Shown here piece by piece: positions 1 to 45,817 of a stretch of 45,817 nt of DNA. The translations under genes were made by a program, and so were the position numbers. The notes beneath the pieces are model-generated. The model saw nothing but the letters and a program-made list of their open reading frames with translations. It had not been told where the DNA came from and made no database searches. The stretch spans positions 1 to 45,817 of the forward strand of contig JAFSEF010000090.1 in the NCBI GenBank assembly GCA_017435865.1, given 5' to 3'. The stretch's first letter is position 1. The number at the start of each line of letters is the position of its first letter. Source of the stretch: Clostridia bacterium (lineage in GTDB: Bacteria > Bacillota > Clostridia > Oscillospirales > Acutalibacteraceae).

Positions 1-29
1 GATTACAAAAATATTGCTATAATATAAGT

Positions 30-121
30 GAACAAGGCAGACCGATAGACGGTTAGCCTTTCTAATCTGTTAAGAAATAATCGCCCAGATGTGGAAAGTC
101 AGGGGCGGTTATTTCTTTTTT
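30..121 (+). ncRNA. Antisense antitoxin RNA of a type I toxin-antitoxin locus
   Basis: A perfect -10 TATAAT lies at 18-23; its -35 would fall just outside the window. A transcript starting near 30 would be about 90 nt long. It would end at a strong intrinsic terminator with a 15-bp stem (72-86 paired with 103-117, one G-U pair) followed by T's. The RNA is antisense to the last codons and 3' UTR of the hydrophobic 34-residue toxin gene on the opposite strand, which is how RatA overlaps txpA. Its first bases (29-57) resemble the first bases of the toxin mRNA in inverted orientation (260-292). The promoter, terminator and overlap are seen in the sequence; the antitoxin role is inferred. Confidence 0.65.
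72..121 (+). terminator. Terminator of antisense RNA, overlapping the toxin stop codon
   Basis: The stem AAGAAATAATCGCCC (72-86) pairs with 103-117 around a 16-nt loop and is followed by T118-T121. On the minus strand the same stem includes the toxin stop codon but has no clean T-run behind it. Toxin transcripts may therefore read through into the region complementary to the antisense RNA. Confidence 0.75.
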
Positions 122-213
122 ATTTTGAAGATATGTTCACATACTTTGAAAACAAAATCTGCAATTGCGATAAGAAGTGCAACAAACAAAAGAAGCTCTT
201 CCCATGTCACCAT
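109..213 (-). CDS. Small hydrophobic holin-like toxin (type I TA), 34 aa
   Basis: This short gene starts at ATG 213 behind a very strong Shine-Dalgarno (AAAGGAGGG) and ends at TAA 109. The 34-residue product begins MVTWEELLLF, has one membrane helix (about residues 7-22) and ends in a lysine tail, IKKK. The MxTWEEL start, single helix and basic tail are the hallmarks of the 'putative holin-like toxin' family of Firmicutes, related to TxpA-type membrane toxins. It has its own promoter (-35 TTGCAA 325-330, -10 TATAAT 302-307, 17-bp spacer) and a roughly 80-nt structured leader, and it is met by the antisense RNA. Its action is presumably membrane depolarisation, by family analogy. The gene is intact. 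Confidence 0.8.
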   Translation of the reverse strand: MVTWEELLLFVALLIAIADFVFKVCEHIFKIKKK

Positions 214-330
214 GCAAATCCCTCCTTTCCGGAGGGAAAAGACACCCTCCGAATCCGGAAGGTAACCGCCTACCGTTCAAGGTCTGCCTTGTCCGGAGAC
301 TATTATATCATGTTTCGACAACAATTGCAA
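214..330 (-). promoter_or_regulatory. Toxin promoter and leader with two competing hairpins
   Basis: The -35 TTGCAA (325-330) and -10 TATAAT (302-307) are 17 bp apart, so the start is near 296. In the leader, CCCTCC (plus-strand 231-236) can pair with the Shine-Dalgarno GGAGGG (220-225) across a 5-nt loop, hiding the ribosome site. The same segment can instead pair with an upstream CGGAGGG (pairing 230-236 with 245-251), freeing the site. The 5' end (about 260-292) is also complementary to the toxin transcript's own 3' extension (29-57). Confidence 0.6.
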
Positions 331-451
331 TCATGATTTACCGCACCGCCGTATGCTTTTCATACGTTTTTTTAATTACGGATTAGCGGGATGTTTGACA
401 AAGGCTAATTTGACAATGATTGTAATTTTTTGTTTGCAATAATTAATTATA

Positions 452-636
452 CGGTGTAGGAGAGTCGTTTCGGCTCCCGGTGACAGATGAAATGGATTTA
501 AACAAAAAACCCTTCGCCTGAAAGGAGATTTTAATTAAGCAATGAGATAAATGTGCAAAATTGATGTGTTTTTTCGGTTTTGTTTGCATCATAATATGTG
601 CCTTTAACCGGGAGCGGAGACCGCTCCCCTACAGGC
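452..636. repeat. Inverted pair of REP-like palindromic elements
   Basis: Two related units of about 32 bp lie in opposite orientation: the reverse complement of 452-484 and the direct sequence 605-636. Both begin with ACCGGGAGC, contain a short hairpin and end with CTCCCCTACA or CTCCTACA. The spacer is about 120 bp of AT-rich sequence. The layout resembles a REPIN, meaning two REP units facing each other. A further inverted repeat (TTTTGCAGA near 651, TCTGCAAAA near 694) sits beside it. No gene is seen in 331-721. Confidence 0.45.
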
Positions 637-721
637 GGATCAGGAAAGATTTTGCAGATATCAGGTCGGGCAGAGGTGCCAATTTTCTGCAAAACCCTCC
701 CGCCATTCCGTGATTTATCGC

Positions 722-767
722 AAAAAATGCCTGCCGCTGTCCGTGCAAATAAGCAACAGACAGCGGC
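722..767 (-). terminator. Terminator of spo0A
   Basis: The stem GCCGCTGTC (759-767 read on minus) pairs with GACAGCGGC (733-741), and a T-run follows on the minus strand (A722-A727 on plus). Confidence 0.8.
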
Positions 768-800
768 AACAACCGAGAAAAAAGCAGAAAGAGGAGAAAA

Positions 801-1583
801 TCAGGAAATCTTTTTCAGGCGAAGGCGGAGTTTGTCAGCAATCATGGCAATGAACTCACTGTTGGTGGGTTTTCCTCGGGAATTCTGCACCGTATAACCG
901 AAATAGGAGCTCAGAACATCAATATCTCCCCTGTCCCAGGCAACTTCAATGGCATGACGGATGGCTCGCTCCACACGGGAAGACGTTGTCTGATACTGCT
1001 TTGCAACAGTCGGATACAGAATTTTTGTTACGGAGTTGAGCATTTCCGGATCGGTGACAGACATGATAATTGCAGTGCGAAGATATTGATATCCCTTGAT
1101 ATGTGCAGGCACACCTATCTGATGCATGATATCAGATACAATGATTTCAAGATCAGGTTCATTCGGGATGCTTGTTGTCAGCGGCTGTGCGACCGGCTTC
1201 AGACTTGACCATCCGTTGAGCTGCACAACACGTTCCGCCAGCACTTCAGGATCCACGGGTTTCAGGAAGAAATAATCGGCACCGCCCGTAAGCACCTGCT
1301 GCTCAAATCTTGAGTTATCCACACCGGACAGCAAAATGCACAAAGGCTTTTGTTTCAGATGCAGACCGGGGATTTTTGACAACACTCCAAGTGCATCCAG
1401 ATGAGACATAATGGCATCCAGAATCACAACATCCGGTGCGTGGGTGCGAATACCTTCCAACAACTGAACACCATCCTTAGGATAACAAACCACTTCGTAT
1501 CCGTAAGCTTTCAGTGCTGTGCAGCACCGCTGTGTAAATTCACCGTTTTCTTCTGCAATGAGGATTTTTCTTTGCTTTGACAT
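801..1583 (-). CDS. spo0A: Spo0A, sporulation master response regulator
   Basis: Spo0A is the phosphorelay-activated transcription factor that commits Firmicutes to sporulation. The 260-residue product has the usual length. Residues 1-120 form a receiver domain with the phospho-acceptor Asp56 (VILDAIM), Ser86 and Lys108 (FFLKPVD). The acidic pocket reads Glu11-Glu12 where Asp-Asp is usual. The C-terminal third is the Spo0A-specific DNA-binding domain, seen in [10 protein letters not shown], the recognition region [10 protein letters not shown] and SYFGYTV. The start is fixed by GAAAGGA upstream. A sigma-A-type promoter lies at 1631-1659 and a terminator at 722-767, so the gene is monocistronic. 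I see no convincing Spo0A or sigma-H box. Confidence 0.97.
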
Positions 1584-1630
1584 ATTTGTACGTTCCTTTC
1601 AATATGGTTATTATTTCCAATTTCTACCAT

Positions 1631-1659
1631 ATTTTACCATATGATTTTCAAGAATGCAA
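1631..1659 (-). promoter_or_regulatory. spo0A promoter
   Basis: On the minus strand -35 TTGCAT (1654-1659) and -10 TAAAAT (1631-1636) are separated by 17 bp, about 45 bp upstream of the start codon. Confidence 0.6.
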
Positions 1660-1778
1660 TAGGTTTTGCAAAAATAATTGGGATTTTTTGGGATTTATTT
1701 TGTGTCTTTTCTTTTTAACATTTATGTGATATACTGAAATGAGTACAATCGGTTATTCATAAAAAAGGAGGAAAACAC

Positions 1779-2843
1779 ATGGGGAACACAATTAAAATGG
1801 GAATCATCGGCAACGGCGGCATTTTTAAAGGAGCACACCTTCCCTTTTACCTCAAAGACAAAAGAGTGGAAGTGACAGCACTTTGCGACATCCGCAAAGA
1901 ACGTGCAGAATGGGCAAAAAACAAACATTTCAAAAACGCAACAGTTTACACGGACTACAAAGAATTATTAAAAGATAAAAGCATTGATGCAGTGGATATC
2001 TGCACACCGAACTACCTGCACTCGATCATTGCAGTGGATGCCTTTGCTGCAGGCAAACACGTTTTCTGTGAAAAACCGGATGCCATCAATGTGGAAGAAG
2101 CTCTGAAAATGAAAAAAGCCTCCGAGGAGGCAGGCAAAACGCTGATGATCATGCGTAACAACCGCTGGCTTGACATTTCAAAGATTGCAAAAGAGATGGC
2201 AATCAACGGCGATTTCGGTGACATTTATGCTGCCCGTTGCGGTTGGATCCGCAGACGCGGCATCCCCGGAAAAGGCGGTTGGTTCACTACCAAAGCACAA
2301 TCCGGCGGCGGTCCGCTGATTGATCTCGGGGTTCACATGATCGACCTTGCCATGTGGATCATGGGCAATCCGAAACCCGTTTCCGTCAGCGGCGGTACAT
2401 TCTGCAAATTCGCTGACAGCGATGTGTCGGATTCTGCAAACTCCGACTTCGGTGACAAGGTCGAAGGAGGCACTTTCGACGTAGAAGATCTTGCCATGGG
2501 CATGATCCGTTTTGAAAACGGTGCATTGCTGCAGATTGAATTCAGTTGGGCATCCAACATAGCAAGAGAAAAGTCCTTTGTTGAACTGCGCGGCTCCAAA
2601 GCAGGCATCGACTGGTCACAAAGTCGCATGAAGATTTTCACCGAATCCAACGGCAAACTCAAGACCATCCGCAAACAACGCAAATCCCCCACAGGCGGAC
2701 ACGACAAAAACCTTGCACATTTCATCGATGTCATTACAGGACAGGCAAACCCCGATTTTGTCCCTGATCAGGGCATTGACATGATCAGAATCCTGACTGC
2801 CATCTATGAATCCGCAGCAACAGGCAAGGAAGTTATTCTGTAA
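1779..2843 (+). CDS. Gfo/Idh/MocA-family oxidoreductase
   Basis: A 354-residue NAD(P)-dependent sugar or polyol dehydrogenase-like protein. The N-terminal Rossmann fold carries GIIGNGGI near residue 8 and an acidic strand end (CDIRKE). The family motif EKP (CEKPDAIN) and the active-site His in DLGVHMIDLAMW are both present, so it should be catalytically competent. The C-terminal domain is the usual alpha/beta substrate domain. AAAGGAGG precedes ATG by 8 nt, and a probable -10 (TATACT) is near 1729. It is a single gene between spo0A and uppP, closed by its own terminator. The substrate cannot be read from the sequence. Two further family members occur in the operon at 26082-29076. Confidence 0.9.
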   Translation: MGNTIKMGIIGNGGIFKGAHLPFYLKDKRVEVTALCDIRKERAEWAKNKHFKNATVYTDYKELLKDKSIDAVDICTPNYLHSIIAVDAFAAGKHVFCEKPDAINVEEALKMKKASEEAGKTLMIMRNNRWLDISKIAKEMAINGDFGDIYAARCGWIRRRGIPGKGGWFTTKAQSGGGPLIDLGVHMIDLAMWIMGNPKPVSVSGGTFCKFADSDVSDSANSDFGDKVEGGTFDVEDLAMGMIRFENGALLQIEFSWASNIAREKSFVELRGSKAGIDWSQSRMKIFTESNGKLKTIRKQRKSPTGGHDKNLAHFIDVITGQANPDFVPDQGIDMIRILTAIYESAATGKEVIL

Positions 2844-2866
2844 CCAACTAACCAACCAATAAAACA

Positions 2867-2909
2867 ATCCACCGTACTGTTTCGGTTCAGTACGGTGGAT
2901 ATTTTTTAT
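2867..2909. terminator. Bidirectional terminator between oxidoreductase and uppP
   Basis: A 13-bp perfect stem, ATCCACCGTACTG (2867-2879) with its complement at 2888-2900, is followed by a T-rich run that overlaps the uppP stop codon. It serves the plus-strand gene and probably the end of uppP. Confidence 0.85.
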
Positions 2910-3736
2910 CTGCAAAGCAGTATCAGAATCAGCACAGCCAGCACAATGCGATAAATGCCGAATGCCTTGAAATCGTTCTTTTTGATGTATCCCATAAGGA
3001 ATTTGATAACCAACACGGAAACCGCAAATGCAACAACCATGCCGACAATCAGAATAACAAGTTCTGCAGCTGAAAATGCAAGTCCGAATTTCAGAATTTT
3101 AATGGCACTCAACCCAAACATAACAGGAACAGCCAGGAAAAATGTAAATTCGGCAGCTGCTACACGGGAAACGCCGATAATCAATGCACCGATGATGGTA
3201 GCACCCGAACGGGATGTGCCGGGGATAATGGAAAGCACCTGAAACAGACCAATCAGCAATGCGGTTTTGTAAGTGATGTCATCCAGTGTTTCCGTTTTCG
3301 GGGTGCGTTTTTTGTTCCATATCTCGATCACAACAAAAGCAATACCGTAAAGAGCAAGCGTGGCGGCAATGACGGGCGGTGTGTGAAGATGTGCTTCGAT
3401 CCAGTCGTCAAAAAGAAGTGTCACCACAGCACCGGGAACGCAGGCAACAACCACCTTGAACCACACCGAAAAGATATCTTTCCGAATAACGGGCTTCTGA
3501 TTTTTGTGCAATTCAAACGGGAACATTTTTTTCCAGAACAACAAAACAACGGCAAGAATGGCACCGAGCTGAATCACAACAAAAAACATTTCCTTGAACG
3601 CTTCATCTGCATTCAGTTTCACAAACTCATCAACAATCAGCATATGTCCTGTGCTGCTGATCGGCAACCATTCGGTAATACCCTCAACAATACCGAGCAA
3701 AATGACTTTTAAGATTTCAACAAATCCGAGATTCAT
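2906..3736 (-). CDS. uppP: Undecaprenyl-diphosphatase UppP (BacA)
   Basis: This integral membrane phosphatase recycles undecaprenyl pyrophosphate to the monophosphate carrier for peptidoglycan and other wall polymers, and it confers bacitracin resistance when abundant. The product has 276 residues, the normal size. Both family signatures are present: the glutamate-rich EGITEWLPISSTGH near the N-terminus and GTSRSGAT around residue 170. About eight membrane helices are visible. The start is ATG 3736 (MNLGFVEI), which has GGAGG five bases upstream; an in-frame GTG at 3748 overlaps that ribosome site and is unlikely. The gene stands alone. Confidence 0.96.
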   Translation of the reverse strand: MNLGFVEILKVILLGIVEGITEWLPISSTGHMLIVDEFVKLNADEAFKEMFFVVIQLGAILAVVLLFWKKMFPFELHKNQKPVIRKDIFSVWFKVVVACVPGAVVTLLFDDWIEAHLHTPPVIAATLALYGIAFVVIEIWNKKRTPKTETLDDITYKTALLIGLFQVLSIIPGTSRSGATIIGALIIGVSRVAAAEFTFFLAVPVMFGLSAIKILKFGLAFSAAELVILIVGMVVAFAVSVLVIKFLMGYIKKNDFKAFGIYRIVLAVLILILLCR

Positions 3737-3799
3737 AAAATCCTCCACATTATATTTTTATCCTATACATATTAACACATTCCTTTTAATAGTACAAGA

Positions 3800-3830
3800 T
3801 AAAAAAAACGGCTGCCCTTGCGGACAGCCG
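3800..3830 (-). terminator. Terminator of the dockerin protein gene
   Basis: On the minus strand CGGCTGTCC (3822-3830) and GGGCAGCCG (3809-3817) form a 9-bp stem with a short loop, followed by eight or nine T's. Confidence 0.9.
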
Positions 3831-3842
3831 AAAATGGTGCAA

Positions 3843-6674
3843 TTATTTGAGGGTTTCAAGACCAACGGAAGCACGGAGAATCAGACGTGCGTCGGAAGAA
3901 GTGATCTTGCCGTCGTGGTCAACGTCAGCTGCAAGTTCTGCTACAGCATCAAGAGCCTCCAGTTTAACGGAAGCACGAAGAGCAAGACGTGCGTCAGAGG
4001 ATGTAACCTTGTCGTCACCGTCAATGTCACCGATCTTGTAAGCAGGTGCTGCGTTGGGATCAACAACAGTAACCTTGAAGGAACAGGTCTTGCCGAAGTA
4101 GCTGACAACGATTTCCTGTTCACCTGCAACGGTCAGGTCAAGTTCGGTTTCAACAGTCAGCTGGTCAATTGCCACTGCCTGTGCATCTGCACCGTACATT
4201 GCATTGACTGCAATACCGGTAAGGTCAAGTGTTTCATCGCTGTTGATGGTGTATTCAACCTTTGCGGGAGCTTTGACAAGCTGAATGGAATCGGGAGTAG
4301 GAATTTCAGTTGCAGGACCCATGGATTCGCCGCAGACAGCACAAACGGGACCAAAGTACCATTTGCCGTCCTTTTCGTACATACCGGTGCTTTCAACGTG
4401 ATTGCTTGTGGGTGTGTTTTCACGCTTCACATAGTCACATCTTTCACAGGTATAACGGACGATACCGCCTTCTTTACAGTTGGAAGCCTTGATAATTTCA
4501 GATTTAAGGTCATGACCGAGAGCAGCAGCACCGGCCTTGGGAGCTTCTACATACAGACCGCACTTTGTGCAATGCTTGACAGAGAAGCCTGCTTCATCAC
4601 AAGTGGGATCCACGGTAGCGGTTGCTGTGGTGCCTGTATGTGCGAAGAGAACATTCAGAAGATTATCAACAATGCTCAGAAGAGCAGGAACAGTGTTCTT
4701 ATTCAGAACGTTGTTTGCCTTGTTGTTGACAGCAAACAGACCGAGAATGCCTGCAAGGTCAAATTCGTAAATGTTTTCAAGAAGACCGTCAAAGATCAGA
4801 GTTTCAATATCAAGATTAAAGGAGCCGTAGGAAACATCGCTCAGGAAGCTCCAGTCGAGAATTTCGTTGAGAAGAACGTTGAGTTTGTAGAACGGGCCGT
4901 AACCGTCGAGCTTACCGGAAGCACCGCCGATGTGATCGGTCACTGCAGGAATACCCTTGACCATGTCAATTGCCCAGTCGGCAATTTCATCAAGGAAAGC
5001 TTCAGCAGTCCAGCCTGCAGCCTTTGCAGCCTTGAGATCATCCATATCAAAGTCGAACCAGAATTTGTCGCCGTTCAGTGCTAAACCGTACATAGCAGCA
5101 TCAGCAGCCATGGAAAGACAGATGTCACCCCATGCAGAGTTGCTCAGATCATTGATGGTCTTACCGTCTTCTTCAAAAATCAGAGCATCCCATTCGGCAA
5201 CATAATCATAATTGCCTTCTGCGAACATTTCTGTATTGAAGGTAATCAGTGCATAGTAAACAGCCATGGTGGCAACTTCGCCCATGGTATCCATCTGATC
5301 AACGACATCCATTGCTGCTGCATCAAGCTTGAACCAACCGGGGAAGAAAATCTTCAGAATATCAACAGCAAGTTCGGGAAGATCCTTGTCTGCTACGTAT
5401 TCTTCGGTGTACTTTCTGAAATCAAAGTCTGCAGGATCAACAACATCTGCCAGCTTGGGAAGAATGAACTTGATCACTTTTTCAAGGTTTGCATTGAGCT
5501 TGTCATTGCCGCCCTTTTCGAGTTTGAGTTCGGCAAGAACTGCGGGAGCAAGCAATTTGTTGAGCAATGCAACAAATACGTTATTGAATTCACCGAGAAT
5601 GCCGTTCTGTGCATTTGCGAAATTGAATTCGGAAGCGGAGAATGTGAAGTCGAAGTTGAAATACTGGGAAAGTTCATTGTCCTGTGCAAAGTCTTTCAGA
5701 ATGCCGACAAGATCATTCTGCAACCAACCGAGCAGGAACTTATCATACAGCATATCGCCGTAGGAAGTCAGAAGATCATAAACAGGCTGGTTGAGGAATT
5801 CGTCGATCTGAACCGTATCGTCGGGAACAACACCGGTCAGCATCTTTACAAGAGCAGCAACTGCCATCTGGTCAACAGACCAATCCTTGTATGCACTTTC
5901 TGCATGGGAGGCAGCACCGTCAGGAGCACCGAGAAGAGAATCATAAACAAGATCTTCAATCATAACGGTGATTTCGCCTGCGTAGCTGTTGACCTGGTTC
6001 TGCAGATCACCGGCAACGGAACCGACAACACCGAGATCGAGTTTACCGGAAAGGAACTTTTTGAAAATATTGGTATTATCAGCAAGGAACTGAATAAGAT
6101 TGTAGATAATCTGCAGGTCGCCTGTCTTGCTTCTGGACTGTGCGGAACTGACCAGACCGCTTTTGTCGATCATTGCATTCAGGTTCAGGTTCGCAATATC
6201 ACCGCCGGCAATGCCCTTGATGCCTTCAACGGAATTCAAAGTATTGAGAATGCCGTTCACGGAGTTCAGGTCAACCGTAAGACCGGGGATGGCATTGATG
6301 ATATTGAGAATGTCTTCACCCAGAGATTCATTCAGGTTGGTTTCTGCAAGCATCTTGTCAAGATAATTCATGATATAGGTTGCCTTTGCAGCCGTATTGT
6401 TGCTTGCAAACAGGTTGGTTCCTTCGGGAACTTCTGCGTTGATGTCTTCAACAAAAGAGCAAACAAAATTAAGTACCGAATCAGCATAATTTGTTTTTCT
6501 GCTGTTCAGGGAGCCCAACAGCCAATCAACAAGACCGGCAAGATTTGTGGGCTGAATGAGGGCGTCAAGCGTTGTTACATTGGCGGGGACTGCGGCAGAT
6601 ACAGGTACTGCTACAACAGAGAATACCATTACAACTGCCAGGAGAATGCTGAGGAGTTTTTTGGATTTTTTCAT
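3843..6674 (-). CDS. Large secreted dockerin-containing protein of unknown function
   Basis: A 943-residue extracellular protein. It starts at ATG 6674 (GAAAGGA upstream) with a clear signal peptide (MKKSKKLLSILLAVVMVF, then AAVPVSAA-like processing). Residues of about 30-680 are a largely helical region with no family I recognise. Residues of about 685-790 contain four CxxC or C...CxxC clusters (HCTKCG, TCERCD, VCAVCG), probably a small metal-binding or cell-surface repeat. Residues of about 790-870 look like a bacterial Ig-like (Big_3) domain. The last 65 residues are a type I dockerin with two calcium loops (DIDGDDKVTSSD and DVDHDGKITSSD), followed by ARLALRAS or ARLILRAS helices. Dockerins bind cohesins of scaffoldins or surface proteins, and no cohesin is in the window. 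It has its own promoter and terminator. Confidence 0.85.
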   Translation of the reverse strand: MKKSKKLLSILLAVVMVFSVVAVPVSAAVPANVTTLDALIQPTNLAGLVDWLLGSLNSRKTNYADSVLNFVCSFVEDINAEVPEGTNLFASNNTAAKATYIMNYLDKMLAETNLNESLGEDILNIINAIPGLTVDLNSVNGILNTLNSVEGIKGIAGGDIANLNLNAMIDKSGLVSSAQSRSKTGDLQIIYNLIQFLADNTNIFKKFLSGKLDLGVVGSVAGDLQNQVNSYAGEITVMIEDLVYDSLLGAPDGAASHAESAYKDWSVDQMAVAALVKMLTGVVPDDTVQIDEFLNQPVYDLLTSYGDMLYDKFLLGWLQNDLVGILKDFAQDNELSQYFNFDFTFSASEFNFANAQNGILGEFNNVFVALLNKLLAPAVLAELKLEKGGNDKLNANLEKVIKFILPKLADVVDPADFDFRKYTEEYVADKDLPELAVDILKIFFPGWFKLDAAAMDVVDQMDTMGEVATMAVYYALITFNTEMFAEGNYDYVAEWDALIFEEDGKTINDLSNSAWGDICLSMAADAAMYGLALNGDKFWFDFDMDDLKAAKAAGWTAEAFLDEIADWAIDMVKGIPAVTDHIGGASGKLDGYGPFYKLNVLLNEILDWSFLSDVSYGSFNLDIETLIFDGLLENIYEFDLAGILGLFAVNNKANNVLNKNTVPALLSIVDNLLNVLFAHTGTTATATVDPTCDEAGFSVKHCTKCGLYVEAPKAGAAALGHDLKSEIIKASNCKEGGIVRYTCERCDYVKRENTPTSNHVESTGMYEKDGKWYFGPVCAVCGESMGPATEIPTPDSIQLVKAPAKVEYTINSDETLDLTGIAVNAMYGADAQAVAIDQLTVETELDLTVAGEQEIVVSYFGKTCSFKVTVVDPNAAPAYKIGDIDGDDKVTSSDARLALRASVKLEALDAVAELAADVDHDGKITSSDARLILRASVGLETLK

Positions 6675-6759
6675 AGAATCCGTTCCTTTCTCAAAATTTC
6701 TTATTTTTCTGCGAAACAGGCAACAGGACAAAGCCTCTTCGCATTGTTTCACACTATAT

Positions 6760-6788
6760 ATATTACAAAAAATAAACAATAAAAGCAA
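6760..6788 (-). promoter_or_regulatory. Promoter of the dockerin protein gene
   Basis: On the minus strand -35 TTGCTT (6783-6788) and -10 TAATAT (6760-6765) have a 17-bp spacer. The leader to ATG 6674 is about 80 nt. Confidence 0.5.
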
Positions 6789-7087
6789 CCTTTCATTTGA
6801 TGGAAAAGTTAACAATTATTTCTTTCAGATTTTGTACAAAATTATTATATTTCATTTTTGTTTTATACTTTTAACATCATAAATGCTTTCGCTTCTGCAC
6901 AAAACGGAACAATGCCGACAATATGCATCCCGATATATACTTTCATTTAATTAATTAGCATATTAAAGCTATAAAAAAAGTAACAAATCTGTAATCATTA
7001 ACGTCTTTTTATTAATCAAACTTTCCATAAAAGGACAGTTTGTTTTTGTTTATATTTGGTTAAAACATAGAAAAGGTAAAAACCGAA
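6789..7087. other. AT-rich intergenic gap without a recognisable gene
   Basis: About 300 bp of strongly AT-rich sequence. I find no plausible coding sequence with a ribosome site. One terminator-like hairpin is present (CAAACT 7017-7022 with AGTTTG 7037-7042, then T-rich), but nothing upstream on the plus strand obviously needs it. Confidence 0.4.
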
Positions 7088-7171
7088 GCTGCAAAAGGTT
7101 TTTTCTATTGCTTTTGAAGCTTTTTTGTATTATAATGCAGACGTTGTGTTCAAAAATAACGTCTGAAGGAG
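7088..7171 (+). promoter_or_regulatory. xpt promoter, terminator-like hairpin and leader stem-loop
   Basis: The -35 TTGCTT (7108-7113) and -10 TATAAT (7131-7136) have a 17-bp spacer. An inverted repeat GCTGCAAAAG (7088-7097) / CTTTTGAAGC (7111-7120) followed by T's overlaps the -35. The short leader begins with an 8-bp stem CAGACGTT (7138-7145) / AACGTCTG (7158-7165) directly abutting the Shine-Dalgarno AAGGAG. No purine riboswitch core is visible. Confidence 0.6.
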
Positions 7172-7178
7172 ATTCCAC

Positions 7179-7757
7179 ATGAAGTTACTTGAAGAACGTA
7201 TTTTAAAAGACGGCACAGTTCTTCCCGGCAATGTCCTCAAAGTCGATTCTTTTTTGAATCATCAGATCGATTATAAACTGATCAAGGCACTCGGCGAAGA
7301 GTTTTATAAAACATTTCAATCCGCAGGCGTTACAAAAATCCTTACGGTTGAAGCTTCCGGCATTGCCATTGCCTGTGCCGCTGCCGAACATTTCGACGTC
7401 CCCGTTGTTTTTGCAAAAAAAGGACATCACAAAAATGTCGGAACCGATGTATATGCAGCTGATGTTTTCTCTTTTACAAAAGGTATAACAAATACAGTTG
7501 CCGTTTCAAAAAAATATATATCGGCTGATGATCAGGTTCTCGTCATTGATGACTTCCTTGCAGACGGACAAGCTTGTATGGGGCTTAAGAATATCTGCGA
7601 TCAGGCAGGTGCAAGCGTTGTCGGTTTCGGCATTGCAATTGAAAAAGGTTTTCAGAACGGCGGCAAGCTGTTACGTGAAACCGGTATTCCCGTTCAGTCT
7701 TTGGCGATTATTGCCTCCATGACAGATGATTCCATCTGTTTTGCAGACAATAATTGA
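7179..7757 (+). CDS. xpt: Xanthine phosphoribosyltransferase
   Basis: Converts xanthine plus PRPP to XMP in purine salvage, in the cytoplasm. The 192 residues match the usual 190-195. The N-terminal KVDSFLNHQID stretch (21-31) is characteristic of Bacillus-type Xpt. The PRPP-binding loop VLVIDDFLADGQA is at 120-132, and VEASGIA near 58 completes the purine site. ATG 7179 follows AAGGAG. The gene lies about 50 bp upstream of the transporter lipoprotein without a terminator between, so salvage and uptake are probably co-transcribed. Confidence 0.95.
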   Translation: MKLLEERILKDGTVLPGNVLKVDSFLNHQIDYKLIKALGEEFYKTFQSAGVTKILTVEASGIAIACAAAEHFDVPVVFAKKGHHKNVGTDVYAADVFSFTKGITNTVAVSKKYISADDQVLVIDDFLADGQACMGLKNICDQAGASVVGFGIAIEKGFQNGGKLLRETGIPVQSLAIIASMTDDSICFADNN

Positions 7758-7806
7758 TAAAGAAATAAAACAGTCCAAAAAAATTTTTACTTGGAGGATG
7801 AACAAA

Positions 7807-9111
7807 GTGAAAAAGACCCTGAAGATTCTCGCACTTGTACTCTCTCTCTGCATGGTAGTAGCTTGCTTCGCAGCTTGCAACAATGATGCAGACGAAACCC
7901 TCACCGACGGCAACGTTGTTGCTACCGACGGTGACGCTGCTGACGTTTCTGAAGACGTTTCTGCAGACGCAGGCGAAGTTGCTCTTGATTACTCCGATAT
8001 CAAGGTTGGCTTCATTTTCCTGCACGCTCCCACAGACTCCACTTATGACAAGAACTTCATGAACGCTGTTGAAGAAGTTCAGGCTACTCTCGGTCTCACC
8101 AACGATCAGGTTATCGTTATGAGCGACATCGCTGAAAGCGAAGCTTGCTACGAAGCTGCTATGGACCTTGTTGACCAGGGTTGCAACATCATCTTCGGTG
8201 ACTCCTTCGGTCATGAAGACTACCTCATTCAGGCTGCTCAGGAATGCCCGGACGTTCAGTTCTGCCACGCTACCGGCGACAGCGCTCTTGCTGAAAACAT
8301 TCCTAACTTCCACAACGCATTTGCTTCCATCTACGAAGGCCGCTATGTTGCAGGTATCGTTGCAGGTATGAAGATCAACGAAATGATCGAAAACGGCGAA
8401 TTCACTGCTGAAGAAGCAAAGATGGGTTATGTCGGTGCATTCCCCTATGCAGAAGTTATCTCCGGCTACACCTCTTTCTATCTTGGTGCAAGATCCGTTT
8501 GCCCGACCGTCACCATGGAAGTTAAGTACACCAACTCCTGGTTCGACATCGACGCTGAAAGAACCCAGGCTATCGCTCTCATCGAAAGCGGTTGCAAGCT
8601 CATCAGCCAGCATGCTGACTCCGAAGGTGCTCCCAAGGCTTGTGAAGAATACGGCGTACCCAACGTTGCTTACAACGTAAACACCACTGATATGGGCCCG
8701 ACAACTGCTCTTATCTCTTCCAAGATCAACTGGGCTCCCTACATGACCTACATGATCGACTGTGTCGTTAAGGGCGAAGCTATTGACACCGACTGGTGCG
8801 GCGGCTTCAACACCGGTTCCGTTGAACTTACCGAACTCAACACTGCTGTTGCTGCAGAAGGCACTCAGGAAGCTATCGATGCTGCTATCGCTGCATTCAA
8901 GGCAGGCGAACTTCATGTTTATGATACCGCTACCTTCACTGTAAACGGCGAAGCTCTTGCTGAAGATTTCCAGGCAGACGTTGTTCCCGATGCTGCTTAC
9001 ACTCCTGACACTGACGTCGTTCTTGACGGTTACTTCGCAGAAAGCGAATTCAGAAGCGCACCCTACTTCAGCATCATCATCGACGGCATCACTGCTGTTG
9101 TTGAAGGCTGA
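7807..9111 (+). CDS. BMP-family nucleoside-binding lipoprotein of an ABC transporter
   Basis: Extracytoplasmic substrate-binding lipoprotein of the PnrA/BmpA family, which captures purine nucleosides. GTG 7807 (MKKTLKIL) is the best start because GGAGG sits 9 nt upstream; the ATG at 7798 directly abuts that site. A signal peptide runs into a lipobox (VVAC or FAAC, Cys about 17-21), followed by an acidic Asp/Ala-rich linker of about 35 residues and then the two-lobed BMP domain (KVGFIFLHAP, GDSFGHED, HATGD, GRYVAGIVAGM, MGYVGAFPYAEVISGY). The product has 434 residues. Strong codon bias (GCT, GTT, AAC) suggests very high expression. Adjacent xpt supports a purine substrate; B. subtilis NupNOPQ and pneumococcal PnrABCD are the known parallels. 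Confidence 0.92.
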   Translation: MKKTLKILALVLSLCMVVACFAACNNDADETLTDGNVVATDGDAADVSEDVSADAGEVALDYSDIKVGFIFLHAPTDSTYDKNFMNAVEEVQATLGLTNDQVIVMSDIAESEACYEAAMDLVDQGCNIIFGDSFGHEDYLIQAAQECPDVQFCHATGDSALAENIPNFHNAFASIYEGRYVAGIVAGMKINEMIENGEFTAEEAKMGYVGAFPYAEVISGYTSFYLGARSVCPTVTMEVKYTNSWFDIDAERTQAIALIESGCKLISQHADSEGAPKACEEYGVPNVAYNVNTTDMGPTTALISSKINWAPYMTYMIDCVVKGEAIDTDWCGGFNTGSVELTELNTAVAAEGTQEAIDAAIAAFKAGELHVYDTATFTVNGEALAEDFQADVVPDAAYTPDTDVVLDGYFAESEFRSAPYFSIIIDGITAVVEG

Positions 9112-9131
9112 TTTATAACCACCTGTAAACA

Positions 9132-9215
9132 CGGGCGGAGCACCAATCCTGCTCCGCCCGAAGTTGTTTTTTCCGAGGTTTGAAAATGTACACTTTCAAG
9201 CGTATATTTTCAAAC
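9132..9215 (+). terminator. Partial terminator and second stem between binding protein and ATPase genes
   Basis: The perfect stem CGGGCGGAGC (9132-9141) / GCTCCGCCCG (9151-9160) is followed by a T-rich run (9164-9172). A second inverted repeat, GTTTGAAAAT (9178-9187) / ATTTTCAAAC (9206-9215), follows before the next ribosome site. Together they probably attenuate or stabilise the message, so the binding protein is made in excess over the membrane parts. Confidence 0.75.
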
Positions 9216-9252
9216 TCCGTGATTCAAAAAGAAAAACATGGGAGGAAAACAA

Positions 9253-10791
9253 ATGGACAAATCGACCGTACCTGCCATCGAGTTACGCGGAATATGTAAG
9301 TATTTCGGTAAAATCGTTGCAAACAAGAACGTCAACCTTATTGTTGAAAAAGGCGAGATTCTTTCTATTCTCGGCGAAAACGGAAGCGGCAAAACCACAC
9401 TCATGAATATGATTGCCGGTATTTATCTGCCCGACGAAGGACAGATTTTTATCAATGGTGAAGAAGCTTCCATCCATTCCCCCAAGGATGCGTTCACTTA
9501 CAAAATCGGCATGATTCATCAGCACTTCAAACTCATTGACGTATTCTCTGCTGCCGAGAATATTGTGCTCGGCATCCGCACAAAAGGCAAATACGATCTT
9601 AAAAAAGAAAAGGAATCCATCCGTCAGATCTGTGACAAGTACGGTTTTCTGATTGATCTTGACAAAAAGATCTATGAAATGTCCGTTTCTGAAAAGCAGA
9701 CAGTCGAAATTGTCAAAGTACTTTACAGAGGTGCCGACATTCTGATTCTTGATGAACCCACCGCAGTGCTCACACCGCAGGAAACGGTCAAGCTCTTTGC
9801 TGTCATGCGTGCAATGAAGGAAGACGGCAAATCCATCGTCATCATCACCCACAAACTCAACGAAGTTATGGAAATTTCCGACCGTGTCGCCGTTCTGCGT
9901 AAGGGCGAATCCGTCGGTTCGGTTATGACGAAGGACACCAATCCCGAAGAACTGACCGCATTGATGGTCGGCAAAAAAGTGGAACTGAACATCGAAAGAA
10001 GCGAACCGAAAGACTGTGAAGACCGTTTGATTATCCGCGATCTCAACTGCCGCAACCGTGAAGGTGCAAAGGTCATCAGCAATGTCACATTCACTGCAAA
10101 ATCGGGCGAAATCTTCGGTATTGCAGGTATTGCAGGCAGCGGCCAGAGAGAACTGCTTGAATCCATCGCAGGCCTGCAGAAGCTTGAAAGCGGTGAAATC
10201 CTTTACAATGACCCCACAAGCGGCAAACAGGAAAATCTGCGTAACAAAACACCGATGCAGATCCGTCATCTCGGTGTCCGCCTTTCCTTTGTTCCCGAAG
10301 ACAGACTCGGCATGGGACTTGTCGGCAACATGGACATCATTGACAACGTGATGCTGCGCAGCTACAGAAAAGGCCATTCGGCATTTCTGAGACGTAAAGA
10401 ACCGAAATCCCTTGCTGAAAAGATTATCCGCGATCTTGAGGTTGTCACACCCGATGCAAAGACACCCGTCCGCAGACTGTCCGGCGGTAACGTACAGAAA
10501 GTTCTTGTCGGCCGCGAAATTGCATCTGCCCCCAAAGTGCTCATGGTTGCCTACCCTGTCCGCGGTCTTGATATCAACTCATCTTACACCATTTACAATC
10601 TGCTCAATGAACAGAAAGATGCCGGTGCATCCATCATTTTCGTCGGTGAAGATCTTGACGTTCTGATCGCACTTTGCGACCGCATTATGGTTATCTGCGG
10701 CGGTAAAGTTTCGGGCATCGTTGATGCAAGAACAACAACAAAGGAAGAAATCGGTCTTCTTATGACACAGACAGGAGGAGAAGAACAATGA
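9253..10791 (+). CDS. Nucleoside ABC transporter ATPase with tandem ATP-binding domains
   Basis: A 512-residue duplicated ATPase of the NupO/RbsA type that powers uptake through the two permeases downstream. The first domain has Walker A GENGSGKTT (41-49) and Walker B ILILDEPTA, but a degenerate signature (MSVSEKQ). The second has a degenerate P-loop (GIAGSGQRE), a good LSGGN signature and a Walker B region reading AYPVRGLD, as is normal for this family. The start is ATG 9253, because GGGAGG at 9240-9245 lies 7 nt upstream and overlaps an earlier in-frame ATG. The stop overlaps the next start (ATGA). Confidence 0.94.
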   Translation: MDKSTVPAIELRGICKYFGKIVANKNVNLIVEKGEILSILGENGSGKTTLMNMIAGIYLPDEGQIFINGEEASIHSPKDAFTYKIGMIHQHFKLIDVFSAAENIVLGIRTKGKYDLKKEKESIRQICDKYGFLIDLDKKIYEMSVSEKQTVEIVKVLYRGADILILDEPTAVLTPQETVKLFAVMRAMKEDGKSIVIITHKLNEVMEISDRVAVLRKGESVGSVMTKDTNPEELTALMVGKKVELNIERSEPKDCEDRLIIRDLNCRNREGAKVISNVTFTAKSGEIFGIAGIAGSGQRELLESIAGLQKLESGEILYNDPTSGKQENLRNKTPMQIRHLGVRLSFVPEDRLGMGLVGNMDIIDNVMLRSYRKGHSAFLRRKEPKSLAEKIIRDLEVVTPDAKTPVRRLSGGNVQKVLVGREIASAPKVLMVAYPVRGLDINSSYTIYNLLNEQKDAGASIIFVGEDLDVLIALCDRIMVICGGKVSGIVDARTTTKEEIGLLMTQTGGEEQ

Positions 10792-11894
10792 GCCATGTAG
10801 CACCTCATATGGAACCACCTGTGCGTCTTTCAAAAAGAGACGTCATGCCGACATGGAAAGGAATTCTTGTGCGTATTGCAGGCATTCTGCTTGGTGTCGC
10901 ACTGAGTTCGCTGTTCATCGTCCTTGTTACTGACCTGAATCCTGCAGAGGTTTTCACTTCCCTGTTTGACGGTTGCTTCGGTACACCGAGACGTATCTGG
11001 AACCTGCTGCAGAACACTGCAATACTGCTGTGTATCTCACTTGCTGTTACACCTGCCTACAAAATGAAGTTCTGGAACATCGGTGCGGAAGGCCAGGTAC
11101 TTGTCGGTGCTGCGGCAACAGCTGCGTGCATGATCTACTTCGGCAATACACTGAGCCCGTGGCTGTTGTTCCCGCTTATGATCATCTCCAGTTTGTTTGC
11201 AGGCATGGTCTGGGGTATGATTCCCGCATTCTTCAAAGCGTACTTCAACACAAACGAAACACTGTTCACCCTGATGATGAATTATGTTGCCACCCAGGTT
11301 ATCGCATTCCTCATCACCTATTGGGAGAATCCGAAAGGCTCCAACTCCGTCGGTGTTATCAACTCCGCAACAAAAGCCGGTTGGCTTCCCTATCTGTTTG
11401 ACAAACAGTACCTCATTAACATTCTTGTCGTTCTGGCACTGACCGTTGTTATGTATATTTATCTGAAATACAGCAAACACGGTTATGAAATCAGCGTTGT
11501 CGGTGAAAGTGAAAATACAGCTCGTTACATCGGCATCAACGTCAAAAAGGTCATCCTGCGTACGATGGCACTCTCCGGTGCTCTTTGCGGACTTGCAGGC
11601 CTGCTTCTTGTATCAGGTTCAAGCCATACCGTTTCCGTCAACACAGCCGGCGGCAGAGGTTTCACGGCTATCCTTGTTTCCTGGCTTGCAAAGTTCAATC
11701 CTGCTGTCATGCTGCTGACCTCTTTCCTCATCGTCTTCTTTGAACGCGGTGCAGCACAGATTGCAACCTCATTCCGCATGAATGAAAGCCTTGCTGATAT
11801 CATCACCGGTATCATTCTTTTCTTCATCATCGGTTCGGAATTCTTCCTGAATTACAAGTTGAATTTCCGTCACAGCAAAAAGAAGGAGGGTTAA
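10788..11894 (+). CDS. Nucleoside ABC transporter permease 1
   Basis: A 368-residue membrane protein of the BPD_transp_2 (RbsC/LivH) family with about eight to ten helices. FWNIGAEGQVLVGA is the characteristic signature. It is the NupP or PnrC-like half of the heterodimeric channel. It overlaps the ATPase gene by 4 nt (ATGA) with AGGAGG inside the ATPase end, and the next permease starts 3 nt after its stop. The roughly 25 N-terminal residues before the first helix are hydrophilic. Confidence 0.93.
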   Translation: MSHVAPHMEPPVRLSKRDVMPTWKGILVRIAGILLGVALSSLFIVLVTDLNPAEVFTSLFDGCFGTPRRIWNLLQNTAILLCISLAVTPAYKMKFWNIGAEGQVLVGAAATAACMIYFGNTLSPWLLFPLMIISSLFAGMVWGMIPAFFKAYFNTNETLFTLMMNYVATQVIAFLITYWENPKGSNSVGVINSATKAGWLPYLFDKQYLINILVVLALTVVMYIYLKYSKHGYEISVVGESENTARYIGINVKKVILRTMALSGALCGLAGLLLVSGSSHTVSVNTAGGRGFTAILVSWLAKFNPAVMLLTSFLIVFFERGAAQIATSFRMNESLADIITGIILFFIIGSEFFLNYKLNFRHSKKKEG

Positions 11895-11897
11895 GAA

Positions 11898-12884
11898 ATG
11901 GATCTTGCAAAATTTGCCAGTTTTATAACACAGGCCATCATTACAGGTATTCCGCTTCTTTACGGTGCTACCGGTGAAATGCTCACCGAAAAGTCCGGCA
12001 ACCTCAATCTCGGTATCCCCGGTATCATGTATGTCGGCGGTATTTCGGGTGTTCTCGGCGGTTTCTTCTGGGAAACCTACGGTGACAAAACCAATGCTTT
12101 TCTTTGCGTTCTGATTCCGATGCTCTGTTCCCTGCTTGCCAGTGGTGCCATGGCTTTCATTTACAGCTTCCTGACCATTACCCTGCGTGCCAACCAGAAC
12201 GTCACAGGTCTTGTTCTGACCACATTCGGTATGGGGCTGGGTTCCTTTATAGGCGGTTCGCTTTCCACCATTCTCGGCACAGGCACAACCGTTTCTTTGA
12301 ACGCAACAGCCGCTTTCTTTAAAACACCCTTGCCGTTTGCAGAACATCTCGGCCTGTTCGGTAAGACATTCTGCTCATTCGGTTTCCTTGCTTACCTTGC
12401 AATCATCATTGCAGTGATTGCCGCATTTATTCTGAAAAAGACCCGTATCGGTCTGAATCTGAAATCAGTCGGTGAAAATCCTGCAACCGCTGATGCCGCA
12501 GGTATCAATGTTACCGGCTACAAATATGCAGCCACCTGCATCGGTGGTGCAATCGCAGGTCTTGGCGGACTTTACTACGTCATGGACTACGTCGGCGGCA
12601 CATGGTCCAACGGCGGCTTCGGTGACAGAGGCTGGCTTGCCATTGCAATCGTTATTTTCTGCCTGTGGAAACCCGACCTCGGTGTTCTCGGTTCCATCCT
12701 GTTCGGCGGATTGTACATCGTTTATATGTACATTGACAATCTTCCCCGTGCATCGCAGGAAATCTTCAAAATGCTTCCCTATCTTGTCACCATCCTCGTT
12801 CTTGTGCTCATCAGTGTCCGCAAGAAGCGTGAAAACCAACCCCCTGCAAGTCTGGGTGTCTCGTATTTCCGCGAAGAAAGATAA
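11898..12884 (+). CDS. Nucleoside ABC transporter permease 2
   Basis: A 328-residue second permease of the same family (NupQ or PnrD-like). The variant signature LTEKSGNLNLGIPG near residue 25 replaces the 'NIGAEGQ' motif, as is typical for the second subunit. About nine membrane helices are visible. AAGGAGG lies at the end of the preceding gene. It closes the xpt-transporter operon and is followed by a terminator at 12897. Confidence 0.93.
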   Translation: MDLAKFASFITQAIITGIPLLYGATGEMLTEKSGNLNLGIPGIMYVGGISGVLGGFFWETYGDKTNAFLCVLIPMLCSLLASGAMAFIYSFLTITLRANQNVTGLVLTTFGMGLGSFIGGSLSTILGTGTTVSLNATAAFFKTPLPFAEHLGLFGKTFCSFGFLAYLAIIIAVIAAFILKKTRIGLNLKSVGENPATADAAGINVTGYKYAATCIGGAIAGLGGLYYVMDYVGGTWSNGGFGDRGWLAIAIVIFCLWKPDLGVLGSILFGGLYIVYMYIDNLPRASQEIFKMLPYLVTILVLVLISVRKKRENQPPASLGVSYFREER

Positions 12885-12896
12885 CTGATAAACAAA

Positions 12897-12932
12897 GCCC
12901 TGAGATTACAATATCTCAGGGCATTTCTTTTT
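12897..12932. terminator. Terminator at the end of the nucleoside transporter operon
   Basis: The 10-bp stem GCCCTGAGAT (12897-12906) / ATCTCAGGGC (12913-12922) is followed by a T-rich run. It lies between convergent genes and may also serve the minus-strand kinase gene. Confidence 0.8.
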
Positions 12933-12942
12933 TATCTCACTT

Positions 12943-13950
12943 TTATCTGCCGAATAAGTCAATAATCTCCTGTCGGCTTGCGGTTCCCGTAATGCCGATT
13001 TTTTGAACCGTTACGGCACTTGCGTGTGCTGCGACAAAAGCTGCATCTGCAGGTTTTGCACCGCCTGCAAGGCAGGACGAAAATGCAGACAGGAAGGTGT
13101 CGCCTGCACCGCAGATATCCACAGGACAATCAAGCTGCACTGCAGGGATGCGGTCAAGGCTTGCTCCGTCCGTAAACAGACTTCCCTGTGCACCGAGGGT
13201 ACACAACACCTTTGCATGATTCTTGTTTGCAAGGCACATGGCAGCCTGCTCAAAATCAGCCATTTCAGCGGTCATATAACCTTCGTTGCCATACACAGCA
13301 CGCCAACATTCCACTTCATTGGGTTTGAGAATACAATCGGTGTATTCTGCGATGTTATAACGGCTGTCCACGACAACGGTCAGTCCGTTTTTTGCAAGTT
13401 CTATGACCTTTGCACGCACGCGATCGGTGACAATTCCGAACATAAACTGATCGGACACACAAAGCACGTCGATCTCTTTTGCCATAGCGTCTAAATTTGC
13501 AAGAACGGTGTCTTCGGTCTGTGCATCAATAGGCTTATCGGCGGCAAAATCAAGACGGGGATCTTCATATTCCACAGCCGAAATGCCTTTACGCATGGGC
13601 TTGCAATAGGCATTCGTAAAACGGTCGGGTGTCAGCACAAACCAACGGTCATCTATGCCGCATTTCTGCAGCACATCACGCAGCAGCATACCGCGCCAGT
13701 CATCGCCGTACAGTCCCACAGCATACAGTTTTTGCGGTTTCAGTGCTGCGATATTGTTGGCAGTATTTCCGCCGGCACCCGGGTAAACACGTTCCTTTAC
13801 CACAGGCAATGGATAATGCGGTGTCTCGCGTGAGAGTTCACTCTTTGTCATATCCGCATGCCAATAAATGTCTACACAGAAGTCACCGAGCAGACCGATT
13901 TTTGCATGGCTTATATTGTCAAGAATGGAAACAAACTGTTCTTTGTTCAT
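12943..13950 (-). CDS. PfkB-family sugar kinase, similar to HldE kinase domains
   Basis: A 335-residue carbohydrate kinase of the ribokinase (PfkB) superfamily. The anion-hole/catalytic motif DICGAGDTF is at 278-286. The N-terminal LLGDFCVDIYW and the PGAGGNTANN segment are closest in style to heptose-7-phosphate kinases (HldE/RfaE) rather than to ribokinase. No nucleotidyltransferase domain is attached. It overlaps the preceding gene by 4 nt, so both products probably work together. The exact substrate is unknown; a phosphorylated or deoxy sugar is possible. Confidence 0.82.
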   Translation of the reverse strand: MNKEQFVSILDNISHAKIGLLGDFCVDIYWHADMTKSELSRETPHYPLPVVKERVYPGAGGNTANNIAALKPQKLYAVGLYGDDWRGMLLRDVLQKCGIDDRWFVLTPDRFTNAYCKPMRKGISAVEYEDPRLDFAADKPIDAQTEDTVLANLDAMAKEIDVLCVSDQFMFGIVTDRVRAKVIELAKNGLTVVVDSRYNIAEYTDCILKPNEVECWRAVYGNEGYMTAEMADFEQAAMCLANKNHAKVLCTLGAQGSLFTDGASLDRIPAVQLDCPVDICGAGDTFLSAFSSCLAGGAKPADAAFVAAHASAVTVQKIGITGTASRQEIIDLFGR

Positions 13951-14915
13951 TTCTGCATTTCCTCTTTCACGCGGTCATACAGGGTCGGAATGGTGATCTG
14001 ATGATCACCCACAAAATGCCATCCCATACCGCCTTTACAGGTCGGACGATTGACGATATTCTTACGCGGACGGTAATAGTAATTCGGATCTTCATAGCCG
14101 ATTTTGCAACGGTAATTGCCGAGGTTCACAAGGTCGAAGTTTGCGGTTGTTATATTGAATGTCGGATAGCCGAGATTTCTTGCAATGGAAAGGGTTTTTA
14201 AGAACACTTCGGGACCGATAACGGACGAACCGAAGTTGAGGAACACTCCGCCGTCAAGCTGTGCAACAGAATATGCCATGCGTTTAAAGTCCACACCGCT
14301 GCAAGCACCGATGGCAGCCATATCGCAGGTGGGGTGCTGATGGATGATATCCGTACCCAGTGCAATGGCATAGGTAGCGGGAATGTCAAGCTTATAAGCG
14401 TTCCACAGAATACAGTCCTCACGGTTGGGGAATTTTTCGGGGTGGATGTCAATATAATAGCCGAGTGCTTCGCCGTAGCCCATACCGTGTGCGGCACCGT
14501 ACTGCAAAGCCTCGTTCATCCATGCACCCGTTTCTTCCCACATACCGAACGAACCGTCCTCAATGGCGGTGGGCACGTCTTCGCTTGTACCGCCCAAGTA
14601 GGCAAGCTCAAAATCATGGATGCTCGTAGCCCCGTTGGCGGCAATGTGGGTGATGATGCCCTCTTTCATCAGGGCAATGATATAGCGGCTCAGGTGGTTT
14701 TTGACCACGTGTGCTCCCATGCTCCAGATGACAGGACGGTCATTTTGGCGTGCCCTGACAATGCGTTCAATCAGCTCGTCAAATCCGTCTGCGGTGTAAG
14801 TGTCATGCGGTGTCACACCGGGCACCATCAGTTTATCAATCGTAACAAGGTTGATTCTGTTTTGTGCTGAATAGGTTGTAATGCCCGAAAAATCAAGGCT
14901 TTGTTCTTTTCTCAT
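13947..14915 (-). CDS. Conserved protein resembling the deoxyhypusine synthase fold
   Basis: A 322-residue cytoplasmic protein that I cannot assign firmly. The segment MKEGIITHIAANGATSIHDFELAYLG is laid out like the nucleotide-binding part of deoxyhypusine or homospermidine synthases. GTSEDV, a Gly-rich LNFGSSVIGPE and NITTANFDL further on add to the likeness. The catalytic Lys of true deoxyhypusine synthase (in KHHI) is not evident, so another reaction is likely. It could be a different NAD-binding family. AAAGGAG precedes ATG 14915. It sits between the lysoplasmalogenase-like gene (11 nt away) and the kinase (4-nt overlap). Confidence 0.5.
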   Translation of the reverse strand: MRKEQSLDFSGITTYSAQNRINLVTIDKLMVPGVTPHDTYTADGFDELIERIVRARQNDRPVIWSMGAHVVKNHLSRYIIALMKEGIITHIAANGATSIHDFELAYLGGTSEDVPTAIEDGSFGMWEETGAWMNEALQYGAAHGMGYGEALGYYIDIHPEKFPNREDCILWNAYKLDIPATYAIALGTDIIHQHPTCDMAAIGACSGVDFKRMAYSVAQLDGGVFLNFGSSVIGPEVFLKTLSIARNLGYPTFNITTANFDLVNLGNYRCKIGYEDPNYYYRPRKNIVNRPTCKGGMGWHFVGDHQITIPTLYDRVKEEMQK

Positions 14916-14926
14916 TTTATTCTCCT

Positions 14927-15649
14927 TTAGAATTCAACATTCACCAACAAGGCCGATGCTGCGATGCAGTACTGTGCAATGTAGTAGGTTGTATGGTTGG
15001 TGATAATATCAACAGGACGGTTTTTACCCGTACCGAAATAAGTACCCGACAGAATCAGATCGGAAACGATGAACAAACCGCCGCCGACGGTCATCAGCAG
15101 AATGCCTGCATTCCCGTGACCGTAAAACAGAGCCGTGTTCAGGCACAGTGCAAACATGGAAACAAGAATCGCACCGTAAACCAAAGTGATGGCCTTGAAT
15201 TTGCCGTAATGCATTTTCGTCGGCTTTTCGAGGACAAGCAGAACAATGACCGTTGCGACTGCCGAAACAGCTGCAAAAATGGCTGCAAGCGGATGCACAA
15301 CGCCGTGCTTGTACAGGACGGCAGCGAAATAGAAAAAGTGACCGAACATAAAAACAAAGAAGCCGGAGAAGGTCCAGAAGTCACTGTCCTGTGTATAAAT
15401 GTATTTAAAATCAAGCCAGATGTCACCAAGAAGTCCCAAAAGCAGACCGCCTGCAAGCAGAGACGTGTATTTCCAGTCGGCATTGTCGCCTGCGGCAAGA
15501 CTTGCCGTCATCAGTGTCAGCAAAAAGAAAACACTCACAAGTGCTTTCACAAAAACAGCTTTTTTGCGGTCACCGCTGACACGCAGCTTCAGGAACACAC
15601 CAAGCAGAATCATTCCGATTGCAACACAGGCAAAAAACAAATACAACAT
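14927..15649 (-). CDS. Lysoplasmalogenase-like YhhN family membrane protein
   Basis: A 240-residue protein with about eight membrane helices. Family motifs LLGDIWLD (after helix 3) and GGGLFIVSDLIL (near the C-terminus) carry the conserved acidic residues of the YhhN/TMEM86 family, whose studied members hydrolyse the vinyl-ether bond of lysoplasmalogens. Plasmalogens are common in anaerobic Clostridia, which fits. The start is the second ATG (15649), seven bases after AAAGGAG; the ATG six bases earlier is too close to that site. It is the first gene of a three-gene operon with a perfect TTGACA promoter. Confidence 0.85.
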   Translation of the reverse strand: MLYLFFACVAIGMILLGVFLKLRVSGDRKKAVFVKALVSVFFLLTLMTASLAAGDNADWKYTSLLAGGLLLGLLGDIWLDFKYIYTQDSDFWTFSGFFVFMFGHFFYFAAVLYKHGVVHPLAAIFAAVSAVATVIVLLVLEKPTKMHYGKFKAITLVYGAILVSMFALCLNTALFYGHGNAGILLMTVGGGLFIVSDLILSGTYFGTGKNRPVDIITNHTTYYIAQYCIAASALLVNVEF

Positions 15650-15681
15650 AACCATTCTCCTTTTTTCTCTCAATTATCCTT

Positions 15682-15745
15682 ATTTTAATTACTTAGCATA
15701 AAAATGTCAACAATTATTGCATATTCATGTTGTATATGCTAAAAT
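15682..15745. promoter_or_regulatory. Divergent promoters with an internal inverted repeat
   Basis: On minus, -35 TTGACA (15705-15710) and -10 TAAAAT (15682-15687) have a 17-bp spacer and drive the YhhN operon. On plus, -35 TTGCAT (15717-15722) and -10 TAAAAT (15740-15745), also 17 bp apart, drive the hydrolase operon. The plus spacer holds an imperfect dyad (GCATAT ... ATATGC, 15719-15739) that could be an operator. Confidence 0.65.
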
Positions 15746-15781
15746 ATTTTTATCTAAAAACAAGTGAGGTGCGATTTATAT

Positions 15782-16552
15782 ATGAAAATCATGAGTTTCA
15801 ATATCCTTTGCGGCGGAAAAGATCTGCGTGCATGGCCCGTTCGAGCAGCCATGGTAACGGACACAATCCGTAAGGAATTGCCCGATTCGTTCGGTGTGCA
15901 GGAAGCACATTACGACTGGATGCAGGCCATTTCGTCCGCATTGCCCGAATACAGCTATGTCGGCGTCGGAAGAGATGACGGTGACAAAGAAGGTGAATTT
16001 TCTGCTGTTTTCTACAAAAAGGATGCGTATGACCTGCTTGACAGCGGCACATTCTGGTTGAGTGAAACGCCTGATAAGCCCGGCAAAGGCTGGGATGCCG
16101 CCTGCATTCGCGTGTGCTCGTGGGCAAAACTCAAAGACAAAGAAAACGGCAAAGTATTCGTCCATTTCAATACGCACCTCGACCATGTCGGCCTTGTAGC
16201 CATGCAGAAAGGTGCAGAACTTGTAACGAAAAAAGCTGCTGAAATCTGCCCCGATGCACCTGCGTTTTTCACAGGGGACTTCAATGTCACACCCGAAAGT
16301 GCACCCTATGCCACGGTCATTGCAAACGGATTTAAGGATTCCAGACTGCTTGCCCCCGTCACCGACAACGGACCGACATTCCATGCGGATGTGTTTGAAG
16401 AAGGCACACGCAAGGAACATCACTGCATCATCGACTACTGCTTTGTAAAGGGTGACATCGAAGTTAAATCCTACAAAGTCATCCGTGATCTTTATGAGGG
16501 CAATCTGTACCCGTCCGACCATTATCCTGTTGTTGCGGAGATTGCATTCTAA
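15782..16552 (+). CDS. Endonuclease/exonuclease/phosphatase family hydrolase
   Basis: A 256-residue metal-dependent phosphoesterase of the EEP superfamily (DNase I / sphingomyelinase fold). Conserved catalytic pieces are in order: SFNILCGG, GVQEAHY (metal-binding Glu), HFNTHLDHVG, FTGDFNVTP (Asp/Asn) and SDHYPVV (Asp-His) at the C-terminus. There is no signal peptide, so it should act in the cytoplasm. The start is ATG 15782, 9 nt after GAGGTG; an earlier in-frame GTG overlaps that site. The substrate may be a phosphodiester or phosphosugar. The stop overlaps the next start by one base (TAATG). Confidence 0.88.
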   Translation: MKIMSFNILCGGKDLRAWPVRAAMVTDTIRKELPDSFGVQEAHYDWMQAISSALPEYSYVGVGRDDGDKEGEFSAVFYKKDAYDLLDSGTFWLSETPDKPGKGWDAACIRVCSWAKLKDKENGKVFVHFNTHLDHVGLVAMQKGAELVTKKAAEICPDAPAFFTGDFNVTPESAPYATVIANGFKDSRLLAPVTDNGPTFHADVFEEGTRKEHHCIIDYCFVKGDIEVKSYKVIRDLYEGNLYPSDHYPVVAEIAF

Positions 16553-17694
16553 TGAAAACATATAATTTCAAACCCGTTACAGATTACATTGAAAATGTTC
16601 TGCACAAAGAAAAAGGGGTTCCGTCCTGTGACATTCTGATTTACAAAAACCATGAACCCGTGCTGCGTTTTTTCTGCGGTCATTCGGATTATGAAAACAA
16701 AACACCGCTCAACGGCAATGAAATTTATAACATATATTCCTGTACAAAGGTTATGACCTGTACGGCTGCCATGCAGCTTGTTGAACGCGGCATCATCGGT
16801 CTTGATGATCCCGTTTCGAAGTATCTGCCTGCTTACGAAAATGCTTTTGTGATAAAGGACGGCAAGCAAACAAAGGTCAGCCGCCCCATGACCATTCGAC
16901 ACTTGTTCACAATGAGTGGTGGTCTTGATTACGACACAAAAAAGCAACCGATCCTCGACCTGCTTTCAGCTAAACCCGATGCCGGAACGGTCGAAATAGC
17001 AAACTCCTTTGCTCTTTCACCCTTGCAGTTTGAGCCCGGTGAAAAATTCCGCTACTCACTCTGCCATGATGTTTTGGGTGCCGTTGTGGAAGTCGCTTCA
17101 GGGATGCGGTTTTCGGAGTATCTGCAGCAGAACATTCTGCAGCCGTTGGAGTTAAAAAGAACCGGCTTTGTGATTTCCGAAGACGAAAAAGGTAACATCG
17201 TCGCACAGTACAGACACTGCGGCAACGGCAAAATTGCCCCCGTTTCGCTGTTCAGGGACACAAACCTGCCTGCCACCTATGAAAGCGGCGGCGGTGGACT
17301 TTATACCTGCGTGGAGGACTACGCAACATTTGTCGATGCACTCGCCAACGGCGGTGTCGGTAAAAACGGAAACCGTATTATAAAAACACAAACGATCGAC
17401 CTGATGCGTACAGAGCAACTGTCTGCCTGCACAAAAGACAGCACATTCAGCTGTGCCGCAGGTCCGGGCTACGGGTATGCACTCGGCATGCGTACGCTCA
17501 TTGACAAAGCAACCGGTGCAAAAAGCAACCTCGGTGAATTTGGTTGGGACGGTGCGGCAGGTGCGTATACACTGATGGATCCTGCACACGGACTTGCAAT
17601 CTTTTTTGCCATGCACGTGCTCGGCTGGCCCGATATGATCGGTTTCGGACATGCTCCGATCCGTGATCTTACTTATGAAGCACTCGGACTCTGA
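16552..17694 (+). CDS. Serine hydrolase, beta-lactamase class C / esterase family
   Basis: A 380-residue member of the class C beta-lactamase / penicillin-binding fold. The nucleophile motif SxxK is S63-C-T-K66, the tyrosine motif is in the RYSLCHD region, and the third motif is replaced by FGWDGAAG, as in EstB-like esterases and D-aminopeptidases. There is no signal peptide or lipobox, so an intracellular esterase or peptidase is more likely than an antibiotic-resistance enzyme. It is translationally coupled to the EEP gene and followed within 13 nt by the esterase gene. Confidence 0.88.
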   Translation: MKTYNFKPVTDYIENVLHKEKGVPSCDILIYKNHEPVLRFFCGHSDYENKTPLNGNEIYNIYSCTKVMTCTAAMQLVERGIIGLDDPVSKYLPAYENAFVIKDGKQTKVSRPMTIRHLFTMSGGLDYDTKKQPILDLLSAKPDAGTVEIANSFALSPLQFEPGEKFRYSLCHDVLGAVVEVASGMRFSEYLQQNILQPLELKRTGFVISEDEKGNIVAQYRHCGNGKIAPVSLFRDTNLPATYESGGGGLYTCVEDYATFVDALANGGVGKNGNRIIKTQTIDLMRTEQLSACTKDSTFSCAAGPGYGYALGMRTLIDKATGAKSNLGEFGWDGAAGAYTLMDPAHGLAIFFAMHVLGWPDMIGFGHAPIRDLTYEALGL

Positions 17695-17707
17695 AAGGAG
17701 AAAAAAA

Positions 17708-18709
17708 ATGAAAATCGTTCATCCGCTTTTGATTGAGCAACAAAAAGCCGCCGCCATGCAACCGAAGCTGCGTTATGACGGCAAAACAGATTTTACTGAA
17801 TGGCAAAAGCAGGGAAAAGAAAAGCTGGCAGAACTGCTCGGCATGCACAATATGAAAACCTGTGACCTGCTGTTTGATAAAGAGTACGAAACAGAAGAAA
17901 ACGGAGTCAAAGAAATCCGCTTTACATTTCAGAGTGAAGAGGGTTATTTTGTCCCCTGTCACCTTGTGTATCCTGCCGATGCAAAAGAACCGCTGCCTTT
18001 GATGGTCTGTCTGCAAGGGCATTCCACCGGCATGCACAACTCCCTCGGCAGGCCGAAATATGAAGGCGATGCCGATTCCATCGGTCCGAATGTACGCGAT
18101 TTCTGCGTGCAGGCGGTAAAACGCGGATTTGCGGCCATTGCCATGGAGCAGCGTTGCTTCGGCGAATGCGGTGGCACACCGCGACCCGATTGCTACGCCA
18201 CCGCCATGGTTTCCATCTGCAACGGCAGAACGCTCATCGGCGAACGTGTATGGGATGTCAGCCGTCTGCTTGATACAGTCGAAGCACAATTCCCCTTTAT
18301 TGATAAAAACCGTTTTTACTGTATGGGGAATTCCGGTGGCGGCACGGCAACGATCTATTCGACCGTACTGGAAGACCGCATCAAAGCTGCCATTCCCTCT
18401 TGTGCGATCTGCACGTATTCGGCATCCATTCTTGCCATGTATCACTGCTCGTGCAACTACATTCCGCAGATCACGCAGTGGTTTGACATGGGCGATCTGT
18501 GCGGCTTGTGTGCACCGCGTCCGTTGCTTGTGGTCAACGGCAGTGAGGATAGTATTTTCCCCATTGACGGTGCAAAAGAATGTGTGGCTCTTGCCAAGGA
18601 ATTATACAAAACGGCGGGTGCCGAACAGAATGTGCAGCATTGTATCGGCAACGGCGGACACCGCTATTATGCGGACGAAGCATGGCCGGTGTTTATGGAT
18701 ATGATATAA
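17708..18709 (+). CDS. Alpha/beta hydrolase, acetyl-xylan-esterase-like
   Basis: A 333-residue alpha/beta hydrolase. The nucleophile is Ser209 in GNSGGG, the acid is in NGSEDSIFP, and the His is in GNGGHRYY near the end. The oxyanion segment LQGHSTGMH (103-111) and the tandem EQRCFGECGG are typical of the Abhydrolase_7 / acetyl xylan esterase group. No signal peptide is present, which suggests deacylation of imported oligosaccharides. GAAAGGAG precedes ATG 17708, which I chose over an upstream TTG. It is the last gene of the hydrolase operon, with a terminator at 18719. Confidence 0.85.
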   Translation: MKIVHPLLIEQQKAAAMQPKLRYDGKTDFTEWQKQGKEKLAELLGMHNMKTCDLLFDKEYETEENGVKEIRFTFQSEEGYFVPCHLVYPADAKEPLPLMVCLQGHSTGMHNSLGRPKYEGDADSIGPNVRDFCVQAVKRGFAAIAMEQRCFGECGGTPRPDCYATAMVSICNGRTLIGERVWDVSRLLDTVEAQFPFIDKNRFYCMGNSGGGTATIYSTVLEDRIKAAIPSCAICTYSASILAMYHCSCNYIPQITQWFDMGDLCGLCAPRPLLVVNGSEDSIFPIDGAKECVALAKELYKTAGAEQNVQHCIGNGGHRYYADEAWPVFMDMI

Positions 18710-18718
18710 CCCCAAAAT

Positions 18719-18748
18719 AAGGACTTACCGCTTTCGCAGTAAGTCCTT
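18719..18748. terminator. Bidirectional terminator between convergent genes
   Basis: The 10-bp stem AAGGACTTAC (18719-18728) / GTAAGTCCTT (18739-18748) separates the esterase gene (+) and the Nudix gene (-). Confidence 0.8.
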
Positions 18749-18752
18749 TGCT

Positions 18753-19298
18753 TTATTGCCTCTGCAGATACAAATATGCTTTGAGCAGTGCTGTCTGGGT
18801 TTTTCCGTCTTTGATTTCACCATTCATGATTTTTTCAACGAGCGTTGTCAGCGGCACTTTTTCGACCCCGACAAATTCGTCATCATCCAGATTCTGTTTC
18901 CCTTGCGAAAGTCCCGTAGCAAGATACATATGAATGATTTCGTCCGAATACGCACAGGTCGGATAAAATTCGCCGAGATAAATCATGTTCTCTGCCGTAT
19001 ACCCTGTTTCTTCCTGCAATTCACGCAATGCTGCCTGCAGGTGCGGTTCTTCTTTGGAATCGAGTTTACCGGCAGGAATTTCGGTAAGAACAGCATGGAA
19101 CGGATAACGGTACTGTTTTTCGATGATCACATTACCCTGTTCATCCACAGGCACAACACAGGCGGCACCGACGTGTTTGATGTATTCACGGGTTGATGTG
19201 TGACCATTCGGCAATTCGACGGAATCGCTGTAAACATGAAGCAGTTTTCCTGCGAATACTTTTTTTGAATCTATTTCTTTTTCAACAAGATTCTGCAT
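18753..19298 (-). CDS. nudF: ADP-ribose pyrophosphatase (Nudix)
   Basis: Hydrolyses ADP-ribose to AMP and ribose-5-phosphate. The 181-residue product carries a complete Nudix box, GKLDSKEEPHLQAALRELQE continuing ETGY (G-x5-E-x7-R-E-U-x-E-E-x-G-U), and the upstream EYIKHVGAACVVPV strand typical of NudF. The start is ATG 19298, with GAGGAG 7 nt upstream; the earlier ATG overlaps that site. It lies 49 bp downstream of the symporter gene and could be co-transcribed past the weak hairpin at 19320. Confidence 0.93.
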   Translation of the reverse strand: MQNLVEKEIDSKKVFAGKLLHVYSDSVELPNGHTSTREYIKHVGAACVVPVDEQGNVIIEKQYRYPFHAVLTEIPAGKLDSKEEPHLQAALRELQEETGYTAENMIYLGEFYPTCAYSDEIIHMYLATGLSQGKQNLDDDEFVGVEKVPLTTLVEKIMNGEIKDGKTQTALLKAYLYLQRQ

Positions 19299-19319
19299 TG
19301 TATATCTCCTCATAAGACA

Positions 19320-19339
19320 GGGCTGCCCGAAGACAGCCC
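19320..19339 (-). terminator. Weak hairpin between symporter and Nudix genes
   Basis: GGGCTG and CAGCCC (19334-19339 and 19320-19325) form a short GC stem on the minus strand, but no T-run follows. It is more likely an attenuator or mRNA-stability element than a full terminator. Confidence 0.4.
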
Positions 19340-19346
19340 CTCATTT

Positions 19347-21725
19347 TTATTTCTTTTTCTTTGCTGCTTTTTCAGCTTTGAGTTTTGCTGCGTATTCTTC
19401 ACTTGCGGCTTTTTCAGCGGCATCCTTTGCAAGACGGTCAGCATATTCCTTTTCGACACGTGCTTTGGATTCTTCATACTGTGCATAAATTTCATCGTAA
19501 TGACGGTAATTTTCCTGCTGAATAAGAAGCTTTTTCGCAGCCAGATAGGGCTTTGCGGCACGATTGTAAAGAGAATACTGTTTTTCTGCCCTTTTAATTT
19601 CAGCTTTGATTTCACTTCTTACACGTTTAAGAGAAGCGAGTTCTTCTTTTTTGGCAGCGGCAAGTTCGGAATCATTGGCTTCTCTTGCCTGCTTAAGAGC
19701 AGCAATGGCAGCTTTGATTTCAGTATCTTTTTCTGCTTCAAGAGCAAACAGTTTCTCATAGGAATCCATATCAAATTCACTGATACCATCGGGATAATAC
19801 TTTGCGATCAGCTTTTTGGCAACGGCAACACCGCGGACCTGTTCAATAGCTGCATTGCGGATTTCTTTTTCTTCCTGTGTTTTTTTCGGCAGCTTCTTTG
19901 CATCTGCAAGAGAACCGACATCAACCCCCGTAAAACCATTCAAACCGGCAGAAACCAGCTGCTTTGCAACGGCAACATCAGCTTTGCCCTGTGCAGATTC
20001 AAAACGGTTCATTTCACGCATGACAAACTGTGCAATTTCAATTTTTTCGTTGTCAGATTTCTTTTCTTTATAAGCGGCTTTTGCCTGTTTGTAAGCATCT
20101 TTGCCGTCTTTTTTTGCGGCTTTGACTTCCTTTTTGTTAAGAACATGAGGCGTTCTGTCAACATAACTCTTGGCTTCTTCAATGATTTCAATGGTTTCCA
20201 CAAGAGCAGCATCATTGAGAACATTGTTGCCGAAGTCTTCAAACATAGCACGGATTTTGAGCACCTGCACCATGGCTTTCTGCCGAAGTTCCGTCAGGTC
20301 ATAGAAGAAGAAAGGCAGAACATTGAGTGCAGCACCGATAACGGAAGCAACAACCATAACACTGCAGATGGAACGGAAATAGTCTGTGTTATAAAGCACA
20401 TCATATACGTTGGAATAACCGAGAGATGCGGCGACACTTTCGTTCAGACCGTAATGTTCCTGAATGCTCGGCAGAACAGAGCTTGTGATCATGGTGACAA
20501 TGCTGCCGATCAAACCGACGGCAACAAACATGCCGTCAATTCTTTCGCCCGTGATATACTGCTGATAGTCACGGATATCTGCATTCAGACTGGGAGTAAG
20601 AATATGACCGAGTTGCGTAGCCATGGTATTGACAAATACGCAGACAAGAAGCAACCAAATGATCTTGCTCATATCACCGTAGTTGATAATCGGCAACATC
20701 ACAAGAATAAACATGATGTTCAACAAATTCGAGAACACAAGCATATTCCGCTTACCGATGGCACGGATCATAAACGGTGCAAACATCATCGGCCACAGAG
20801 AAGCGTTACCCGAAATCAATGTGATGAGTGAATACTGTCCTGCTTCACAGGCATTCTGATAGTTATAAAGCCAGCCGATAATGTTGGCAAAGGAGTTTTC
20901 GAGGAAACCGAGCCAACCTGCAAGGGATATAATCCAGAAATACTTGTTTCTTGCAACAGCACGAAGTGCATCAATAAAACGCATGGTATGCACGTGCGTT
21001 TTTGCCTGCACGATTTTTTCTTCTGTGTTGACATAAATCAGGATGGACATCAACAGACCCAGAATGATAAACGCCGGATAGACAAGTCGCATAACACGCA
21101 GATCATACAGTTTGTTTTCACCTGTGATCAATCTTGCAAGCACGGGCAGGATTGCATTTGCGATGGTCGGTGCAAATGAGTCAATAATCGTCTTGATGGA
21201 GCAGACGTCACTGCGTTCAATGGTATTCGGAGAAAGAACATTCAGTATACTTTCATTTGCATCATAGAAGAAATTGTAAAAGAACTGGAATGCAATATTA
21301 AACAGCAACACAACGACACATTTCTGCCATTCGACCATGCTGTCATACGGCATCCAACAAAATCCGATTGCAAGCAATGCGGTCGGAATGCCCATTGTGA
21401 GAATGTAAGGACGATACTTACCTTTTTTACTGCGGGCACTGTCAATCAGATTCGCACGCAGCGTTGTCAGCGGAAATCCCGATGCAATTGCGATAACATA
21501 AATCAGATACAGCTTTGAAGGTGAAATACCGATGGTGTTACCGATCAGGGTATTACCGACATAAAGGATCATATTCTGCACACAGTAGGTAACAAATTTG
21601 ACACCCATGCTGCCCACTGACAAAGATACGATTTCTTTGAAGTTCATGTAGCGACCGTAAGGCGGCGTTTTCCAGTACAGACGCAGCATATCCAGTCCGT
21701 TTACGATTTTTTGTTTGACATTCAA
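19347..21725 (-). CDS. GPH/MelB-type sugar symporter with a long charged C-terminal tail
   Basis: The first 490 or so residues form a major-facilitator transporter of the glycoside-pentoside-hexuronide type, with about 12 helices and the family's Asp-rich inner loops (NLIDSARSKKGKYRPY, SLNADIRDYQQY). They are followed by about 300 residues of Lys/Glu/Ala-rich helical, coiled-coil-like sequence ending in AKKKK, which normal symporters of 450-500 residues lack. No stop or frameshift separates the two. The best start is TTG 21725, 8 nt after GGAGGG; another TTG six bases earlier is possible. It is divergent from the glycoside operon and is its likely importer. The tail's function is unknown. Confidence 0.85.
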   Translation of the reverse strand: MNVKQKIVNGLDMLRLYWKTPPYGRYMNFKEIVSLSVGSMGVKFVTYCVQNMILYVGNTLIGNTIGISPSKLYLIYVIAIASGFPLTTLRANLIDSARSKKGKYRPYILTMGIPTALLAIGFCWMPYDSMVEWQKCVVVLLFNIAFQFFYNFFYDANESILNVLSPNTIERSDVCSIKTIIDSFAPTIANAILPVLARLITGENKLYDLRVMRLVYPAFIILGLLMSILIYVNTEEKIVQAKTHVHTMRFIDALRAVARNKYFWIISLAGWLGFLENSFANIIGWLYNYQNACEAGQYSLITLISGNASLWPMMFAPFMIRAIGKRNMLVFSNLLNIMFILVMLPIINYGDMSKIIWLLLVCVFVNTMATQLGHILTPSLNADIRDYQQYITGERIDGMFVAVGLIGSIVTMITSSVLPSIQEHYGLNESVAASLGYSNVYDVLYNTDYFRSICSVMVVASVIGAALNVLPFFFYDLTELRQKAMVQVLKIRAMFEDFGNNVLNDAALVETIEIIEEAKSYVDRTPHVLNKKEVKAAKKDGKDAYKQAKAAYKEKKSDNEKIEIAQFVMREMNRFESAQGKADVAVAKQLVSAGLNGFTGVDVGSLADAKKLPKKTQEEKEIRNAAIEQVRGVAVAKKLIAKYYPDGISEFDMDSYEKLFALEAEKDTEIKAAIAALKQAREANDSELAAAKKEELASLKRVRSEIKAEIKRAEKQYSLYNRAAKPYLAAKKLLIQQENYRHYDEIYAQYEESKARVEKEYADRLAKDAAEKAASEEYAAKLKAEKAAKKKK

Positions 21726-21753
21726 GTTCAAATCCCTCCGTTACTTTTCTTTG

Positions 21754-21832
21754 CAAATGCAAAACACAGTTGTTGACAAATGCAAATGGCTCATTTATAA
21801 TTTAATATAACAAAAAAACAGATTAAACGCAA
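21754..21832. promoter_or_regulatory. Overlapping head-on promoters with direct-repeat operator
   Basis: The plus promoter is a perfect TTGACA (21773-21778), 17 bp, TATAAT (21796-21801). The minus promoter has TTGCGT (21827-21832), 17 bp, TATATT (21804-21809). The two -10 boxes are only 2 bp apart, so one polymerase would exclude the other. The direct repeat CAAATGCAAA occurs at 21754-21763 and 21777-21786, a 23-bp period, with the second copy over the plus -35. It probably binds a regulator that switches symporter and catabolic genes. Confidence 0.65.
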
Positions 21833-21869
21833 CAGCTTCTTCAATATTTGTGCAAACTAAACAATATAC

Positions 21870-21888
21870 GGTGTCATTTTTTGACACC
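21870..21888 (+). promoter_or_regulatory. Leader hairpin before the glycoside operon
   Basis: The perfect 7-bp stem GGTGTCA / TGACACC with a T5 loop lies 5 nt before the ribosome site GAGGGAG. It may shield the 5' end or modulate translation. Confidence 0.5.
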
Positions 21889-21907
21889 TGCAGAGGGAGA
21901 GATTTTT

Positions 21908-22486
21908 ATGGAAAACATTGAGTTGATGAAAAGAGCAAAAACATACATACAAGCCCTTGCAAACGGTACCGATCCTTTTACGGGAGAGGAAATTTCCGAT
22001 GACAGCGTCATCAACAATGTCCGCATGAGCCGCTGTTTTTTCTATGTAGCGGATATACTCGAAAAAGTCATTGCAAACGGTGGCGAAGTCAGCAAAACCT
22101 ATACCGCAAAACCTGCCGCTTACACACCGCTGACAGATGAAATAATCAACACGTTTTCATACAGCGACGATCCGATGGGAATCAACAACATCGTCAAAAC
22201 GCTGCGTGAAATGCTCGGAGAAAACCGCAAACCGCTTTCCGCCGTGCAAATTACAGCATGGTTGGTTAACGAGGGGTATCTGATCGAAAACATACGCGGC
22301 GGCAAACGCGAAAAAATTGCATCTGCAAAGGGAAACGCCCTCGGGATCACTGTCAAAGAGGGCACAAACATACAAACAGGTGTCCCCTACCGCATGAATT
22401 TGTATAACAGAAAAGCACAACAGTTTATTCTGCAATCGCACAACCGGATTCTCAAAGAGCTATCCGAAAGGGAGGAGAATACATGA
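21908..22486 (+). CDS. Conserved hypothetical protein, first gene of glycoside operon
   Basis: A 192-residue soluble protein whose family I do not recognise. The N-terminal half (MENIELMKRAKTYIQALA, GTDPFTGEEISDD, NNVRMSRCFFYVADIL) is helical and looks like a conserved domain. The C-terminal half (REMLGENRKPLSAVQI, LVNEGYL, then GKREKIASAKGNALGI) resembles a winged-helix-like 'LxxxG' segment and may bind nucleic acid. It could therefore be the operon's regulator, but that is a guess. ATG 21908 follows GAGGGAG. The stop overlaps the SDR start by 4 nt. Confidence 0.7.
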   Translation: MENIELMKRAKTYIQALANGTDPFTGEEISDDSVINNVRMSRCFFYVADILEKVIANGGEVSKTYTAKPAAYTPLTDEIINTFSYSDDPMGINNIVKTLREMLGENRKPLSAVQITAWLVNEGYLIENIRGGKREKIASAKGNALGITVKEGTNIQTGVPYRMNLYNRKAQQFILQSHNRILKELSEREENT

Positions 22487-23271
22487 AAGTTGCCATTGTA
22501 ACAGGCGGCAGCAGCGGCATCGGACTTGCCTGCTGTGAAAAGTTTTTGCAAAACGGATACAAAGTTTATGAGTACAGCCGTAAAAACGGCAGTGACAATA
22601 AAGATATCATCCACATCAAAGCCGATGTGACAGACGAACAGAGTGTTGAACAAGCCGTAAAAACCGTTTTTGAAGCAGAAGGAAGAATCGATATTCTTGT
22701 CAACAACGCAGGCTTCGGCATTGCAGGCAGCATTGAAGAAACCGCCCTTGCCGATGCCAAAAAGCAGTTTGATGTCAACTTTTTCGGCACAGTGCTGTGC
22801 TCACAAAAAGTGCTGCCGTATATGCGAAAGCAGGGCTTCGGCAGAATCGTGAACATCAGCAGCATGGCAGCACCTCTTGCCATCCCCTTTCAGGCCTTTT
22901 ATTCGGCAAGCAAGGCAGCGGTCAATTCACTGACTCTCTCGATGCAAAATGAAGTAAAGCCCTTCGGAATTACCGTCTGTGCGGTGATGCCGGGCGATGT
23001 AAAAACAGGATTCACCGCAGCAAGAGAAAAAAACAGTACCGATTCCGCTTACAAGGATGTGCTTGCTCGCAGTCTGTCCGTAATGGAGCATGACGAGCAA
23101 AACGGTATGCCTGCTGCAGCCATTGCAGATGCCGTTTACAAAGCTGCAACAACCAAAAATCCAAAACCACTGTCCACCAAAAGCACACAGTACCATCTGT
23201 TTGCCGTTCTTTCAAAACTTTTACCGACAAGCCTTGTCAATCGCATTGTCGGAATGATATATGCAAAATAA
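22483..23271 (+). CDS. Short-chain dehydrogenase/reductase (SDR)
   Basis: A 262-residue classical SDR. The cofactor motif TGGSSGIG is near residue 7, NNAG near 75, and the catalytic Ser-Tyr-Lys set is in NISSMAA and FYSASKAAV. The C-terminal VMPGDVKTGF follows the usual pattern. Such enzymes oxidise or reduce a hydroxyl group with NAD(P)H. Translational coupling on both sides (ATGA overlap upstream, 15 nt to the next gene) places it in the glycoside operon, where it may recycle cofactor or reduce a keto-sugar. Confidence 0.93.
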   Translation: MKVAIVTGGSSGIGLACCEKFLQNGYKVYEYSRKNGSDNKDIIHIKADVTDEQSVEQAVKTVFEAEGRIDILVNNAGFGIAGSIEETALADAKKQFDVNFFGTVLCSQKVLPYMRKQGFGRIVNISSMAAPLAIPFQAFYSASKAAVNSLTLSMQNEVKPFGITVCAVMPGDVKTGFTAAREKNSTDSAYKDVLARSLSVMEHDEQNGMPAAAIADAVYKAATTKNPKPLSTKSTQYHLFAVLSKLLPTSLVNRIVGMIYAK

Positions 23272-23286
23272 CAGGAGAAAGAAAAT

Positions 23287-25230
23287 ATGATTTTAAGAGC
23301 ACCAAGCAATCCGCTGATTACCGTAGATCCTTATTTTTCGGTCTGGAGTCCGTCCGATAAGCTGACCGACTCTGTCACCGTGCACTGGACAGGCAAGCCT
23401 AACACCATTGTGGGCACGGCTGAAATTGACGGCACCGTTTACCGTTTTCTCGGCAAGGAAAGCAATGAAGACGATTCCCCTGTCATGAAGCAGGTAAAAA
23501 GAGACTGCAACGCCCTTTCAACCACCTATGTTTTTGAAGAAGCCAACATCCGCCTGACTGCTGTTTTCACAAGCAGTCTACTGTTGGACGATCTGAAAAC
23601 CGCAAGCCGTCCCGTGAGCTACTTAAGAATCACCACTGAGCCGCTTGACGGTCAGGCACATTGCATCAAGGTTAAAATTGCAGCAAGTGAGGAGCTGTGT
23701 CTGAATTACAGAGGCAGCGAAGAAGTGATTGCCGACACCATGACATTCGACGGCATCTGTGCCGCAAAAATCGGCAGCACCACGCAGGATATTCTGTCTG
23801 TCTGCGGCGATGACCTTCGTATTGACTGGGGTTATTTTTACCTTTGCACGGATGCAGGCAACACATACACAGAAAAAAGAAAAGTTCCGTTTATGGACAA
23901 AATGCCCTGCGGGGACAGCGAAGAAATGACCTTTGTGTGCGCGGATGCAACCTTCTGCTCCGACAGTCAGGTCAGTGCACTGTTCGGATTTGCGTATGAC
24001 GACATCAGATCCATGCTCTATTTCGGCGATCAGCTTCCTTCTTTGTGGAATCACGACGGCAAAACCATTGAAACGGCCATCACCGAGGCCTTTGCCGATT
24101 ACGAAGAAGTGTATGAACGCTGCGAGGTCTTTTCTGACCGTCTGTTCATCGATGCCGTACGTGCAGGCGGTGAAAAATATGCGGAACTGCTCGAAATTGC
24201 CTACCGTCAGAGCATTGCGGCTCATAAAATCTGCGTGGACACAGACGGAGAAATTCTGTTTATCTCCAAGGAATGCTTCTCAAACGGTTGTGCGGCCACG
24301 GTGGACGTCAGCTATCCGTCCATTCCGCTGTTTTTGCTGTACAACCCCGAATTGGTACGCGGTATGATGCGTCCGATTTTCAAATATGCAAGAAGTGAGG
24401 GCTGGATTTTTGACTTTGCACCCCACGATGCAGGCTGCTATCCGCATGTCACGGGGCAGGTTTACGGCAGCAACGCACTCAAATATCAAATGCCCGTTGA
24501 GGAATGCGGCAACATGCTCGTCATGGCAACGGCTGTGACGCTTGCCGACGGCAATCTTGATTTCATCCGCGAAAATCTTGACCTGCTTGAAGCGTGGGTC
24601 AAATATCTTGAAGACAACGGCAGAGATCCTGAAAATCAGCTTTGCACCGACGACTTTGCAGGTCACCTTGCCCACAACTGCAACCTTTCCTTGAAAGCCA
24701 TCATGGGCATTACGGGACTCGGCATTCTCTACGGTCTGTTGGGTGACGAAGTGAAGAAGGCTGCAAAAATGAATCTTGCAAAAGAGCTTGCCGCAGACTG
24801 GGCAAAACGTGCTTCCAACGGTGACGGCAGCTACCGCCTTGCTTTTGACCGTCCCGACACATGGAGTATGAAGTACAACATCGTATGGGATAAACTCTGG
24901 GGTACAAATATTATGGACAAGGGTGTGATCGCATCCGAGTTTGCATCCTATGCAAAGCACGTCAATCCCTACGGCATGCCGCTTGACAACCGCGAAACCT
25001 ACACCAAGAGCGACTGGCTTGTATGGACGGCAACCCTTGCCAAGGACAGAGCCGACTTTGAAGCCTTTGTGGCTCCTCTGTGGGAGGCTTACAACCGTTC
25101 TCTTTCCCGCGTGCCGCTGACCGACTGGTATTTCACCGTCACCGCCGCAATGAGAGGATTCCAGCACCGTTCCGTGCAGGGCGGTCTGTTCATCAAATTA
25201 CTTGAATACAAAGGGCTGATGAAAATATGA
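23287..25230 (+). CDS. DUF4964/DUF4965/DUF1793 'glutaminase-like' protein
   Basis: A 647-residue protein with the domain order of fungal GtaA-type 'glutaminases'. The N-terminal region holds LRAPSNPLITVDPYFSVWS and VHWTGKPN (DUF4964-like). A central part follows (SYPSIPLFLLYNPELVRGMM, PHDAGCYPHVTGQ, MPVEECGNML, TDDFAGHLAHN; DUF4965-like). The C-terminal part is DUF1793-like (DNRETYTKSDWLVWTA). The helical toroid and conserved acids (Asp/Glu in EECGN, TDDFAGH) resemble glycoside hydrolase active sites. No signal peptide is present. Because the operon is otherwise about sugars, a glycosidase role deserves equal weight to amidase. It overlaps the next gene by 4 nt. Confidence 0.85.
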   Translation: MILRAPSNPLITVDPYFSVWSPSDKLTDSVTVHWTGKPNTIVGTAEIDGTVYRFLGKESNEDDSPVMKQVKRDCNALSTTYVFEEANIRLTAVFTSSLLLDDLKTASRPVSYLRITTEPLDGQAHCIKVKIAASEELCLNYRGSEEVIADTMTFDGICAAKIGSTTQDILSVCGDDLRIDWGYFYLCTDAGNTYTEKRKVPFMDKMPCGDSEEMTFVCADATFCSDSQVSALFGFAYDDIRSMLYFGDQLPSLWNHDGKTIETAITEAFADYEEVYERCEVFSDRLFIDAVRAGGEKYAELLEIAYRQSIAAHKICVDTDGEILFISKECFSNGCAATVDVSYPSIPLFLLYNPELVRGMMRPIFKYARSEGWIFDFAPHDAGCYPHVTGQVYGSNALKYQMPVEECGNMLVMATAVTLADGNLDFIRENLDLLEAWVKYLEDNGRDPENQLCTDDFAGHLAHNCNLSLKAIMGITGLGILYGLLGDEVKKAAKMNLAKELAADWAKRASNGDGSYRLAFDRPDTWSMKYNIVWDKLWGTNIMDKGVIASEFASYAKHVNPYGMPLDNRETYTKSDWLVWTATLAKDRADFEAFVAPLWEAYNRSLSRVPLTDWYFTVTAAMRGFQHRSVQGGLFIKLLEYKGLMKI

Positions 25231-26078
25231 TTCAACTTTGTGCCTTTGCCGACGAAGCCGACAAATGCTTTGACGGACAGGTCAGTGCATTAAAGGAAAA
25301 TAACATTTCCCTGCTTGAAATGCGAAAAATCGACGGCAACAATGCCGCGTTCATCCATATTGAAAAAGCAAAAGAATACAAAGAAAAGCTTGATTCCCAC
25401 GGCATTTCCGTGTGGTCCTTGGGTTCACCTATCTGCAAAGTCAGACAAGGTTTTGACCGTGCGGAATATGCAAAAAAAGTGGAGCACGCCTGCAAAGTTG
25501 CAAACGCACTGGGTGCAAAAAATATGCGTGTATTCAGCTTTTATCCGCAGTTTTTCCGCTTCAACAAAGAAAAAGTGGTCGAAGACCTGCGTTATTTCAA
25601 TTCCATAGCCGAGTCTTACGGCATCCGTTTTTGCTGTGAAAATGACACAGGGCTGTTCAACGCAACGGCTGAACGTTGTGCGTGGTTAATGCAGCAGCTC
25701 CCTGAACTCGGCTATATTTACGACCCTGCAAACTTCCGTGTCAGCGGTCAGAATTTTGAAGACACAAAGCAATTTTTACCCAAGGCGGATTATTTTCACC
25801 TCAAGGATGCCGTCGGCAAAAAAGTGGTGCCCGCAGGCTTCGGTGAGGGGCACATTGCAGACATTGTAAACAGTCTTGAAAGGGATGCCGTGTTCACAAT
25901 AGAGCCGCATCTGACCTTTTTCAGAGGCAGCAAGCAATACAATGCCGTGTTCGGCAATCAGTTTGATCTGAAGAGTGCAAGAGGAAGATTTGACTGTGCC
26001 GTGGCAGCTGCCAAAAAAGTGCTGACCGACTGCGGTTACACCGAAAACGGAACATGCTTTATCAAGGGAGAGAAATAA
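25227..26078 (+). CDS. Xylose-isomerase-like TIM-barrel protein (AP_endonuc_2)
   Basis: A 283-residue (beta/alpha)8 barrel of the sugar isomerase/epimerase superfamily. A likely metal site is visible in the family's order: Glu138 (CENDTG), Asp166 (YDPANF), His191 (YFHLKDA) and Glu226 (TIEPHL). Relatives act as ketose epimerases, inosose enzymes or, in the DgpBC/CarBC systems, as lyases that cleave 3-keto C-glycosides. Immediate coupling to a Gfo/Idh/MocA oxidoreductase (3-nt gap) is the pairing seen in those redox deglycosylation pathways. Which of these reactions it does is not readable from sequence. Confidence 0.9.
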   Translation: MIQLCAFADEADKCFDGQVSALKENNISLLEMRKIDGNNAAFIHIEKAKEYKEKLDSHGISVWSLGSPICKVRQGFDRAEYAKKVEHACKVANALGAKNMRVFSFYPQFFRFNKEKVVEDLRYFNSIAESYGIRFCCENDTGLFNATAERCAWLMQQLPELGYIYDPANFRVSGQNFEDTKQFLPKADYFHLKDAVGKKVVPAGFGEGHIADIVNSLERDAVFTIEPHLTFFRGSKQYNAVFGNQFDLKSARGRFDCAVAAAKKVLTDCGYTENGTCFIKGEK

Positions 26079-26081
26079 AAA

Positions 26082-27254
26082 ATGGCAAAACAGAAAGCAC
26101 GAATCGGCATCATCGGCTTCGGCGGTCAGGGCAGTGCGTATGTGCGTTTGCTCAAGGCAGGGCTCATTAAAAATGCCGAACTCGGTGCCGTTTGCGATAT
26201 TGACCAAAACAAACTCAACGCCCAATGCGAAAAATTCGGTATTACCGTGCCGAAATTCACAGACCATAACGAGCTGTTAAAAAGCGGAACGGTGGATGCC
26301 GTTGTGGTCACCACACCGCATTATTTTCATCCGCCCATTGTCATCGATGCACTCAACGCAGGCATTCACGCCATGAGCGACAAGCCTGCAGGCGTTTACA
26401 CCAAGCAGGTCAAAGAGATGATCGATGTTGCCGCACAGCATCCCGATGTGCTGTTTGCACTCATGCTCAACCAGCGTACCAACAAGGTCTACAACAGAAT
26501 GCGTGACATGATCCGGGAGGGTAAAATCGGTGAGATCAAGCGTGTGAACTGGCTGATTACCGACTGGTACCGCTCGCAGTCCTACTATGACGCATCCCCA
26601 TGGAGAGCCACATGGAAAGGTGAAGGCGGCGGCGTGCTGTTTAACCAGGCACCGCATCAGATCGACCTTTTGCAGTGGATTGTCGGCATGATGCCCGCCA
26701 AGCTGCAGGCACACTGTGCTTTCGGCAAATGGCACGATATTGAAACCGAAGACGATGTGACCGTGTACATGGAATTCCCAAACGGTGCTACGGGTGTGTT
26801 CATCACCGCAACCGCGGACTTCCCCGGCACAAACCGCCTCGAAATTCTCGGCACAAAGGGAAAGCTTGTGTGCACCAACGGCATGAAGCTTGAGGTCACT
26901 TATTCGAAGCAGGATGAACGCGAATTCAACCGCACCTACAAAAACGGCTTCGGCACACCGGGCAGTCAAAAGAAAGCACCTTACATCAACCCCGTTTCGG
27001 GACAGCATGTAACCATTCTCAACAACTTCGCAAATGCGGTGCTCGGCAAAGAAAAACTCTTTGTGCACGGCAGTGAGGGCTTAAACGGTGTGCAATTCAT
27101 GGATGCCTGCCTTTTAAGCGAATGGTTAAAATCTGAAATTACACTTCCCATTGACGACGAATTGTATTATAATGAATTGCAAAAACGCATTGCAACAAGC
27201 TCACTGCGTGAGAATGCCGGCAATGTCGTTCTCGATACCAAAGGAACTTATTAA
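26082..27254 (+). CDS. Gfo/Idh/MocA-family oxidoreductase
   Basis: A 390-residue NAD(P)-dependent dehydrogenase. The Rossmann motif IGIIGFGGQGSAY is near residue 8, and the acidic CDIDQNK favours NAD(H). The catalytic lysine is retained in a slightly altered motif, SDKPAGVY (usually EKP), and the active-site His is in FNQAPHQIDLLQW. The C-terminal domain has the usual substrate sheet (GTKGKLVCTNG). Within the operon it could oxidise a glycoside at C3, preparing it for elimination by the TIM-barrel protein. The upstream gap is 3 nt; the ribosome site GGGAGAG is inside the previous gene's end. Confidence 0.92.
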   Translation: MAKQKARIGIIGFGGQGSAYVRLLKAGLIKNAELGAVCDIDQNKLNAQCEKFGITVPKFTDHNELLKSGTVDAVVVTTPHYFHPPIVIDALNAGIHAMSDKPAGVYTKQVKEMIDVAAQHPDVLFALMLNQRTNKVYNRMRDMIREGKIGEIKRVNWLITDWYRSQSYYDASPWRATWKGEGGGVLFNQAPHQIDLLQWIVGMMPAKLQAHCAFGKWHDIETEDDVTVYMEFPNGATGVFITATADFPGTNRLEILGTKGKLVCTNGMKLEVTYSKQDEREFNRTYKNGFGTPGSQKKAPYINPVSGQHVTILNNFANAVLGKEKLFVHGSEGLNGVQFMDACLLSEWLKSEITLPIDDELYYNELQKRIATSSLRENAGNVVLDTKGTY

Positions 27255-27267
27255 GAGAGGTAACACA

Positions 27268-29076
27268 ATGGCACAACTTAAAATGTACAGATTTGCAAAC
27301 ACCCCCTATAAAGAAGCACCACTGCCCGAGGGCTACACCATCAGTGCGTATGAAACCGAAGCTGACAAAATGGCATGGGTGGAGTGCTGCAAAAAAGGTC
27401 TTGTTGCTGACGATGCGGATGAATCCGTTTTCGACAGCTGCATCAAAGACCATGACGACACCGTGCTTGAAAAGGACTGTCTGTTTTTAAATCACAACGG
27501 TGAGAGAGTCGGCACACTGACCGCCACGTTCCATCCCGAAACGCAGACGGGTGACTTCCACATGGTCGGCATCCGTGCCGATTACAGAGGAAAAGGACTC
27601 GGCAAATACCTGAATGCCTACAGTGCAAAAAAGATGGACGATGCAGGTGCAAAATGGTCGGTGCTGACCACGGACGAATGGCGTGTTGCCGCTGTCAAGA
27701 GTTATATTTCGGCAGGCTTCCGCCCTGTTTTCTACGATGAAAACATGCCCGAACGTTGGGAAATCATGCTCGACATTCTGGGCATTGACGAACTCGAAAT
27801 GTACAACGAGGACGGTACATTCAACCGTATGTTGCACCCTGTGAAAAAGGTAAAGATCGGTGTGCTCGGTGCACGCAGAGGCAAGAGCATGATCAACTAC
27901 TGCAAGGAAGCAGACAATGCCGTGCTTGTTGCCGTTTGCGACTGCTACAAGCCTGTTCTCGAAGAGGTCAAAGCCGATCTCAACAACGACGCAATCACCT
28001 ATTATGACAATTTTGAGGACTTCCTCAATCACGATATGGATGCAGTTGTGCTTGCAAACTATGCTAACGAGCACGCACCCTTTGCCATCCGCTGCATGGA
28101 AAAGGGTCTGCATGTCATCAGCGAGGTTCTGCCCGTGCAAACCATGAAAGAAGCAGTTGAGCTGATTGAAGCGGTCGAAAAGACAGGCAAGATTTATGCC
28201 TATGCCGAAAACTACTGCTACATGCCCGCACCCCGCAAAATGCGTCAGCTCTACCGTGACGGCGTTCTCGGTGAGTTCGAATACGGCGAGGGTGAATATG
28301 TGCACAACTGTGAACCCGGTTGGCCCGGCTACTCCTGCTGCGACCCGAACCACTGGCGAAACACCATGAGTGCATTCTATTACTGCACCCATTCCTTGGG
28401 TCCGCTGATTCACATCACAGGTCAGCGTCCTGTCAAGGTTACGGGCTTCGAGCTGCCGTTCAACGCAAGAATGGAAAGAATGGGCGCAAAAGCAGGTCCC
28501 ATGGGCATTGAAATGGTCACGCTTGAAAGCGGTGCGGTGGTCAAGAGCATCCACGGTGTCGGTCCGTCCAAGAACAGCATCTGGTACTCCATTTACGGCA
28601 GCAAGGGCAGAATGGAAAGTGCCCGTGAGGATGCCGAAAACGGCGGCACACAGACCCTTTATGTCAACTGCGATAACGAAGAGGGCGACAACGAATCCAC
28701 ACCCGTCAACACCCCGACCGCAGACCGCAACGCTTCTCGTGCCAACAATGCAGGACACGGCGGCAGTGACTACTACACCATGTTCAATTTCTGCGAAAAG
28801 ATCCGCAAGAGCCCCTTTGCAGACATCGTTGACGTTTATGAAGCCATGGATATGTTCCTGCCGGGTATGTTCGCTTATCGTTCGGTATTGAACGGCGGAA
28901 TCCCCATGGATATTCCGAATCTGCGTGAACCTGCAGAACGCGAAAAATGGCGTCATGACACCGCCTGCACCGATCCCCGCCTTGCAGGTGATCAGCTGCA
29001 GCCGAGTTACTCCAAGGGCAATCCCGAAATCGACCCCGCAGTTTACGAAAAACTCAGAGAAAAACTGAATAAATAA
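27268..29076 (+). CDS. Fusion of GNAT acetyltransferase and Gfo/Idh/MocA domain
   Basis: A 602-residue two-domain protein. Residues 1-180 are a GNAT N-acetyltransferase fold with the acetyl-CoA loop GIRADYRGKGLGKYL (101-115) preceded by HMV. Residues of about 195-600 are a Gfo/Idh/MocA domain starting KIGVLGARRGK. Two departures stand out. The nucleotide loop is poor in glycine, and the EKP motif is replaced by EVLP (286-289), so the usual catalytic Lys is absent. Glycosidase-type relatives such as GH109 also have EVP-like sequences there. His375 (YYCTHSLG) remains. The start is ATG 27268 (GAGAGG upstream), with no internal start signal or stop between domains. A role in an N-acyl-sugar pathway is possible. 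Confidence 0.85.
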   Translation: MAQLKMYRFANTPYKEAPLPEGYTISAYETEADKMAWVECCKKGLVADDADESVFDSCIKDHDDTVLEKDCLFLNHNGERVGTLTATFHPETQTGDFHMVGIRADYRGKGLGKYLNAYSAKKMDDAGAKWSVLTTDEWRVAAVKSYISAGFRPVFYDENMPERWEIMLDILGIDELEMYNEDGTFNRMLHPVKKVKIGVLGARRGKSMINYCKEADNAVLVAVCDCYKPVLEEVKADLNNDAITYYDNFEDFLNHDMDAVVLANYANEHAPFAIRCMEKGLHVISEVLPVQTMKEAVELIEAVEKTGKIYAYAENYCYMPAPRKMRQLYRDGVLGEFEYGEGEYVHNCEPGWPGYSCCDPNHWRNTMSAFYYCTHSLGPLIHITGQRPVKVTGFELPFNARMERMGAKAGPMGIEMVTLESGAVVKSIHGVGPSKNSIWYSIYGSKGRMESAREDAENGGTQTLYVNCDNEEGDNESTPVNTPTADRNASRANNAGHGGSDYYTMFNFCEKIRKSPFADIVDVYEAMDMFLPGMFAYRSVLNGGIPMDIPNLREPAEREKWRHDTACTDPRLAGDQLQPSYSKGNPEIDPAVYEKLREKLNK

Positions 29077-29088
29077 AGAGGTGTGTTT

Positions 29089-30651
29089 ATGAACAACACA
29101 TACAAGTATGTAGCACTCATCGGTATTGACGGCATGGGTAATTTCAACCAACATACCGAAACCCCCTGCATGGATGCCATTTTTGCAAACGGTGCCGTCA
29201 CTTACGATGCACTTTCCCTCGACCCGACAATCAGTGCACAGAACTGGGGTGCAATGCTGCTTGGTGCCATGCCCGCCGTGCACGGACTTACCAACAGCAT
29301 AGTCAGTGCACACCCTTACACAAACGATGCACTGCCTTCCGTTTTCAAACGCATCCGTGAAAAATATCCCGATGCCTATCTTGCCGCTTGCAACAACTGG
29401 AATCCCATTAACATCGGCATCATTGAAGACGGCATCGGTGTTGACAAGCACACCGCAGCCAATGACCCCGAACTTACCCCCATTATTCTCGACTGCGTTG
29501 CAAAAAAACCGAAATATCTGTTCGTGCAGTTTGACGACGTGGACGGAGCAGGCCACGGTTGCGGCTACGGCAACGAAGGACATCTGAAAAAAATCACCGA
29601 GATCGATGCCCTTGTCGGACAGGTGTATGAAGCCTACAAAAAAGCGGGTATTCTCGACGAGACCCTGTTCATCGTCACCGCTGACCATGGCGGTTGGATA
29701 CGCGGTCACGGCGGCTACACGGACGGCGAAAAGTATGTTTATTTTGCTGCCACAGGCAAAGGAATCGAAAAAAGTCAGGTCGGCTACGCAACCACAAAGG
29801 ACTACGCTGCCATCGTGCTGTATGCACTCGGAATTGACGTGCCCGATTATGATGCCAACGGCTTTTCGGGTCAGATTCCCGAGGGTCTGTTCCCCGAATA
29901 CAAGAAACCTTATTTCCGTCCCGAGGTGCGTTCGGTTGAATACACACCCTTCCCGACCCCTGCCATTGAATCAAGAGAAGGCCTGGGGGTATTCATCGAC
30001 AAAAACCGACTTCGTCTTGCCCTGTTTTTAGACAACGACCTGACCGATGCAACGGCTGAATATGATGAAACGGAAATCGGTCTTTGCAAGTATTATTCGG
30101 GCGGTGTGTACGGCTCGAGAGGCGAATTCGGTACCACAGGCTGTGCGGTTTACGAAGACTTCCGCTTCGGTGACAATGACTTCACCATTGCCGCATGGCT
30201 TCGCATTGACCGTTCGCTGATTTACGAAACCGACATCTGTGCCACCAAAGGCGGCTGCGGCAAAAACCGCAAGGACAAGGGATTCGTTGTTGTCATGCGC
30301 AACAATGACACCTTTATCAACATCGGCATTGGTGACGATGATGACGATTTCATCACCGCATTCCCTGAAGACATCAAGGACGGCTGGATTCACATGGCAC
30401 TCTCCGTGGACCGCAAAAACGGAGAAATCAAGTGCTATTATAACTTCAGACTCGCCCATGCAGGCCGCTTTGACAAAAACCTGCTGACCGACATTGATGC
30501 ACTTCCCCTTACCGTCGGCAACGATGCACTGCATTCGTTCAACAACGAAAACAACACCATTTTCAACATGGATGATTTTCTTGTTTTCGACGGCACGTTC
30601 AGTGACAAGGATGCAAAGCACCTTGCCGATTATTACAAATTCACTATCTGA
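29089..30651 (+). CDS. Alkaline-phosphatase-superfamily enzyme with C-terminal LamG-like domain
   Basis: A 520-residue protein. Residues of about 5-260 are an alkaline phosphatase/phosphodiesterase/sulfatase core: GIDGMGNF (first metal Asp), nucleophile region DPTISAQNWG (Thr or Ser), FDDVDGAGHGCGYG (metal Asp/His) and TADHGGWIRGHGG (metal Asp/His, then His). Residues of about 350-520 look like a concanavalin/LamG sandwich (DFTIAAWLRIDR, IHMALSVDRKNGEI, MDDFLVFDGTFS), a fold usually found on secreted proteins. No signal peptide is present, which is odd. ATG 29089 lies after AGAGG. It is the last gene of the operon. A substrate such as a phosphorylated or sulfated sugar is plausible. Confidence 0.85.
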   Translation: MNNTYKYVALIGIDGMGNFNQHTETPCMDAIFANGAVTYDALSLDPTISAQNWGAMLLGAMPAVHGLTNSIVSAHPYTNDALPSVFKRIREKYPDAYLAACNNWNPINIGIIEDGIGVDKHTAANDPELTPIILDCVAKKPKYLFVQFDDVDGAGHGCGYGNEGHLKKITEIDALVGQVYEAYKKAGILDETLFIVTADHGGWIRGHGGYTDGEKYVYFAATGKGIEKSQVGYATTKDYAAIVLYALGIDVPDYDANGFSGQIPEGLFPEYKKPYFRPEVRSVEYTPFPTPAIESREGLGVFIDKNRLRLALFLDNDLTDATAEYDETEIGLCKYYSGGVYGSRGEFGTTGCAVYEDFRFGDNDFTIAAWLRIDRSLIYETDICATKGGCGKNRKDKGFVVVMRNNDTFINIGIGDDDDDFITAFPEDIKDGWIHMALSVDRKNGEIKCYYNFRLAHAGRFDKNLLTDIDALPLTVGNDALHSFNNENNTIFNMDDFLVFDGTFSDKDAKHLADYYKFTI

Positions 30652-30665
30652 TTGACACAGAAAAA

Positions 30666-30693
30666 CCGCCCGACAGACTGCTCCGTCGGGCGG
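30666..30693 (+). terminator. Terminator of the glycoside operon
   Basis: The 9-bp GC-rich stem CCGCCCGAC (30666-30674) / GTCGGGCGG (30685-30693) is followed by a moderately T-rich tail. Confidence 0.8.
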
Positions 30694-30707
30694 CATTTAT
30701 TTACATC

Positions 30708-31130
30708 TTATTCAGCAACTGAATAGGTATAAACCGTATCGTATTTCTGATCCGCACACATATACAGGGTCGGATTTTTCAGGTCATACACCGATGACCA
30801 TTGGGTTGAATAAATTCTTCCCTCATCATCCGGCTCTGTTTTGTCAAAAGATACTGCCTGCAACAAATCCATGCCTTCTTCGACACGCAGAACAGCTTTT
30901 TTCCCGGTCAGAGTCTTGATAAGAATTTCATAGCGGTCCTCCCCTTGTTTTTCATATTCAAAGGGTACATCATGGAGATAAAAATTCGTAGCGGCAATGA
31001 TTCCGTTTTCCTTTTCCGTCACGATCATTTCATTTTCAACATACGAAACAACCACACTGTTACCTGCAGCAATGTCCGTTGTTCCCCCTGAAAAGCAATC
31101 CTGATTCTTTGCGATTTCATGCTCAATGCA
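30708..31130 (-). pseudogene. C-terminal remnant of a C45 / choloylglycine-hydrolase-like amidohydrolase
   Basis: The readable frame gives GGTTDIAAGNSVVVSYVENE, an ATNFYLHDV strand, RYEIL and a final TQWSSVYDLKNPTLYMC segment ending in YTYSVAE. This matches the last half of Ntn-type linear amide C-N hydrolases (C45 peptidase / bile-salt-hydrolase-like), where TQWS-x-VYDL is typical. The N-terminal half with the essential Cys nucleophile is missing. The upstream part of the frame overlaps the promoter and ribosome site of the plus-strand GH3 gene. No ribosome site for the fragment was found. I judge it a decaying remnant, although a short expressed protein cannot be excluded. Confidence 0.55.
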
Positions 31131-31139
31131 AAAAACTGC

Positions 31140-31168
31140 TTGACGAAAGATAACATAAGCTTTAAAAT
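31140..31168 (+). promoter_or_regulatory. Promoter of the GH3-nudC operon
   Basis: The -35 TTGACG (31140-31145) and -10 TAAAAT (31163-31168) have a 17-bp spacer, with the start codon 27 nt further on. Confidence 0.6.
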
Positions 31169-31194
31169 AATAAAAAACCATAAAGGACGGAAAG

Positions 31195-33579
31195 ATGCAA
31201 ATGATCGACAAATACAATCGTTTCAGATATCAACCCTGCCTGCCCCTTGGAAAAGACGGCAGACGCGTGACAGCATCCGAAGAGCACATCACTCTTTCCA
31301 AAAAAGCGGCAACCGAAGGCATTGTTCTGCTGAAAAATAAAAACAACACCCTGCCTCTGCAAAAAGGAGAAACCGTTGCCCTGTTCGGAAAAGCCACCAT
31401 TGAATACATAAAGGGCGGTGGCGGCAGCGGTGACGTACACTGTCCGTATATCCGCAATATCGCAGACGGATTTGCCGCCAAGGAAGATGAATACAAGGTT
31501 AATGTTTACAAACCTCTTGTTGAATTTTACAAGGATTATGTCCGCAAGGAAAGTGTCAACGTGCTGACACAGGAGCAGATCAATGCCCGTTGGGACATTG
31601 TCAACAACATGGAATTCTGCCAGAAGCGTGACGACATGACCTATGACACATTTGCCGCCATGCACGTAGTGGAAGCCGAGGTGCCCGAAGAACTGATCGT
31701 GGCTTCATCTGAAAACGCAGACACGGCCATTATCACCCTGAGCCGTTTTTCGGCAGAAGGCGTTGACAGAAGACCGCAGGGCGGTGACTATTATCTGTCC
31801 GACCTTGAGAAAAACCTCATTGACCGCTGTTGTGCACTGTTCAAAAAGGTCATCATTGTCATCAATTCCGGTGCCACGATCGACTGCGAATACTTTGCCG
31901 AAAACGATAAAATCGGTGCTGTTCTGTTTGCATGGCAGGGCGGTATGGAAGGCGGCAGTGCACTTGCCGACGTGATGTGCGGTGACGAAAATCCGTCGGG
32001 CAAAATGGCAGACACCATTGCAAAAAGCTATGATGTCTACCCCACCAAGGAAGACTTCTGGGAATGCTTTGACCATGTGGATTATTCGGACGATATTTAT
32101 GTCGGCTACCGTTATTTTGAAACCGTGCCCGGTGCAAAAGAGCAGGTGCGTTATCCCTTCGGCTACGGCCTTTCTTACACCTCTTTTGCTCTTTCCGACC
32201 TGCTTGTGTTTGAACACAACGACAAAATTCACACCGTAATAAATGTAAAAAACACAGGCGACAAAGCAGGTAAAGAAGTGGTGCAGGTATATTTCAGTGC
32301 ACCGCAGGGACTTTTGGGCAAGCCTGCAAAGCAGCTGTCCGCATTCGGCAAAACCAAGCTTCTCAGCCCCGGTGAAAGCGAAACACTGATGCTGTCGTTT
32401 GCCGTTGCGGACATGGCATCGTTTGACGACCTCGGCAAAATCAAAAAATCCGCTTATGTGCTCGAAAAGGGCGACTATACTTTCCATGTCGGCACATCCG
32501 TGCGTGATACACAGCAGGCTGATTTCACATACACACGCAAAGAAGACACCGTCACCGCACAATGCACCGACTGGTGCCGTCCGTTTAAGCTCGCAAAGAG
32601 AATGCTTGCTGACGGCAGCTTTGAAGCACTTCCCATGGGCGAAGAAAGCTACCGCTACGGTGAAGTTAAACCCTCGGGTGCAACCGTTCCTGTCGAAACA
32701 CAGATCTTTGACAATGTCGGCAGCACGGTCACCATGGATGAATTTGTATCGCAGCTGACAATTGACGAATTGTGTTACTTGGTCGGCGGTCAGGCCCCCA
32801 CGGGCGTTGCAAACACAGGCTGTTTCGGCGGTCTTGAACGGCTTTCCATTCCTGCCGTTCCCACGGCAGACGGCCCTGCAGGACTTCGTCTTGAAATCAA
32901 AACAGGCATCCCCACCACCGCATGGCCGTGTGCAACACTTCTTGCCTGTACATGGAACACTGACCTCATCGAGCAGGTCGGTGCCGGCGGCGGTGCCGAA
33001 CTCAGAGAAAACAACATCGGTGTGTGGCTGGCACCTGCACTCAACATTCACCGCGATCCCCTTTGCGGCAGAAACTTTGAATATTACGCGGAAGATCCGC
33101 TGCTTGCAGGCAAATGTGCCGCAGCATCAGTAAGAGGAATTCAGTCGCAGAAGGCAGCCGTTTCCATCAAGCATTTTGCCTGCAACAACAAGGAAGCCAA
33201 CCGTTTTGCAAGTGACTCCCGTCTGTCTGAAAGAGCACTGCGTGAAATTTACCTCAGAGCATTTGAAATCTGTGTCAAGGAAGCAGATCCGTGGACACTG
33301 ATGTCCTCTTACAACCTCATCAACGGTCTGCACACAAGCGAAAGCTGGGAGCTGCTGACCGGTATTCTGCGTAATGAATGGGGCTTCAATGGCATGGTCG
33401 TGACCGACTGGGGTGTCAAAAACAGACCCGTTGTGGAAGTAAAAGCAGGCAACGACATGAAGATGCACTGCGGCTACCCCGATGAACTCAAAGCTGCTTA
33501 CGAAGCAGGCGAGCTGACCCGTGCAGAACTTGAACTGTGTGTCAGCAGAATCCTCGATATGTTCACAAAGCTGATATGA
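31195..33579 (+). CDS. Glycoside hydrolase family 3 with reversed domain order
   Basis: A 794-residue exo-acting beta-glycosidase, probably a beta-glucosidase. The parts appear in swapped order. The alpha/beta sandwich (EGIVLLKNKNNTLPL, VVINSG region, FGYGLSYTSF) and fibronectin III-like domain come first (about 30-440), and the catalytic TIM barrel comes second (about 510-794). The barrel shows VPTADGPAG, LAPALNIHRDPLCGRNFEYY, SIKHFACNN and the nucleophile Asp738 in VVTDWG. This reversed order is known from some Ruminococcus albus and Butyrivibrio enzymes. No signal peptide is present, so it acts on imported oligosaccharides. ATG 31195 follows AAAGGA. It overlaps nudC by 4 nt. Confidence 0.95.
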   Translation: MQMIDKYNRFRYQPCLPLGKDGRRVTASEEHITLSKKAATEGIVLLKNKNNTLPLQKGETVALFGKATIEYIKGGGGSGDVHCPYIRNIADGFAAKEDEYKVNVYKPLVEFYKDYVRKESVNVLTQEQINARWDIVNNMEFCQKRDDMTYDTFAAMHVVEAEVPEELIVASSENADTAIITLSRFSAEGVDRRPQGGDYYLSDLEKNLIDRCCALFKKVIIVINSGATIDCEYFAENDKIGAVLFAWQGGMEGGSALADVMCGDENPSGKMADTIAKSYDVYPTKEDFWECFDHVDYSDDIYVGYRYFETVPGAKEQVRYPFGYGLSYTSFALSDLLVFEHNDKIHTVINVKNTGDKAGKEVVQVYFSAPQGLLGKPAKQLSAFGKTKLLSPGESETLMLSFAVADMASFDDLGKIKKSAYVLEKGDYTFHVGTSVRDTQQADFTYTRKEDTVTAQCTDWCRPFKLAKRMLADGSFEALPMGEESYRYGEVKPSGATVPVETQIFDNVGSTVTMDEFVSQLTIDELCYLVGGQAPTGVANTGCFGGLERLSIPAVPTADGPAGLRLEIKTGIPTTAWPCATLLACTWNTDLIEQVGAGGGAELRENNIGVWLAPALNIHRDPLCGRNFEYYAEDPLLAGKCAAASVRGIQSQKAAVSIKHFACNNKEANRFASDSRLSERALREIYLRAFEICVKEADPWTLMSSYNLINGLHTSESWELLTGILRNEWGFNGMVVTDWGVKNRPVVEVKAGNDMKMHCGYPDELKAAYEAGELTRAELELCVSRILDMFTKLI

Positions 33580-34382
33580 TACAGGACATTCATTCTGTTT
33601 TTTATAACCAATACAAGCCCCTGCAACCCACTGCAGGGGATCTTGTAATCTGCTTGCAGAATGATGCAATCCTGTGTTCCGACCATGGAGAAAGCTTGTG
33701 TTTTCCGACAGCAGGTGAAGTAAAAAATGTCGGAGAATACCTGTTTTCGATCGGCAACACAAGGTATTTTGCAGGCGAATCGGAAGCTTTTGCCGATTAT
33801 TCTTACATAAATGCACGAACCGTTGCAAATCATACTGACCGCGAACAGGCCTTTGCGGCCGTAACGGGGGCACATCTGCTGACATGGTATCAGGACAACA
33901 GATTCTGTGGCAGATGCGGCAGCAAAATGCACCACAGTGCAACCGAGCGTGCCATGGTGTGCGATTGCGGCAATGTTGTGTATCCGAAAATCTGCCCTGC
34001 GGTGATTGTTGCAATCATCCATGACGGCAAAATCTGCCTTACCAAATACAACCGCGGCTATGCACACTGGGCACTGGTTGCAGGCTACACGGAAATCGGA
34101 GAAACGATTGAACAGACCGTACACCGTGAAGTGATGGAAGAAGTGGGCATCAAAGTCAAAAATCTGCGGTATTACAAAAGTCAGCCGTGGGGACGTTCCT
34201 CTTCCCTGCTGTTCGGATTTTTCTGCGAAGCTGACGGCGATGCAACACTGACGGTTGACAACACGGAACTCAAGGAAGCAAAATGGTTTTCACCCGAAGA
34301 AATCGACTTTGAAAATGACGGTGTATCCCTGACCCGCGAGATGATCAGTTTGTTTAAATCCGGAAAACACAAAGAATTCTGA
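33576..34382 (+). CDS. nudC: NAD+ diphosphatase (Nudix, zinc ribbon)
   Basis: Hydrolyses NADH/NAD+ (and NAD caps on RNA in characterised relatives) to NMN and AMP. The 268-residue product has the standard layout: a variable N-terminal domain, a zinc ribbon (FCGRCGSKMHH ... CDCGNVVYP), a Nudix box GYTEIGETIEQTVHREVMEE continuing VGI, and the NudC-specific SQPWGRSSSLL motif just after it. It is translationally coupled to the GH3 gene (ATGA overlap), an odd partner unless it responds to NAD turnover in the neighbouring redox pathways. Confidence 0.94.
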   Translation: MIQDIHSVFYNQYKPLQPTAGDLVICLQNDAILCSDHGESLCFPTAGEVKNVGEYLFSIGNTRYFAGESEAFADYSYINARTVANHTDREQAFAAVTGAHLLTWYQDNRFCGRCGSKMHHSATERAMVCDCGNVVYPKICPAVIVAIIHDGKICLTKYNRGYAHWALVAGYTEIGETIEQTVHREVMEEVGIKVKNLRYYKSQPWGRSSSLLFGFFCEADGDATLTVDNTELKEAKWFSPEEIDFENDGVSLTREMISLFKSGKHKEF

Positions 34383-34412
34383 CAAAAAAAGTATATTTTT
34401 AAACACAATCCC

Positions 34413-34441
34413 TTGTAATTGTATTTCTTACATGATAAAAT
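34413..34441 (+). promoter_or_regulatory. Promoter of the secreted LCAT-like hydrolase gene
   Basis: The -35 TTGTAA (34413-34418) and -10 TAAAAT (34436-34441) have a 17-bp spacer, 33 nt before the start codon. Confidence 0.6.
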
Positions 34442-34473
34442 GGATAAGAAATATATTACAAGGGGTTTTTCTT

Positions 34474-36138
34474 ATGAAAAAAGTACTCTCTGTTATGTTG
34501 GCAATTCTTATGCTGTTCAGCCTTTGTCTTCCCTGTTTTGCAGCAGTCAAGGATGAAGATGTCAGCGTCAATGCAAGCAAAAGCCAATATCCGATCATCC
34601 GCATTCTCGGTGATGGCGAACCGCTGTATGATGCCGAGGGAAATCGTTTGTTCCATCTGCGCACGGACCTTCTTGAAGGCGGCGGAGACTCTGCAACCGC
34701 CGAAGAGGATGACGGCGATGATATTTATGATTCACTCGCAAACATTCTGATGCCCTTCCTCAAGGAGGGTCTGCTGTTCAACAACTGGGAGCCTTACTGC
34801 GATGCTCTTGAAGAAGAAATTGCAGACCTGACAGGCAATGCAAGGCTGGATGCAAACGGCAATGCCCCCGAGGGTACAGGTCTTTCGGCTGAAAAACGCG
34901 AGTACATGGCAACAGCAGCCACCAAAAACCAGGGCAAAAAAGGCTACTTCGCAATCAATGACTACCGTTTCTGGTATGACTGGAGACTTGATCCCATTGA
35001 AACGGCTGCTAAGCTGCATGAATACATTCAGCAGGTCAAAGCGATCACCGGCAAAGACAAGGTCTGCATTCTTGCAAGCTGCGTCGGCACGATCGTCACA
35101 ACCACTTATGTCGGCATTTACGGTGTCGAGGACATTCACGGCATCGGCTACACGGGTGCAATCGTCAAGGGTGCCGAGATTCTCAGCGAAGCGATCAGCG
35201 GCAAGTTTGACACCGACAGCGAAGCAATCGGCAGAGTGCTTGATGATTGTGACTATCTTGGTTTCTTTAACCTTGACGAATTTCTTGACACCACCCTCGA
35301 CCTTGCGTTGCAGTCGGGCATTATCGACAGCGTTGTCGGAACCATCCGTCTGACCCTTTATGACAAGCTCGTCAAGGGAGTTACCAGTGCACTTGCACTT
35401 TCCACCTTCTACACCTTCCCGAGCTATTGGGCAGCCATTGCCGAACAGGATTATGAAGATGCACTTGTGCATGTGTTCGGCGAGGAAGGCAGTGCAAAAC
35501 GCACCGAATATGCAGGGCTTATCGAAAAAATCGAAAACTACAACACCCTGATCCGTCCAAACATTGATGACATTCTGTTGAGCATCGGCGAAGGCGGTGC
35601 AAACTTTGCAGCAATTGCAAAATACGGCTTCCAGATGATTCCCATCTGCAAGTCCCGCGAAGAACTGTCCGACCAGTATGTTTCGGTCAAAAGAGCAGGC
35701 TTCAATGCCACGACTGCCAACATTTATGACACTTTAAGCGACGATTATATTGCACAGCAGACCGAAAAAGGCCTGGAAAGATACATTTCTCCCGACAAAA
35801 AGATCGATGCATCCACCTGCCTGTATCCCGATTCCACATGGTTTGTCAAGAATTCGAGCCATTCCCAATACACAAAGGTTGAAACCAAGCTGCTGTATGA
35901 TGTAATTTCCGCTGAAACGCAGCTGACCGTCAACGATTACTACGACTACACGCAGTTCATGGTTTACGACTATGACACAACCGAAATGCATGCCATGACC
36001 GAAGAAAACTGCAACACCGAGCAGTGGCTTGAAGACAAACCCGTAACCGGCATCAAAGGACTGATTCAAAAAATCACCAACTTCTTCAAAACACTCATCA
36101 ACTGGTTCAAGCTTGCATTTGAAAAACTGACCGCATAA
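34474..36138 (+). CDS. Secreted LCAT-like alpha/beta hydrolase with Cys at the nucleophile elbow
   Basis: A 554-residue exported protein. The signal peptide is MKKVLSVMLAILMLFSLCLP followed by CFAA. The core resembles lecithin:cholesterol acyltransferase-type lipases: WYDWRLDPIE (168-177), then a helix to YIQQVKAITGKDKVCIL, then the nucleophile elbow A201-S-C-V-G205. In the family this is GHSxG; here Cys203 occupies the Ser position. The expected distal Asp/His cannot be placed with certainty. A C-terminal amphipathic helix (LINWFKLAFEKLTA) may contact membrane or wall. ATG 34474 was chosen over an upstream ATG because only it gives the signal peptide directly and has AAGGGG at the right distance. 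Confidence 0.7.
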   Translation: MKKVLSVMLAILMLFSLCLPCFAAVKDEDVSVNASKSQYPIIRILGDGEPLYDAEGNRLFHLRTDLLEGGGDSATAEEDDGDDIYDSLANILMPFLKEGLLFNNWEPYCDALEEEIADLTGNARLDANGNAPEGTGLSAEKREYMATAATKNQGKKGYFAINDYRFWYDWRLDPIETAAKLHEYIQQVKAITGKDKVCILASCVGTIVTTTYVGIYGVEDIHGIGYTGAIVKGAEILSEAISGKFDTDSEAIGRVLDDCDYLGFFNLDEFLDTTLDLALQSGIIDSVVGTIRLTLYDKLVKGVTSALALSTFYTFPSYWAAIAEQDYEDALVHVFGEEGSAKRTEYAGLIEKIENYNTLIRPNIDDILLSIGEGGANFAAIAKYGFQMIPICKSREELSDQYVSVKRAGFNATTANIYDTLSDDYIAQQTEKGLERYISPDKKIDASTCLYPDSTWFVKNSSHSQYTKVETKLLYDVISAETQLTVNDYYDYTQFMVYDYDTTEMHAMTEENCNTEQWLEDKPVTGIKGLIQKITNFFKTLINWFKLAFEKLTA

Positions 36139-36141
36139 AAC

Positions 36142-36172
36142 AAGACCGGAAGGCATATCGTCTTCCGGTCTT
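36142..36172. terminator. Bidirectional terminator between LCAT-like gene and fucosidase operon
   Basis: The 11-bp stem AAGACCGGAAG (36142-36152) / CTTCCGGTCTT (36162-36172) lies between convergent genes. Confidence 0.85.
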
Positions 36173-36183
36173 ATTATATAAAT

Positions 36184-37194
36184 TCATTTCATCATCTTCG
36201 CTGCCTGCAACAGGGCTTCTTCCGAAAAAGAAGGAATGCGACCGAGTGCATCCGGGCCGACATTCAGCAGATAATTGACACCAAGGTTATTGAGTTTCCG
36301 CCTGCGTTGTGCAATTTCTTCTGCTGTTACCCAGTTCTGGTCATAATACTTGAATCCCCATGAGCTGTTGAGCGTTCCTGCCGTTTCATACAAACCGTAA
36401 GGAGAAACTTTGAAACCGTCCAGACTGTTCGGGTCGGCATTCTCGTCCACTGCAAACGAAGTCGGATATTCATTATCCCCCAACGAAACATAATCATATG
36501 CACCGTTACCGATGCGTGAATTAATAAGGCAATCGGGCTGATATTGTTTTACAAGCTGATTGAGTTCAAGACTCTGTGCTTTTGTGATGGTGTGCGGTAC
36601 ATCGAACCACATCAGGCACAGTTCACCGTAATTCTTCAGCAGCTCCGTCACCTGCGGTTTTATTTTTTCTTCAAAACAGATTGAAAAGTTTTTCTTTGAC
36701 CGATCGGCAAAATCCCAGCTGTTGTCCCACGAAACACCCGAACAACCTGCAAAATTGTCATAACCGCCACCGTGCGGATGGTGCCAGTCGAGTTCCTGTG
36801 AATAATACAGTCCCATTTTCAGACCGTATTTATAGCAGGCTTCCGCGAGTTCACCAACCACATCTCTGCCAAACGGAGTTGCATCAACAATGTTATATGC
36901 ATCCGCATACGATTTGAACATTGCAAAACCGTCATGGTGTTTGGATGTAAAAACAAAATATTTCATACCGCAGTCCGCGGCAAGACGAATCCATTTGTCA
37001 GCATCAAAATATATCGGATTAAAAATGCGTGCAAGCTGTTCATATTCTTTATTCGGTATGGCCATAAAGCTCTGAATCCATTCTGCATAGTCATGCACCC
37101 GACGGCCTTTGTATTCACCGCCCAACAGTGAATACAGCCCCCAATGTGCCATCATGCCGAATTGTGCCGATCTGAACCATTCACGATTATCCAT
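36184..37194 (-). CDS. Alpha-L-fucosidase, glycoside hydrolase family 29
   Basis: A 336-residue GH29 catalytic barrel without accessory domains. Landmarks are FGMMAHWGLYS (N-terminal active-site His/Trp), TSKHHDGFAMF (about 83-93), GLYYSQELDWHHP and the nucleophile Asp198 in LMWFDVP. No signal peptide is present, so it probably releases fucose from imported glycans. AAAGGAG precedes ATG 37194. It is the last gene of a six-gene operon whose other members could process the released sugar oxidatively. Confidence 0.95.
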   Translation of the reverse strand: MDNREWFRSAQFGMMAHWGLYSLLGGEYKGRRVHDYAEWIQSFMAIPNKEYEQLARIFNPIYFDADKWIRLAADCGMKYFVFTSKHHDGFAMFKSYADAYNIVDATPFGRDVVGELAEACYKYGLKMGLYYSQELDWHHPHGGGYDNFAGCSGVSWDNSWDFADRSKKNFSICFEEKIKPQVTELLKNYGELCLMWFDVPHTITKAQSLELNQLVKQYQPDCLINSRIGNGAYDYVSLGDNEYPTSFAVDENADPNSLDGFKVSPYGLYETAGTLNSSWGFKYYDQNWVTAEEIAQRRRKLNNLGVNYLLNVGPDALGRIPSFSEEALLQAAKMMK

Positions 37195-37206
37195 TGCAAT
37201 CTCCTT

Positions 37207-38079
37207 TTATTCAACCATGTTCTTCACTTTTTCGGGCACAAGCAGATTACCGAAACGATAGAACTGTTTTGCATTTTCGCCAAGCAGTTTTTCTTTGTCA
37301 GCAGGTGCAATACGGTCTGTTTTTTCAATAAAATCAAGACTCATCCTGTATGTAATTGCCGTCATAGTACGCGGATAGTCACTGCCCCACATCAGTTTTT
37401 CAAAACCGACCAACTCTGCAGCCTGCTGTATGGCAGAAATCGCGGACGGATACGGATAAAACTCATCATTGAACAACCATGTGATACCACCGCTTTCAAT
37501 GAACACGTTTTCGGCTTCGGCAAGCTGTATCTGCTGTGTCCAGTTTTCTCTTGTCACCATGCCGAAATGACCGATCGCAATACGCAGATCGGGATACTGC
37601 GAAATGATTGATTTCATCATATCGGTCTGTTCATCACCGTCTGCAAGATCGATGGAAATGAACATTCCTTTTTCTGCAGCCAGTCTGAACGGTTCGGGAT
37701 GGTGCAGAAGATTCTTGTCCTGCAACCTGCCTGCACAGATTTTGATTCCGTCAAAACCGTCAGGCACGTTCATCGGTTTTTCTTCATACAAAGCACAGAT
37801 TTTCAGCCGTTCGGGATATGCCTGTTTACAGGAAAGCAGATAAGAATCCTGATTGCCGTCTATGTATTCCTGTGTAATAACGGCACCGCTGACACCTGCA
37901 TAATCCATATTGGCAATGAACCGTTCGGCAGTATTTTCACCGTCTGTCAGATACGGCGGCATCATCTGACGGATTTCACCGCCGAAATTGCTTTTTCCGC
38001 CACCGATATCAAATACAGGCAAGCCGTTGACGATTCCCTGTTGTTTTTTCCACAAGTGTGCATGGGCATCTATGATCAT
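37207..38079 (-). CDS. Amidohydrolase family 2 protein, possible sugar lactonase
   Basis: A 290-residue metal-dependent amidohydrolase (COG2159/COG3618 type). The metal-binding HxH is in IIDAHAHLW at the N-terminus, further His are in IGHFGMV, and the Asp is in WGSDYPR. Relatives include L-fucono-1,5-lactonase and L-rhamnono-lactonase as well as decarboxylases. Next to a fucosidase, dehydrogenases and a UxaA-type dehydratase, a lactonase role is the best guess. It is coupled to the dehydratase by an ATGA overlap and followed 12 nt later by the fucosidase gene. Confidence 0.85.
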   Translation of the reverse strand: MIIDAHAHLWKKQQGIVNGLPVFDIGGGKSNFGGEIRQMMPPYLTDGENTAERFIANMDYAGVSGAVITQEYIDGNQDSYLLSCKQAYPERLKICALYEEKPMNVPDGFDGIKICAGRLQDKNLLHHPEPFRLAAEKGMFISIDLADGDEQTDMMKSIISQYPDLRIAIGHFGMVTRENWTQQIQLAEAENVFIESGGITWLFNDEFYPYPSAISAIQQAAELVGFEKLMWGSDYPRTMTAITYRMSLDFIEKTDRIAPADKEKLLGENAKQFYRFGNLLVPEKVKNMVE

Positions 38080-39446
38080 AATGTAACACCGTCCTTAAAA
38101 ATCGCAATCTCCCGATTTCCGCACAGCTCGTTTTTTGTCGGTGTACCGTCTGCCACCTGCTTCATGAGCTGCAACAATGCATCTGCCTTTTTCTGTTTGT
38201 CACCGTACGCACAAAAATCAATCCAATGCGGTTTCTTTTCCGCAATCGTCGGATTCGATGCAATTTTGATTGTCGGCACGGCACTGCCCAAAGGTGTTCC
38301 TCTGCCTGTTGTGAACAGAATCATATGACATCCGACAGCGGACAGATTTGTGCAGGATACAATGTCATTTCCGGGCCCGTCCAACAATGACAGTCCCTTT
38401 TCGGTCACAAAATCACCATAGGTCAGCACATCTGTAACAGGTGCTTTTCCGCCTTTCTGTACGCAGCCGAGTGACTTTTCTTCCAGAGTAGTGATGCCGC
38501 CTTCCTTGTTACCGGGTGACGGATTTTCAGAAACAGGCTGTCCGTGATTTTTGAAGTATTGCTTGTAGTCATTAATCAGTTTTACACTTTTTTCAAACAC
38601 TTCACGGCTTATGCAGCGTTCAAACAGAACTGTCTCGGCACCGAACATTTCGGGCACTTCCGTAAGCACCGCAGAACCACCCATTGCACAAACGGCATCC
38701 GTCACAAGACCAACAACGGCATTGGCAGTAATGCCCGAGTACCCGTCCGAGCCACCGCACTTCAATCCGATTTTCAACTTTTCTGCCGACACTGTCTGTC
38801 GGACATCTTTAGCGGCAATTGCCTGCAATTCTTCAATTATACGGCAGCCGTCTGCCAACTCATCCGCACAATCCTGCACATTCAGAAAACGGATTCGGTC
38901 AGTGTCGACGGTGCCGAGGACTTTTTTCATTTCGTCAATGTTGTTGTTCTCGCAGCCAAGTCCGAGCACAAGCACACCGCCTGCATTCGGATGCAGAATG
39001 AGTCCTCTGAGCACCTTTTGTGTTACGCTCATGTCATCCCCGAGCTGGCTGCAACCGTAGGGATGCGAAAAATACAAGGCACCCGTTTTTTCAGCAAGCT
39101 GTTTTGCAACACTGTTAACGCAGCCGACCGTCGGGATAATCCATATATCATTGCGAATGCCGATTGCACCGTTTTCACGCACATACGCCTGCACGGTAAA
39201 CGCCTGCAACAAAGGCAGTGGTGTTATAACGGGTTTGTATTCGTATTGCAGAATCTCCCCGAGTTTTGTTTTCATATTGTGAGAATGCACTTGTTCTCCG
39301 ACTGCAATATTCTGTGTAGCAACACCGATCGGAAAGCCGTATTTTATGACATCCTCCCCTGTGTTGATTGCACAGACCGCCTTTTTATGGCCGCTTGCAA
39401 GGTCAACACAGACATTGTCATTTTCATTTATTCTGACACAATCCAT
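38076..39446 (-). CDS. UxaA-family sugar-acid dehydratase
   Basis: A 456-residue altronate/galactarate dehydratase-family enzyme with an N-terminal SAF domain (DCVRINENDNVCVDLASG) fused to the large catalytic domain. Conserved stretches are HPYGCSQLGDD, GLGCENNNIDEM, LKCGGSDGYSGITAN and TTGRGTPLGSAVP; the cysteines are the likely iron ligands. Classic members dehydrate D-altronate to 2-keto-3-deoxygluconate; C. jejuni homologues act in oxidative L-fucose use. The start is ATG 39446, seven bases after GGGAG, inside the end of the UxaB-like gene. An upstream start would enlarge that overlap without a ribosome site. Confidence 0.92.
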   Translation of the reverse strand: MDCVRINENDNVCVDLASGHKKAVCAINTGEDVIKYGFPIGVATQNIAVGEQVHSHNMKTKLGEILQYEYKPVITPLPLLQAFTVQAYVRENGAIGIRNDIWIIPTVGCVNSVAKQLAEKTGALYFSHPYGCSQLGDDMSVTQKVLRGLILHPNAGGVLVLGLGCENNNIDEMKKVLGTVDTDRIRFLNVQDCADELADGCRIIEELQAIAAKDVRQTVSAEKLKIGLKCGGSDGYSGITANAVVGLVTDAVCAMGGSAVLTEVPEMFGAETVLFERCISREVFEKSVKLINDYKQYFKNHGQPVSENPSPGNKEGGITTLEEKSLGCVQKGGKAPVTDVLTYGDFVTEKGLSLLDGPGNDIVSCTNLSAVGCHMILFTTGRGTPLGSAVPTIKIASNPTIAEKKPHWIDFCAYGDKQKKADALLQLMKQVADGTPTKNELCGNREIAIFKDGVTL

Positions 39447-40744
39447 TGCATAACTCCCAACGCACCGTCTTTTTCGATTCTCAGACAATAGTCCTCCACA
39501 ACGTCGGAAAAATCAGAAAGATCTGTTCCCCACAACTGCTCATTTGCAAGAATGGCAGCCACATTATTTGAACGGATAAACGCTATGGCATCCGCATTGT
39601 CATCAGGTTGGTCATTTTTATAAAAAGTGATCAGAAAAGCAAGCGAAGCTGTCAATGCGTTCGGCAGGACTCCGTTCTGCTCTTTGTATTCGAGCATTGT
39701 CGGCAACACACGTACGGTGAATTTGCTGACACTGTTGAGTGCAATCGAACGCAGCTTGTGACGGATGTAAGGATTGCGGAATCTGTCAAAAACACTTGCA
39801 GCAAAACGTCTGCTTTCTTCATTGTCGCCGATGGTCGGCAGAATCTCTTTTTCAACACATTGTTTCAAAAACGCGGAAACAACGGCATCCTGCATACAGT
39901 CGCCCACCGTTTCTTTGCCTGCAAGCAAAGCACCCGGCACCATAGAAGTATGTGCACCGTTGAGAATGCGGACTTTGATTTTTTTATACGGTTTTGCATC
40001 ATCCGTCCAGATAACATTGAAACCTGCCTGCTGCAGCGGCAATTCATTTTCAAAATGACCCTCTATGACCCACAAATGGAACCATTCACAGGTGTCAAGG
40101 TATTTGTCATCGGGATACAAAGCTGCCGTTTCATCATCGGGATAGCCGGTAACAATTCTGTCAACAAGGGTGTTTGCAAACACATTTTCCATTTTGACCC
40201 AGTCTGCAAATTCTTTTTCAAGTCCCCACAGATCGGCATATTGCAGCACGCAATCACGCAACACATCTGCATTGCCGTCAATGAGTTCACACGGGAGAAA
40301 TACAAAACCGTTCATTCTGTTGCAGTACCGTCTGTAGAGAAGCTGCGTGACTTTTCCCGGAAAGGACAGACAAGGGGTGTCCGACAGCTTACAGTTTGCA
40401 TCAAACGCAATACCCGCTTCCGTTGTGTTGGACACGACAAATCGGAAATCATGCTGATCCGCAAGCTGTAAAAAAGATTCAAAATCTTTGTACGGATCCA
40501 CACAACGTGAAACAGACTCCACAAGTGTGTGTTCACTTCTGACTTCACCGTTTTCGATACCGCGGATACAGAGGTTGTATTTGCAGTCCTGTGCAGCAAG
40601 ACCTGCTGTTTTTCCGCCTGCACGCGGTTGCACAATCACAGCTTTGCCGTCATACAGGCTTTTTTTGTTCAGCACATCCAGAAAATAATCAAAAAAACCT
40701 CTGAGGAAATTCCCTTCACCGAATTGAATTACCGTTTCTCTCAT
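39428..40744 (-). CDS. UxaB-like polyol/mannonate dehydrogenase family reductase
   Basis: A 438-residue long-chain dehydrogenase of the mannitol dehydrogenase family, closest in layout to tagaturonate reductase. Features include VIQFGEGNFLRGF (cofactor loop), VVSNTTEAGI, the catalytic-site region KIRILNGAHTSMVP (Lys, Asn, His) and GDCMQDAVV. ATG 40744 lies 1 nt after the stop of the preceding gene, with AATTGGTGAT as a weak ribosome site, so translation is probably coupled. It could reduce a keto-aldonate to the aldonate dehydrated by the next enzyme. No uronate isomerase (UxaC) is nearby. Confidence 0.88.
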   Translation of the reverse strand: MRETVIQFGEGNFLRGFFDYFLDVLNKKSLYDGKAVIVQPRAGGKTAGLAAQDCKYNLCIRGIENGEVRSEHTLVESVSRCVDPYKDFESFLQLADQHDFRFVVSNTTEAGIAFDANCKLSDTPCLSFPGKVTQLLYRRYCNRMNGFVFLPCELIDGNADVLRDCVLQYADLWGLEKEFADWVKMENVFANTLVDRIVTGYPDDETAALYPDDKYLDTCEWFHLWVIEGHFENELPLQQAGFNVIWTDDAKPYKKIKVRILNGAHTSMVPGALLAGKETVGDCMQDAVVSAFLKQCVEKEILPTIGDNEESRRFAASVFDRFRNPYIRHKLRSIALNSVSKFTVRVLPTMLEYKEQNGVLPNALTASLAFLITFYKNDQPDDNADAIAFIRSNNVAAILANEQLWGTDLSDFSDVVEDYCLRIEKDGALGVMQWIVSE

Positions 40745-40745
40745 A

Positions 40746-41765
40746 TCAATCACCAATTCTGATCAGCAGTTTTGCCAGTGTTCCGTCATTGTTTGCAAGT
40801 GCCTTGAAAGCATCCATGGCATCCTGCATTTCATAAATACCGCTGACCATTTTCATCACATCAGCCTGTCCTTCGGCAACAGCTGTAATGTTGTTTATAA
40901 AATCCTCTTTCAGTGCATTGCGGCTGCCGTGTACATTGAGTTCTTTTTTCAGCAGCACCGAGTGCACAAAACTTGTTTCACGTTTGCCGTTGCCGATGAG
41001 AATGATATTTGCCGCAAAAGCAGCCGCATCAATGCAACCGAGGAATGTTTCGGGTGCACCACAGGCTTCAATGCAGACATCGAATCCGTTGCCGCCTGTA
41101 AAGTCATTGACAAACGCATCCAAAGATTGATTTTTTGTATTGACAACGGCATCGGCTCCGTAATCCAATGCCAATGCAAGACGATTGTCAAGAATATCGG
41201 CAACAGCAATTCTTTTGCATTTCTGTTTGGCAGCAAGCAAAGCAAACAATCCGATCGGACCTGCACCGATAATCAGCACACTGTCACTTTCTTTGATCTG
41301 TGCACGGGACACCGCATGACGTGAAATAGAAAACGGTTCAATGAGGGAAAGCTCCTGTGCCGTCAGACCTTTGCCGTCATACATTCTGTCAAGCGGCATG
41401 GCAATATACTCACAGAACGCTCCGTCACGCTGCACACCCATGGTCTGATTGTCTGTGCAGCAATTGACAAATCCGCGTTGGCAGGAATAACAGGTCGTGC
41501 AATTAAAATACGGATTGCAGGTTACGATATCCCCTGCTTTGAGTCCCCTGTCATTTTCGGGAACAGAGACGATTTCTGCCGAAAACTCATGCCCGGGAAT
41601 CCGCGGATAGGTCGTAAAAGGCTGATTGCCGGTGAAAGAAGCAACATCAGCACCGCAAATGCCGACATATTTCACTTTCAGCAGTGCTTCACCCTCACCG
41701 ACAACAGGCATGGGAATATCTCTGATTTCAATTTTACCAGGTTCGGAAATAACAATTGCTTTCAT
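40746..41765 (-). CDS. Zinc-dependent sorbitol/galactitol-type dehydrogenase
   Basis: A 339-residue medium-chain dehydrogenase. Catalytic zinc ligands are in GICGADVASF (Cys) and PGHEFSAE (His-Glu). The structural zinc lobe retains CTTCYSCQRGFVNCC. The Rossmann motif is VLIIGAGPIGLFA, followed by VADILDNR (acidic, so NAD). ATG 41765 follows GAGGA by 8 nt and lies one base after the previous stop. In the operon it could oxidise a sugar acid hydroxyl, as L-fuconate-pathway dehydrogenases do. Confidence 0.9.
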   Translation of the reverse strand: MKAIVISEPGKIEIRDIPMPVVGEGEALLKVKYVGICGADVASFTGNQPFTTYPRIPGHEFSAEIVSVPENDRGLKAGDIVTCNPYFNCTTCYSCQRGFVNCCTDNQTMGVQRDGAFCEYIAMPLDRMYDGKGLTAQELSLIEPFSISRHAVSRAQIKESDSVLIIGAGPIGLFALLAAKQKCKRIAVADILDNRLALALDYGADAVVNTKNQSLDAFVNDFTGGNGFDVCIEACGAPETFLGCIDAAAFAANIILIGNGKRETSFVHSVLLKKELNVHGSRNALKEDFINNITAVAEGQADVMKMVSGIYEMQDAMDAFKALANNDGTLAKLLIRIGD

Positions 41766-41766
41766 T

Positions 41767-42972
41767 TTATTTATCCTCATCAATATATTCTTTGTTCCAG
41801 ATCACACCTGTTTTCAGTGGTGCATTTTTGCAGAATATTCTGTTTTCATACGCAAACAACGGATCAGCTGTAAACTCTTCTTTATCAATCAGCTCCACCA
41901 CTTCATCATAGCGGCTGTTCACAAGCACTTCAATGGCTTTTTCCATGTGTGCCTGCCTGAAATTGATGGATGCAAAAATCAGATGATTTTCAAAACCGAA
42001 CGGCATGGTATCGTACTGCACCTTCGGACCGAGTGAAAAGCTGTTATAAATGCCGTTGCAGCCGAGCACTTTGTGCTCAAAAGCAATGCGATGTTCAAGA
42101 TCGGTACCGCTTGTACCGACAAACAGACTTGCTCTGCCGCCGATTTTTTCCATTATTTTTTCTGCCGTTTCCGCTTCCGACAAACCTGCTGTGCAAAGGT
42201 ACTCCGCTTGTGCGATCTCTTTAGAGAAAGACACCTTTTTACTTGTGTCGCCGCTTCTGCCGACAAACAGAATCTGTGCTTCGGGGTGATGCCTTCTGAT
42301 CTGATCGGCAATGAACAGACCTGTCATACCAAGACCGAACACAACCGTCCTTTTGAATGTATTCTCTTTTGCAAGGACTCTTGCACGGGCTTCGGAGCAC
42401 TTATGTTTTGCCATTTCAACACGGAAATTGTGTGCTTCACCAAGATCTTCCATGCGTTCAAGCTGAAAAACAGCACAGGCATAAGGGTCGGCAAAAGAAA
42501 GCTTTTTGGCAACCGAAAGCGGTAGTTTCCGCAAGCCGTCATATTGTTTCGGCAAATGCAAAAGCATATCGGGATGAAAATAATTCTTGTCACAAAACAG
42601 ACCGTCAGCCTGATCGCAACCGTATTCAAAGTAAGTTTCGTCCTCGGTATACCTTGTCGGATCCCAGCTGTCACCGCCGCGGATAAGCACAATGGCAAAA
42701 CGATTTTCGGACGGCACCCACACAACACCTTCGTGACCGTTGATGAGTCTGTTTTCGCCCTGCGGAAATTTAGCCTGCAACTTCCCTGCACGACCCATTT
42801 TCATCAGTTCAAAATCGGTTCCGCAAAACCCCTGAAAAACAGGCAACGCTTCAATCCCTTCCGCAAGCAGCTCATCACGCAAACGCTGCCGAGGCGGATT
42901 GATAAGATTCACTTCTCCGTAGGCGATCGGTTTTTGTTCGTCATTCTGAAAATATGTTCCGTATGTTTTCAT
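41767..42972 (-). CDS. Glucose/aldose-dehydrogenase-like MDR enzyme
   Basis: A 401-residue, divergent medium-chain dehydrogenase, first gene of the operon. It has GFCGTDFELM (zinc Cys and Asp), NGHEGVVW (His-Glu) and a Rossmann motif FGLGMTGLFIADQI. It lacks the structural-zinc cysteine cluster, which is also true of some glucose dehydrogenases of this fold. The long loop GGDSWDPTRYTED is distinctive. The start is ATG 42972, seven bases after GGGAG; the ATG six bases earlier is too close. A plausible role is oxidation of free L-fucose or a similar aldose to its lactone, ahead of the lactonase-like gene. Confidence 0.78.
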   Translation of the reverse strand: MKTYGTYFQNDEQKPIAYGEVNLINPPRQRLRDELLAEGIEALPVFQGFCGTDFELMKMGRAGKLQAKFPQGENRLINGHEGVVWVPSENRFAIVLIRGGDSWDPTRYTEDETYFEYGCDQADGLFCDKNYFHPDMLLHLPKQYDGLRKLPLSVAKKLSFADPYACAVFQLERMEDLGEAHNFRVEMAKHKCSEARARVLAKENTFKRTVVFGLGMTGLFIADQIRRHHPEAQILFVGRSGDTSKKVSFSKEIAQAEYLCTAGLSEAETAEKIMEKIGGRASLFVGTSGTDLEHRIAFEHKVLGCNGIYNSFSLGPKVQYDTMPFGFENHLIFASINFRQAHMEKAIEVLVNSRYDEVVELIDKEEFTADPLFAYENRIFCKNAPLKTGVIWNKEYIDEDK

Positions 42973-43034
42973 ATGCATTCTCCCGTATCCCGCAGCAGCA
43001 ACTCTGTCTGCAAATAATCTTATATACAGTAATT

Positions 43035-43063
43035 ATTATATCATGCCAATATCGCAAAAACAA
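43035..43063 (-). promoter_or_regulatory. Promoter of the six-gene fucosidase operon
   Basis: On the minus strand -35 TTGTTT (43058-43063) and -10 TATAAT (43035-43040, extended TGATATAAT) have a 17-bp spacer. The leader is about 55 nt. Confidence 0.65.
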
Positions 43064-43112
43064 TAATAATATAAGCCGCTACCATTCATTTGAATTTTTT
43101 TTCATTTACCTC

Positions 43113-43141
43113 TTGATTTTGCAAAAGAATTAGTATATAAT
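43113..43141 (+). promoter_or_regulatory. Promoter of tRNA-Pro
   Basis: The -35 TTGATT (43113-43118) and -10 TATAAT (43136-43141) have a 17-bp spacer, 18 bp before the mature tRNA 5' end. Confidence 0.75.
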
Positions 43142-43159
43142 ACTGCTACATTTGAATAT

Positions 43160-43236
43160 CGGGGTGTGGCGAAGTTTGGTATCGCGCTTGGTTCGGGACC
43201 AAGAGGCCATGGGTTCAAGTCCCGTCACTCCGACCA
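43160..43236 (+). tRNA. tRNA-Pro (anticodon CGG)
   Basis: A complete 77-nt cloverleaf. The acceptor arm CGGGGTG (43160-43166) pairs with CACTCCG (43226-43232), with discriminator A and encoded CCA (43234-43236). The anticodon arm CTTGG / CCAAG flanks the loop TTCGGGA with CGG at 43194-43196. The T-loop GGTTCAAGT is normal. It has its own promoter and terminator. Confidence 0.95.
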
Positions 43237-43277
43237 AAAAAAGCACATCGCCCCTTGTGGTCGGTGTGCTTTTTTTT
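43237..43277 (+). terminator. Terminator of tRNA-Pro
   Basis: AAAAAAGCACA (43237-43247) pairs with TGTGCTTTTTT (43265-43275), with a 17-nt loop and an eight-T run. Confidence 0.85.
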
Positions 43278-43290
43278 GATTCTGATTGTT

Positions 43291-43548
43291 GGATTTTGCC
43301 CCATGGCCTTTTGCAGGACCGAAGTAACTGTGAGGGACCAGGCATCGTCGCCGAAGCGCATCCGGTGGACGATGAAGCGAGGCGAGGATGTCGCAGCGGT
43401 CGAAATTCTGTGAGTGTAAGCGAGCAAAGAATTTCGGGCACCGCAAGTGGTAGCCATGGGTTCAAGGTCTCGGCTGCCGTCTCGGTCGGTGCTTCTGTGC
43501 TATGCACAGAGGTGTCCACCGGACACCCGCACCCCGTCACTCCGACCA
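43291..43548 (+). other. GC-rich structured element carrying duplicated tRNA-Pro pieces
   Basis: Directly after the tRNA terminator lies about 260 bp of GC-rich sequence with no credible gene. It repeats two pieces of tRNA-Pro exactly: GCCATGGGTTCAAG (43453-43466, as at 43206-43219) and CCCGTCACTCCGACCA (43533-43548, as at 43221-43236). In the tRNA these pieces are 1 nt apart; here a 66-nt insert separates them. GGGACCA (43334-43340) may be a third piece. Strong stems are visible: CATCGTC 43343 / GACGATG 43368; CGAAATTCT 43401 / AGAATTTCG 43428; TCTGTGC 43494 / GCACAGA 43504; GGTGTCC 43511 / GGACACC 43521; and a closing CCCATGGC 43300 / GCCATGGG 43453. It could be an attachment-site scar, a palindromic repeat element or a structured RNA. 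Confidence 0.6.
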
Positions 43549-43558
43549 TATTGAGTAT

Positions 43559-43732
43559 TCATAAGGGATTTGACCTGTGAGGCTCAATTTTTTTGCTTAA
43601 ATCGGGATATATGGGAGTCGGCTCCCACTTTTCACGCTCAGATTCAGTAGAATATCCGTAGCGTATGGTGAAGCTCTTATCCGCAATCACAGCGATTTTA
43701 TAAAGGTCACCGTCACGTATTCTGTGCCCCAT
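43559..43732 (-). CDS. Small conserved-looking protein, 57 aa
   Basis: The start ATG 43732 sits seven bases after a perfect AGGAGG, which makes this short gene credible. The product starts MGHRIRDGDLYKIAVIADKS and is soluble and charged, with YPDLSKKIEP near the end. No family is recognised. A small hairpin GCAGG / CCTGC lies just before the ribosome site. No terminator is seen before the structured tRNA-derived element, so its mRNA may run antisense through that element. Confidence 0.6.
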   Translation of the reverse strand: MGHRIRDGDLYKIAVIADKSFTIRYGYSTESEREKWEPTPIYPDLSKKIEPHRSNPL

Positions 43733-43956
43733 TTGTGCACCTCCTATGCAGGTAAAAAGCCTGCTTGAATCTTTGATGACATTATTATAAATTATTTTTT
43801 TGTTTGCGGGGTAACTTTTTTTGAGGGGCAAAAAGTATAGTATTTTTACAAAAGCGGAATTTATTTTTATAATTTAGAATTAACAACTTTTTATAATTTT
43901 TATTAATTTTTGTTTTCATCCATAATCAAAACCTCTCTAAGAAATTTGTGTTTTAC
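43733..43956. other. AT-rich gap upstream of the atp operon
   Basis: A very AT-rich stretch (about 80 percent by eye) holding the leader of the small minus-strand gene and nothing else I can name. Confidence 0.4.
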
Positions 43957-43985
43957 TTGAAAATACGATAATAAAGTAATATAAT
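43957..43985 (+). promoter_or_regulatory. Promoter of the ATP synthase operon
   Basis: The -35 TTGAAA (43957-43962) and -10 TATAAT (43980-43985) have a 17-bp spacer, 33 nt before the first gene. Confidence 0.7.
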
Positions 43986-44017
43986 AAAAAATGAAGTAGG
44001 ATCAAGAAGGTGAACTT

Positions 44018-44344
44018 ATGATTTCGAATATTATCGGTGCGGTTGTTGTGGCGGTAGTCGGTGTAGGTGTGGCATTCGTAAATTACCTCATATCGAAAAC
44101 TGTTCTCGCAAAAATCCCTGATAAATATTCTGCTACAACGGTGTTGCGGCAGATAGTACAGATAGCATTTCTTGTTATTGTATATTTTATCAGTAAAAAA
44201 ACGAACTACGACCCGATGTATCTTTTAGTTGGTGCTGTTTTGGGTATAACAGTACCGATGTTTATTTTTACTAAGAAGCTTCTCACCCTTAATGAAACTC
44301 TTCGCAGTAAAGAAAAGAGAAAGGAGGAAGAAGTAGATGGGTGA
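44018..44344 (+). CDS. Small membrane protein at the head of the atp operon (AtpI-like)
   Basis: A 108-residue protein with three hydrophobic helices (about 5-25, 47-60 and 68-85) and a charged tail RSKEKRKEEEVDG. Its place and topology match AtpI or its analogues, which help assemble the c-ring or carry magnesium. Sequence identity to AtpI is not obvious by eye. AGAAGGTG precedes ATG 44018. It overlaps atpB by 8 nt. Confidence 0.65.
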   Translation: MISNIIGAVVVAVVGVGVAFVNYLISKTVLAKIPDKYSATTVLRQIVQIAFLVIVYFISKKTNYDPMYLLVGAVLGITVPMFIFTKKLLTLNETLRSKEKRKEEEVDG

Positions 44345-45005
44345 AAAATCCGAAGTGCTTTTCAAAATTTTTGGTTTTCTCGACGTTACAGGAGAGGTCG
44401 TAACTATGTGGATTATTCTTGCGGTTATTACAGTTCTTTCTCTTGTCGTAAAGAAAAATCTCAAGGAACGCCCGGGTAAATTTCAGAACATTATTGAAAC
44501 CGGTGTTGAGTATCTTGATAATTTCTTTTCAGATACTCTCGGCAAGATAAAAGCAAGAAAATACTTTACATTTTTATCATCGCTTTTTATCTTTATCATT
44601 TTCTCGAACTATTCAGGACTTATTCCGGGAGTAGGTCTTACAGAATATGTCAAAGCACCTACGGCGAGTCTTTCCGTAACTTTGGGTCTTGGTATCGTTA
44701 CATTTGTGTTCCTCCAGATTTCGGGTATAAAACACAATACCAAGCATTATTTTAAACGTTTTGTATCACCGATGTTCTTTATGCTTCCTCTGATGATCCT
44801 TGATGAAATAATCAAGCCTGCATCTCTGGCATTAAGGCTTTATGGTAACATTTTCGGCGAAGAAACGGTGACCGAGGAGCTTTATCACATTCTCCCCATA
44901 GGCGCGCCTGTTGTAATGATGGTGCTTTCACTTCTGTTTTGCGCCTTACAGGCAATCGTATTCACAATGCTTGTATCAATCTATTTGGATGAAGTTACAG
45001 AATAA
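44337..45005 (+). CDS. atpB: ATP synthase F0 subunit a
   Basis: The proton (or sodium) channel subunit of F-type ATP synthase. The 222-residue product has five to six helices. The essential arginine is Arg167 in SLALRLYGNIFGEE, and the last helix carries QAIVFTMLVSIYL. GGAGGAAG at the end of the previous gene supports ATG 44337. It lies 43 nt before atpE. Confidence 0.95.
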   Translation: MGEKSEVLFKIFGFLDVTGEVVTMWIILAVITVLSLVVKKNLKERPGKFQNIIETGVEYLDNFFSDTLGKIKARKYFTFLSSLFIFIIFSNYSGLIPGVGLTEYVKAPTASLSVTLGLGIVTFVFLQISGIKHNTKHYFKRFVSPMFFMLPLMILDEIIKPASLALRLYGNIFGEETVTEELYHILPIGAPVVMMVLSLLFCALQAIVFTMLVSIYLDEVTE

Positions 45006-45048
45006 TATTTAAAAAATAATAAATTTTCAACTAAAGGAGTATTTAAAA

Positions 45049-45282
45049 ATGACAAATTCAGCTATTATCGCAATCGCAGCAGCAATCGCAATCGCAATCA
45101 GTACACTCGGACCTGCTATCGGTCAGGGTATGACAGCCAAAGCAGCTATGGAAAGTATTGCCCGTCAGCCTGATTCCGCAAAAGATATCCGTTCAACACT
45201 TATCATTTCTCTTGCACTCATGGAAGCTCTTACAATTTACGGACTTCTTATTGCATTTATGCTCGTTTCGAAAATTGCCTAA
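45049..45282 (+). CDS. atpE: ATP synthase F0 subunit c
   Basis: A 77-residue two-helix ring subunit. The loop ARQPDSAKD joins the helices, helix 1 has the glycine stretch GPAIGQG and helix 2 carries the ion-binding Glu59 (LMEALTIYG). Gln26 is present, as in sodium-type rings, but the usual Ser/Thr after the Glu (EST) is Ala-Leu, so proton use seems more likely. AAAGGAG precedes the ATG. Confidence 0.96.
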
Positions 45283-45316
45283 GACAGTTTTATAATGTTA
45301 TCTAAGGAGTAATCTT

Positions 45317-45742
45317 ATGAATATACAGATTTCCGTTGTAGTCTGGACTGTGATCTGTTTTTTGCTTCTTATGCTGATATTGAAAAATCTTCTTTTTAAA
45401 CCTGTGCTAAGAATGCTTGACAACAGAAAAGAAAAAATTGAAGGTGCAAGGGAAAAGAAGGCTGAAATCGAAAGGATTACTGCCGAAAATGAAGAATACA
45501 TTCAAAAGCAGAGAGAGTATGATATGGAGGTCCATGAAAAAAAAGCCAAAGAACAAGCACAAAAAATACAGGCTGAAGGAAAAAAAGAAATTGAAGCTGC
45601 TCAAAGAAAAAGTCTTGATGAAATCAAGGCATACAGAGAGAGCATTATTGATGAATATGAAGATATTGTCAAATCTGTAGCACCTGAAATGGAAACTGCA
45701 GCAGCAATATTTGCCAAGAATATAATTATGCACAGGGTATGA
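45317..45742 (+). CDS. atpF: ATP synthase F0 subunit b (short)
   Basis: A peripheral stalk subunit. It has an N-terminal membrane helix (VVVWTVICFLLLMLILKNLL), then FKPVLRMLDNRKEKI and a long charged coiled coil. At 141 residues it is shorter than the usual 160-170, having lost part of the C-terminal delta-binding region. AAGGAG precedes ATG 45317. Another b-like start follows 4 nt after the stop, which may explain the shortness. Confidence 0.92.
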   Translation: MNIQISVVVWTVICFLLLMLILKNLLFKPVLRMLDNRKEKIEGAREKKAEIERITAENEEYIQKQREYDMEVHEKKAKEQAQKIQAEGKKEIEAAQRKSLDEIKAYRESIIDEYEDIVKSVAPEMETAAAIFAKNIIMHRV

Positions 45743-45746
45743 CGTT

Positions 45747-45817
45747 ATGGAAATACAATATGTGATTATAAACTTTATAATTCTTGCAATTATACTGTTT
45801 TTGTTCGGAAGGAAAAA
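45747..45817 (+). CDS. Start of a second b-like or b-delta fusion subunit (partial)
   Basis: A gene truncated by the window edge. Only 23 residues are visible, beginning MEIQYVIINFIILAIILFLF and followed by GRK. A single N-terminal membrane helix then a basic stretch is the pattern of b-type subunits. Its place, 4 nt after atpF and before the expected atpH/atpA, suggests a b' subunit or a b-delta fusion. This cannot be settled without the rest of the gene. Confidence 0.55.
   Translation, partial: MEIQYVIINFIILAIILFLFGRK

Follow-up and report, generated by a model that had tools for sequence, protein, structure and literature searches.

The window analysed here, the whole 45,817-nucleotide stretch of contig JAFSEF010000090.1 from an uncultured Clostridia bacterium of the gut, carries seven ORFs between positions 21908 and 30651 that lie on the same strand in the ORF listing; any overlap or gap between neighbours measures 15 nt or less (Table 1). 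This spacing had already been noticed in an earlier reading made from the letters alone (the sequence-only reading), and the domains named there were confirmed with Pfam; the start coordinate that it gave, 21754, falls in the upstream region, outside any gene. For the fusion gene, the start was taken at 27268, the TTG at 27151 in the ORF listing lying too far upstream. A promoter scan of the window rendered a single match to all 12 consensus positions, located at 21773-21801, and a strong hairpin lies just past the end of the last gene. Promoter-like and terminator-like sites as a whole are not much over chance (14 versus 8.5, sd 3.4, and 19 versus 13.3, sd 4.3, respectively, in shuffled sequences). 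The tight packing of the genes, together with the perfect promoter that is kept in four species, makes the seven genes look like one operon. The first gene, g1, was found in the window and in two related loci (L114 and L115) and is missing in a third one (L113). A palindrome, GGTGTCA-N5-TGACACC (21870-21888), was considered as an operator; it is present in a single copy in the genome, yet it is not conserved in L113-L115 and was therefore taken as a chance occurrence. As had been proposed, none of the seven proteins has a signal-peptide-like N-terminus, as judged from hydropathy, a crude test.

Table 1. Features of the operon and of its flanking regions (window positions)
Feature	Coordinates	Strand	Basis or remarks
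GPH/MFS_2 symporter, long C-terminal extension, divergent	19347..21731	-	Pfam
Operon promoter TTGACA-N17-TATAAT	21773..21801	+	12/12 consensus; upstream of operon in 4/4 species
g1, 192 aa, optional operon member	21908..22486	+	No Pfam family over cut-off
SDR-family NAD(P) oxidoreductase	22483..23271	+	Pfam adh_short 2.6e-54; kept in 4/4 species
GtaA: DUF4964-DUF5127-GtaA_6_Hairpin	23287..25230	+	Pfam GtaA 5.4e-126; domains above cut-offs
AP_endonuc_2 TIM barrel (TIM, c1 type)	25227..26078	+	Pfam; E138, D166, H191, E226; clade-specific C137, T141, N145, V172
Gfo1, P2B11-type (glucuronide) 3-dehydrogenase homologue	26082..27254	+	8tdi E=8e-94; conserved residues; Pfam GFO_IDH_MocA
GNAT-Gfo2: GNAT acetyltransferase fused to GH109-like Gfo/Idh/MocA domain, 602 aa	27268..29076	+	Pfam; GH109 alignment
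Phos: alkaline-phosphatase-superfamily phosphodiesterase with C-terminal LamG-like domain	29083..30651	+	Phosphodiest 3.8e-18, Laminin_G_3 1.3e-9
Hairpin terminator, operon end	30665..30694	.	13 pairs on - strand scan; + strand match shorter, 30678-30693
GH3 glycosidase, separate unit	31195..33579	+	Pfam; downstream of operon in 4/4 species

The six genes SDR-GtaA-TIM-Gfo1-GNATGfo2-Phos are syntenic in the window and in three further species (L113, L114 and L115; 74-95% identity), a conservation beyond chance. The complete set was seen only in these four closely related species, and GtaA, the GNAT-Gfo2 fusion and Phos occur without the others in the remaining stretches examined. The operon combines modules that for the most part are found singly; since the full set was seen in only four close relatives and these modules are scattered elsewhere, the idea that its products act jointly on a single substrate is putative. 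Twenty stretches surrounding the fusion and 20 surrounding GtaA or Phos revealed no shared genomic context for these genes. Ten genes neighbouring the fusion, as named by Pfam, form a mixed group (MFS_2, metallophosphoesterase, GH31, GH92, polysaccharide flippase and S8 protease, among others). The family searches covered 200 genomes drawn from larger groups and the class search 391 genomes drawn likewise. The divergent GPH symporter noted earlier is present (MFS_2 by Pfam); as a candidate transporter of the operon it was rejected, no homologue having been found in the operon-flanking stretches of L113-L115. A related 806-aa GPH protein is encoded a few genes away from a GtaA homologue in L207.

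The best solved relative of Gfo1 is the P2B11 Glucuronide-3-dehydrogenase 8tdi (E=8e-94, the match spanning residues 4-372 of 390; the next structure, 1.8e-34), with full-length homology at 43-44% identity. An alignment of 105 rows was made up of 103 out of 118 ORFs (>200 bits to 8tdi, 340-420 aa), the window protein and 8tdi. Across the 104 homologues, 59 positions reach a conservation of at least 97%; Gfo1 keeps every one of them, Lys101 and His192 included, and deviates at 6 positions conserved in at least 90% of the alignment. In a midpoint-rooted tree of 80 of these rows (loci L113 onward, window and 8tdi), Gfo1 shares its side of a branch (support 97/96) with 28 further rows, of which 12 come from hexuronate-linked loci. 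The scores of Gfo1 are far under the NCBIfam cut-offs for curated glycoside/disaccharide 3-dehydrogenases (47.4 versus 750 for BT_2158 and 38.2 versus 650 for BT_2159). Homology to the P2B11 enzyme with intact conserved residues makes C3-oxidative processing of a uronide the best reading of Gfo1, as far as its sequence goes.

The pairing of a Gfo with a TIM barrel is not peculiar to this locus and proves to be widespread, a Gfo of the Gfo1 type being located at most 3 kb from the TIM gene in 75/80 loci (best 80 of 558 relatives in the GTDB scan, to which the counts below out of 80 also refer). TIM and Gfo are even coded as one protein in three family genomes (domains checked in one). This recurring pair and the kinship between Gfo1 and 8tdi support the oxidation-type processing of glycosides that had been proposed for the locus. 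A separate TIM of lyase type, c2, carrying an HxH motif in 27/27 cases, is present in 27/80 loci; the remaining 53, some of them on short contigs, are without it, so that a division of labour between lyase and hydratase is not general. No c2 TIM was found in the window or in L113-L115, and three HxH lyase-type TIMs are encoded elsewhere in the same genome (G000). UxaC, UxuA, KDPG aldolase or KDG kinase genes are found in 20/80 loci; a cluster of related gut Clostridia, L100, carries the full set, all named by Pfam, in the order UxaC-UxuA-TIM-SDR-TIM-TIM-Gfo-Gfo-KDPG aldolase-KDG kinase. No homologue of these four was found in the operon cluster (L113-L115, tblastn E 1e-10, at which weaker neighbours may escape), and G000 encodes elsewhere UxaC, UxuA and a UxuA-SDR-KDPG aldolase-KDG kinase cluster.

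This context bears on two alternatives. TIM and Gfo1 could form a module of hexuronate catabolism that oxidises, epimerises or rearranges, and reduces a uronate or ketose, with no glycosidic cleavage. We regard this as rather unlikely, since the closest solved Gfo is annotated as a glucuronide (glycoside) dehydrogenase, sister clusters add an HxH lyase to the pair in 27 of the 80 best loci, and in L100 it is the c8 TIM that matches epimerase models, whereas the c1 TIM matches none. An inositol breakdown route, with Gfo1 as inositol dehydrogenase and TIM as inosose dehydratase or isomerase, would agree with the top NCBIfam match of Gfo1, inositol 2-dehydrogenase (IolG), and with the resemblance of the TIM fold to IolE and IolI. 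That match, however, has 118.6 bits against a cut-off of 355, the solved inositol dehydrogenases match Gfo1 at 4e-23 or less strongly, far behind 8tdi, relatives sit with hexuronate genes in the 20 loci mentioned, and TIM has no IolE family match in NCBIfam, all of which renders this explanation very improbable.

The metal set predicted for TIM (Glu138, Asp166, His191, Glu226) was found invariant in 72/72 aligned TIMs from the best 80 of 558 relatives; 75 of the 80 had entered the alignment, those left out (L119, L162, L165, L183, L186) being mostly partial matches, and L151, L152, L167 and L187 were dropped for length or frame. The structure model of TIM has a pLDDT of 95. The four metal ligands on the TIM strands that are expected of 3-keto-glycoside beta-eliminases are present. 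The catalytic His of the CGE/OGE eliminases, for which the excerpted account in PMC10628242 describes the roles of His134/His143, lies two residues past the first metal ligand. The corresponding residue here is Asp140, the position is Glu or Asp in 72/72 sequences from the same 80 relatives, and in c2 TIMs it aligns with the second His of HxH. Moreover, His137 and Gly145, which are kept in all 68 other aligned relatives (best 80 of 558), are lost in the window clade (Cys and Asn, respectively). From the sequences, this clade-specific loss may have altered or abolished the activity of TIM.

A model along the lines of the sequence-only reading would make the operon a self-contained C-glycoside deglycosylase of the DgpABC kind, in which Gfo1 would oxidise the substrate and TIM eliminate the aglycone. 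A Gfo and a metal-dependent TIM barrel do share the operon, the metal set is intact, and Gfo1 and Gfo2 each match DgpA-type structures weakly. The DgpBC-like role of TIM is not supported, given the replacement of the His ascribed to CGE/OGE catalysis in the excerpts of PMC10628242 and the lack in the window of the lyase-type TIM of the sister clusters; in addition, a profile of 72 TIM sequences finds neither of the solved eliminases 8bvk (AtOGE) and 8tcd up to E=10, and DgpA structures rank far below 8tdi for Gfo1. It is a c2 TIM that finds both, 8bvk at 1.5e-13 and 8tcd at 1.1e-17, the latter being also the value of its match to Alistipes 3-keto-glucopyranoside lyase structures (by titles). 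By VIA-align structure comparison the TIM fold is equally close to epimerases, IolE and the hydratase; structures named DgpB, DgpC or CGE are not among the 50 matches listed, an absence that proves nothing. We consider a self-contained deglycosylase improbable.

The comparison with GH109 that had been suggested proved apt for the second Gfo domain. The sequence-only reading had described this domain as unusual and fused to an acetyltransferase; the fusion stands, and the domain turns out to be GH109-like (2ixa, 1.2e-30; 6t2b, 2.6e-25). The N-terminal domain matches PF00583 (Acetyltransf_1) with 34.7 bits (cut-off, 20.7) and carries, as RGKGLGKYL, the RxxGxG motif of the acetyl-CoA loop of GNAT enzymes. 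Residues Y345, H376 and H498 (alignment numbering) are invariant in 20/20 sequences (window, L113-L115 and 16 hand-picked family loci) aligned to 6t2b and 2ixa. They are the equivalents of AmGH109A Tyr226, His259 and His404 (GGHGG), whose catalytic roles are given in the excerpts of PMC10755693. Fusion or adjacency of GNAT and Gfo2 recurs in family genomes. A GH109-like domain with invariant catalytic residues fused to a GNAT domain suggests a predicted enzyme that acetylates and then cleaves its substrate.

GtaA is likely a cytoplasmic glycoside hydrolase, as judged from its domains. In the excerpts of PMC9668830, glycosidase but no glutaminase activity is reported for the DUF4964/5127/4965/1793 family; for Streptomyces misionensis WP_074995790 the reported activity is a weak beta-galactosidase one, glutaminase activity not being found. 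GtaA is also encoded near TIM-Gfo1 in L156, which is AT-rich, as is L122, and whose genes were taken from the ORF listing; in L213 its gene has a P2B11-type Gfo close by. In Phos, residues D16, T49, D154, H158, D201, H202 and H209 are invariant in 4 distinct sequences, the usable ORFs of 10 loci, the window's own copy among them.

Taken together, we regard it as fairly probable that this is a cytoplasmic operon built around oxidation-based cleavage, by which an imported glycoside is dismantled; the glycoside would probably include a hexuronic acid and might also include an amino sugar. Gfo1, of a family established by homology, would oxidise with NAD+ the C3 hydroxyl of the uronide. The 3-keto sugar would pass to the adjoining TIM, which, given that the eliminase His is missing, would most likely hydrate or rearrange a keto or enone intermediate rather than cleave the bond; the bond-breaking elimination could be carried out by one of the three HxH lyase-type TIMs encoded elsewhere, or by the altered TIM itself. 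GNAT may N-acetylate a free amino sugar that Gfo2, with its GH109 residues in place, would then cleave in a self-contained, NAD+-dependent reaction. Ordinary hydrolysis by GtaA and the downstream GH3 would take off further sugars, a phosphate diester would be removed by the phosphodiesterase, and a released sugar would be either reduced or oxidised by the SDR. A released uronate could join the glucuronate route through the UxaC, UxuA, KDG kinase and KDPG aldolase relatives of the genome. A more specific version is possible, although we hold it as doubtful: the fusion would be a one-polypeptide acetylate-then-cleave redox glycosidase using transient NAD+ oxidation, beside a uronide 3-dehydrogenase with a TIM partner reshaped (His137 to Cys, Gly145 to Asn) to act on another keto-sugar, and the operon would dismantle in the cytoplasm, by redox and hydrolytic steps, a glycan of uronic acid, amino sugar and phosphodiester.

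Oxidation-based cleavage of glycosides in gut bacteria has been characterised only recently; P2B11 and a glycan pathway of oxidation, elimination, hydration and reduction were reportedly described by Nasseri et al. (Nature, 2024). The key oxidase type is already described, but the enzyme set, the altered TIM partner and the fused acetylating glycosidase appear to be new. The literature searched gave no account of the exact seven-gene set, the P2B11 study lying outside that search. The P2B11-type dehydrogenase is widely paired with a second TIM type, c1 (75/80 loci, best 80 of 558), and the clade with a changed active site represents a natural test of the reaction of c1 TIMs. The fusion of a GH109-like redox glycosidase to an acetyltransferase could explain how free amino sugars become cleavable. 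Both cases could improve the annotation of genes whose present label says no more than "oxidoreductase" or "sugar phosphate isomerase".

Compared with the P2B11 system, Gfo1 is a full-length homologue with conserved active-site residues that adjoins a keto-sugar-type TIM barrel; in contrast, the operon lacks a lyase-type TIM, shows a changed TIM motif, and adds GtaA, GNAT-Gfo2, SDR and phosphodiesterase genes. With the L100-type hexuronate clusters it shares a c1-type TIM as well as a Gfo belonging to the same family, but not the uronate-catabolism genes and c2 lyase, relatives of which are located elsewhere in the genome. Like the GH109 NAD+-dependent alpha-N-acetylgalactosaminidases (2ixa, 6t2b), with which it aligns over the whole domain, Gfo2 is devoid of the lysine of the EKP motif usual in Gfo proteins and keeps the Tyr226, His259 and His404 equivalents; unlike them, it carries an N-terminal GNAT domain. 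The Agrobacterium tumefaciens AtOGE/AtHYD operon, AtHYD being a 2-hydroxy-3-keto-glucal hydratase, differs, as excerpted in PMC10628242, from the operon of the window, which has one TIM and no OGE-type eliminase. Streptomyces misionensis WP_074995790 and the P. chrysosporium protein have a domain set of the GtaA kind (DUF4964-5127-4965-1793), the latter with a secretion signal that GtaA does not show (PMC9668830, in excerpt). Finally, according to the excerpts of PMC4680927, the fungal GH3 beta-N-acetylglucosaminidase RmNag, which includes a glucosamine N-acetyltransferase region, cuts (GlcN)2 only with acetyl-CoA. The likeness is one of workings, an acetyltransferase and a hexosaminidase sharing one chain in which acetylation leads to cleavage (PMC4680927, in excerpt), whereas GNAT-Gfo2, with its putative activity, belongs to another glycosidase family with another mechanism.

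Pfam bore out the domain calls of the sequence-only reading, and the seven close-packed, co-oriented genes that it had described (g1, SDR, GtaA, TIM, Gfo1, the GNAT-Gfo2 fusion and Phos, with gaps or overlaps of at most 15 nt) were recovered as such in contig C76 of a draft assembly (133 contigs, 3.1 Mb, completeness 84.8%). A perfect match to a sigma-70 promoter and a strong hairpin lie 5' of the first and 3' of the last gene, respectively, and weaker promoter- and terminator-like sites are present in the region in numbers little above those of shuffled sequence. The promoter is kept in four of four species, the window's and those of three operon-bearing relatives (loci L113, L114 and L115); L113 lacks g1 and there the promoter sits immediately upstream of SDR, g1 being an optional member of the operon. 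For the fusion gene, an upstream TTG at 27151 was set aside in favour of the ATG. Long antisense ORFs in the region were outscored on codon usage by the genes in a simple caller whose training set comprised these genes and others of the window.

The TIM alignment was used to scan the species genomes of GTDB, and among the best 80 of 558 relatives the order SDR-GtaA-TIM-Gfo1-GNATGfo2-Phos was found to be identical in L113, L114 and L115 (74-95% identity), which also carry the GH3 gene downstream. The three come from metagenome-assembled Clostridia/Oscillospiraceae, goat caecum being named for two of them. Among 200 genomes drawn from the host's family, homologues of TIM (at E 1e-20) were found in 74, of any part of the fusion (at E 1e-20) in 39, of GtaA in 25 and of Phos in 16; the 20 family stretches around fusion homologues rendered the full set once, in L034, a sister species and the same contig as L114. 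Apart from a P2B11-type Gfo (585 bits) that lies three genes away from GtaA in L213, a stretch with neither kind of TIM among its called genes, the 20 stretches taken around homologues of GtaA (15) or Phos (5) contained no further member of the operon. The expected co-occurrence of the gene set elsewhere held for three related species, and in other stretches the members lie mostly apart. The operon is a conserved unit, yet narrow in distribution, and it is a composite of modules that are mostly found separately. That GtaA and Gfo belong together is hinted at by L213 and by the Erysipelotrichaceae locus L156 (esterase, TIM, Gfo1, Gfo, GtaA, unknown gene, ABC, metallophosphoesterase), whose GtaA is 37% identical to that of the window.

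The solved structure closest to Gfo1 is the P2B11 Glucuronide-3-dehydrogenase (8tdi, E=8e-94), followed at 1.8e-34 by 3q2i, which we take to be WlbA, a UDP-uronate C3-dehydrogenase. All 59 positions that are at least 97% conserved among 104 other homologues are kept, including Lys101 and His192. In the Gfo tree (midpoint root only), the four window-type species and loci L116 and L117 form a group (100/100). A 97/96 branch delimits 29 rows that include this group, and 12 of the 29 come from loci with hexuronate genes. Against the uronide reading, the top NCBIfam match is inositol 2-dehydrogenase, at 118.6 bits for a cut-off of 355. Scores against the curated models of glycoside and disaccharide 3-dehydrogenases are 47.4 (cut-off 750) and 38.2 (cut-off 650).

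Among the best 80 of the 558 relatives, a P2B11-type Gfo lies within 3 kb of TIM in 75 loci, two of the other five ending within 350 bases of TIM; a c2 TIM (the HxH lyase-type barrel) is present in 27, and at least one of UxaC, UxuA, KDPG aldolase and KDG kinase in 20. Where TIM has 4 kb or more of sequence on both sides (46 loci), the corresponding counts are 44, 19 and 14. Three family genomes (L106, L107, L108) encode TIM and Gfo as a single protein of 672-678 aa (domains verified in L106), which in L106 adjoins KDG kinase and KDPG aldolase homologues, and L100 holds a complete hexuronate cluster. The absence of a c2 TIM from 53 of those best 80 speaks against a fixed lyase-hydratase division. 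A c2 TIM was not found in the window. Elsewhere in the same genome there are three HxH lyase-type barrels (L230, L231, L232), all unlinked to the window and one with a Gfo neighbour, as well as UxaC, UxuA and a UxuA-SDR-KDPG aldolase-KDG kinase cluster; it is possible, therefore, that a complete route is assembled from genes at scattered places. In L116, L117 and L119 the window-like TIM is accompanied by a second TIM-Gfo pair, which is divergent and points away from it.

Over its whole domain, the Gfo2 profile matches the GH109 enzymes 2ixa (1.2e-30) and 6t2b (2.6e-25), the next match being at 9.8e-14. In what we take to be the position of the EKP motif it has SEVLP, without the lysine. Its Y345, H376 and H498, numbered from one codon 5' of the ATG, are invariant in all 20 aligned sequences and align to 6t2b chain positions 201, 234 and 379, which a constant offset of 25 converts to AmGH109A Tyr226, His259 and His404, residues whose roles are described in PMC10755693. 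Stop-free whole or near-whole fusions were found at 14 places in 13 family genomes; G057 has a divergent one (37%), L048 the reversed domain order, and L047 GNAT and Gfo2 as neighbouring separate genes. In the rest of the class, 46 of 391 genomes gave a match at E 1e-60, the window's own counted; in the other 45 nearly all matches span the Gfo2 part alone, and one spans both parts, interrupted by a stop. The fusion is thus largely confined to the host family in the genomes sampled.

SDR is generic by family comparison. In Phos, the alkaline-phosphatase-superfamily set D16, T49, D154, H158, D201, H202 and H209, presumably metal ligands and nucleophile, is invariant in four distinct sequences. 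As to GtaA, PMC9668830 reports that a glycosidase probe labelled a fungal DUF4964/5127/4965/1793 protein, and that a homologue from a bacterium had weak beta-galactosidase and undetected glutaminase activity.

Around the operon, L113 and L114 (= L034) have a 358-aa gene in place of the amide hydrolase remnant. The fucosidase-to-dehydrogenase run, which also holds one gene without a clear family, resembles a non-phosphorylating route for L-fucose or uronate. An 806-aa relative (51%) of the symporter occurs near a GtaA homologue in L207, and a 45% homologue of the 554-aa protein adjoins the divergent TIM-Gfo genes in L119.

Coordinates of features in the window and in loci of other genomes
Sequence	Feature	Position	Strand
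Window	GPH/MFS_2 symporter, charged C-terminal extension of ~300 residues	19347-21731	-
Window	Sigma-70 promoter	21773-21801	
Window	Seven-gene operon	21908-30651	
Window	ATG of fusion gene	27268	
Window	C-terminal remnant, CBAH/AAT-like (C45) amide hydrolase	30708-31181	-
Window	554-aa protein, no Pfam family	34474-36138	+
Window	Alpha-L-fucosidase, Amidohydro_2, altronate/galactarate-type dehydratase, mannitol-dehydrogenase-like and zinc alcohol dehydrogenase genes	36184-42972	-
L047	GNAT and Gfo2 genes	8160-11298	
L048	Gfo2-GNAT	9962-11776	
L106	TIM-Gfo protein	8475-10493	
L213	P2B11-type Gfo	2495-3673	-

A literature search, from whose coverage subscription journals are mostly absent, rendered no description of this gene set. 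The core chemistry, in which Gfo1 would oxidise a uronide at C3, belongs to an already-known kind. For an acetylate-then-cleave reading of GNAT-Gfo2, a precedent is RmNag, a fungal GH3 enzyme with a glucosamine N-acetyltransferase region that, according to PMC4680927, cleaves (GlcN)2 only with acetyl-CoA. The fusion of GNAT to a GH109-like domain looks like a new variant, as do the remodelled TIM and this exact set of genes.
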